DNA from: Oscillospiraceae bacterium
GTDB lineage: Bacteria > Bacillota > Clostridia > Oscillospirales > Oscillospiraceae
Direction of reading: 5' to 3'
NCBI GenBank assembly: GCA_017538965.1
Contig: JAFYHU010000055.1
Coordinates: forward strand, 1 to 38,366
DNA: 38,366 nucleotides
Every line of letters begins with the position of its first letter. Position 1 is the first letter of the stretch. The notes under the pieces were generated by a model that saw only the letters and a program-made list of their open reading frames with translations, did not search any database and had not been told where the DNA came from. Made by a program: the position numbers and the translations under genes. Positions 1 to 38,366 of this stretch are shown here, one piece after another.

Positions 1-1
1 C

Positions 2-130
2 AAGGCGTGGAATTCCATTCCTCCCCACGAGCCCAAAGACTACCTGTTCGCATACCTTGCGAAGATAACGCGTCAGCTTTCTTTGAACATCTGCAGGGAA
101 AGAAACGCTCTGAAAAGAAAGGCCTTCGTT
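2..130 (+). pseudogene. ECF sigma-70 family factor, region 2 fragment
   Basis: Reading frame 2 from the first bases encodes KAWNSIPPHEPKDYLFAYLA followed by KITRQLSLNICRERNALKRK. This matches the end of sigma region 2 in small ECF-like sigma factors of Bacillota (typical pattern YLKAWNxIPPxxPxxLxAFLxKITRNLSLxxxRxR). The fragment starts at the window edge, so its N-terminus is not visible. Coding similarity is lost around base 120-135, exactly where an ABC ATPase begins in another frame. It therefore lacks the linker and region 4 and cannot be functional as joined. Either a deletion or rearrangement fused two genes, or this is an assembly chimera at a contig end. Confidence 0.6.
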
Positions 131-819
131 ACAGCTCCGGCGGACAGAAGCAGCGCATCGCCATCGCGCGCACCCTTGCCATGGACCCGGACGTCATCCT
201 TCTGGATGAGCCGACCAGCGCCCTGGACCCGACGATGGTCGGCGAGGTGCAGGCGGTGATCCGCGATCTCTCCCGAACCGGCAAGACCATGATGATCGTG
301 ACGCATGAGATGAACTTTGCCCGCTCCATCGCCAACCGCGTCTTCTACATGGACGAGGGCGGCATCTACGAGGACGGCACGCCCGAACAGATCTTCGACG
401 CCCCGCGGCGTGAGAAGACCCGGCGCTTCATCCGGAAGCTGAAGGTGCTGGAGATGGAAGTACGCGGCCGGGAATACGACTATCCGGGCATGCTGGGAGA
501 ACTGGACCACTACTGCGTCAAAAACCAGCTGTCGCAAAAAACGACGCACCGCCTGCAGCTGGTTCTCGAGGAAATGCTCCAGCAGCTGCTGATGCCCGCG
601 CTCGCGGACCCTTCCGTTTCGGTCACCGTGGAATACGCCGCCGACCGGGAGGACGCGCAGATCGCCTTCCGCTACGGCGGCCCGCCCCTGGACGTGACGA
701 AGGAGGGCGACGTCCTCTCTGTCCGCATGCTGAAGAGCGCGGCCTCGGAGATGGCCTGGGCCTATGACGCCGCCGAGGCCCTTCCCAACCGCGTCACGCT
801 GCACATCCGCAATGCCTGA
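7..819 (+). CDS. Truncated amino-acid ABC transporter ATPase with C-terminal extension (chimeric 5' end)
   Basis: From about base 133 the frame encodes the second half of a GlnQ/HisP-type polar amino-acid importer ATPase. Visible are the signature (SSGGQKQRIAIARTLA, with Ser where Leu is usual), Walker B and D-loop (VILLDEPTSALD) and the H-switch (MMIVTHEM). Walker A and the Q-loop are absent: the first 42 residues are an out-of-frame reading of a sigma-factor fragment, so ATP binding is not possible as encoded. After the ATPase, residues about 145-270 form an extra domain (KNQLSQKTTHRLQLVLEEML) that loosely resembles HATPase/anti-sigma folds; some clostridial GlnQ-like proteins carry such a tail. 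The stop overlaps the next start (ATGCCTGA), suggesting translational coupling. The family call is firm; an intact gene here is unlikely. Confidence 0.75.
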   Translation: MEFHSSPRAQRLPVRIPCEDNASAFFEHLQGKKRSEKKGLRYSSGGQKQRIAIARTLAMDPDVILLDEPTSALDPTMVGEVQAVIRDLSRTGKTMMIVTHEMNFARSIANRVFYMDEGGIYEDGTPEQIFDAPRREKTRRFIRKLKVLEMEVRGREYDYPGMLGELDHYCVKNQLSQKTTHRLQLVLEEMLQQLLMPALADPSVSVTVEYAADREDAQIAFRYGGPPLDVTKEGDVLSVRMLKSAASEMAWAYDAAEALPNRVTLHIRNA

Positions 820-1519
820 CGCCGTCCGCGAACGCCTGTTTTCGCTGCAGGACCCGGCTTACCGCGATTTCCTGAGCAGGCTGATCCCGACGGTCCGGCC
901 GGAGACCGTCATCGGCGTCCGCACGCCGGAGCTCCGGAAGCTCGCCAGACAGCTGAGCCGGGACGAAGAGGGCGCCGCCTTCCTGCGGGAGCTTCCGCAC
1001 GCGTATTTTGAAGAAAACCAGCTCCACGCCTTCCTGATCTCCGGGATCCGGGACTATGCCGCCTGCGCGGAGGAGGTGAACCGCTTCCTGCCCTGCGTGG
1101 ACAACTGGGCGACCTGCGACCAGCTGTCGCCGCCCGTGTTCGCCCGGCACCGCGAGGAGCTGCTGCCGCACATCGAAGAATGGATCCGCTCGGGAGAGAC
1201 CTGGCCCGTCCGCTTCGGCGTCGGGATGCTGATGCGGCATTTCCTGGACGACGCCTTTGACCCCGCCTACCCGCGCATGGTCTCCGAAATCCGCTCGGAC
1301 GAATATTACGTGAAGATGATGGTCGCCTGGTACTTCGCGACTGCGCTGGCCAAGCAGTACGACCGGGTGCTCCCGTACCTGGAAAACCGCACGCTGGACC
1401 CCCTGGACGCACAACAAGGCCATCCAGAAGGCGAAGGAGAGCTACCGCATCACCCCCGAGCAGAAAGCCTGCCTCACCGGGCTGAAAATAAAAAACCCCC
1501 GCTGACAGAGACGGGTTGA
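812..1519 (+). CDS. AlkD-like DNA alkylation repair protein, frameshifted C-terminus
   Basis: This is a HEAT-like-repeat DNA glycosylase of the DNA_alkylation (AlkD) family, which excises alkylated bases. Family features include VIGVRTPELRKLAR near the N-terminus, YFEENQLHAFLI, and VDNWATCDQLSP followed by GVGMLMRHFLDD and YYVKMMVAWYFATAL. The ATG at 812 overlaps the preceding stop by 8 bases; a longer in-frame start at 764 lies inside the upstream gene and is less likely. The encoded tail after LENRTLDPLD is nonsense. Removing one C from the C5 run at 1399-1403 restores the family ending (DPWTHNKAIQKAKESYRIT) and a stop at 1503-1505, giving about 230 residues. So there is a +1 frameshift, real or a sequencing error. 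Confidence 0.85.
   Translation: MPDAVRERLFSLQDPAYRDFLSRLIPTVRPETVIGVRTPELRKLARQLSRDEEGAAFLRELPHAYFEENQLHAFLISGIRDYAACAEEVNRFLPCVDNWATCDQLSPPVFARHREELLPHIEEWIRSGETWPVRFGVGMLMRHFLDDAFDPAYPRMVSEIRSDEYYVKMMVAWYFATALAKQYDRVLPYLENRTLDPLDAQQGHPEGEGELPHHPRAESLPHRAENKKPPLTETG
1490..1510 (+). repeat. Direct repeat flanking the RiPP gene, left copy
   Basis: The sequence A6-C-CCCCGCTGACAGAG recurs at 1958-1978 as A6-T-CCCCGCTGACAGAG, 20 of 21 bases identical. The right copy is one arm of an intrinsic terminator. The left copy covers the repaired stop of the AlkD-like gene and lacks the matching second arm. The pair brackets the RiPP precursor and its promoter. Confidence 0.75.
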
Positions 1520-1543
1520 AAAAGGCAGCGGAACAGAAACTGC

Positions 1544-1572
1544 TTGAGTATGGAAAATGTTCATGCTATAAT
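1544..1572 (+). promoter_or_regulatory. Promoter of the RiPP precursor gene
   Basis: TTGAGT (1544-1549), a 17-base spacer and a perfect TATAAT (1567-1572) form a sigma-A type promoter. It lies about 78 bases upstream of the precursor start, so the small gene is its own transcription unit. Confidence 0.75.
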
Positions 1573-1649
1573 CAAAACATCCGGACCTCTTGATTCCGGA
1601 TCCATGATCCCCTGCGCGCAGAGTTCATATTGATTTGGGAGGTATCGAA

Positions 1650-1922
1650 ATGACAAAGAAAGAAAAAGTGGATCTGATTTTATCGAAATTGGACGCAGAC
1701 AAAAAAGAAGCCTTTGTCTCCGAAATTCGGGAAGCGAAAACCAAAGAGGAACGGAATGAAATACTCGGGAAGTATGGAGTTCAGCTCTCCAAGGAAGAGA
1801 TGGAAAGCCTGAAGAAGAAGGCGGCAAATGAAGTCAGCGATGAGGAACTGGACCGGGCTGCCGGCGGATGCGGCTGTACCTGCTCTGCTCATTGTTCGGC
1901 GGAATGTATCTGCGGCTATTGA
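1650..1922 (+). CDS. Double-glycine-leader RiPP precursor with Cys-rich core
   Basis: The 90-residue peptide has a charged helical leader of about 73 residues ending in VSDEELDRAAGG, followed by a 17-residue core, CGCTCSAHCSAECICGY, with six Cys, two Ser and one Thr. The leader (GKYGVQLSKEEMESLKKKAA then SDEELDxxAGG) resembles Nif11-like precursor leaders cleaved after GG by C39-peptidase transporters. The core suits thioether or disulfide maturation. The ATG at 1650 has GGGAGGT six bases upstream (1637-1643); an in-frame TTG at 1635 would overlap that site and is rejected. No modifying enzyme or C39 transporter is in the window, so maturation would act in trans. The precursor call rests on architecture; the class is unknown. 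Confidence 0.7.
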   Translation: MTKKEKVDLILSKLDADKKEAFVSEIREAKTKEERNEILGKYGVQLSKEEMESLKKKAANEVSDEELDRAAGGCGCTCSAHCSAECICGY

Positions 1923-1956
1923 TTCCGATTCCGGACCGACTCTGATGATCGTATAT

Positions 1957-2000
1957 TAAAAAATCCCCGCTGACAGAGCAGTTCGCTCCGTCAGCGGGAT
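1957..2000. terminator. Bidirectional intrinsic terminator
   Basis: CCCGCTGAC (1966-1974) pairs with GTCAGCGGG (1990-1998), and inside it GAGC (1976-1979) pairs with GCTC (1985-1988). On the minus strand a run of six U follows (A6 at 1958-1963 on plus), which suits the end of the ABC-F operon. On plus the tail is only ATTCCATTTT, so termination of the RiPP gene is probably weaker. Confidence 0.8.
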
Positions 2001-2015
2001 TCCATTTTGTAAGGA

Positions 2016-3605
2016 TTATTCCTCGTTCAGATGCATGTATTCGTCGTAGGTACAGAGGCGGTCGATGATGCCGTCATCGGTGATTTCGATGATGCGGTTG
2101 GCAACCGTCTGCGTCAGCTGATGGTCATGGCAGGAGAAAAGAATGTTATAGCGAAATGCTTCGAGACCGTTGTTCAGCGCGGCGATGCTCTCCAGGTCCA
2201 GGTGGTTGGTCGGCTGATCCAGCATGAGAAAGTTCGCGCCGGAAAGCATCATTTTGCTCAGCATGCAGCGAACCTTTTCGCCGCCCGATAGAACCTTGGC
2301 CGGCTTGTAAACATCGTCGCCGGAAAAGAGCATTCTGCCAAGAAATGTCCGCAGATAACTCTCACGCTTGTCTTCGGAGAACTGCCGCATCCACTCGATC
2401 AGATCTCCGTCAAAGCTGTCAAAATAGTCATTGTGATCTTTCGGGAAGTACGCCCATTCAATGGATGCGCCCCACTTGACCGTTCCTTCATCCGGTTCTT
2501 CCAGCCCTGCAAGGATCTGAAACAGCATGGTAACGGCCCGCTCGTTCTTTCCAATCAAAGCGATACGATCTTCTTTGCCGACCGCGAAACTGATCTTGTT
2601 CAGCAGGCGGACGCCGTCGACCGTTTTGCTGATATCGGTAACAAACAGACGGTCTTTGCCCGGCTCGCGGTTTGCCTTGAAACCGACCCAGGGATAGCGC
2701 CGTCCCGAGGCAGGGAGTTCTTCCACCGTGATCTTATCCAGCAGCTTGCGCCGCGACGTAGCCTGCCGCGATTTGCTGCGATTTGCCGAGAAGCGCGCAA
2801 TAAAGGTCTGCAGTTCCTGAATCTTCTGCTCCGCCCGCTTGTTCTGGTCGCGGATCAGCTTCTGGATCAATTGACTGCTCTCGTACCAGAAGTCATAGTT
2901 GCCGACATACATTTTGATTTTGCCGTAGTCGATGTCGACAATGTGGGTGCAGACGTTGTTCAGAAAATAGCGGTCATGACTGACGACCAGCACCGTGCCT
3001 TCATAATCCATCAGAAAGTCTTCCAGCCAGACAACACTTCTGAGGTCCAGATTGTTGGTCGGCTCATCCAGCAGTACGACATCCGGATGCCCGAACAGCG
3101 CCTGGGCAAGAAGAACCTTGACTTTCAGCCGCGGGTCGAGATCCCGCATCAGCGTATCGTGGTAACAGACATCCACGCCGAGCCCCTGCAGAATGCGAGA
3201 AGCATCGCTCTCGGCTTCCCAGCCGCCGAGCTCTGCAAATTCCTCTTCGAGTTCAGCAGCCCGGATGCCGTCTTCGTCACTGAAGTCTTCCTTCAGGTAG
3301 ATGGCATCTTTCTCACGTCCGCAGTCGTACAGGCGCTGGTTGCCCATGATGACGGTATCCAGAACAGGGTATTCGTCATAAAGACTCTGATTCTGCTTCA
3401 GAACCGACATCCGCCGTTTCGGATCCAGCACTACCGAACCGCTCGTCGGCTCGAGTTCACCGGCCAGAATTTTGATGAAGGTCGATTTGCCGGCACCGTT
3501 GGCGCCGATGATGCCATAGCAGTTGCCAGCGGTAAACTGGAGATCGACCCGGCTGAACAGCACGGAGGATCCGAACTGCATGGAAAGATCATTGACACTG
3601 AGCAT
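2016..3605 (-). CDS. ABC-F family ATPase, YbiT type
   Basis: A soluble 529-residue protein with two ABC domains and no membrane segments; ABC-F proteins act on ribosomes. The first domain has Walker A GANGAGKS and Walker B VVLLDEPTNNLD, then the inter-domain linker with FSANRSKSRQATSRR. The second has LSGGEKVRCMLSKMM and FLMLDQPTNHLDLESI. Three positions are degenerate. The first signature reads LDPRLKVKVLLAQALFG. The second Walker A reads GKNERAVTMLF, with no GKS/T. The second Walker B has Gln in place of catalytic Glu. E. coli YbiT also lacks a canonical first signature, so part of this is family-typical. The start at 3605 has GAGGAG upstream, 18 bases after the esterase stop: last gene of a three-gene minus-strand operon. 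Confidence 0.9.
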   Translation of the reverse strand: MLSVNDLSMQFGSSVLFSRVDLQFTAGNCYGIIGANGAGKSTFIKILAGELEPTSGSVVLDPKRRMSVLKQNQSLYDEYPVLDTVIMGNQRLYDCGREKDAIYLKEDFSDEDGIRAAELEEEFAELGGWEAESDASRILQGLGVDVCYHDTLMRDLDPRLKVKVLLAQALFGHPDVVLLDEPTNNLDLRSVVWLEDFLMDYEGTVLVVSHDRYFLNNVCTHIVDIDYGKIKMYVGNYDFWYESSQLIQKLIRDQNKRAEQKIQELQTFIARFSANRSKSRQATSRRKLLDKITVEELPASGRRYPWVGFKANREPGKDRLFVTDISKTVDGVRLLNKISFAVGKEDRIALIGKNERAVTMLFQILAGLEEPDEGTVKWGASIEWAYFPKDHNDYFDSFDGDLIEWMRQFSEDKRESYLRTFLGRMLFSGDDVYKPAKVLSGGEKVRCMLSKMMLSGANFLMLDQPTNHLDLESIAALNNGLEAFRYNILFSCHDHQLTQTVANRIIEITDDGIIDRLCTYDEYMHLNEE

Positions 3606-3623
3606 GGCTTCTCTCCTCAGAAA

Positions 3624-4832
3624 TCAGACAACGGAGCATTCCTGAAACAGCAGCGGCAGGGCGTTGTAAAGATCCGTAAGCCAGACCTTCCATTCATGTT
3701 CGCCGTCCACCTCTACGTGCCAGGCGTTGACGCCGTCTTTGACGCGCGGCTCCTTTTCAAGAAAGTAGTCATATCCGACCTGCGTATAATTCTGCTGCCA
3801 ATCGCCGTAGGTGCCGGATCCGGTAAACAGGCACTGGATCGGCAGATCCTTGAACGGTTCCTTCTGGATGAGGTCAACTGTGTTCCAGGGCTGTCCGTTG
3901 CCGGAGAGAGCCATATAACCGGCAAAGAGGTCAAAGTCTTTGCGCATGCCGCCTTCAAAGGTGAAGAGTGCACCGTCCGAAAGACCGCCCAAAGCAAAAT
4001 GACTTCTTGCTTCCTTCAGACTCTCCGGTTTCGAATCTTTAGCATAGGTGCTGTAATTCTCGACAATATAGGGGAGAATAAATTCTCGCAGTTCATTGCT
4101 CAGCTGCGGAATCGCGGAAATCAAACCCTGCGAGTAGACAGTCTCCAACTGCGGGCAGACGACGATACATGGCTCGCAGTCGCCCTGCTGGATCATGTTG
4201 TCCAGAATTTTCTTGCCGCTCATGACTTTGTCGCCGTATGTGTAGTCCTTGTTCAGCCAGTCATTCTCTGTTCCGCCGCCGCCGGGCATCAGTACCAGTA
4301 CATTGTACGGCTTCGATTCATCATAACCGCAGGGGACATAAATCAGCATGGATTTGTCCAGCGTTTCATCTCCGTACCCGATGTAGTTCTTGGCCTTGTA
4401 GGAATATCGCTCCAGACGACCCTGCTCAGAAGCCTCAATATAGTACTGCTCCGGAAGAAAGCCCGTGCAGAAGACCGGTTTCTTGCCGCAGCCGGTGCAG
4501 ACGCCGTCTTTATAGTGATGTACATGTCTGCCGTCTTTTGTCAGCTGTTCCGGTTCCGACTCAGTCTCCTGCTCAGTTTCTTCCTTTTCTTCCGGAAGGG
4601 CAGGCGACTCATCGGCCGGAGCTTCCGTTGCTTCCGGCTCTTCCGGCTCCACAACGATTTCGGCAGCGGGCGCCTCGTTTACGGCAGGGCTTTCGAAACT
4701 CTCCACCGGTACGTTGGTCAGAATCGGCACATTGCCGCTGCGGGCGACTTTACGGATGCCGAAGTAAACGCCGGCACCGAGCAGCGCAAAGAGAATCAGG
4801 CATAACAGCCAAATCGGGAATTTTCGTTTCAT
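3624..4832 (-). CDS. Membrane-anchored esterase-like alpha/beta hydrolase
   Basis: This 402-residue protein starts MKRKFPIW with a membrane segment (about residues 6-25). A low-complexity Pro/Glu/Ala linker follows (about 45-100), then HVHHYKDGVCTGCGKKP, a short His/Cys module common in secreted clostridial proteins. A feruloyl-esterase/XynZ-like hydrolase domain follows: LIYVPCGYD, VLVLMPGGGGTENDWL (oxyanion region), GGLSDGALFTFEGG (nucleophile Ser, Asp where Met is usual) and DGEHEWKVWLTDLYNALPLL with the likely catalytic His. It probably sits outside the membrane and cleaves carbohydrate esters; the substrate is unknown. An in-frame start at 4997 lies within the upstream gene. The chosen ATG is 7 bases after the DUF1846 stop, indicating coupling. 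Confidence 0.8.
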   Translation of the reverse strand: MKRKFPIWLLCLILFALLGAGVYFGIRKVARSGNVPILTNVPVESFESPAVNEAPAAEIVVEPEEPEATEAPADESPALPEEKEETEQETESEPEQLTKDGRHVHHYKDGVCTGCGKKPVFCTGFLPEQYYIEASEQGRLERYSYKAKNYIGYGDETLDKSMLIYVPCGYDESKPYNVLVLMPGGGGTENDWLNKDYTYGDKVMSGKKILDNMIQQGDCEPCIVVCPQLETVYSQGLISAIPQLSNELREFILPYIVENYSTYAKDSKPESLKEARSHFALGGLSDGALFTFEGGMRKDFDLFAGYMALSGNGQPWNTVDLIQKEPFKDLPIQCLFTGSGTYGDWQQNYTQVGYDYFLEKEPRVKDGVNAWHVEVDGEHEWKVWLTDLYNALPLLFQECSVV

Positions 4833-4839
4833 GGCACAC

Positions 4840-6324
4840 TCACTTATGATAGAGTTTCTGAGCCTGGTATCTCGGCTCAAAGGTGATGTTGATACCGATC
4901 TTCTTGAACAGTTCCGTATCGGTATGCGAGAGAATGACGCTCGAATGCGCCTCACAGCCTCGAAGGGATCGGAGTTCTTCAATCGCCCTTCCCGCAATCG
5001 GGTTGGTCACCGCACAGATGGCCAGGGTGATCAGAAGTTCATCCGTATGCATCCTCGGGTTCCGGTTTCCGAGATGCTCGACCTTCAGGTGCTGAATCTG
5101 CTCAATGATGCTCGGCGTAATCAGCAGCAGTTTTTTGTCGATTCCGGCCAGCGCCTTCAAAGCGTTCATCAGACAGGCAGAGGCGGCTCCGAGCAGGGAA
5201 GTGGTTTTCCCGGTGATGATGCGGCCGTCCGGCAGTTCAACGGCGACGGCGGGACCTCCGGTTTCTTCCGCCCGCTGAAGCGCCGCAGCGACAACGGGGC
5301 GATCCTTCGCACCGGTACCCATCGAGTTCATGATCAGTTCGATCTTTCGCTGTTCCGCTCCGTCTGACAGGCCCTGGCGAACACTGCAGGCAGCCGCGTA
5401 CCAGCGCCGGATAATCTCCTGCTTGGAGGCTTCGCAGCAGGCTTCATCGTCCGTGATGCAGAAGCCGGCCATGTTGACGCCCATATCGGTCGGACTCTTA
5501 TAGGGGCTTTCTCCGTAGATGCTGCGGAAAATCGCCTCGAGAACCGGGAAAATTTCCACATCCCGGTTGTAGTTGACGGTTGTGATGCCGTAAGCCTCCA
5601 GATGGAAGGGGTCGATCATGTTGACATCGTCCAGATCCGCGGTGGCTGCTTCGTAGGCGAGATTAACGGGATGCTTCAGAGGCAGGTTCCAGATCGGGAA
5701 GGTCTCAAACTTTGCATAGCCCGCGACGATGCCGCGCTTGTGTTCGTGATAGAGCTGACTGAGGCAGGTTGCCATTTTTCCGCTTCCGGGCCCCGGCGCG
5801 GTGACGACGACCAGGCTTCGTGTCGTATCGATATAGTCATTCCGGCCGAAGCCTTCATCCGAGACAATCAATTCCACATTCGACGGATAGTCGGGAATGA
5901 TATAGTGCTTGAATACCCGGACACCGAGCATTTCCAGGCGATGGATGAATTTCTGTGCCGCATTCTGTTCGGCATAGTGCGTTATCACAACGCTGCCGAT
6001 GTACAGACCGATACCGCGGAAGGCGTCAATCAGCCGCAGCGTGTCCTCGTCATAAGTGATTCCGAGGTCTCCGCGCCGTTTGGAGCGTTCAATGTCATCC
6101 GCTGAGAGGACGATGACAATTTCTGCTTCCTCTTTCATCTCCAGCAGCATCTTGACCTTGCTGTCCGGCTCAAAGCCCGGCAGAACGCGGGAGGCGTGAT
6201 AGTCATCAAACAGCTTGCCGCCGAATTCCAGATAGAGTTTGCCGCCGAACTTCGAGATGCGATCCCGGATGTTCTGAGACTGCAGTTTTACATACTGGCT
6301 GTTGTCAAAACCGATTCTGTTCAT
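4840..6324 (-). CDS. DUF1846 family protein
   Basis: This 494-residue protein matches the conserved DUF1846 family of Bacillota: MNRIGFDNSQYVKLQSQNI at the start, KLYLEFGGKLFDDYHASRVL, VVVTAPGPGSGKMATCLSQL (a P-loop-like glycine-rich segment about residues 165-185) and GINITFEPRYQAQKLYHK at the end. Its length is typical. The biochemical role is not established to my knowledge; the P-loop-like stretch hints at nucleotide binding. The ATG at 6324 follows GGAGG (6331-6335); a longer frame to 6375 lacks such a site. It is the first gene of the minus-strand operon with the esterase and ABC-F gene, and is divergent from secA. Confidence 0.9.
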   Translation of the reverse strand: MNRIGFDNSQYVKLQSQNIRDRISKFGGKLYLEFGGKLFDDYHASRVLPGFEPDSKVKMLLEMKEEAEIVIVLSADDIERSKRRGDLGITYDEDTLRLIDAFRGIGLYIGSVVITHYAEQNAAQKFIHRLEMLGVRVFKHYIIPDYPSNVELIVSDEGFGRNDYIDTTRSLVVVTAPGPGSGKMATCLSQLYHEHKRGIVAGYAKFETFPIWNLPLKHPVNLAYEAATADLDDVNMIDPFHLEAYGITTVNYNRDVEIFPVLEAIFRSIYGESPYKSPTDMGVNMAGFCITDDEACCEASKQEIIRRWYAAACSVRQGLSDGAEQRKIELIMNSMGTGAKDRPVVAAALQRAEETGGPAVAVELPDGRIITGKTTSLLGAASACLMNALKALAGIDKKLLLITPSIIEQIQHLKVEHLGNRNPRMHTDELLITLAICAVTNPIAGRAIEELRSLRGCEAHSSVILSHTDTELFKKIGINITFEPRYQAQKLYHK

Positions 6325-6365
6325 GATTCTCCTCCGAGGCGCAGAGTATCTCATTACAAACCAAC

Positions 6366-6394
6366 AGTATAGCATAAAAGCCCTTCCCGGACAA
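6366..6394 (-). promoter_or_regulatory. Promoter of the DUF1846-esterase-ABC-F operon
   Basis: On the minus strand, TTGTCC (6389-6394), a 17-base spacer and TATACT (6366-6371) with an upstream TG extension. It starts transcription about 35 bases before the DUF1846 start. Confidence 0.65.
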
Positions 6395-6409
6395 GAAGGA
6401 AAATAACGC

Positions 6410-6438
6410 TTTTTTTCTTAATAAATGTGTGTTATACT
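6410..6438 (+). promoter_or_regulatory. Probable secA promoter
   Basis: A good -10 (TATACT, 6433-6438) faces secA, but the -35 position is only a T-run (6410-6415). It lies back to back with the divergent DUF1846 promoter. Confidence 0.4.
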
Positions 6439-6499
6439 GAGAAACCGAATTTTATCTATGCGGCTGAGACTGCATAAGTATGACATCTCGGAGGGTGAG

Positions 6500-9268
<2,769 letters not shown>

Positions 9269-9270
9269 TA

Positions 9271-10065
9271 ATGTTTGTACAGGAGAAAGAAAACAACCTT
9301 ATCTATATGCGCTCTGAGATGATCCCTTTCCGGCACCTTTTCTCCACCCGTTACGGCGGCGTCAGCAGGGGAGAGTTCGCAACGCTGAATCTGCTCTCCG
9401 GAAAGGGCGATGATCCCGAGAACGTCTACGAGAATTACAGCAGGGTCGCTGCTTTCCTCGGAGCCGGACCCGATGACTGCGCCGTGACCAGACAGGTCCA
9501 CGGAAATACGGTCCGCATTGTGGATGAAAACGACAAACATCGCTGCCTCGATCCCGTTCCCTATGAGGCGGACGGAATTGTGACGGCCGTTCCGGGACTC
9601 CCGATTTTCTGCTACACGGCCGACTGTGCGCCGGTCCTGCTCTGCGATCCCGAAGCGCGTGTCATCGCCGCCGTGCACTGCGGCTGGCGCAGTTCGGCCT
9701 CGGACATTCTGAAGAATGCGCTGGAGGCGATGGCCTCGCTGGGCGCCTCTCCCTCTTTGATACGTGCCGCCATCGGACCCGCGATCGGAGCGTGCTGCTT
9801 TGAGACCGATGACGACGTGCCGAATGCATTTACCGCGTGGTTAGGCGACGATACGGACGGATTGTTCGTGCGGAGAGAGGACGGGAAGACCCTTGTCGAC
9901 CTGCGCGGCGCCAATGCCCGCCGCCTCGTGCAGTTGGGCGTCCCGGAAGAGCAGATCGACATTTCGACCGAATGCACTTACTGCCAACATGATAAGTACT
10001 GGTCCCATCGCTGGACCCGCGGCCGCCGCGGCGGCCAGTGCGCCGGGATTGTCCTCTCCGCATAG
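9271..10065 (+). CDS. pgeF: Laccase-domain (YfiH/PgeF) peptidoglycan editing or purine nucleoside phosphorylase family protein
   Basis: A 264-residue protein of the YfiH/DUF152 family. The three conserved metal-site segments are present: TRQVHGNTV (His), CYTADCAPVLLCD (Cys) and AVHCGWRSS (His), plus AAIGPAIGACCFE and the C-terminal CTYCQHDKYWSHRW. E. coli YfiH removes wrongly incorporated Ser from muropeptide precursors; other members have purine nucleoside phosphorylase or adenosine deaminase activity, so the exact substrate is open. The ATG at 9271 overlaps a TAA just after the secA stop. An earlier CTG start at 9247 inside secA is unlikely. Confidence 0.9.
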   Translation: MFVQEKENNLIYMRSEMIPFRHLFSTRYGGVSRGEFATLNLLSGKGDDPENVYENYSRVAAFLGAGPDDCAVTRQVHGNTVRIVDENDKHRCLDPVPYEADGIVTAVPGLPIFCYTADCAPVLLCDPEARVIAAVHCGWRSSASDILKNALEAMASLGASPSLIRAAIGPAIGACCFETDDDVPNAFTAWLGDDTDGLFVRREDGKTLVDLRGANARRLVQLGVPEEQIDISTECTYCQHDKYWSHRWTRGRRGGQCAGIVLSA

Positions 10066-10271
10066 CGACAAAACTATTCCGCCCGTATTCGGTTTTCTGC
10101 CATTGCGCGGAAGACAAAGCTGTCCCTCGCACCGAGGTTTTCCCGCCGCGCTTACCAGAGTTCCTTTTTCGCGGCAGCAGGGGGTTCGTCAGGGGCTGTA
10201 CCTGCTTTTGCCGCGAAACGGGACAAGCTTCCGTGGGAGCTGCCTTACAACCTGCAACAGGAGACCATCCT
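10066..10271 (+). promoter_or_regulatory. Structured 5' leader upstream of the binding-protein gene
   Basis: This 206-base gap holds a small hairpin with four T (CCTCG/CGAGG, 10125-10141), possibly a weak terminator for pgeF. It also holds a strong stem-loop: TTTCGCGGCA (10167-10176) pairs perfectly with TGCCGCGAAA (10209-10218), and GCAGG (10177-10181) pairs with CCTGC (10201-10205) across a three-base bulge. The loop is 19 bases. The stem ends about 54 bases before the start codon. It matches no riboswitch class that I can recognise, and no clear promoter was found. Confidence 0.45.
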
Positions 10272-11915
10272 ATGTTATGTAAACCTGTAAAACTCATCGC
10301 TCTGCTGACGGCGCTGCTGATGCTGGTCACGCTTCCCGGCTGCGGGAGGGGAGACGTCGGCGTGGGAGCCGGAGAGATTCCGGAATCCACCGGAGGCCGC
10401 GATCTTGCCCGTGCGGACCTGGCGGACAATGTATTTTCCCTGAATTCCAATCCCAACTACTCGAAAAACCCCTTCGTGGCGACCAACCATTCCAACCAGC
10501 TGATCTGCTGCCTGGTTTACGAGCATATGGTGGAAGTGGATGAAAACTTCAAGGCCATTCCGAATGTAATCGGCTCCTGGTCCTGCAACGACGATGCGAC
10601 GATCTGGCAGCTCAACCTCGATACCGAGACGGAGCATACCTTCTCGGACGGCACGCCCGTGACCGGCAAGGATCTGGTCTATTCGATCGGCTATGCCATC
10701 TACAACGACCGCTACCGCGGCCGCTTCGCAAGCTTCAAGGGCGCGTCCTACAACGACGACGGTATGACGGTCACGCTGGGCATCGGCGACAGCCAGTTCA
10801 TCAAGCTTCTGAACATTCCCGTGATCGAATTCGGCACCTTCGAGGTCGAAGCCCACGTTCCGCCCATCGGCTCGGGACCGTATATGTACGATGAGGAAAT
10901 GCTTACGCTGATTGCCAATCCGTACTATCCGAACTCGAAAAAGCTGCCGCTGCAGACCATCTATCTGCAGGAGTACACCGACGCGGAAGGAACTCTGGAA
11001 GCCTTCGAGGACGGCATCATCGACGTGGCCATCAACGATCCGTCCAGCTATACCTCGCTCGGCTACGCCTCATCCAACGAGATTCACTCCTACGCGACCA
11101 CGAACTATCACTTCATCATGTTCAACGAGGAAAGCACCTTCGGCAAGTCCGCCGCCTTCCGCATTGCCATGCAGTATGCCTTTGACCGCGACTATCTTGT
11201 CGAGCTGCTCGGCGGAGACGCGGTCCCGTCCGCGGTCCCGGCCTATCCGACGGTCGACTTCTATCCCCAGGCTCTGGCGGACTCTCTGCACTACAGCATC
11301 GATGTCTGCAAGGCGGTTCTGGAATCGGCCGGCATTGCCGACCTGGACGGAGACGGCCGCATGGAATACAACGGGGCTGCCAACGGCCGCTTTGAGATCG
11401 TCATCATCGTCTGCGCCGATTCGAGCGCCAAGGCCGGTATCGTCAACCGCTTCCGGGACGACATGAAGGCCATCGGCATCACGGTCAATGTGCAGGAGCT
11501 GGGCTGGGACGAGTATCTGAAAGCGCTGGAGGACGGCTTTTTCGAGGCAGCCAACCGCGAAGTCACCTGGGATATGTTCTACGGAGAGGTCAAACTGCGA
11601 AACAACTTCGATCTGACCGAACTGATGCAGGTCCGAAAGGAAGAAAACCAGCAGACCAACATCAACTACAGCCGCACCCGCGATACCACGACGGTGGACC
11701 GGATTAACAACTATCTCCGCGCAACCGACGCAGCCCGGCCCCTTGCGTATCAGGATCTCTGCGACTATCTCACCCGCCAGACCGGCTATCTCGTTTCCAT
11801 CGGTTTTGAAAAACAGCAGATCATCACTCACCGCGGCGTCGTGAAGGGCATGGAGCCGAACTTCGGCAACCCGCTTTACAACTTTGCAAACTGGAAGATC
11901 AACATGGAAGAATAA
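10272..11915 (+). CDS. Oligopeptide-type ABC substrate-binding lipoprotein (SBP family 5)
   Basis: A 547-residue extracellular solute-binding protein of the OppA/DppA family. The N-terminus MLCKPVKLIALLTALLMLVT ends in a lipobox (LPGC, Cys about residue 22), so it is anchored to the membrane as a lipoprotein. Family segments include VYEHMVEVDENFKAIPNVIG, HTFSDGTPVTGKDLVYSIGY and ESTFGKSAAFRIAMQYAFDR. The ATG at 10272 follows an AGGAG site; an open frame reaching back to 10038 overlaps pgeF and is not the start. No permease or ATPase genes are adjacent, so the partner transporter is elsewhere. It is followed 12 bases later by cdd, consistent with nucleoside or peptide uptake, though the ligand cannot be read from sequence. 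Confidence 0.88.
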   Translation: MLCKPVKLIALLTALLMLVTLPGCGRGDVGVGAGEIPESTGGRDLARADLADNVFSLNSNPNYSKNPFVATNHSNQLICCLVYEHMVEVDENFKAIPNVIGSWSCNDDATIWQLNLDTETEHTFSDGTPVTGKDLVYSIGYAIYNDRYRGRFASFKGASYNDDGMTVTLGIGDSQFIKLLNIPVIEFGTFEVEAHVPPIGSGPYMYDEEMLTLIANPYYPNSKKLPLQTIYLQEYTDAEGTLEAFEDGIIDVAINDPSSYTSLGYASSNEIHSYATTNYHFIMFNEESTFGKSAAFRIAMQYAFDRDYLVELLGGDAVPSAVPAYPTVDFYPQALADSLHYSIDVCKAVLESAGIADLDGDGRMEYNGAANGRFEIVIIVCADSSAKAGIVNRFRDDMKAIGITVNVQELGWDEYLKALEDGFFEAANREVTWDMFYGEVKLRNNFDLTELMQVRKEENQQTNINYSRTRDTTTVDRINNYLRATDAARPLAYQDLCDYLTRQTGYLVSIGFEKQQIITHRGVVKGMEPNFGNPLYNFANWKINMEE

Positions 11916-11927
11916 AGGAGCATCATT

Positions 11928-12308
11928 ATGACTGACCGAGAACTCATGTCCATGGCCCGTGAGGCCTCAATGAACGCCTATGTCCCGTATTCCCGCTTTG
12001 CGGTAGGAGCAGCCATCGAATGCTCCGACGGTACGGTCTATACCGGCTGCAACATCGAAAACGCCGCGCTGGGGAGCACCATCTGTGCCGAGCGCACGGC
12101 CTGCGTCAAGGCGGTCAGCGACGGCAAACACGATTTCCGCCGCATCGCCATCTACGCCGACAGCCAGAACTGGTGCACGCCCTGCGGCGCCTGCCGTCAG
12201 TTCCTGGCGGAATTCTCTCCCAACATGGAGGTGCTCTGCGCCAAGGCGGGCAGCCGCTATGTAAGCTATAAGCTCTCCGAACTGCTGCCGCACACCTTTA
12301 ACTATTAA
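11928..12308 (+). CDS. cdd: Cytidine deaminase
   Basis: A 126-residue homotetrameric-type cytidine deaminase converting cytidine and deoxycytidine to uridine forms in pyrimidine salvage. The zinc-binding and catalytic motifs are intact: CAER (Cys53, Glu55) and PCGACRQ (Cys86, Cys89). Substrate-pocket segments VPYSRFAVGAAIE and GCNIENAALG are also present. The ATG at 11928 follows AAAGGAG. It lies 12 bases after the binding-protein gene, probably in the same transcript. Confidence 0.96.
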   Translation: MTDRELMSMAREASMNAYVPYSRFAVGAAIECSDGTVYTGCNIENAALGSTICAERTACVKAVSDGKHDFRRIAIYADSQNWCTPCGACRQFLAEFSPNMEVLCAKAGSRYVSYKLSELLPHTFNY

Positions 12309-12367
12309 AATTCGTCATATTTAACAGAAGATCGAAAATCCATGCGCAAAAAAACTGTGCATTCTGC

Positions 12368-12396
12368 TTTACAATCCCGGATTTGTGTAGTATACT
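12368..12396 (+). promoter_or_regulatory. Promoter of the aminotransferase gene
   Basis: TTTACA (12368-12373), a 17-base spacer and TATACT (12391-12396). Directly after the expected start of transcription, CGCAT (12407-12411) and ATGCG (12426-12430) form a stem around GGG/CCC, giving the mRNA a 5'-terminal hairpin. Confidence 0.75.
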
Positions 12397-12466
12397 ATAA
12401 GCAGAACGCATGAGGGTCATTCCCAATGCGCATGGATAACTTTTTATTATTACAGGAGGTCATATC

Positions 12467-13651
12467 ATGGTCAGTTTTGCGGAAAGAATGGGAGGCATCA
12501 GGGCTTCCGACATTCGTCAGCTTCTCGCAGTTGCTTCCAAGCCTGAAATCATTTCCTTTGCAGGCGGTCTGCCGGCACCGGAGCTCTTCCCGGTACAGGA
12601 CATCAAGGCTGCGTATGATGCCGTTCTGGACGAAGCGGGCGCAACCGCCCTGCAGTACGGCGCGACCGACGGCTGGGCGCCGCTGAGAAAGCAGATTTCC
12701 GAACGCATGCTGAAGAAAAACAACGTAGAGATCGATCCGGCGCAGATCATTCTCACCGCCGGCAGCCAGCAGGGCCTTGACTTCATCGGCAAGCTCTTCC
12801 TGAACCCCGGTGATGTCGTCGTCCTGGAAAGCCCGAGCTATCTGGGCGCCATCAATGCCTTCCGGCAGTATCAGCCGAACTTCGTGGAGGTTCCGACCGA
12901 CGAGAACGGCATGATCATGGAAGAGCTGGACAAGGTCCTCGCTACCACCAAGAATGTCAAGTTCATTTATATCATCCCCGACTTCCAGAACCCGAGCGGA
13001 CGCACCTGGCCGCTGGAGCGCCGCAAGCAGTTCATGGAGATCATCAACAAATATGAAATCCCGGCCATCGAGGACAACCCCTACGGCGATCTCCGCTTCA
13101 AGGGCGAGTTCCTGCCGGCTCTGAAGAGCATGGATCCGAAGGGCCTGATCATGTACTTCGGCACCTTCTCGAAGATCCTCTCTCCCGGTATGCGTCTCGG
13201 CTGGATTGCCGCCAATCCCGAGATCATCGGCAAGGTCAACCTGATTGCCCAGGCCGCCGTGCTGCAGACCTCGACCATCAACGCCATGGTCATCTCCAAG
13301 TATCTCGACATGTTTGACATCGATGCCCATGTTGCCAAGATTCTGCCGGTCTACAAGCACCGCTGCGAACTCATGATCGACACCATGCGCGAGACCTTCC
13401 CCTCGGTCTGCAAGTTCACCGACCCGGACGGCGGTCTGTTCACCTGGTGCGAGCTGCCCGAGTATGTCAACACCCGTGACATCGCGCCGGTTGCCCTTGA
13501 GAGAAAGGTCGCCTTCGTTCCCGGCGACGGCTTCTATCCCTCCGGCGCCGTCAAGAACTGCATGCGCCTGAACTATTCCAACGCCACGGACGAGCGCCTT
13601 GTCGAAGGCGTCAAGCGTCTGGCCGACGTCATCAAGACGGTTGTAAAGTAA
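12467..13651 (+). CDS. PLP-dependent aminotransferase, 2-aminoadipate/MocR-like fold type I
   Basis: A 394-residue class I/II aminotransferase. It resembles LysN-type 2-aminoadipate transaminases and the catalytic part of MocR regulators, without the GntR DNA-binding domain. Motifs: ISFAGGLPAPELFP, ALQYGATDGWAPLRKQI, TAGSQQGLDFIGKLFLNPGD, YIIPDFQNPSGRTW, EDNPYGDLRF, and the PLP lysine in GTFSKILSPGMRLGW. It transfers amino groups between an amino acid and 2-oxoglutarate; the donor cannot be fixed from sequence. The ATG at 12467 follows AGGAGGT. It is flanked by its own promoter and an intrinsic terminator, so it is monocistronic. Confidence 0.93.
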   Translation: MVSFAERMGGIRASDIRQLLAVASKPEIISFAGGLPAPELFPVQDIKAAYDAVLDEAGATALQYGATDGWAPLRKQISERMLKKNNVEIDPAQIILTAGSQQGLDFIGKLFLNPGDVVVLESPSYLGAINAFRQYQPNFVEVPTDENGMIMEELDKVLATTKNVKFIYIIPDFQNPSGRTWPLERRKQFMEIINKYEIPAIEDNPYGDLRFKGEFLPALKSMDPKGLIMYFGTFSKILSPGMRLGWIAANPEIIGKVNLIAQAAVLQTSTINAMVISKYLDMFDIDAHVAKILPVYKHRCELMIDTMRETFPSVCKFTDPDGGLFTWCELPEYVNTRDIAPVALERKVAFVPGDGFYPSGAVKNCMRLNYSNATDERLVEGVKRLADVIKTVVK

Positions 13652-13663
13652 TCTCCCAACCCG

Positions 13664-13691
13664 AAAAAAGTGCCCGTAAGGGCACTTTTTT
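13664..13691 (+). terminator. Intrinsic terminator after the aminotransferase
   Basis: GTGCCC (13670-13675), loop GTAA and GGGCAC (13680-13685), flanked by A6 and T6 which can extend the stem. Confidence 0.92.
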
Positions 13692-13692
13692 A

Positions 13693-13721
13693 TTGACAGG
13701 AAAGCAAGGCATGTTTACAAT
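13693..13721 (+). promoter_or_regulatory. nagB promoter
   Basis: A consensus TTGACA (13693-13698), a 17-base spacer and TACAAT (13716-13721). It begins directly at the T-run of the preceding terminator. Confidence 0.85.
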
Positions 13722-13779
13722 ACGGACAGTGTTCTGAGGTTCATACGGAATACATATGCTTAAAGGAGTGTTTTGAAAA

Positions 13780-14571
13780 ATGAGAGTTGTGATTCAGGAA
13801 GATTACGACAGAATGTGCCAATGGGCGGCCGACTATATCGCCGCGAAGATCAACGCCCACAAGGAAGCCAGACCCTTCGTGCTCGGTCTTCCGACCGGCT
13901 CCTCGCCGATCGGCGTCTATCAGAAACTGATCGAAAAGAACAAGGCCGGAGAAGTCAGCTTCCGGAACGTCGTGACCTTCAACATGGATGAATACCTGGG
14001 GCTTCCCCGCGAGCATGACCAGAGCTACTGGTACTTCATGCACGACAACTTTTTTGATCATCTGGTCGATATGAAGCCCGAGAATATCAACATCCTCAAC
14101 GGCATGACCGACGATCCGGAAGGGGAGTGCGCCCGCTATGAGGAAAAGATCGCCTCCTACGGCGGCATCGATCTCTTCATGGGCGGCATCGGCGTCGACG
14201 GCCATCTGGCCTTCAACGAGCCCTTTACCTCGCTCTCTTCCCGCACCGGCGTGCGTGATCTGACGACGGATACGCGAATCGTCAATTCCCGTTTCTTCGG
14301 CAATGATCCCGAAAAGGTCCCCGCCAAGGCGCTCTCGGTCGGCATCGGCACCGTGACCGATTCGAAGGAAGTGCTGGTCCTGATCAGCGGCCACAACAAG
14401 GCCCGCGCGCTGGCCGCGACGGTGGAAGGAGCCGTCAGCCAGAAGTGGACCTGCAGCGCGCTGCAGCTGCACAACGGCGCGATCATCGCCTGCGATGAGG
14501 CCGCCTGCGGCGAACTCACCGTCGATACGTATAAATACTTCCTCGATATCGAAAGAAAAGAGAGACTGTAA
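13780..14571 (+). CDS. nagB: Glucosamine-6-phosphate deaminase
   Basis: A 263-residue enzyme converting glucosamine-6-phosphate to fructose-6-phosphate and ammonia, feeding amino sugars into glycolysis. Conserved segments: VLGLPTGSSPIGVYQKL (phosphate loop), FNMDEYLGL (catalytic Asp region), GGIGVDGHLAFNEP (catalytic His and ring-opening residues) and ISGHNKARAL. After NEP the usual GSSLxSRT is FTSLSSRT, a small change near the active-site lid. The ATG at 13780 follows AAAGGAG at a somewhat long spacing. It has its own promoter and terminator. No nagA or amino-sugar transporter is adjacent. Confidence 0.95.
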   Translation: MRVVIQEDYDRMCQWAADYIAAKINAHKEARPFVLGLPTGSSPIGVYQKLIEKNKAGEVSFRNVVTFNMDEYLGLPREHDQSYWYFMHDNFFDHLVDMKPENINILNGMTDDPEGECARYEEKIASYGGIDLFMGGIGVDGHLAFNEPFTSLSSRTGVRDLTTDTRIVNSRFFGNDPEKVPAKALSVGIGTVTDSKEVLVLISGHNKARALAATVEGAVSQKWTCSALQLHNGAIIACDEAACGELTVDTYKYFLDIERKERL

Positions 14572-14640
14572 GAAAGAAAAGAGAACGCGGAACGGGCATT
14601 CAAAAAACGCTCTTCCGCGCGAAAAAGTAAAAAAGAAGGC

Positions 14641-14681
14641 AGCCCCGATTGCAGCATCAGACGCTCATCGCAATCGGGGCT
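14641..14681. terminator. Shared bidirectional terminator of nagB and the hydrolase
   Basis: A perfect 12-base stem, AGCCCCGATTGC (14641-14652) with GCAATCGGGGCT (14670-14681). On the minus strand it is followed by a long T-rich tract (complement of 14620-14640). On plus it is followed by TGCTTCTTAAATTTT. Confidence 0.88.
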
Positions 14682-14729
14682 TGCTTCTTAAATTTTCAGG
14701 ATTCCGCCGTCAGGCATGAAAATTGACGG

Positions 14730-15683
14730 TCAGCGCCCGGCATTCAGAATGAATGCCGCAATATCGTTGATGACCTCTTCTCCGATATGCCTTTCCACGC
14801 TGAATTCCTTTGACGCTTTGAGCGGGTTGTCGGTGAGCGCACTGACAAAAGCATGGTCCAGGCCCGGGTACAGCTTGAACGCTGTGTCTGGCCGGGCTGC
14901 GAGCAATTCCTGAAAGGCCTTGAAATCAACAGCTGCGAGCGCCTGAAGGTCTTCTTCCCCCTGCATGATCAGGACCGGTTTCCCGCTTTCCAGGAGATAG
15001 TCAGCCGCGGTTTTCTGTCCCATCTCCTTGAAATAGTAAAGGCTCATGTTTCCGGCCAGCTTCTTTTTCTTTGCCTCCTCATCGCTCAGTTCATAAAGAT
15101 CTTTCAACTTTTTGGACAAGGCTTTGTATTCCAGCCCGAGCAGCCATTTTACAAGAGGATTGCCGGCGTCTCCGGCGTTTCGGATCTGCCTCAGCAGGAT
15201 CTCTTCCAGCCGGTACGGTGACCCGGCCATCATGATCAGTCCTTTTGCGTCTCCGCCTTCGGCATCGATTCTCGGCGCAAGCATGGCTCCCTGGCTGTGG
15301 CCGAGGATGAAGATGCGGTCCGGATCCACCCGGTTATCGCTCTTCAGCATCGCAACAGCGGACAGAGCATCGACAATCGCCTCTTCTCTTACAGAGAGAT
15401 CCTTCCTTTTCGCCAGTTTCCTGCCGTGGGCGAAAGTACGCTTGTCATAGCGCAGAGAGGCGATGCCATGCCGGACAAGCCCTTCCGCAAGGTCTTTGAA
15501 CGGCGTCAGCTTTCTGACTTTTTCATCCATGTTGCTCGGCCCCGAACCATGCACCATCACCACCGCGGGGACCGGTCCGGAAGCATCTCCCGGGAGGGTC
15601 AGCATGCCCTTCAGCGGAAAGTCCGAGGACGGACATAGGGTGATTGGCTCCCGGATAACAGAATCACGTTTCTTTCTGATCAT
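14730..15683 (-). CDS. Alpha/beta hydrolase (S33-like serine esterase or peptidase)
   Basis: A 317-residue (from 15683) intracellular alpha/beta hydrolase with VVMVHGSGPSNMDE (oxyanion HG), a nucleophile elbow in FILGHSQGAMLAPR, an acid region IMQGEEDLQ and the catalytic His in YPGLDHAFVS. A helical cap spans about residues 175-235. No signal peptide is visible. The substrate is unknown. The frame opens 18 codons earlier at 15737, but the only good promoter places the transcript start at about 15738. The upstream ATG would therefore be essentially leaderless and its codons look non-coding, so I prefer 15683 despite a weak, distant AAGGA. It ends at the terminator shared with nagB. Confidence 0.85.
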   Translation of the reverse strand: MIRKKRDSVIREPITLCPSSDFPLKGMLTLPGDASGPVPAVVMVHGSGPSNMDEKVRKLTPFKDLAEGLVRHGIASLRYDKRTFAHGRKLAKRKDLSVREEAIVDALSAVAMLKSDNRVDPDRIFILGHSQGAMLAPRIDAEGGDAKGLIMMAGSPYRLEEILLRQIRNAGDAGNPLVKWLLGLEYKALSKKLKDLYELSDEEAKKKKLAGNMSLYYFKEMGQKTAADYLLESGKPVLIMQGEEDLQALAAVDFKAFQELLAARPDTAFKLYPGLDHAFVSALTDNPLKASKEFSVERHIGEEVINDIAAFILNAGR

Positions 15684-15744
15684 ATTGCATTCACCGGATC
15701 CTTCCTTTCCATCACCGGTTCCTCCTTCTGTTTGCATGCTCTGA

Positions 15745-15773
15745 TTCTACCATTGATGAAGGAATATGGCAAG
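15745..15773 (-). promoter_or_regulatory. Promoter of the alpha/beta hydrolase
   Basis: On the minus strand, TTGCCA (15768-15773), a 17-base spacer and TAGAAT (15745-15750). The predicted transcript begins at about 15738. Confidence 0.65.
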
Positions 15774-15843
15774 AGAAAGGCAGGCGATGAGGATCTGTTC
15801 CGGGGCCAAAGGGGGAACTCCGCCCGGAGATTGCTGCTTTTTA

Positions 15844-15872
15844 TTGTGAAAAACAGACCTGTGTGCTAAAAT
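15844..15872 (+). promoter_or_regulatory. Promoter of the glycosyltransferase gene
   Basis: TTGTGA (15844-15849), a 17-base spacer and TAAAAT (15867-15872), about 66 bases before the chosen ATG. The promoter placement rules out the earlier in-frame ATG at 15863. Confidence 0.65.
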
Positions 15873-15937
15873 ACCACGGAAAGCAAAGGAAACAGACTGC
15901 GGAAGCGGTGACAGAATCGCTTTGGGATGACATTGTT

Positions 15938-17095
15938 ATGAAGATCTTGATTGTGCCGATGGCCGCACTGGCAGAAACGCACGGCCCTTCCTCCCGGTGC
16001 GGATTGCTTGCGAAAGGATTCCGAGACGCCGGGACGGAGGTTGCCACCTGCATGGCGGAGGATGTGAACTTCAGGAGCATGGAGGGAGTGCCCAACTGGT
16101 ATCTTGACGTTCCCATGCCGCTGGGACTGCCGAAGGGAATTGCAAAGAGAACGTTCCCGATTGCACAGAAGCTGGGAATCACCGCAAAAAAGACGGTGAA
16201 CAGCTTTGACCAGGTCCTGCGGTTTACGGGCAACCTGGATTACGGATACCTGAAGAAAAGCGTTTCCTCCGTCCGGAAAGCAATCCGGGAATTTCGTCCG
16301 GATCTCGTATATTCGGAGTTCAATCTTTCCGCCGTCATCGCCGCAAGGAAAGAAGAAATCCCGCTTTGTGCGACCGTGAGTTACCCGACACAGTACGAAT
16401 ATGCCCACGAAACAGGCCCGGAGAAGGGACTGAACAGGCTCCTCGGAGAACTGCGGCTCCCGCAGGTCGATTCCGCCCTCAGACTGTTTGACTGGGCCGA
16501 TCGGGCCTTCTGCCCGAGCATCCGGGAACTGGAACCGATTGAAAAGCCCAACGTTTTTTATTGCGGAGCGCTGAAGACCGGAAACAGGAAAAGCGTTCCG
16601 CTCCGCGAACGTAACAAAATCCTTGTGTATATGGGAAACGGAACAATATCGGCGCAGGAAACAAGGAAGACGGCAGAGACCGCGTTCAAAGATCTGGACT
16701 TTGAGGTCTATCTTGCTTCCGCCTATCTGAAGGAAGAAACCCGGGGCAATCTCCGTATTGCGCCGAGATGGGATTTTGACAGGCTGCTCGGGGAAGCGGT
16801 TCTGTTTATGAATCACGGCGGGCAGAACAGCGTCGCAGACGGTCTGCTTTACGGAGTACCGCAGATCGTGGTGCCCGGAAAGGTGTTTGAAAGAAAATAC
16901 AACGCCGGATGCCTTGCCGCGCATCAGGCCGGAATCGTCATAGACCATGCGGATTTCAGCGCAGAATCCGTACGCGCTGCTGCCGAGAGAATCTTCCGCT
17001 CGGGAGAGATGGCGGAGAACGCGGCTGCGCTCGGGAGAAAGCTCGCCGCAGCCGGCGGCGTCGACGCCGTCGTCAGGGAGATAACCAAGCGATAA
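15938..17095 (+). CDS. GT1/MGT-like UDP-glycosyltransferase
   Basis: A 385-residue GT-B fold enzyme. The N-terminal acceptor domain opens with MKILIVPMAALAETHGPSSR. The C-terminal donor-binding domain has the characteristic VLFMNHGGQNSVADGLLYGV followed by PQIVVPG and, after FERKYNAG, the G-x-x-I-D segment. This HGGxxS/GVP pattern belongs to the UDP-glucuronosyl/macrolide glycosyltransferase group acting on lipids or small molecules. The acceptor is unknown. The ATG at 15938 gives the normal family N-terminus; its ribosome binding site (GGGATGA) is weak. The HD and rlmA genes follow on the same strand. Confidence 0.88.
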   Translation: MKILIVPMAALAETHGPSSRCGLLAKGFRDAGTEVATCMAEDVNFRSMEGVPNWYLDVPMPLGLPKGIAKRTFPIAQKLGITAKKTVNSFDQVLRFTGNLDYGYLKKSVSSVRKAIREFRPDLVYSEFNLSAVIAARKEEIPLCATVSYPTQYEYAHETGPEKGLNRLLGELRLPQVDSALRLFDWADRAFCPSIRELEPIEKPNVFYCGALKTGNRKSVPLRERNKILVYMGNGTISAQETRKTAETAFKDLDFEVYLASAYLKEETRGNLRIAPRWDFDRLLGEAVLFMNHGGQNSVADGLLYGVPQIVVPGKVFERKYNAGCLAAHQAGIVIDHADFSAESVRAAAERIFRSGEMAENAAALGRKLAAAGGVDAVVREITKR

Positions 17096-17100
17096 TGCGT

Positions 17101-17178
17101 CAGATCCGGCAAAAACGCGCATTCGCTCAGTGCGCATTTCAACTTCTGCTGCGTCTGACCGCAGACAGCATGATCTGA
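17101..17178 (+). promoter_or_regulatory. Multi-stem intergenic RNA structure before the HD gene
   Basis: CAGATC (17101-17106) can pair with GATCTG (17173-17178), enclosing a GCGCA/TGCGC hairpin and a GTCTG-ACCG-CAGAC hairpin. This is a compact three-way-junction layout. It ends about 17 bases before the HD-gene start. There is no T-run, so it is not a standard terminator. Confidence 0.35.
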
Positions 17179-17194
17179 GAAGGGAATTGAAAAT

Positions 17195-17770
17195 ATGCAA
17201 AGAATCATCGATGCGGCCATGGATTATATTCAAGTCCTCTTTGCCGATAATGCCGACGGCCATGGATTCGATCATTCCATGCGGGTATACCGGAACGCAA
17301 TGCTGATTGCGGAAAGCGAGCCGGAAGCCGATCGGTTGATCGTTGCGCTCAGCGCGCTTCTTCATGACGCAGACGATCACAAGCTGTTTCAGACAACGGA
17401 CAATGCCAACGCCAGACGATTTCTGGAGACGGAAGGAGCAGATGCGGAGACGACGGGACGCATCTGTGAAGTTATCAACTCCGTTTCATTCAGCAAAAAC
17501 AGGGGAAAGCATCCCGAAACAATCGAAGGCAGGATTGTTCAGGACGCTGACCGTCTTGACGCGATAGGAGCAATCGGCATCGCCAGGACATTTGCGTTCG
17601 GCGGGAAGCATGAGCGGTCTCTTGCGTCATCCGTCGACCATTTCCACGAGAAACTGCTTCTGCTGAAAGATCTGATGAATACAGAAAAAGCGAAGAAGAT
17701 GGCCGAATCCCGCCATGCGTTTATGGAACTTTTCCTGAAAGAATTCGAACAGGAAACAAGCAGAACATGA
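17195..17770 (+). CDS. HD-domain phosphohydrolase (YedJ-like)
   Basis: A 191-residue metal-dependent phosphohydrolase of the HD superfamily. The metal ligands are visible: GHGFDHSMRV (His23/His27), ALLHDADDHK (His57-Asp58) and QDADRLDAIGAIG (Asp117), with FAFGGKH after it. This order matches YedJ/YpgQ-type small HD hydrolases, which act on nucleotides or related phosphoesters. The substrate is not evident. The ATG at 17195 follows AGAAGGGAA. It lies between the glycosyltransferase and rlmA on one strand, with a 16-base palindrome just downstream. Confidence 0.9.
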   Translation: MQRIIDAAMDYIQVLFADNADGHGFDHSMRVYRNAMLIAESEPEADRLIVALSALLHDADDHKLFQTTDNANARRFLETEGADAETTGRICEVINSVSFSKNRGKHPETIEGRIVQDADRLDAIGAIGIARTFAFGGKHERSLASSVDHFHEKLLLLKDLMNTEKAKKMAESRHAFMELFLKEFEQETSRT

Positions 17771-17783
17771 CGACCCGGTATTG

Positions 17784-17799
17784 TATCGCTGCAGCGATA
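17784..17799. repeat. 16-base perfect palindrome between the HD gene and rlmA
   Basis: TATCGCTGCAGCGATA is its own reverse complement and lies 14 bases after the HD-gene stop and 33 bases before rlmA. It could be an operator or a short hairpin. No T-run follows. Confidence 0.5.
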
Positions 17800-17831
17800 T
17801 AAGCTTTGCATACGGAATAACTGACTGACAA

Positions 17832-18710
17832 ATGGAAACCAGGAAACAGGAAAAACAGAATCTCTCGCTCTTTATCTGCCCGATCTGCCGCAGGCCTCTG
17901 GAATACGATGCGCATTCGTACCGCTGCCGGTCCGGGCATTGCTACGATATTGCCAGAGAAGGTTATGTAAACCTTCTTCCCGTGAATCAGCGGCATTCCG
18001 ATATGCCCGGGGATGACAGGGCAATGGTGAACGCGAGAACCGGTTTTCTTGACGGCGGCTGGTACGAGCCGCTTCGGGAGAGACTTTGCATGCTGACAAA
18101 AGAACTCGCTCCGGAAAAGGCGATTCTGCTCGACGCAGGCTGCGGCGAAGGGTATTATACGGGTGCGCTGAGCAGAATCCTGTCGGAAAAAGCCGGACGT
18201 GCGGCCGGAATCGACCTCTCCAAAAGCGCCGTCAGAAGAGCCGCAAAACGATGCCCGGATGCGGAAATCGCCGTCGCTTCGGTTTATCATATGCCGCTGA
18301 CAGAACGCTCCGCGGACATCCTGATAAACTGCTTTTCGCCGCTGGCGGCAGAAGAATTCACCAGAGTGCTGAAGCCGGGCGGATTCTTCCTCTATGTTGT
18401 GCCGGATCGAAAGCACCTGTGGGAAATGAAGGAAATCCTCTATGATGCTCCTTACGAGAACAGTCCGAGCGACGGGAGCTATGCCGGCTTCCGGCAGATC
18501 GGGGCAGTTCCGCTGGAATTTCGAATGCGGCTGCAGAAGCAGGAGGATATCATGGACCTTTTTCAGATGACGCCCTATGCCTGGAAGACGCCGAAAAGCG
18601 GCAGGGATCGTCTGGCGGAGTTTCGGGAGCTGACGGTAACGGCGCAGTTCCGGATTCTGGTATTCCAAAGAGAAGGTCGGAATGATTCCGGGCAATTTTC
18701 CTCGCAGTGA
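17832..18710 (+). CDS. rlmA: 23S rRNA (guanine-N1)-methyltransferase, RlmA family
   Basis: A 292-residue SAM-dependent methyltransferase of the RlmA family (methylating G745 or G748 of 23S rRNA; the Gram-positive TlrB type cannot be excluded). The N-terminal zinc finger is visible (CPICRRPL, CRSGHCYDIAREGYVNLL), then the family segment about GDDRAMVNARTGFLDGGWYEPL. The SAM fold has LLDAGCGEGYYTGAL (motif I), GIDLSKSAVRRAAKRCP and CFSPLAAEEFTRVLKPGG. The size is typical. The start at 17832 has only a weak ribosome binding site, but it gives the expected N-terminus before the zinc finger. Confidence 0.92.
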   Translation: METRKQEKQNLSLFICPICRRPLEYDAHSYRCRSGHCYDIAREGYVNLLPVNQRHSDMPGDDRAMVNARTGFLDGGWYEPLRERLCMLTKELAPEKAILLDAGCGEGYYTGALSRILSEKAGRAAGIDLSKSAVRRAAKRCPDAEIAVASVYHMPLTERSADILINCFSPLAAEEFTRVLKPGGFFLYVVPDRKHLWEMKEILYDAPYENSPSDGSYAGFRQIGAVPLEFRMRLQKQEDIMDLFQMTPYAWKTPKSGRDRLAEFRELTVTAQFRILVFQREGRNDSGQFSSQ

Positions 18711-18728
18711 CATCTGTTTTTTCAGTTT

Positions 18729-18751
18729 TTGACGGATTTATTGACGGTCAA
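18729..18751 (+). promoter_or_regulatory. Repeated TTGACGG element upstream of the surface-protein gene
   Basis: TTGACGG occurs at 18729-18735 and again at 18741-18747, twelve bases apart. The second copy is part of the inverted repeat TTGAC-G-GTCAA (18741-18751). No matching -10 is correctly spaced, so these read as protein-binding half-sites about 75 bases upstream of the promoter. Confidence 0.35.
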
Positions 18752-18824
18752 AGTAGTATTATGATGGCAGATATCCCTTCGCGGCGGCATTCAGGCCTTT
18801 TTGATTCTTTTTCTGTTTCAAGAA

Positions 18825-18853
18825 TTGAATAATCAGGGATTCTGTGTTATAAT
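18825..18853 (+). promoter_or_regulatory. Promoter of the giant surface protein
   Basis: TTGAAT (18825-18830), a 17-base spacer and a perfect TATAAT (18848-18853) with a TG extension. It lies about 67 bases before the start codon at 18920. Confidence 0.8.
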
Positions 18854-18919
18854 TATTCGGTTTGTTATTGGCTTTTCATTTGCTGATTCCTCTTTGCAGG
18901 TTTAGAAAGGGCAATATTT

Positions 18920-21900
18920 ATGAGAGAATCTACCGTGAGAAAAATGGTTAAAGAACATACAGATCATGCAAGCTGGCTGTGGCTGTTCCTCTTGCTGGCC
19001 GCCTTCGTGATAGCCCTGGCCTTCGCCATGGTACACAAGACAGTGAGCGCGCAGACCTACACGAAGCGTGTTTTTGCATGTCCATATGCAGAAGAGGGAG
19101 CCGAACGCGTGGCGCACACGCACAATGACGACTGCTATGAAAACGGCGTTCTGATCTGCACGCTGCCCGAGCTCGAAGCGCACACCCATACCGACGCGTG
19201 CTATACCGAAGAAAAAGTTCTCATCTGCGACCTGGAAGAGAGCGACGGCCATGTCCACACGGAGGACTGTTATATCCTTGAGCGCGGCGATCTGACCTGT
19301 GAAAACACAGACCCGGAGCATGAACATACCGATGAATGCTATGAGTGGATTCCTGCTCTGAACTGCGGCATGGACGAGGGGGACGGTGCTCACCATCACA
19401 GCGACGAATGCTATGAAATCCGGAGAGAGCTCAGCTGCGGCAAGGAAGAGCTGAGCGAGCACGTGCATACGGTCGACTGCTTCGAGGTGGTTGACATGTC
19501 TTCGGAAGATATCGAAGAAATGAGAATCAGCGAGCTCCCCGAGAGCGATCCCTATGCCGACGTCGAGACCGCAGATGAATGGGAGAGCCGCTTTGCCAAT
19601 ATCCGGCTGACAGGACACTGGGACGCTGATCTGCTGACGATTGCCGAGACCCAGATCGGTTACACCGAGAGCGCCCGGAACTTCGAAGCGACCCTCAATG
19701 AGGACGACAACGGTTACACGCAAAGGGGCTGGACACGCTACGGCGCCTGGTACGGCATTCCCTATGGCGACTGGAGCGCCATGTTCGTTTCCTTCTGCCT
19801 CAACTATGCCGACATTCCCGTGTCTGCTGTTCCTCAGGACGGGGATGCCGCCTCCCTGGCCAACCGTTTTTCCGACTGCGGCCTGTATGCCTCCGCATCC
19901 GACTATATTCCGAAGCCCGGCGATCTGATCTTCCTTGACCGGACCGGCGACGGGATGATCGATCATGTCGGTATCGTTTATGCTGTCGATGCCGACAACG
20001 GCCTGATTACCGCCATCGAAGGCGATCGCACCGACTCCGTGGCATATTTTGACTACAATCTCTCCGACTATGACATCATGGGATACGGCATCCTGCCCGA
20101 GAATCCGGACGCTCCCGAAGAGACCGTGCAGCCTGAAGAGAACCCGACCCCGTCCGAGGACGAAGCAGAAGCGGCGGCACGGGAAGCACTGGAGAAGAGC
20201 ATGCCGGCTGTTTCGTTCACCGAACGTGCCGGCGCCATGCGCGTCACGGTGGAAGCCGATGTCGGCGCGTTCCCGGCCGGAACCACCATGAAGGTCGTTC
20301 CCATAACCGATGAGGGCCTTGCCGATACGCTTGCCCCGGCGATTATCGGGGAAATCGTTGAGGTGCAGGCGGTCGACATCACGTTCTATGATGCCGACGG
20401 CAACGAGATTGAACCGCTGATCCCGATCCGGGTTATGATGCGTCCCTTTGACGAGACCGAGGCGGACAACGTCGATGTTGTCCACGTGGACAACGAAGGG
20501 AATGTCACCACCGTGGAACTGCCCGAAGACCTGGAACAGCCCGATCAGGGCGTTGCCTTTGATGCCGACGCCTTCTCTATGTATGCGATTGTCTACTCCG
20601 TAAAGAGGACCGTCATTTCGTCTTCCGGGCAGGCCTATGACATCACGGTGACCTATGACGAGTCCGCCGGCGTTCCGGAGGGAGCGGAGCTGGTTGTCGA
20701 AGAGATTCTTCCGGATGCCGGAGCGGCTGAGGATGGCTCGGATTACGACAGCTATGTCGAAATGACGCGGGAAGCCCTGGGCCTGGAATCCGGGGAATTT
20801 GCCTATGCCCGCTTTTTCGACATCAAAATTGTGGATCCGGCCGGCGAAAAGGTCAGCATCAATGCCCCCGTGGCCGTGAAGATCGAGCTTGCGGATAAGG
20901 AGACGGATGAAGCATCCGCCGAAAACACCATGGTTGTCCACTTCCCGGACGAAGGGGACACACCTGATATTGTTCAGAATGTGAATGTTTCTGTGACGGA
21001 GTCGGCAGAGGACGTAACCGCCCTCAGCTTCAAGACCTCCGGCTTTTCTATTTATGCGATTGTGGAACCTTCCGATCTGCAGAACAACAGCCCGAAAGAT
21101 ATCAGCGAACTGGATGGAAAGAGTTTTTATCTTTCCGTTAATGACTGCTATTTCAGTAATGAAATAAACAACATCGGCAGCAATAATAACTATACTTTGA
21201 TTAAAGCAACGGATTCGCAAAATACCGTACAATATACTTTTGAAGCTGTCCCGGATTTTCAGAATCAGTTTGCAATTTCCTGTCTGATAGAGGGGATGAA
21301 AAAATATGTCAAAATGGAGAAATATGACAACGATTACGGTACTTTCTCCTTCGACGATGATCCGACAGCTTTTACGGTTGCGCTCTATAGTTCCGCTTCT
21401 CATGCCAACGACTATTTTGTCATCAGTTACTCTGAGGAGAATACAACCCTGTATTGGAACCTGAGAGCGGACAATGGGGAGAACTCGGGCTTCCAGGGGT
21501 ATTCACAGCTTGGGACGGGATGTCAGATAAAGCTCAGCTATCCCGAAGATACTCAGACTGATCCCTTGCATCTGGACAACCAAACATTCGGAATTATCTA
21601 TTATAAGACCGGCATGACCGGTGTTGCTCTGGGATCAACAGCGTATGATGCTTCAAATATTAATGCACAGGAATTGCTGGTCCGGCCTGACGTTTCGGAC
21701 CATGATGGCGTTTTGTTTGAGTACGAAAAAGGTGTTATTGCTCAGTGGACATTTCATTACGTATCGCCGAATCAATATTATATTTCTACTTTGGCAGATG
21801 GCACAGAGAATTATCTAGCAATATATGATAATGCAGTAACGCTGGTGAATGATCCTGACAGAGCGACTCAGATTACGGTTACCCCCGGATCGGATACGCA

Positions 21901-24900
21901 TGCCGGACGTTATCAGCTTTCCTGCAACGGAAAGGCGCTTAATCTGACAAACGGAAAAGCGGCGGACGGTTTTGGCGCTGCAAACCAGAACGCAAATACA
22001 GATACCGAGTGGATGAATCTGGTAGGAGAGTCGGAAAACCAAGACATGGCCTTTACCGTTTACACGGCTCAAAAAGCAGATATCTCAGCTTCAGCTTCTA
22101 TAGTGAATGGGGATAAGCCGGTTACCAGCGGAGACACTGTCATTATCTATACGCGTATATGGAATTATGATACCCTGGAATATGACTATTATGTTGTTGA
22201 TTATGACGGAAAGCTCTTCCGGGCCTATGAGAGCGGCGATGTAATTCAGTGGGTTGGTGAAGAAGAGAAAGGAAAACCTATTAAAGCTGAATGGACGTTC
22301 ACAGAATGCACTGAAGGGGAAGGTTCCAGCACCGGCTTTTTTGCATTGGAGAACTTTAATAACGAGTATCTGATGCCGAAGCTCTCAGACAGCGAAATTC
22401 TGAGAACGAAGACTTCGGACACAGACCTGATGGGGATTGAACTGCCGGGGCGTATCAACAACGAACACTACACCAAGGTTGTGTCAAAAGACGATAACTA
22501 CAATCAGTATGCCGGACTGAAAGCGGAGAACGGGAAAATTGTTTCCGTTCCCATGACAAAGTCGGATGATTTCTATTTTGCAATCATCCAAAAGCCGGAA
22601 ACGGAATTCCATTATGTAACAACAGTTGATAATAATGTTCACGGAATCCAGATGTTTATGCAAGATTATCCCTATCAGGGGAAGCATGATGATTATGGAT
22701 ACAGATCAGATACGCAGAGTGCTGTTCTGAATCGACCTGGTATTGATAAGGTAGATAGCAACAATCGTGGAATAGTTAAACCTTATTTGGAGTCTAACGG
22801 CTATCCGGATACGCATGTAAATGGGCATAATCTGATCGAACTTTACAGTGAAGAATATCCGGTCAATCATCTGTTCATAGAGAGCACTCATAACGAGAGC
22901 GGCTACTTTGAGTATGACAGTACGCAGAACTTCGCATCTCTGACATCTGAGATGGGAAGCAATGGTACAGACTTTGTTGTTATTAATGAGCTGGGTACCA
23001 ACGACAGCAACAATAATTGGGATACCAGAAAGCATGGAATGTTCATGCCCTATAATTATCTTAACTCTCAGCTCGTTTCTAAGTTGACGAACGATACGGA
23101 TACACTTGGAAATCCACTTTCCGATCTTGATCCGCGAAAACATGAGCAATTATATAAAATTCCTGCCGTTTATCCGCCGGCAGGCGGAGGAGATCCCAAA
23201 CCGGGCGATGCTGACTATTTCTTCGGGATGGAGATGAGGGCCAGTTTTATGCAGACAGCAAACGGTCTGGATAACTGGGGACACGACATTATCTTCGAGT
23301 TTTCCGGGGACGATGACTTCTGGCTGTATGTGGACGGGTATCTGGTTCTTGACCTCGGTGGTGTGCATTCTGCTTCTGCCGGCACCGTTAATTTCCGCAC
23401 AGGAGATGTTTATTATACAATCCGTGATCCTAAAGGAAATGTGATAATCAATAATGAACATACCACGTTGAGGGAATTGTTTAAAACGGCTTATAAGGCG
23501 CAATATCCAGAGGAAGCGGATTCTAATGTTGAGGAGTGGTTAAACGGTATCTTTAAAGACGGCGGTACTGTCTTTAATGACTATTCCTCGCATGAAATGA
23601 AGATGTTCTACATGGAGCGTGGTGCGAGTTCGTCCAATCTGCATATGCGCTTCAATCTGGCGCCGGTTGAACCGGGACAGATCAAGCTGACAAAGACGGT
23701 ATCCGGAACGGATAAACAGGATTATCTGGGTGCTCGTTTTGCCTATCAGATTGAATATGAAACGGATAATGGATGGACTAAGCTCTCGAATCCTGATCTG
23801 GTTACCATTTCCGGCTCGAATAAGGATGATTTCTACAAACCCAGTTTAGAAATAGGGGATGTTGAATATGATAATGTCTTCCTGCTCAGCCCGGGACAGA
23901 CAGCGGTAATCAGAATACCCGGAGGTGACGATACCAAGTATCGCATCAAGGAATGCGGAATACAGACAACGATTTACGATGAAGTAAAAGCAAACAATGT
24001 ACCGGTTGAAGGAGTGGCCTCCGGAGGCCTTGCTGGTTATGAAGATTTTCCGATCTCGGAAGCTACGGTGAGAGACAGAAAGCAGGTCGTATATGATAAC
24101 CATGTAGAAGAAGGCAGCTTGCGCAATCTTCAGATTACCAAAAAGCTCTATGACGTTGAAGAAAATGAAATAAGTAATAGTGATCAAACATTCTCTTTCC
24201 AGGTCCGGTTTGGAGAAGAAGATATCCTTTATCTTGCTGACGGATATTATTATGTATTGAATTCGGAAAACTATTATTGCACTTTCAATTCGGATACAGT
24301 TTCATTTGAATCTACGAACGAGAAGTCTTTTGATCAATTGGTTAAGAAAGGGTTGGAGGAATCGGCAAGATTCAGAGTTTCTCCGACTACCGGAAAGATC
24401 GAAAATATCCCCGTTGGATATACTGTAGAAATTCGAAATCTTATTCCGGGAACATACTTCCATGTAGAAGAATGTGATGTGCCTGCAGGATACAAGCTGT
24501 TGGGATATGAAATGCTCTCTGATGGGGGTAATGCTACTTATGTCCTCCAGATAGACAAAACTGATAAATACAATTTCGGGATAATCAGAGAAATTGAAAC
24601 AACTGCACATGTCTTAGTTAAAAACCAGATGGGTTGGGGACTGACGATCAACAAGATCTGGTCGGACAAGGATTCCATGGAATCCCATGATACGATTTAT
24701 TTCGCGGTATATGTGGATGGCGAAATCGTAGAAGATACTCTTAGGAAGATGACGACCAACGAATCTTCCCTTTACTATTACTTTGATAATTTGGCAGAAG
24801 GAGCAGAATTCAGCGATTATAAGGTTTATGAGGTTCAAATTGACGGAGAGCCAGAGACAAATGACGAGGGATACGTTACAAACTGGAGGTCACTCAACAT

Positions 24901-26278
24901 AACACCTGTCGATGGTCAGAACGTTCAGACTATAATTGTAGGTGGAACTCCCAAAGGCGGTGCCCATGAAGAAGGATTCACGTATACTGCTTCCTATACC
25001 ACAGGAACCCCAACCGGAACCCATCAGAATACCCGCGTCGATACGGTAAAAAACACCAGACCCGGTATTAAGCTGATTAAAACTGATATGAGCGGTGCTG
25101 CAGTTGGCGGTGCGGAGTTCGAATTGGAATTCCCCGATGGAGAAACAACAAAGACATATACATCTGATGCCAATGAAGGAGGATTGATTACTACCATCTA
25201 TCAGCCCGGTGAATACATATTGACCGAGACAAAAACTCCGAAAGGATGGCAGACTCTGACGAATTCACTGAAAATCACGGTTTCTGTAACAGATACTTAT
25301 CATGTTGAAGTTACTGAAGTCGGCCAGGATAATCAGGCATTCGATCAGACAGATTATATTAGCCAGGATGGTAACACGATTACGGTTGCTATCAAGAATC
25401 GCCCGTATACACTGAAAGCAATCAAGTATGATGCTTCTTCAAAGAATGATCAGCCGACGCCGATGGCAGGAATTCAATTTGCTCTCTACAAAGGAACGGT
25501 AAGCGATTCAACTCTCAAAGCCGAAGGGTTTACCGATAATAATGGAGTGATACCCGGGATTACCGAAGCTCTGGAACCAGGCACATACATTCTGGTTGAA
25601 AAAGCTGTTCCTGAAAGATATGAACAACTGCCCCCCCTGAAATTTACAATCCGTGATACCGGGGAAATCCAGCTGGAAGGGAATAACGGAGAATACTGGG
25701 AACTGACTTTTGAGGATGATGAAAACACCCAAAGAAGAGACATGGTCCTGAAAGTCTACAACCACATCATCAAGCAAAAAATCCGCATTATAAAGATGGA
25801 TGAAATCAGCATTCTCAATGAGGAACAGAAGGTGTACGTTGGCGGTGCCGGGTTTACACTTGGTATTAACGATCAGGTATTGCTTGAAGATTTGATTTCT
25901 CAGGCGTCTAACGGAGTAGTCAGGGTCAATGACGGGAGCACAGATGATTCCGGAGATCATGTGTTCACGATTCCCATAGGGAAATACAGCCTGAATGAGA
26001 CTGTTGTCCCTGCCGGATACATTCCGCTGAGCGGGCCTGTCACCATTCAGGTTGACAAAGATGGCGTTTCCTATCAGCAACCGGACGTTTTTGGCGGGGT
26101 ACCACAGACAGCTCGTATAGAGAAAGATGCTTACACAGTGTACGTATATAACTCTGCGGGCTACGAACTCCCGGCTTCAGGCGGGAGCGGGACGGCGCTG
26201 TATACGGCGCTGGGCGGCCTGATGACCGCGACGGCCGGTGCGGCCCTGGTCCTCTGCAGAAAGAAGAAAGAAGCCTGA
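18920..26278 (+). CDS. Giant cell-wall-anchored surface protein: His/Cys repeats, CHAP-like, fibro-slime/PA14-like and SpaA/Cna_B domains
   Basis: A 2452-residue exported, sortase-anchored protein. Order: membrane signal (about 19-38, VSA before Q); six HxHxxxCY repeats (about 65-190); a CHAP-type amidase fold (about 225-395) where the catalytic Cys position is Ser286 (YGDWSAMF) while His349 is kept; linker domains ending in SxYAIV; then a long ligand-like region. A fibro-slime/PA14-like segment lies around 1450-1490 (EFSGDDDFWLYVDGYLVLDL). SpaA/Cna_B-like prealbumin repeats run from about 1575 to 2400 (EYILTETKTPKGW; TYILVEKAVPERY; KYSLNETVVPAGY). The end is a sorting signal, LPASGG (from 2417), a hydrophobic segment and RKKKEA. 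The interior from about 21,100 to 26,100 is much more AT-rich than both ends, suggesting a mosaic gene. It probably acts as an adhesin or stalk; the ligand is unknown. Confidence 0.9.
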   Translation: MRESTVRKMVKEHTDHASWLWLFLLLAAFVIALAFAMVHKTVSAQTYTKRVFACPYAEEGAERVAHTHNDDCYENGVLICTLPELEAHTHTDACYTEEKVLICDLEESDGHVHTEDCYILERGDLTCENTDPEHEHTDECYEWIPALNCGMDEGDGAHHHSDECYEIRRELSCGKEELSEHVHTVDCFEVVDMSSEDIEEMRISELPESDPYADVETADEWESRFANIRLTGHWDADLLTIAETQIGYTESARNFEATLNEDDNGYTQRGWTRYGAWYGIPYGDWSAMFVSFCLNYADIPVSAVPQDGDAASLANRFSDCGLYASASDYIPKPGDLIFLDRTGDGMIDHVGIVYAVDADNGLITAIEGDRTDSVAYFDYNLSDYDIMGYGILPENPDAPEETVQPEENPTPSEDEAEAAAREALEKSMPAVSFTERAGAMRVTVEADVGAFPAGTTMKVVPITDEGLADTLAPAIIGEIVEVQAVDITFYDADGNEIEPLIPIRVMMRPFDETEADNVDVVHVDNEGNVTTVELPEDLEQPDQGVAFDADAFSMYAIVYSVKRTVISSSGQAYDITVTYDESAGVPEGAELVVEEILPDAGAAEDGSDYDSYVEMTREALGLESGEFAYARFFDIKIVDPAGEKVSINAPVAVKIELADKETDEASAENTMVVHFPDEGDTPDIVQNVNVSVTESAEDVTALSFKTSGFSIYAIVEPSDLQNNSPKDISELDGKSFYLSVNDCYFSNEINNIGSNNNYTLIKATDSQNTVQYTFEAVPDFQNQFAISCLIEGMKKYVKMEKYDNDYGTFSFDDDPTAFTVALYSSASHANDYFVISYSEENTTLYWNLRADNGENSGFQGYSQLGTGCQIKLSYPEDTQTDPLHLDNQTFGIIYYKTGMTGVALGSTAYDASNINAQELLVRPDVSDHDGVLFEYEKGVIAQWTFHYVSPNQYYISTLADGTENYLAIYDNAVTLVNDPDRATQITVTPGSDTHAGRYQLSCNGKALNLTNGKAADGFGAANQNANTDTEWMNLVGESENQDMAFTVYTAQKADISASASIVNGDKPVTSGDTVIIYTRIWNYDTLEYDYYVVDYDGKLFRAYESGDVIQWVGEEEKGKPIKAEWTFTECTEGEGSSTGFFALENFNNEYLMPKLSDSEILRTKTSDTDLMGIELPGRINNEHYTKVVSKDDNYNQYAGLKAENGKIVSVPMTKSDDFYFAIIQKPETEFHYVTTVDNNVHGIQMFMQDYPYQGKHDDYGYRSDTQSAVLNRPGIDKVDSNNRGIVKPYLESNGYPDTHVNGHNLIELYSEEYPVNHLFIESTHNESGYFEYDSTQNFASLTSEMGSNGTDFVVINELGTNDSNNNWDTRKHGMFMPYNYLNSQLVSKLTNDTDTLGNPLSDLDPRKHEQLYKIPAVYPPAGGGDPKPGDADYFFGMEMRASFMQTANGLDNWGHDIIFEFSGDDDFWLYVDGYLVLDLGGVHSASAGTVNFRTGDVYYTIRDPKGNVIINNEHTTLRELFKTAYKAQYPEEADSNVEEWLNGIFKDGGTVFNDYSSHEMKMFYMERGASSSNLHMRFNLAPVEPGQIKLTKTVSGTDKQDYLGARFAYQIEYETDNGWTKLSNPDLVTISGSNKDDFYKPSLEIGDVEYDNVFLLSPGQTAVIRIPGGDDTKYRIKECGIQTTIYDEVKANNVPVEGVASGGLAGYEDFPISEATVRDRKQVVYDNHVEEGSLRNLQITKKLYDVEENEISNSDQTFSFQVRFGEEDILYLADGYYYVLNSENYYCTFNSDTVSFESTNEKSFDQLVKKGLEESARFRVSPTTGKIENIPVGYTVEIRNLIPGTYFHVEECDVPAGYKLLGYEMLSDGGNATYVLQIDKTDKYNFGIIREIETTAHVLVKNQMGWGLTINKIWSDKDSMESHDTIYFAVYVDGEIVEDTLRKMTTNESSLYYYFDNLAEGAEFSDYKVYEVQIDGEPETNDEGYVTNWRSLNITPVDGQNVQTIIVGGTPKGGAHEEGFTYTASYTTGTPTGTHQNTRVDTVKNTRPGIKLIKTDMSGAAVGGAEFELEFPDGETTKTYTSDANEGGLITTIYQPGEYILTETKTPKGWQTLTNSLKITVSVTDTYHVEVTEVGQDNQAFDQTDYISQDGNTITVAIKNRPYTLKAIKYDASSKNDQPTPMAGIQFALYKGTVSDSTLKAEGFTDNNGVIPGITEALEPGTYILVEKAVPERYEQLPPLKFTIRDTGEIQLEGNNGEYWELTFEDDENTQRRDMVLKVYNHIIKQKIRIIKMDEISILNEEQKVYVGGAGFTLGINDQVLLEDLISQASNGVVRVNDGSTDDSGDHVFTIPIGKYSLNETVVPAGYIPLSGPVTIQVDKDGVSYQQPDVFGGVPQTARIEKDAYTVYVYNSAGYELPASGGSGTALYTALGGLMTATAGAALVLCRKKKEA

Positions 26279-26294
26279 GCTCAGGAAAGAGAAA

Positions 26295-26660
26295 ATGAAG
26301 CCTGAACCCAACGAAAAAGCCCCGGTTTATATCGCTGCGATCGTGGCAGTGATCATGGTTTTTGCCGCAAAGAGCGATGAAGCGATGATCATTCCTGCCG
26401 CGCTGACGCTGGTCATGGTTGTGGTGATTGCCGCGATCTCTTCCGCACTGGCAAAAAGGAAAAAGAAGGCGGCCGCCAAAGAGGCTGGCCGCCGGGAAAA
26501 CCCCCTGCGAGATTCGTATTCGGCTGCCGGAAACAGGGGAGAGGACTATCAGGAGCACGACAGAAATCAGCGCCTTCAGCAGCTCGACGAGTGGCTGAAG
26601 AGCGGCCTGATCGACAAAAAGGAATACAGGGAACTGAAGAAAAAATATCAAAACATGTAA
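26295..26660 (+). CDS. Small SHOCT-domain membrane protein
   Basis: A 121-residue protein with two membrane segments (about residues 10-25 and 31-51), a basic stretch (AKRKKKAAAKEAGRR), a charged linker and a C-terminal SHOCT domain, LQQLDEWLKSGLIDKKEYRE followed by LKKKY. SHOCT domains are short oligomerisation modules at the ends of many membrane proteins. The function is unknown. The ATG at 26295 follows AGGAAAGAG and lies 16 bases after the surface-protein stop, so it is probably cotranscribed and could aid its display. An in-frame start at 26238 inside the upstream gene is unlikely. Confidence 0.75.
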   Translation: MKPEPNEKAPVYIAAIVAVIMVFAAKSDEAMIIPAALTLVMVVVIAAISSALAKRKKKAAAKEAGRRENPLRDSYSAAGNRGEDYQEHDRNQRLQQLDEWLKSGLIDKKEYRELKKKYQNM

Positions 26661-26674
26661 GGCCGAAAAAGCAA

Positions 26675-26715
26675 AACCTCCCGGTACTGTTCTGGAAAGA
26701 ACGTTCCGGGAGGTT
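26675..26715 (-). terminator. Intrinsic terminator of the minus-strand flippase-like gene
   Basis: AACCTCCCGG (26675-26684) pairs with CCGGGAGGTT (26706-26715), with GTTCT/AGAAC inside. On the minus strand the stem is followed by TTTTGCTTTTT. It may also help end the plus-strand SHOCT transcript, but that side lacks a T-run. Confidence 0.82.
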
Positions 26716-26722
26716 CGCCGTT

Positions 26723-27739
26723 TCAGCGTTTTGAGGTTTTCGGATACGGGATAAGAAGGCCGAGGCCGCTGAAGACAAGAGGAAAGACGAAGCTGAAACA
26801 GCGGGAGAGCAGCAGCGCACTGCCGATCAACCCGGGCGGAATCAGTTTGGCATAGAACAGCGTGTAACCGTATTCCGTAATCCCGGCGGTACCGGGGAAG
26901 GGAAGAGAGGATACCGAGATGAACAGAAGGGCCTGCGTGCAGAAGCAGGGGAACCAGCGCAGATCGCTGCAGCCCAGCGCGCGGCCGCAGAGGAAGGGGA
27001 TGGAGTGGTAAAGCAGAATCTGCACACCGGTGGTGAGAAGCATCTTGCAGAAAACATCCGGGTTCTGTTTCATGAGTCTGGCAACACGGCGGTAGGAAGC
27101 GAAGAAACGAAGAATTCTGCCTCCGGAGGAAGAGAAACGGGGAAAGCGCCCGACCAGCCGGACACAGACTCCGGCGAAGAAGGCGGCCAGCCGTCGGGAA
27201 AAAAGCACGGAAGACAGAAAAACCACGAGAAACAGATTGACGCCGAAGCCGAGGAGAAAAAGCCAGGAGAGACGGCCGGAAAGGGATGAGAAACCTGTCG
27301 GAGAGAAGAACGCACCGAAAACTCCGAACACAACGGAGACCAGCTGATAGCTGAGAAGCGCACAGAGCAGGGAAAAGGTCCCATGGGAGAGCGGGATTCC
27401 GTCCCGGCCCATATAGTAGAGCTGGGCCGGCTGTCCGCCGGTGGAAGAAGGCGTAATCGAACTGAAAAAGAAACCTGCGAAGGCATAACGGACGGCCTGA
27501 AAAGGACGAATTCGATCCCCGAAAAGACGAAGGCAGCGCCAGATGTTCAGGGCATCGCATGCGGCATAGACAGCCATGCAGAGGAGACAGAGCGCAAGCA
27601 GACGCAGATCTGCCCGGCGCAGAATCGCAGAGAGATCCTGACCGTTCAGCTCTTTCCGGATGATCCCGAGGGCAGCCGCGCTCAGAACGATCAGCAGCAG
27701 AATACCGGCCCAGAAGGATTTCTTATACCAGACTTTCAG
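26723..27739 (-). CDS. Lysylphosphatidylglycerol synthase TM-region family (UPF0104) membrane protein, CTG start
   Basis: A polytopic membrane protein with the LPG_synthase_TM signature: FAGFFFSSITPSSTGGQPAQ followed by LYYMGRDG, and PFPGTAGITEYGYTLFY. Relatives include the flippase half of MprF and AglD-like proteins, which move or modify lipids; there is no synthase domain here. The first ATG is at 27577 (284 residues), but that removes the first membrane helix. The frame continues 54 codons upstream through KSFWAGILLLIVLSAAALGI to a CTG at 27739, which has AAGGAG nine bases before it. No ATG, GTG or TTG lies between. I therefore place the start at CTG (338 residues, normal for the family). 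Confidence 0.78.
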   Translation of the reverse strand: MKVWYKKSFWAGILLLIVLSAAALGIIRKELNGQDLSAILRRADLRLLALCLLCMAVYAACDALNIWRCLRLFGDRIRPFQAVRYAFAGFFFSSITPSSTGGQPAQLYYMGRDGIPLSHGTFSLLCALLSYQLVSVVFGVFGAFFSPTGFSSLSGRLSWLFLLGFGVNLFLVVFLSSVLFSRRLAAFFAGVCVRLVGRFPRFSSSGGRILRFFASYRRVARLMKQNPDVFCKMLLTTGVQILLYHSIPFLCGRALGCSDLRWFPCFCTQALLFISVSSLPFPGTAGITEYGYTLFYAKLIPPGLIGSALLLSRCFSFVFPLVFSGLGLLIPYPKTSKR

Positions 27740-27783
27740 AACGCAGCGCTCCTTTCCTCCGATTTCGGTTTCACTCTTTGCGA

Positions 27784-27812
27784 ATTATATCACAGCGTCC
27801 GAAACATGGGAA
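27784..27812 (-). promoter_or_regulatory. Promoter of the flippase-like gene
   Basis: On the minus strand, TTCCCA (27807-27812), a 17-base spacer and a perfect TATAAT (27784-27789) with a TG extension. It supports a start at 27739 rather than 27577. Confidence 0.65.
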
Positions 27813-27831
27813 GACGGCGCTCAAAAAAGTA

Positions 27832-27860
27832 TTGACGGAGAATAGCAGGGATAGTAGAAT
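27832..27860 (+). promoter_or_regulatory. Promoter of the GAF-ABC/permease/GT2 operon
   Basis: TTGACG (27832-27837), a 17-base spacer and TAGAAT (27855-27860), about 95 bases before the GAF-ABC start. It is divergent from the promoter of the flippase-like gene. Confidence 0.75.
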
Positions 27861-27955
27861 AAAACAGCATATTTGTATGAAAAGACCGGACGGCGGCCCG
27901 CCGGAAAGACGGATCTGACCGGGGACCGAAAGCAGAAGAGGATCGGAGCAGGACG

Positions 27956-29173
27956 ATGAAAGAAGACAATGATCTCTTATTGGTTCAGACAATGTGGAGC
28001 ATTACCGATGCTCTTCACAGTGCTGCGACTTCTGCAGACGGCCTTACCGCATGCCTGATGTATCTGTGCGATCAGCTGCCCTGCGAGCAGGGCACCGTCT
28101 GGCTTCGGGATGAAGCGAACGGCATTCTCTGTGCGATCGGGGAACGGGGCTCGTCCGGCCTCGCCGGTCTGTGCCTGGGAGAGCAGGAAGGTGCGGCCGG
28201 ACAGGCGATCCGCACGGGAGAAATGCTGTATCTGGAACCGGGAGCAGACCGAAGCGTGCTCTCCCCGAATGAACAGGAGGCAGGGCTGCCGGAAGGAGCG
28301 CTTCTGTGGGTGCCGCTGCGTACCCGGCGCGGCAGCTTCGGCTGCCTCCAGCTGGGCACTTCCGAAAGGCCTTTTTCACCGGATGAGCTGAAGCTGTGCA
28401 GGCGCTGCGCCGCGATTATCGCCCTGGACCTGGAGGACAAGGGCGTCGATGCGCTGCCGGGCATGGCGAAGAAAACGATTATGTCTCTGCGGAATGTTTC
28501 CAAAGATTATTCCAACGGCGGGAAAACCGTCCGTGTTCTCAACGGTGTCAGTCTGGATATCTACGAAAACGAATTCCTGGTGATTCTGGGCGAGAGCGGC
28601 TGCGGGAAATCCACCCTGCTGAACATCATCGGCTGCATGATCGCCCCTACTGAAGGAACCATTCTCGTGGACGGAAAAGACTTTTCCAAGCCCACGGAAG
28701 AAGAGATGACGGAGTTTCGGCGCAGTGCCATCGGCTTTGTCTTTCAGGCCTACAACCTGATGCCGACGCTGACGGCGCTGGAGAATATCCGTTTCATTTC
28801 CGAGACCAGCGACAGGCCGATGAATGAGGAAGAGGCGCTGGCCATGGTCGGCCTGAGCGAACGCGGAGATCATTTTCCCTCGATGCTCAGCGGCGGCCAG
28901 CAGCAGCGTATCGCGATCGCCCGTGCCCTTGCCAAATCCCCCCGCATGATTCTGGCAGACGAACCGACGGCCGCGCTGGACGCCGATACCGGCCGGGAAG
29001 TGCTGATGGTTCTGCAGAACGCAGTGAAGGAACAGGGGACGACTCTGATTATGGTTACCCACAATGCGGAAATCGCACGGATCGCGAACCGGGTCATTCA
29101 TGTCAGAAACGGAAAAATCGCAGAGGTGCGTATCAATCCGGTCCCTCTCCCGGCCTCTGAACTCTCGTGGTAG
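27956..29173 (+). CDS. GAF-domain fused MacB/LolD-type ABC transporter ATPase
   Basis: A 405-residue fusion. Residues about 10-165 look like a GAF sensor domain (CEQGTVWLRDEANGILCAIG; LYLEPGADRS; ALLWVPLRTRRGSFGCLQLG). Residues about 175-395 are a complete MacB/LolD/FtsE-type ATPase: Walker A GESGCGKST, Q-loop GFVFQAYNLMPTLTALEN, signature LSGGQQQRIAIARALA, Walker B MILADEPTAALD and switch MVTHNAEIA. It powers the FtsX-type permease that starts 14 bases later. The GAF domain suggests that transport or complex activity is gated by a small cytosolic ligand; this is inference. The ATG at 27956 follows GAGCAGGAC, a weak site. Confidence 0.88.
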   Translation: MKEDNDLLLVQTMWSITDALHSAATSADGLTACLMYLCDQLPCEQGTVWLRDEANGILCAIGERGSSGLAGLCLGEQEGAAGQAIRTGEMLYLEPGADRSVLSPNEQEAGLPEGALLWVPLRTRRGSFGCLQLGTSERPFSPDELKLCRRCAAIIALDLEDKGVDALPGMAKKTIMSLRNVSKDYSNGGKTVRVLNGVSLDIYENEFLVILGESGCGKSTLLNIIGCMIAPTEGTILVDGKDFSKPTEEEMTEFRRSAIGFVFQAYNLMPTLTALENIRFISETSDRPMNEEEALAMVGLSERGDHFPSMLSGGQQQRIAIARALAKSPRMILADEPTAALDADTGREVLMVLQNAVKEQGTTLIMVTHNAEIARIANRVIHVRNGKIAEVRINPVPLPASELSW

Positions 29174-29187
29174 GATAAACGCTCATC

Positions 29188-32100
29188 ATGATCGGTGCCG
29201 AATTCAAAAGAAAAGCTCTGATTACGGAAGCCCGGCGCAGCGTACAGCGCAACAGGTCTGCCTTTCTGTCCCTGTGCGTGATTATTCTGCTCGGGCTTGC
29301 GGGCTTTTTTGCTGCGCAGTATGCGGAAAAGAGCATGAAGACGGCCGGCACGGAATTCTTTGAGACAAACAGATTCAAGGACTTTGATCTCTACAGCTCC
29401 CTGGGCGTCGAGGAAGAGGATGTGGCGCAGATCCGGTCCGTTCCCGGGGTGACCGCCGCGGAAGGACGGTTTTCTTCCGATGCGGTCTATTCCTTTGCCT
29501 CGACGGAACAGGCGGTGACGGCGCTCTCGCTGACGGAACAGGTCAGCACGCCCATGCTGACGGAAGGCCGCCTTCCGACAGAAGCCTGGGAGTGCCTCGT
29601 GGATCCGGATCTGCTGGAAGACAGCGGAGCCGCCATCGGCGATGAAATCCGGCTTCGCATCACCGGGCCGGGGCTCAGCGAAACCATGGACGAGGCGTAT
29701 TCTGAGATGCAGGAAGAGATCGATGAGGCCGAGAAAACCGTTTCCGACGCGGACGCTCAGCTTGCGGATGCCATGACACAGTTCTCAGAGGCGGAGAGTC
29801 TCATTAAGGACGGGGAAGAGGAGATTGCCGACGCGGAAAAGCGTCTTGCCGACGCCGAGGCTGCAATCCTGGACGCGAATGAGCGTCTGGAAGAGGCGGG
29901 CGGCGAAGAAGCGATCGAGGCTGCCGCTCAGGAACTGGCGGAAGCGGAGAAGGCGCTGAAAATCTTCGCTGACAGTCTGGACAGCGGCCTGCTTGCGCTG
30001 CTGGACGGAGAGGAAAAAATCCGCGCCGTGATCGGGCTGTCGGAGGAGTACGGCATTCCGCTGGTGGATGATTCCGCTTCCTTTGAGAAGCAGGTGGATC
30101 AGCTGCAAAGTAAGCTGGAGAGAGCAGAGCAGCTGAGCAATCGCATAAAACGGGACGGGCTTCCGATCCCGCCCGGACCGGAACGGGACGCGATCGAACA
30201 GGAAATCGAGAAGTTTGCACCGGGCAAGACGCCGGAGGAACTTCTGGATGAACTGGATGATATCATCCCCGTGCTGCAGGCAGCGCTGGATGAGTATGAG
30301 CGCGGGAGAATCGACTATTATTATATGGGTGAACAGTATCTGGATGCCGTCACCCTTTATGAGCGTTACAGCAGACGCCTTTCGGATGCCATAGAAAAGC
30401 TCAATGAACTGAAAGAAGCCGAGCAGATGCTCGAGGACGGGAAAGCCGAGCTCGAGGCCGCCAAAAAGGAACTGGAGGAGAAGCGGGCGGAACTGGAAGA
30501 TAATCGCCTGGTGCTTGAGGAAAAACAGCAGGAGCTGGAAGAAGCAAAACAGGAGCTGGCGGATGCCAAAAGGGATCTGGACTTCCTGAAGATAAGCGTG
30601 GGAGAACTGCACAGCGGAACCTATACCGTCACCGGAACGGCCTATCACCCCGATTGGCTGCGAAGAGATTCCACCTACACGGTCGTCGTCCTCCCTGAGG
30701 CCTTTGGCAGCGGGGAAGAGTCTCCCCGGTATCACAGCGTCAGCGTTCTGACAGACGCCGGGTCGGAGGAAGACCTGTTCACCGATACTTATTTTACCGC
30801 CGTCGAGGGCGTGAAGGAAGCGCTGGAGCAGACGACGGAAACGCTTCGGGAGGATTGGCGGAGCCGGTTTCAGGAGCGCTTTCCGGACGAAGAGATGCCG
30901 GAAGAACTGCAGGAGAACTGGATTGTCCTGGATCGCCGTTCGAACGCCGGATACACGGAATACCGGTCGACCATCGGCGCCGTCAGCGGAGCGGGGCTGA
31001 GCTTCGGCCTTCTGTTTCTTTTCGTCACGGGGATGGAATGCTTCTCAACCGTCTCACTTCTGGTAGAGGAGCAGAAAAAGCTGGTGGGGACGGAAAAGGC
31101 CTTCGGATTCCGCCACGCCGAAATTCGTTTCCGCTATACCCGCTTCGGCGTTCTGGCCGCCCTGATCGGCGCGGTTTTGGGCTTTGCGCTGGCCTGCGGG
31201 ATGGGGAAGCTGCTGCTGATCCTTTTGGATCAGACGGGACTGTACGTTTTTTCCGCAAACAAGCTGTACCTGCGGCCCGGGCTCACGCTGGCGGTATGCG
31301 TCTCAGTGATGGTATTCTGTGCGCTGGTGGCCGTCCTTGCCTGCGGCGAGCTTCTGCGCAGCAGCGCCGACGATCTGATGAAGGGCGCGTCTTCCGGGAG
31401 CAGTCGATTCCTGAAGCCCGCCAGGAGCAGGCCGAAGAACCTGTACAGCAGCCTGATTCTGCGCAACATGCTGCAGGAAAAAGGGCGCGTGATCATGACG
31501 GTGATCGTGACTGCGGTCAGCTGCATGCTGATCGGCGCCGGCATCACGGTAAAGCTTGCCTACGACGGGATGAACATCCGTCAGCTGCGGGATGTCTGCC
31601 TGTATGACATCCGTGTCGATCTGGGCGCGGGAACGGAAGAATCGGTCAGAAGACAGCTGGAAACGGAGATGAACACCCTGGGTGTCAGCTGGGTTCCGGC
31701 CTGCTATGAGTCGTGTCTCTTTGAAAACGGCGACCGTCTGGACGGCACGCTGCTGCTGTGCGCCGAGGCCGAGCGCCTGGGCGAGATTATCGGCCTGACC
31801 GACCCCGTGTCCGAGATGCCGCTGGTCCCGGATGACGAAGGCGTTCTGATTCAGCTGCGCATGGCGGAAAACCTGGACCTCAGCCCGGGAGACAGCCTGA
31901 CGGTTCTGGATACCCGGTTTAAAAGGGTGACGACCCCCGTATCCGGCGCTTTCCAGAATTACCAGCAGAGAATGATTGCTCTGACGCCGGCAAGGTATGC
32001 CGCGCTCTTCGGCGTGGAGAGCGCGCCGAACAGTTATTTCATCTCGTTCAACGGCATCGATGATCAGACATTCCGGGATGCCCTGACGGCGATTTCGCCG

Positions 32101-32559
32101 GAGCTCAGCTTTGAGCGGGCGGATTCCTTCTTTGAACAATACCGCGCCATAGCCTTCATGTATAACGCGGTGGTGCTGGGCGTCACGGTGATTGCCATTC
32201 TGATTTCCTTTGTCATCCTCATCAATCTCGCGGCAATTTTCATCTCCCGGAAGAAGCGGGAACTGATCATCATGCGGATCAACGGATTCTCTCTCCGCAA
32301 AACGCGGGCTTACCTGATCCGCGAGATCGCGGCGACCACGGTGATCGGCATGGTTCTGGGCGTTCTGTGCGGCATCCCCGGAGCCAATCTGGTGGTCCGC
32401 TTCATGGAGACGCCGGATATCATGTTCGTACGGGATGTTCAGCCTGTTGCGTGGCTCATCGCCGTGGCATTGGAGGCATCCTTTGCCTGCATCATCTATG
32501 GCAGAGCCCTGCGGGAAGTCAAATATTGGTCCGTCGAAGACCTTGCGGGCACCCTGTAA
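29188..32559 (+). CDS. FtsX/MacB-like ABC permease with long extracellular coiled coil
   Basis: A 1123-residue permease. One N-terminal membrane helix (about 25-45) is followed by a MacB-like extracytoplasmic region. This is interrupted by long Glu/Ala/Leu-rich coiled coils at about 165-260 and 403-470 (ELEEKRAELEDNRLVLEEKQ and similar). Three helices of the first FtsX domain lie at about 600-720, then a helix at about 770. A second periplasmic-type domain follows, and the C-terminal FtsX domain has helices at about 985-1015, 1050-1070 and 1088-1110. MacB-fold permeases couple ATP hydrolysis to mechanical work outside the membrane rather than classical transport. The coiled coils could span or contact the cell wall. 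It is in an operon with the GAF-ATPase (14-base gap) and GT2 gene (27-base gap). Confidence 0.88.
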   Translation: MIGAEFKRKALITEARRSVQRNRSAFLSLCVIILLGLAGFFAAQYAEKSMKTAGTEFFETNRFKDFDLYSSLGVEEEDVAQIRSVPGVTAAEGRFSSDAVYSFASTEQAVTALSLTEQVSTPMLTEGRLPTEAWECLVDPDLLEDSGAAIGDEIRLRITGPGLSETMDEAYSEMQEEIDEAEKTVSDADAQLADAMTQFSEAESLIKDGEEEIADAEKRLADAEAAILDANERLEEAGGEEAIEAAAQELAEAEKALKIFADSLDSGLLALLDGEEKIRAVIGLSEEYGIPLVDDSASFEKQVDQLQSKLERAEQLSNRIKRDGLPIPPGPERDAIEQEIEKFAPGKTPEELLDELDDIIPVLQAALDEYERGRIDYYYMGEQYLDAVTLYERYSRRLSDAIEKLNELKEAEQMLEDGKAELEAAKKELEEKRAELEDNRLVLEEKQQELEEAKQELADAKRDLDFLKISVGELHSGTYTVTGTAYHPDWLRRDSTYTVVVLPEAFGSGEESPRYHSVSVLTDAGSEEDLFTDTYFTAVEGVKEALEQTTETLREDWRSRFQERFPDEEMPEELQENWIVLDRRSNAGYTEYRSTIGAVSGAGLSFGLLFLFVTGMECFSTVSLLVEEQKKLVGTEKAFGFRHAEIRFRYTRFGVLAALIGAVLGFALACGMGKLLLILLDQTGLYVFSANKLYLRPGLTLAVCVSVMVFCALVAVLACGELLRSSADDLMKGASSGSSRFLKPARSRPKNLYSSLILRNMLQEKGRVIMTVIVTAVSCMLIGAGITVKLAYDGMNIRQLRDVCLYDIRVDLGAGTEESVRRQLETEMNTLGVSWVPACYESCLFENGDRLDGTLLLCAEAERLGEIIGLTDPVSEMPLVPDDEGVLIQLRMAENLDLSPGDSLTVLDTRFKRVTTPVSGAFQNYQQRMIALTPARYAALFGVESAPNSYFISFNGIDDQTFRDALTAISPELSFERADSFFEQYRAIAFMYNAVVLGVTVIAILISFVILINLAAIFISRKKRELIIMRINGFSLRKTRAYLIREIAATTVIGMVLGVLCGIPGANLVVRFMETPDIMFVRDVQPVAWLIAVALEASFACIIYGRALREVKYWSVEDLAGTL

Positions 32560-32586
32560 CATCCAACCCTGGAGGAAAACAATGCA

Positions 32587-33621
32587 ATGCAGAAGCTTTT
32601 GACGGTTACCGTTCCCTGCTATAATTCTCAGGATTACATGCGCCGGGCTGTGGAAAGTCTGCTGCCCGGCGGCGAGCGCCTGGAGCTGCTGATTGTGGAC
32701 GACGGCTCCACGGATGCGACCGGACAGATCGCAGAACAATACGCCGCGCGCTATCCCGACCTTGTAAGAGTGATCCATCGGGAAAACGGCGGTCACGGCC
32801 CGGCGGTCATGACCGGCCTGCGTGAGGCCAGGGGACTGTATTTCAAAGTGGTAGATTCTGACGACTGGGTAGAAGAAGAGGCGCTGAAAAGCCTTCTTGC
32901 CGCGCTGAAAGAGATGGATGACACCGGAAAGCGCGCGGATCTTGTCATCACCAACTATATCTATGATCACGGCGAGAACGGGAAGCGAAAGCTGACGCAT
33001 TACCGCAGAACCCTCCCCGTCGGAAAAATCCTTACCTGGGATGAGATAGGCCGTTTTCATGTGGGATCCTATTTTCTGATGCATGCCATCACCTTCCGCA
33101 CCGAGCTGCTGAGAAACTGCGGACTGTCGCTTCCGGAGCATACCTTCTATGTGGACAACATCTATGCCTATGTCCCGATGGCACAGGTAAAGACCCTGTA
33201 TTATCTGGATGCCGACCTGTATCACTACTGCATCGGGCGGGCGGATCAGTCCGTCAACGAGTCCGTCATGCTGAGCCGTCTGGACCAGCAGCTGCGCATC
33301 AACCGCATCATGCTGAGCAGCGTAGATCCGGATCAGGTCGAAAACCCGAGGCAGAGAGAGTACATGCTGTTTTATCTGGAAATCATCATGGCGGCGACCT
33401 GCTCCTTTCTGCTGAGGACCGGAAAGAAGGAAGACGAAAAGCAGATGATGGATTTCCTCTGTGAGATCCGGGATCAGTATCCCGCAGCGTATCGGTACTT
33501 TACCGCCCCGACTGTGCTGCGTCATCCCTTCGGCGCGGTGATGGTGCTGCCCACCGGCATCACGTTTCCCATCATCCGAATTGGTTACCGTCTCATGCGG
33601 GTCCTCTTCGGCTTTAACTGA
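32587..33621 (+). CDS. Family 2 glycosyltransferase
   Basis: A 344-residue GT-A fold enzyme. Motifs: TVTVPCYNSQDYMRRAVESL, LLIVDDGSTDATGQIAEQYA, RENGGHGPAVMTGLREARG and the metal-binding FKVVDSDDWVEEEAL. There is no clear membrane domain except a weakly hydrophobic C-terminus. It probably adds a sugar to a cell-surface polymer or lipid; donor and acceptor are unknown. The ATG at 32587 follows GGAGG; a nearer ATG at 32582 opens only a few codons in another frame. It is the third gene after the GAF-ABC and FtsX genes, which suggests a link between that exporter and a glycosylated envelope component. Confidence 0.9.
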   Translation: MQKLLTVTVPCYNSQDYMRRAVESLLPGGERLELLIVDDGSTDATGQIAEQYAARYPDLVRVIHRENGGHGPAVMTGLREARGLYFKVVDSDDWVEEEALKSLLAALKEMDDTGKRADLVITNYIYDHGENGKRKLTHYRRTLPVGKILTWDEIGRFHVGSYFLMHAITFRTELLRNCGLSLPEHTFYVDNIYAYVPMAQVKTLYYLDADLYHYCIGRADQSVNESVMLSRLDQQLRINRIMLSSVDPDQVENPRQREYMLFYLEIIMAATCSFLLRTGKKEDEKQMMDFLCEIRDQYPAAYRYFTAPTVLRHPFGAVMVLPTGITFPIIRIGYRLMRVLFGFN

Positions 33622-33712
33622 AGCCGCGACAAGGACGTAATCCCTGTAAAAAGGAAAAACGGCCGTTGGGAAACGATATAAGAACAGTCAATAAAAGGAA
33701 TCGTGAAATAAA

Positions 33713-33856
33713 ATGATAAAAAGAAGAGTATTGAGCGCAGCCCTGGCGCTGATCGGTTCGGCAGTCACGATGATCATCGCAGCAGCGAAAACGAAGGAAG
33801 ATATCATAAACGAAGAAAACAAAAAGAAAAACAGAAGATATCATGTGAAAAAATAA
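33713..33856 (+). CDS. Small membrane peptide, 47 residues
   Basis: The peptide is MIKRRVLSAALALIGSAVTM followed by IIAAAKTKEDIINEENKKKN and a basic end. It has one membrane helix (about residues 6-25) with positive residues before it and a charged, Lys-rich tail. AAAGGA lies about 13 bases before the ATG, longer than ideal. Upstream is a 13-base sequence, AACAGTCAATAAA (33683-33695), that recurs before the SH3-peptide promoter at 36322-36334. No family is recognised. It could be a toxin-like or regulatory peptide, or a chance frame. Confidence 0.45.
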   Translation: MIKRRVLSAALALIGSAVTMIIAAAKTKEDIINEENKKKNRRYHVKK

Positions 33857-33859
33857 AGC

Positions 33860-33947
33860 CGGAACAGTTTTCTGTCTTGCCTGAGGCAGGGGACAGGCAG
33901 CCGTTCCGCCTGATGGACGGTGAACAGGACAAAAGAACCCTTTGTCT
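33860..33947 (+). ncRNA. Possible structured RNA or structured 3' end
   Basis: After the small peptide the sequence folds repeatedly. CGGAAC (33860-33865) pairs with GTTCCG (33903-33908), enclosing CTGTC/GACAG and TGCC/GGCA. Then GACAAA and TTTGTC form a second hairpin (33929-33947). A third stem with a long T-run follows at 33972-34010. No promoter is obvious directly upstream, so it may be a 3' untranslated region rather than a separate RNA. Confidence 0.35.
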
Positions 33948-33958
33948 GATAAAAAGAA

Positions 33959-34004
33959 TCAATAATCACGTGGGAATGTGGCATTCTGTCACATTCCCTT
34001 GTTT
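33959..34004 (+). promoter_or_regulatory. Regulon promoter copy 1: TCAATAA box, GTGGCA palindrome and -35
   Basis: TCAATAA (33959-33965), 12 bases, GTGGCA-TTC-TGTCAC (33978-33992), six bases (ATTCCC), then TTGTTT (33999-34004) as the -35 position. TACAAT (34020-34025) or an overlapping CAATAT is the likely -10. The elements and spacings equal those upstream of the SH3-like peptide at 36327-36372. It would drive the truncated signal-peptide gene at 34083. Confidence 0.6.
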
Positions 34005-34010
34005 TTTTTA
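33972..34010 (+). terminator. Intrinsic terminator overlapping regulon promoter copy 1
   Basis: GGGAATGTG (33972-33980) pairs perfectly with CACATTCCC (33990-33998) over a 9-base loop, followed by TTG and eight T. As RNA this is a good terminator for transcripts coming from the left. The same bases carry the GTGGCA palindrome. Confidence 0.65.
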
Positions 34011-34081
34011 CCGGGATAGTACAATATCTTGTATCAGACGGCTTGAAAAAGTCACAATAAACCATAAATGGAGGAAAACAG

Positions 34082-34150
34082 TATGAAAAAAACCCTTGCG
34101 ATTGTGCTTGTGCTGGCCGTGCCAGAATCAGCGCAGCTGTTTTTTTCATA
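34082..34150. repeat. Inverted repeat joining two gene starts
   Basis: TATGAAAAAAAC (34082-34093) and GTTTTTTTCATA (34139-34150) are perfect 12-base inverted copies, each containing a start codon. At the centre, CTGGC-CGT-GCCAG (34113-34125) forms a tight palindrome where the two signal-peptide sequences meet. This marks the junction. Confidence 0.75.
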
Positions 34151-34193
34151 TGTCAATCTGTCCTTTCCTGTTCGGAATATCTTGTATGACTGA
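34083..34193 (+). pseudogene. Truncated secreted-protein gene, signal peptide only (plus strand)
   Basis: The ATG at 34083 has a strong GGAGG site and begins MKKTLAIVLVLA, a clear signal-peptide start. After about 12 residues the frame changes character (VPESAQLFFSYVNLSFPVRN) and stops at 34191. The continuation is the reverse complement of another gene start, so the mature protein is missing. It sits behind regulon promoter copy 1, so the lost gene was probably controlled together with the SH3-like peptide. Confidence 0.55.
34113..34149 (-). pseudogene. Truncated secreted-protein gene, signal peptide only (minus strand)
   Basis: Reading left from 34149, AAAGGA lies about 11 bases before an ATG that begins MKKTAALILA, again a signal-peptide start. 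The frame then runs antisense through the plus-strand gene start and intergenic sequence to 33841 without any recognisable protein. A promoter for this direction is at 34223-34252. Only the 5' end of a gene appears to remain. Confidence 0.45.
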
Positions 34194-34222
34194 CCGCCTG
34201 AAGCAGGTCCGCCCTACTACAT

Positions 34223-34252
34223 GTATAATGTGCGCGGAGCCCTCTTCGTCAA
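34223..34252 (-). promoter_or_regulatory. Promoter of the minus-strand signal-peptide remnant
   Basis: On the minus strand, TTGACG (34247-34252), an 18-base spacer and TTATAC (34223-34228). Overlapping alternatives for the -10 exist. Confidence 0.45.
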
Positions 34253-34288
34253 GTGAAAGAAGCCCGGAAAAAGCGCTGACGGCAGAGT

Positions 34289-34303
34289 GTGGCAAATTGC
34301 CAC
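34289..34303. promoter_or_regulatory. GTGGCA-N3-TGCCAC palindrome, copy 2
   Basis: GTGGCA-AAT-TGCCAC is a perfect 6+6 inverted repeat. It is upstream of the XRE-receiver regulator gene (its -35 begins 22 bases later) and also upstream of the minus-strand remnant. It lacks the TCAATAA box present at copies 1 and 3, so it may serve autoregulation. Confidence 0.6.
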
Positions 34304-34325
34304 CCCCTTTGCCGCCAGTTTCTGC

Positions 34326-34355
34326 TTGCTATGGACGCGTGATTCGCGGTATGAT
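34326..34355 (+). promoter_or_regulatory. Promoter of the regulator-kinase operon
   Basis: TTGCTA (34326-34331), an 18-base spacer and TATGAT (34350-34355), about 30 bases before the regulator start. Palindrome copy 2 lies just upstream. Confidence 0.55.
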
Positions 34356-34391
34356 AGAAAAGGAAATGTATCATAGGAGGAGTATTGCCTT

Positions 34392-34994
34392 ATGATATCG
34401 AACTTTGCCGAAACGCTGCGCAAGCTCAGAACAGACAGAAAGATGTCTCAGCAGTTTCTTGCCAATCAGATCCATGTCAACCGCACAACCGTTTCCAAAT
34501 GGGAGTCGGGAACCCGGATTCCGGACGCCGCAATGATCTATCGGCTTTCCAAGTGTTTCGGCGTGGATGTCGATGACCTCTTTGAGGCTGCTGCCCTGAA
34601 CGAGGATTCGCCCGTCGTTATCCTCGTTGACGATGACACGATCATCCTGAAGGGCAGCATTCAGGTTATGGATGAGGTTATGCCGGATGCCTCGATCGTC
34701 GGTTTTACGAATCCGAAAGAAGCGCTTGACTTTGCCGGAAATAACAGAGTTGCGCTGGCCCTTCTGGATATCGAGATGGGGCGGGTTAGCGGTCTGGACC
34801 TGTGCCGCAGTCTGCTCGAGATAAACGCCATGACCAATGTCGTCTTTCTGACCAGCTACCGGGAGTATTCCTTTGATGCCTGGGAGACCGGCGCCTGCGC
34901 CTTCGTTCTGAAACCGCTGACGCACGAGGCGGTCAGAAAGCTGCTTTCTCAGCTGCGGCATCCGTTTCCGACAGGCACAGTGACGGAGGCCTGA
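34392..34994 (+). CDS. Response regulator with N-terminal XRE helix-turn-helix and C-terminal receiver
   Basis: A 200-residue protein with an inverted domain order. Residues about 5-62 are an XRE/Cro-type helix-turn-helix (LRKLRTDRKMSQQFLANQIH and VNRTTVSKWESG). Residues about 73-190 are a receiver domain: acidic pocket LVDDDT (Asp80-82), phosphoacceptor Asp126 in ALLDIEMGRVSG, Thr/Ser switch region VFLTSYREYS and conserved Lys174 in FVLKPL. Most response regulators carry the receiver first and a winged-helix, LuxR or LytTR output. It should bind a palindrome as a dimer when phosphorylated by the kinase that starts 5 bases later. AGGAGG precedes the ATG at 34392. The three GTGGCA palindromes nearby are its most likely sites (inference). 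Confidence 0.9.
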   Translation: MISNFAETLRKLRTDRKMSQQFLANQIHVNRTTVSKWESGTRIPDAAMIYRLSKCFGVDVDDLFEAAALNEDSPVVILVDDDTIILKGSIQVMDEVMPDASIVGFTNPKEALDFAGNNRVALALLDIEMGRVSGLDLCRSLLEINAMTNVVFLTSYREYSFDAWETGACAFVLKPLTHEAVRKLLSQLRHPFPTGTVTEA

Positions 34995-34999
34995 CAGGC

Positions 35000-36274
35000 A
35001 TGGACAGCTGGATTACCGTCACGAATCTTTCCCTGGATACGGCCGCTCTGATGCTGATGATCATCGGGATCCTGTCCATCATGATCAACCGCAGCATGGA
35101 CAGCTGGTCGCGCCGCTTCTTCGGCGTCCTGTTTATCGTTCTGTTTTTCTACGTTTTCTTTAACTGGTGTTCCGTGATCTGGCGCATGCTGGGCGAGCCC
35201 GCCTGGCTTCCGCCGCCGAAGCCCGCCCTCTTCTGGGAGTCCCTGCTGTCCGGCATGCTGATCCCGCTTCTGGTGGTATATCTGCTCCGCTGCACCGGCG
35301 AGGACATCCGCAAAAGCGGCCTCTTTGCGCTGATCCTCGGCCTTTTCGCGGTCTATGCCGTGCTGCTGATCGTCACCCAGTTTACAACCTTTATCTATTA
35401 TTACAGCCTGGACGGAGAGTATCACCGCGGACCCTGGTACCCGCTGCTGCTGGTGCCGCCGATCCTGAGCATGCTGGCGCTTTTCGCTGCCGTTCTCCGT
35501 CGGCGGGAAAGACTGTCGCGCAGGCAGTTTACTTCTTTTCTGGTCTATTCCCTGATGCCGCTGATCGGAATGCTGATCCAGATTGCCTTCTACGGCCTGT
35601 ATACAATCGTGCTCTTTACCGCGGCTGCCGCCATGGTTATGTATGTGTCGATGCTCACGGATCAGGTCGAGAGCTATGTCCGCCAGCAGGAAGTGCTCGC
35701 CACCCAGCGGGCCAACATTCTGGTCCTGCAGATGCGGCCGCATTTCATCTATAACACGCTGACGGGCATCTATCATCTCTGCGGGTCAGATCCCGCTGCC
35801 GCCCAGAGGGTGATCAATGATTTTTCCAATTATCTGCAGCATAACTTTACGGCCATTGCCAAGAAGGAGACGATACCGTTCAGGGAAGAACTCGAGCATA
35901 CGCGGGCCTATCTTGCCGTCGAGCAGGCACGCCATGAGGGAATGCTGCATGTGACCATGGATACGCCGTTCATAAACTTCCGCCTGCCGCCCCTGACGCT
36001 GGAGCCTGTCGTCGAAAATGCCGTGAAGCACGCTTTCGACCCGTCAGCGGGAACGCTGGAAATTGTGCTCCGTACCCGCGAGACCGGGAAGGGGGCCGAG
36101 ATTACCGTCGAGGACAACGGACCGGGCTACAGCCCTGCCGACGACAACGAGCCGCATATCGGCCTTGAGAATATTCGGGAGCGCCTCAGCATGATGTGCG
36201 GGGGAAACCTGACGATCGAAATGCGCGATACCGGCGGTACAAAGGTCACCATCTCGATTCCGGGAAAGAAATAA
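35000..36274 (+). CDS. Polytopic sensor histidine kinase, YesM/LytS type
   Basis: A 424-residue kinase. The N-terminal half has about six to seven membrane helices (roughly 13-30, 41-61, 82-97, 107-128, 148-165, 178-200, 202-220) and no large extracellular domain. This suits sensing of a membrane-soluble or short peptide signal. The His_kinase domain follows: LQMRPHFIYNTLTGIYHLC with phosphoacceptor His248, then the HATPase with LEPVVENAVKHAF (N box), VEDNGPGYSP and IGLENIRERLSMMCGG. This layout resembles AgrC/LytS-class kinases. It lies 5 bases after the XRE-receiver gene and shares its transcript. Confidence 0.92.
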   Translation: MDSWITVTNLSLDTAALMLMIIGILSIMINRSMDSWSRRFFGVLFIVLFFYVFFNWCSVIWRMLGEPAWLPPPKPALFWESLLSGMLIPLLVVYLLRCTGEDIRKSGLFALILGLFAVYAVLLIVTQFTTFIYYYSLDGEYHRGPWYPLLLVPPILSMLALFAAVLRRRERLSRRQFTSFLVYSLMPLIGMLIQIAFYGLYTIVLFTAAAAMVMYVSMLTDQVESYVRQQEVLATQRANILVLQMRPHFIYNTLTGIYHLCGSDPAAAQRVINDFSNYLQHNFTAIAKKETIPFREELEHTRAYLAVEQARHEGMLHVTMDTPFINFRLPPLTLEPVVENAVKHAFDPSAGTLEIVLRTRETGKGAEITVEDNGPGYSPADDNEPHIGLENIRERLSMMCGGNLTIEMRDTGGTKVTISIPGKK

Positions 36275-36326
36275 GCAGACAGGGACGTTGAGGACAGAGG
36301 AAAAGAGATTTCCCCGGTGAAAACAG

Positions 36327-36395
36327 TCAATAAACCCTGTAAACAGTGGCAATGTGCCACATATCCTTGTCAGTAAGCGAAAAATAGGTTATAGT
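36327..36395 (+). promoter_or_regulatory. Regulon promoter copy 3 of the SH3-like peptide
   Basis: TCAATAA (36327-36333), 12 bases, GTGGCA-ATG-TGCCAC (36346-36360), six bases (ATATCC), the -35 TTGTCA (36367-36372), a 17-base spacer and the -10 TATAGT (36390-36395). The palindrome is centred about 49 bases before the expected transcript start, a position typical of activator sites. Elements and spacings match copy 1. Confidence 0.7.
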
Positions 36396-36401
36396 ATGAC
36401 C

Positions 36402-36520
36402 GGAAAGCACAAAATATGGAGGATCGGAATCTTTCAGAACTCAATATGCTGATGATCCGAATCTGAAATTCCTGTGCTTGTGTGATACTTCTGTGACGGA
36501 TGCTGTGCTACTATGAGCAC
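36402..36520 (+). promoter_or_regulatory. Structured 5' leader of the SH3-like peptide mRNA
   Basis: The leader is about 170 bases long. AAGCACA (36405-36411) pairs with TGTGCTT (36473-36479), enclosing GGATC (36421-36425) paired with GATCC (36454-36458). A second hairpin is GTGCT/AGCAC (36505-36520). A short frame starting at ATG 36446 (six codons) lies inside. It may control translation or stability. Confidence 0.4.
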
Positions 36521-36575
36521 GCGAAAGCAAAAAAGGCAAACAATAAAAAGCTATTTGAAAAAGGAGAAAACGAAA

Positions 36576-36839
36576 ATGGCAGACAAAAATCTGATGAACG
36601 ATCAGGAACTCGAGAGCGTAACCGGCGGTGAATGGCGTGTTGTCAACACCGGTGATTACAGAGATGCCGCGATCCGGAGCTATGCCGGTCTGAACGCCCC
36701 GGTTATTGCAACGCTTCCCAACGGAACACAGGCGAATGCGACGAACAATTTCCAGCAGGCCGACGGCCGCAACTGGGTGTATATCACCGCTCCGGTGCAG
36801 GGCTGGATCAAGGGCGCCATCCTCGGCTACGCGTACTGA
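36576..36839 (+). CDS. Double-glycine-leader exported peptide with SH3-like domain
   Basis: An 87-residue protein. Residues 1-18, MADKNLMNDQELESVTGG, form a classical bacteriocin-type double-glycine leader, the substrate of C39-peptidase ABC exporters. The mature part (about 69 residues) reads as a bacterial SH3 (SH3b) fold: NTGDYRDAAIRSYAGLNAPV, IATLPNGTQANAT and GRNWVYITAPVQGWIKGAIL. SH3b domains usually bind peptidoglycan and occur within larger enzymes; a free-standing one exported through a bacteriocin route is unusual. AAGGAG precedes the ATG. An earlier in-frame ATG at 36513 lacks a site and would bury the leader. It sits behind regulon promoter copy 3 and next to the two-component pair. 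No C39 exporter is in the window. Confidence 0.8.
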   Translation: MADKNLMNDQELESVTGGEWRVVNTGDYRDAAIRSYAGLNAPVIATLPNGTQANATNNFQQADGRNWVYITAPVQGWIKGAILGYAY

Positions 36840-36884
36840 GTCGTAAAACAGAAGAGAATCCGGTTTTCTTCCGGCTTTTGTCAT

Positions 36885-36931
36885 GGGGAACTCCCGGCAT
36901 ATTCGAGACAGAATATGCCGGGAGTTTTCCC
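36885..36931 (+). terminator. Terminator after the SH3-like peptide
   Basis: AACTCCCGGCATATTC (36889-36904) pairs perfectly over 16 bases with GAATATGCCGGGAGTT (36911-36926), and GGGAA/TTCCC extends the stem. The T-tail is short (TTTT within 36924-36928). Confidence 0.75.
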
Positions 36932-36993
36932 GTGAAACACAGAGACGGTGCATTTGTGTTGAGTAATGAAAGTGTATTCTTTACAGAATCTTC

Positions 36994-37022
36994 TTGCATT
37001 TGCCCATGTTATGCTCTAAAAT
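36994..37022 (+). promoter_or_regulatory. Promoter of the Rpn-type gene
   Basis: TTGCAT (36994-36999), a 17-base spacer and TAAAAT (37017-37022), 27 bases before the ATG at 37050. Confidence 0.65.
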
Positions 37023-37049
37023 AGACTTGAAAGAAGGGGAGTGGTCGCG

Positions 37050-37919
37050 ATGGACGAGAAGAAAATGGCCGAGAACATTCTGAAGCCTCTTGACGATACC
37101 GTGAACCGCAACTCCAAAGACAGTGTCTTCTGCGATCTGTTTGAGCAGCCGGAATATCTCCTTCAGATGTACGCCGCGCTTCACCCCGAGGATGATGTTA
37201 CCAGCGTTACCGATATTACGCTTGTCACGCTGGACCATAAGCTGCTGCAGGCACAGTATAATGACCTGGGTTTCATTGTCGGGAACCGTCTGATGATCCT
37301 TGCTGAGGCACAAAGCACCTGGACGGTGAATATCCTGATCCGCTTCCTGATGTACCTCGGCGAAACCTATCAGCGCTACATCCGCAACAATGACATCAGT
37401 GTGTATTCAACCAGGAAGGCGCAGATCCCAACGCCGGAGCTTTATGTGATCTATCCGGGCGAACGCGGGAACAAGCCGGATGAGATCAGTCTGGCAAGAG
37501 ATGTATTTGGGATTGATCCCGAAAATGCCTTTGTAAATGTCAAAGCTAAAATCATCTATGACAGCAAGCAGGGAGATATCATCAACCAGTACATTGTTTT
37601 CTGCCGCGTGTTTGACGAACAGATCAAACTGTATGGCAGAACGAAAAAGGCCGTTGACGAAACGATTCGGATTTGCAAGAACAGGGATGTGTTAAAGGAC
37701 TATCTTGCCAAGGAGGAGGTAACAGATATCATGTTTGGATATTTTGATTATGAAAAAGAACTGGAATTCCTTCGCCGGGAAGAACGCGAAGAAGGCCGTG
37801 AAGAAGGCCGTGAAGAAGGCCGTGAAGAAGGCAAAAATGAGCGCTCTCGGGAAATCTATGAACGCTTGATAGCTTCTAAAATGCCCCCCGAGCAGGCGCG
37901 TGCGATTGCGTTCGGATAA
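37050..37919 (+). CDS. Rpn/PD-(D/E)XK nuclease family protein (transposase-like)
   Basis: A 289-residue protein of the Rpn/PDDEXK_2 family (recombination-promoting nucleases, often misnamed transposases). The core has NSKDSVFCDLFEQPEYLLQM, TLVTLDHKLLQAQYNDLGFI, GNRLMILAEAQSTWTVNILI (E-x-Q nuclease motif) and RFLMYLGETYQRYI. After MFGYFDYEKELEFLRREERE comes a Glu/Gly/Arg tract coded by 12-base tandem repeats, then a short helical tail (IASKMPPEQARAIAFG). Family members cut DNA, and some act in phage defence, with variable C-termini. The ATG at 37050 follows AAGGGGAG; the in-frame GTG at 37041 overlaps it. A duplicated alternative tail lies directly downstream. Confidence 0.88.
   Translation: MDEKKMAENILKPLDDTVNRNSKDSVFCDLFEQPEYLLQMYAALHPEDDVTSVTDITLVTLDHKLLQAQYNDLGFIVGNRLMILAEAQSTWTVNILIRFLMYLGETYQRYIRNNDISVYSTRKAQIPTPELYVIYPGERGNKPDEISLARDVFGIDPENAFVNVKAKIIYDSKQGDIINQYIVFCRVFDEQIKLYGRTKKAVDETIRICKNRDVLKDYLAKEEVTDIMFGYFDYEKELEFLRREEREEGREEGREEGREEGKNERSREIYERLIASKMPPEQARAIAFG
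37788..37832 (+). repeat. 12-base tandem repeat inside the Rpn-type gene
   Basis: The unit GAAGAAGGCCGT occurs three times plus a partial fourth, coding EEGR repeats. Because the unit is a multiple of three, slippage would change length without breaking the frame. Confidence 0.85.
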
Positions 37920-37936
37920 TAAAGCTTATGTTTTGA

Positions 37937-38119
37937 CTCTTCGATTATGAATATGAACTGGAATTCCTTCGCCAGGAAGAACGCGCAGAAGGCGCCTTTG
38001 GTATGCTTGTCAATCTGGTCAGAAAAGGCCGCATGACTCCTGCAGAAGCTGCGGAAGAGGCCAACATGACCGTTGCCGAGTTCGAGAAGCAGGCTGCTCT
38101 GCTTCCCGTTCAGGCTTGA
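37937..38119 (+). pseudogene. Orphan C-terminal tail of a second Rpn-type gene
   Basis: Directly after an in-frame TGA (37934-37936) the frame encodes LFDYEYELEFLRQEERAEG, nearly the same as FDYEKELEFLRREEREEG in the intact gene, with near-identical DNA in that stretch. It then continues with a different end, GMLVNLVRKGRMTPAEAAEE and MTVAEFEKQAALLPVQA, stopping at 38119. It has no N-terminal nuclease core and no good start. It is either a decayed paralogue or a silent alternative tail. Confidence 0.7.
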
Positions 38120-38144
38120 CAGAATCCCGTTCAGATGCTAATAT
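38116..38144 (+). promoter_or_regulatory. Promoter of the probable antitoxin RNA
   Basis: TTGACA (38116-38121, overlapping the stop of the Rpn tail), a 17-base spacer and TAATAT (38139-38144). A TATAAT at 38142-38147 overlaps with a 20-base spacing. Confidence 0.6.
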
Positions 38145-38153
38145 AATAAACAC

Positions 38154-38245
38154 AAAGGCACTCCGCTGGTTTTTAGCGGTCAGCCCTTAAAGAGGATTGA
38201 AGTGATCGCCGCTCTTGTCAGGACGCCGGCGGTCACTTCTTATTT
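38154..38245 (+). ncRNA. Probable antisense antitoxin RNA
   Basis: The promoter would give a plus-strand RNA of about 90 bases with a CCGCT/AGCGG hairpin (38163-38179) and the terminator hairpin at 38199-38239. No credible reading frame is present. Its 3' end overlaps the 3' end and tail of the minus-strand toxin gene, as in txpA/ratA-type type I systems. RNA ends are estimates. Confidence 0.5.
38199..38239. terminator. Bidirectional terminator shared by toxin mRNA and antitoxin RNA
   Basis: A 13-pair stem, GAAGTGATCGCCG (38199-38211) with CGGCGGTCACTTC (38227-38239), including one G-U. T-rich sequence follows on both strands. It overlaps the toxin stop codon (38233-38235). Confidence 0.7.
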
Positions 38246-38313
38246 GCCTGAATGAACAGGCCGCAGATGCCAATAACGACAAGACAAAAAGTCAAGACTT
38301 CCATCGTTGTCAT
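38233..38313 (-). CDS. Small holin-like type I toxin, 26 residues
   Basis: The minus strand encodes MTTMEVLTFCLVVIGICGLF then IQANKK: one membrane helix (about residues 5-22) and a Lys tail. This matches the pattern of putative holin-like toxins of Bacillota (MxTxExLxxx... ending in basic residues). A strong AAAGGAGGG site lies 8 bases before the ATG, much stronger than chance would give such a short frame. That site is also held in a hairpin by an upstream CCCTCC. The antisense RNA converges on its 3' end. Overproduced peptides of this family damage the membrane. The promoter would lie beyond the window edge or within the last bases. Confidence 0.65.
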   Translation of the reverse strand: MTTMEVLTFCLVVIGICGLFIQANKK

Positions 38314-38321
38314 AGGGCAGT

Positions 38322-38338
38322 CCCTCCTTTCCGGAGGG
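38322..38338 (-). promoter_or_regulatory. Hairpin masking the toxin ribosome binding site
   Basis: On the minus strand, CCCTCC (38338-38333) can pair with GGAGGG (38327-38322), which is the core of the toxin Shine-Dalgarno. The five-base loop is GGAAA. This would keep toxin translation low until the RNA is processed or refolded. Confidence 0.55.
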
Positions 38339-38366
38339 TGCGTTTGCTAAGAAGCTGCCCCTCCTA

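Follow-up and report, generated by a model that had tools for sequence, protein, structure and literature searches.

Palindromic sites as predicted operators of an XRE-receiver two-component system in an Oscillospiraceae bacterium

A response regulator with an XRE output domain

Histidine kinases of the PF06580 family pair with LytTR or AraC-type response regulators, and LytTR regulators use direct-repeat sites. In bacteriocin systems of the AgrA/ComE/PlnC type, the regulator's operator lies just upstream of the -35 element of a double-glycine peptide promoter. XRE proteins, among them the 434/lambda-type phage repressors, are mostly repressors, and the 434 repressor makes its contacts through Gln28 and Gln33. 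Little seems to have been written on response regulators whose output is an XRE domain: in a literature search, none of the titles or first parts of abstracts among the papers listed dealt with an XRE-receiver system, a weak indication given that subscription journals fell mostly outside its scope. One of the listed papers dealt with SinR, RstA and Agr.

Here we analyzed a stretch of 38,366 nucleotides (hereafter the window) from the genome of an Oscillospiraceae bacterium, probably a rumen bacterium. The window encodes a regulator with an N-terminal Cro/C1-type XRE helix-turn-helix (HTH_3, PF01381; 53.2 bits, cut-off 23) and a C-terminal receiver (PF00072), whose residues D80, D81, D126, T154 and K174 are invariant across 19 aligned sequences. 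The best NCBIfam match of the receiver is BtsR, below its cut-off, and the top Foldseek matches include the receivers of XynC and AraT. No LytTR domain was matched at E<=0.01. The adjoining kinase, with PF06580 and HATPase_c domains and several hydrophobic segments, has a relative beside the regulator in 53 of 56 homologous loci at least 45% identical and in 0 of 20 loci below 45%. A phage origin was considered and rejected: megablast of positions 33900-36900 against phages gave no match, and PHROG gave 19 matches to the regulator, mainly to its HTH or its receiver, none covering the whole protein.

The arrangement of a multi-TM PF06580 kinase beside a response regulator is shared with LytS/LytTR and YesM/YesN-type systems, from which this locus differs in its N-terminal XRE output with the receiver at the C-terminus, and from LytTR regulators also in that the predicted operator is an inverted rather than a direct repeat. 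A dyad operator, here a predicted one, is known from the 434/lambda-type repressors, whereas the receiver fusion and the position of the sites upstream of the -35 element, which is consistent with activation, are not. As in AgrA/ComE/PlnC-type systems, a two-component pair stands beside a double-glycine peptide gene with the predicted operator just 5' of the -35 element; here, however, the LytTR domain is absent, the peptide is SH3-like, and the selected window genes scanned yielded neither a transporter nor an autoinducer for it. In the same scan, two ABC transporter genes (27956-32559) gave ABC_tran, GAF and FtsX matches and no peptidase domain.

Three palindromes and a shared composite element

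The palindrome GTGGCA-N3-TGYCAC occurs three times in the window, at exactly the positions given in the initial annotation (Table 1), and these are its only exact matches in the assembled genome (3,393,808 bases, 93.9% complete), all within one 2.4 kb stretch. With up to one mismatch, the two strands of the genome together hold 22 matches, where the reversed pattern has 15; with up to two mismatches, the window holds 9 against 3.97 expected, a number reached by 3 of 100 shuffles. The flanking identities described for copies 1 and 3 were verified as well: each is preceded by TCAATAA at exactly 12 bases and directly followed by AT-N2-CC-TTGT, giving a composite of TCAATAA-N12-palindrome-N6-TTG. 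A genome search for it as GTGGCANNNYGYCAC-N6-TTG gave two exact matches, which are copies 1 and 3 themselves.

A wider scan for this composite had been suggested as a check against scattered hits. Across five genomes, the exact composite gave four sites, all of them near an XRE-receiver gene on the same contig rather than scattered; with one mismatch allowed, the picture was less uniform, since some of the 7 further matches lie on other contigs and one (G189:C3) is unlike a promoter of the copy 1/3 kind. The reversed control gave 1 match in G000, none in three genomes and 33 in G249. In a BLASTN search with the intergenic region 33860-34391, copy 1 was overlapped by 13 of the 14 matches listed (7 distinct places).

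Table 1. Coordinates of the sites, promoters and genes of the XRE-receiver locus
Feature	Position	Strand	Remarks
TCAATAA element, 12 bases 5' of copy 1	33959..33965	+	also at 36327 and in G375, equally spaced
Palindrome copy 1, GTGGCATTCTGTCAC, target-type geometry	33978..33992	+	inside hairpin 33972-33998, then T's
Putative promoter 3' of copy 1, TTGTTT-N15-TACAAT	33999..34025	+	-35 6 bp from site; short spacer (15 bp)
36-aa ORF, GGAGG ribosome site, signal-like start	34083..34193	+	copy 1 product uncertain
Palindrome copy 2, GTGGCAAATTGCCAC, regulator-type geometry	34289..34303	+	
Putative regulator promoter, TTGCTA-N18-TATGAT	34326..34355	+	22 bp after copy 2
XRE (HTH_3)-receiver response regulator, 200 aa	34392..34994	+	recognition helix 31-39 in structure model; D80, D81, D126, T154, K174 kept
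Histidine kinase, 424 aa	35000..36274	+	about 6-7 TM; His_kinase PF06580 with HFIYNTL; HATPase_c
TCAATAA element, 12 bases 5' of copy 3	36327..36333	+	
Palindrome copy 3, GTGGCAATGTGCCAC, target-type geometry	36346..36360	+	
Promoter P1 3' of copy 3, TTGTCA-N17-TATAGT	36367..36395	+	-35 6 bp from site
Double-glycine leader SH3-like peptide, 87 aa	36576..36839	+	SH3_3 22.2 bits, below Pfam cut-off 27

Copies 1 and 2 form strong hairpins (equaled by 0 of 200 shuffles each), as would be expected of chance repeats or hairpin-forming REP-like elements. That the palindromes are such elements is nevertheless hardly credible: the folding of copy 3 is unremarkable (22 of 200 shuffles), the assembled genome has no further exact copy, and in relatives the promoter spacing is conserved and the site dialects change.

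Copy 1 lies in a hairpin with a 12-bp stem (GGGAATGTGGCA/TGTCACATTCCC) and a T-rich tail, has a folding z-score of -4.4 and also scores as a terminator, in a scan that found 3 terminator-like sites against an average of 3.7 in shuffles; the putative promoter beside it is absent from the output of a stricter promoter scan. It is possible, if doubtful, that this copy is merely an intrinsic terminator of the upstream transcript. Against this, the counterpart in another species (G375) lacks the long stem but keeps TCAATAA-N12, the 15-mer unchanged and the distance of 6 bp to TTG; the two roles may coexist at copy 1.

Conserved sites, promoter spacing and covariation with the regulator

A related 15-mer was found upstream of 45 of the 56 regulator homologues at least 45% identical, using a matrix seeded from the same upstream regions. 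With a matrix built from 19 sites of the window's genus, 16 of 24 other homologues had a match at p<=0.01, as did 11 of 18 when six named MAGs of unknown genus were left out. No upstream site was recognized in the remaining 11 of 56 close homologues. Among K36-type homologues, three of six (G375, G249 and G052) are without one: G375 has the composite before its peptide gene and not upstream of the regulator, no site was seen upstream of the regulator in G249 and G052, and the composite is absent from G249 genome-wide. Homologues below 45% identity (20 of 76) were left out of the statistics; some of them show other palindromes, such as GGCAC-N5-GTGCC.

Two promoter geometries recur, with the -35 element of a target 6 bp from the site and the regulator's own -35 at 20-22 bp. 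Among the 45 homologues with a site (35 after duplicate removal), on which the spacing and covariation statistics are based, a divergent -35 lies at 6 bp in 21, and in 29 the distance to the regulator's own -35 is 20 or 21 bp; the own promoter falls at 18-25 bp for 36 sites, against 0.8% of random positions. A codirectional regulator promoter at 5-6 bp was seen at 0 of the 45 sites, so it is the 20-22 bp class that carries the case for autoregulation. Copies 1 and 3 have the target-type geometry and copy 2 that of the regulator type. This conserved spacing supports the earlier proposal of possible self-control through copy 2, and autoregulation by this route is probable.

Repression by the same regulator, or repression without phosphate and activation with it, is an unlikely but not negligible reading: repression is common among XRE domains, and a dimer 6 bp 5' of a -35 element could hinder polymerase if it were part of a larger complex. 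However, site centers at about -49 (target-type) and -63/-66 (regulator-type; about -66 for copy 2) are upstream of the -35 element and outside the core promoter, and together with the narrow spacing they make activation a better fit than occlusion.

The site also varies with the protein. Site differences correlate with recognition-helix differences given the receiver and the rest of the HTH (partial Mantel r=0.39, p=0.0002), and the two highest-ranked of 880 residue-base pairs are residue 31 with bp 1 and residue 36 with bp 4. G1 and C15 are present in 25 of 25 R31 homologues and in 1 of 10 others (Fisher 1.4e-7). Residue 41 covaries with bp 3 (z 8.7) and receiver residues with site bases (z up to 6.6), so shared ancestry contributes to the signal. 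A tree of the receiver domain yields, for each trait, 1 independent pair if supported branches are counted and 2-5 on all branches; these never run the opposite way and are far too few for a test. The covariation, few as its independent changes are on that tree, lends some support to a dyad operator that helix positions 1 and 6 would read; at the same two positions, PMC3317979 places base contacts in a 933W repressor model (residues S41 and K46).

Many families bind palindromes of such length, and another DNA-binding protein might own the sites, with the XRE-receiver system a mere neighbor. This is very improbable: the site tracks the XRE-receiver gene through differing gene orders, and base changes in it go together with changes in the recognition helix of that very protein. 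That the XRE-receiver regulator recognizes the palindromes, as first proposed, is strongly supported by the footprints, the helix covariation and the composites before the same targets elsewhere.

We consider it likely, on sites, geometry, footprints, covariation and shared targets, that the palindromes serve the XRE-receiver regulator as operators, through which it would activate a small regulon and probably itself. In the predicted mechanism, the membrane kinase would respond to a signal by phosphorylating the regulator at D126, and the phosphorylated dimer would bind the 15-bp palindrome through its recognition helix, in which R31 would read the outer G and K36 bp 4. The bound dimer would then activate promoters with a -35 that starts 6 bp downstream of the site, namely those of copy 1 and of copy 3, the latter in front of the double-glycine SH3 peptide. 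Autoregulation would run through copy 2, at 22 bp from the -35 of the regulator itself.

Predicted regulon and operator dialects

The best reading of the predicted regulon comprises the double-glycine SH3 peptide, a membrane GGDEF protein and a probably exported protein. In G375, the same TCAATAA composite precedes the same peptide gene, with a promoter spacer of 16, and in an oriented composite scan of 17 double-glycine SH3 loci it precedes 3, exactly those beside a K36-type regulator. For copy 1, an exported product had also been claimed. The candidate is no more than the 36-aa ORF, which has a good ribosome site and, by eye, a signal-like start; its identity as a product is doubtful, as tblastn against the loci compared gave a best E of 0.2, at chance level, with no convincing relative.

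Away from this locus, the genome has a near-identical composite at a membrane GGDEF protein (C20:8598), and site C20:8607 is a composite on the minus strand. Among related membrane GGDEF genes (47-50% identical), those of G000 and G375 have near-K-dialect sites and those of G056 and G378 R-dialect sites. It seems reasonably likely that these phospho-controlled XRE regulators form a family which expanded in one rumen-associated lineage and diversified into insulated paralogues through joint changes of recognition-helix residues 31 and 36 and of bp 1 and bp 4 of a common 15-bp operator, under a fixed two-geometry rule (6 bp for targets, 20-22 bp for self), with the GGDEF gene wired to different dialects by species. 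An XRE-receiver system would be linked both to proteins of the GGDEF (c-di-GMP) type and to others that are exported or lie at the surface, and the DNA-level insulation of paralogous two-component systems becomes testable through a few point changes. Since the sequence gives the operator, the promoter rule and a candidate code between residues and bases, regulons should be predictable in uncultured gut bacteria.

Two further sites were set aside, C78:18200, which lies within an ORF, and L037:7673, apparently part of a longer hairpin and not counted as a target. The composite at C20:44223 perhaps marks the probably exported protein, of 573 aa; one of its half-sites carries T at bp 4, a better fit to S/N/G-type helices than to K.

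Palindromic sites and the regulatory genes of the window

Our analysis of the window bore out the initial annotation's description of three GTGGCA-N3-TGYCAC palindromes (copies 1 to 3) and of shared flanks around copies 1 and 3, where TCAATAA precedes each palindrome by exactly 12 bases and AT-N2-CC-TTGT follows it immediately. These are the only exact sites of this pattern in the genome of the window (3,393,808 bases in 91 contigs, both strands), where up to one mismatch yielded 22 matches versus 15 for the reversed pattern. The composite palindrome-N6-TTG occurs exactly at two sites in this genome, copies 1 and 3. Copy 1 doubles as a terminator-like hairpin, and its product is doubtful.

Coordinates in the window, on contig C20 of the same genome (G000) and in two fetched loci (L131, L153)
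Feature	Coordinates	Description
Copy 1	33978	Palindrome
Copy 2	34289	Palindrome
Copy 3	36346	Palindrome
Regulator	34392-34994	N-terminal HTH_3 (XRE) domain fused to C-terminal receiver
Kinase	35000-36274	PF06580 histidine kinase with HATPase_c
Second promoter-like element of peptide gene	36481-36514	Direct repeat TGTGATACTTCTGTGACG before TACTAT
Peptide	36576-36839	Double-glycine leader and SH3_3-like stretch under Pfam's cut-off
Extra composite match	C20:8598	Precedes 390-aa membrane GGDEF protein
Extra composite match	C20:44223	Precedes 573-aa, probably exported protein without Pfam match
Nif11-like leader peptide	1650-1922	Cys-rich core; TIGR03798 28 bits, under cut-off 32.3
Surface protein	18920-26278	2452 aa; fibro-slime domain, LPXTG-type anchor
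ABC-transporter ATPase	27956-29173	Fused GAF domain; adjoining FtsX permease with long coiled-coil-like stretches
Rpn-family nuclease/transposase-like gene	37041-38117	TIGR01784, under cut-off; GREEGREEG repeats; similar partial sequence directly 3'
SpoIIE-domain protein	L131:2354-3868	Outside genus; divergent neighbour of XRE-receiver gene, target geometry
Double-glycine gene	L153:1088-1420 (G000:C20)	LysM-like sequence (by eye) after leader; similar TGTGAC direct repeat upstream

The regulator's best 25 of 67 NCBIfam matches all fell under their cut-offs, and its best 50 of 1644 Foldseek matches were to receiver domains or to proteins that carry a receiver in a different architecture. All 19 aligned relatives keep D80, D81, D126, T154, and K174. 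The kinase has several hydrophobic segments that would fit 6-7 membrane helices.

Conserved sites upstream of regulator homologues

Regulator homologues (E<=1e-30) were detected in 30/102 genomes of the genus and in 16/300, 5/295, and 2/398 genomes of the family, order, and phylum samples, the own genome being counted in each; these counts are lower bounds because only some first-look candidates were scored per genome (<=10 in the three wider samples). Some of the assemblies are incomplete. Named genomes, scanned as well, contributed six full-length relatives, in MAGs labelled Oscillospiraceae, Lachnospiraceae, Ruminococcus, and Coriobacteriaceae; the titles of related MAGs suggest a rumen origin for the bacterium.

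The fetched loci yielded 76 distinct homologues, 56 of them with >=45% identity to the regulator. An upstream 15-mer of the form N6-N3-N6, often with a CA-N3-TG core, was recognized in 45 of these 56 (p<=0.03; matrix seeded from the same regions). In 44 of them it lies between -84 and -125 relative to the start of the regulator, and in the remaining one at -199. In a non-circular test with a matrix from 19 genus sites, 16/24 other homologues had a site at p<=0.01, as did 11/18 once the six named MAGs, which may or may not belong to the genus of the window, were left out.

At 21 of the 45 sites a divergent promoter (TTG, 15-19 bp, -10) begins exactly 6 bp from the palindrome, and at one more the distance is 5 bp; such a spacing is seen at 0.2% of random positions and, across the upstream regions with the sites themselves included, at 0.6%. 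A promoter toward the regulator begins 18-25 bp away in 36/45 sites (0.8% at random), mostly at 20 bp (22 cases) or 21 bp (7 cases). Copies 1 and 3 follow the 6-bp target geometry. Copy 2 follows that of the regulator promoter, with 22 bp between it and TTGCTA-N18-TATGAT, and the scan found no divergent promoter of the target kind there.

Covariation of recognition helix and site

In a set of 35 non-redundant site/helix pairs, distances between sites correlated with those between recognition helices (Mantel r 0.52, p 0.0002), and the correlation persisted once distances in the receiver and in the rest of the HTH had been removed (r 0.39, p 0.0002). The strongest two of 880 residue-base pairs across the whole protein link bp 1 to residue 31 (z 10.0) and bp 4 to residue 36 (z 9.8). 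G1 and C15 accompany Arg31 in 25/25 pairs and other residues in 1/10 (Fisher 1.4e-7). With bp 4 scored on both half-sites, the bases are G/G or A/G where residue 36 is Lys (3/3), C/C or A/C where it is Arg (22/22), and T/T or A/T where it is Asn, Ser, or Gly (10/10).

In a structure model of the regulator the recognition helix spans residues 31-39, so that residues 31 and 36 are helix positions 1 and 6. Gln28 and Gln33 of the 434 repressor, at these same positions, contact bases. The covarying positions also correspond to the base-contacting S41 and K46 of the 933W repressor model (PMC3317979). Covariation extends to residue 41 (z 8.7) and, at up to z 6.6, to residues of the receiver, and therefore shared ancestry contributes to the signal. 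The receiver-domain tree offers one independent pair per trait on supported branches and 2-5 on all branches, far too few to test; none runs in the opposite direction.

Site dialects and candidate targets

Versions of the 15-bp site are here called dialects, K or R after regulator residue 36. The upstream site was recognized in three of six homologues with Lys36 (K36-type; window, G385, and G189, the G handles denoting genomes); G375 carries the composite before its peptide gene instead, and in G249 and G052 no site was recognized in the regulator upstream regions.

Searched with the R-dialect pattern TGACANNNTGGAA-N7-TTG and up to one mismatch, the own genome gave 18 matches (five exact) versus four for the reversed control. 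Eight have a family-like centre, and seven of these precede an ORF, encoding Gly-zipper/DUF1269, a 172-aa protein (DUF3829 under cut-off), dCache-HAMP-GGDEF, glycosyltransferase 8, DUF3089, DUF308, and an unnamed 257-aa protein; the eighth is the upstream site of a regulator paralogue itself. Judged from sequence, these sites indicate that one cell has at least two dialects.

When up to one mismatch was allowed, a search for the composite in G000, G375, G385, G189, and G249 returned 11 matches, two of which are a single palindrome counted once per strand. Matches to the reversed control numbered one in G000, none in G375, G385, or G189, and 33 in G249. In G189 one composite precedes a probably exported protein adjoining the regulator and another (contig C3) looks unrelated; G249 has none genome-wide. 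One G385 match, with TGG replacing TTG, precedes a 621-aa membrane protein, and one in G375 precedes a relative (47% identical) of the GGDEF protein. Further GGDEF relatives in G056 (50%) and G378 (47%) are divergent neighbours of their own XRE-receiver genes with R-dialect sites; the same putative target is therefore found with different dialects.

Genes for the double-glycine SH3 peptide number 17 and are spread over 15/102 genomes of the genus. Three of the 17 genes (window, G375, and G385) have the composite promoter, each beside a K36-type XRE-receiver gene; in G375 it reads TCAATAA-N12-GTGGCATTCTGTCAC-N6-TTGATT-N16-TATCAT, and the genes for peptide, regulator, and kinase share a strand, and in G385 the peptide gene is divergent from the regulator. 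None of the remaining 14 shares its contig with an XRE-receiver match at E<=1e-30 or has a related site within 400 bp (one is partial, one only 38% identical). A repeat similar to that of the second promoter-like element, ending TGTGAC/TGTGAT, lies upstream of 11/14 parsable peptide-gene relatives (3/17 unparsable), which suggests a different regulator, perhaps of the OmpR type.
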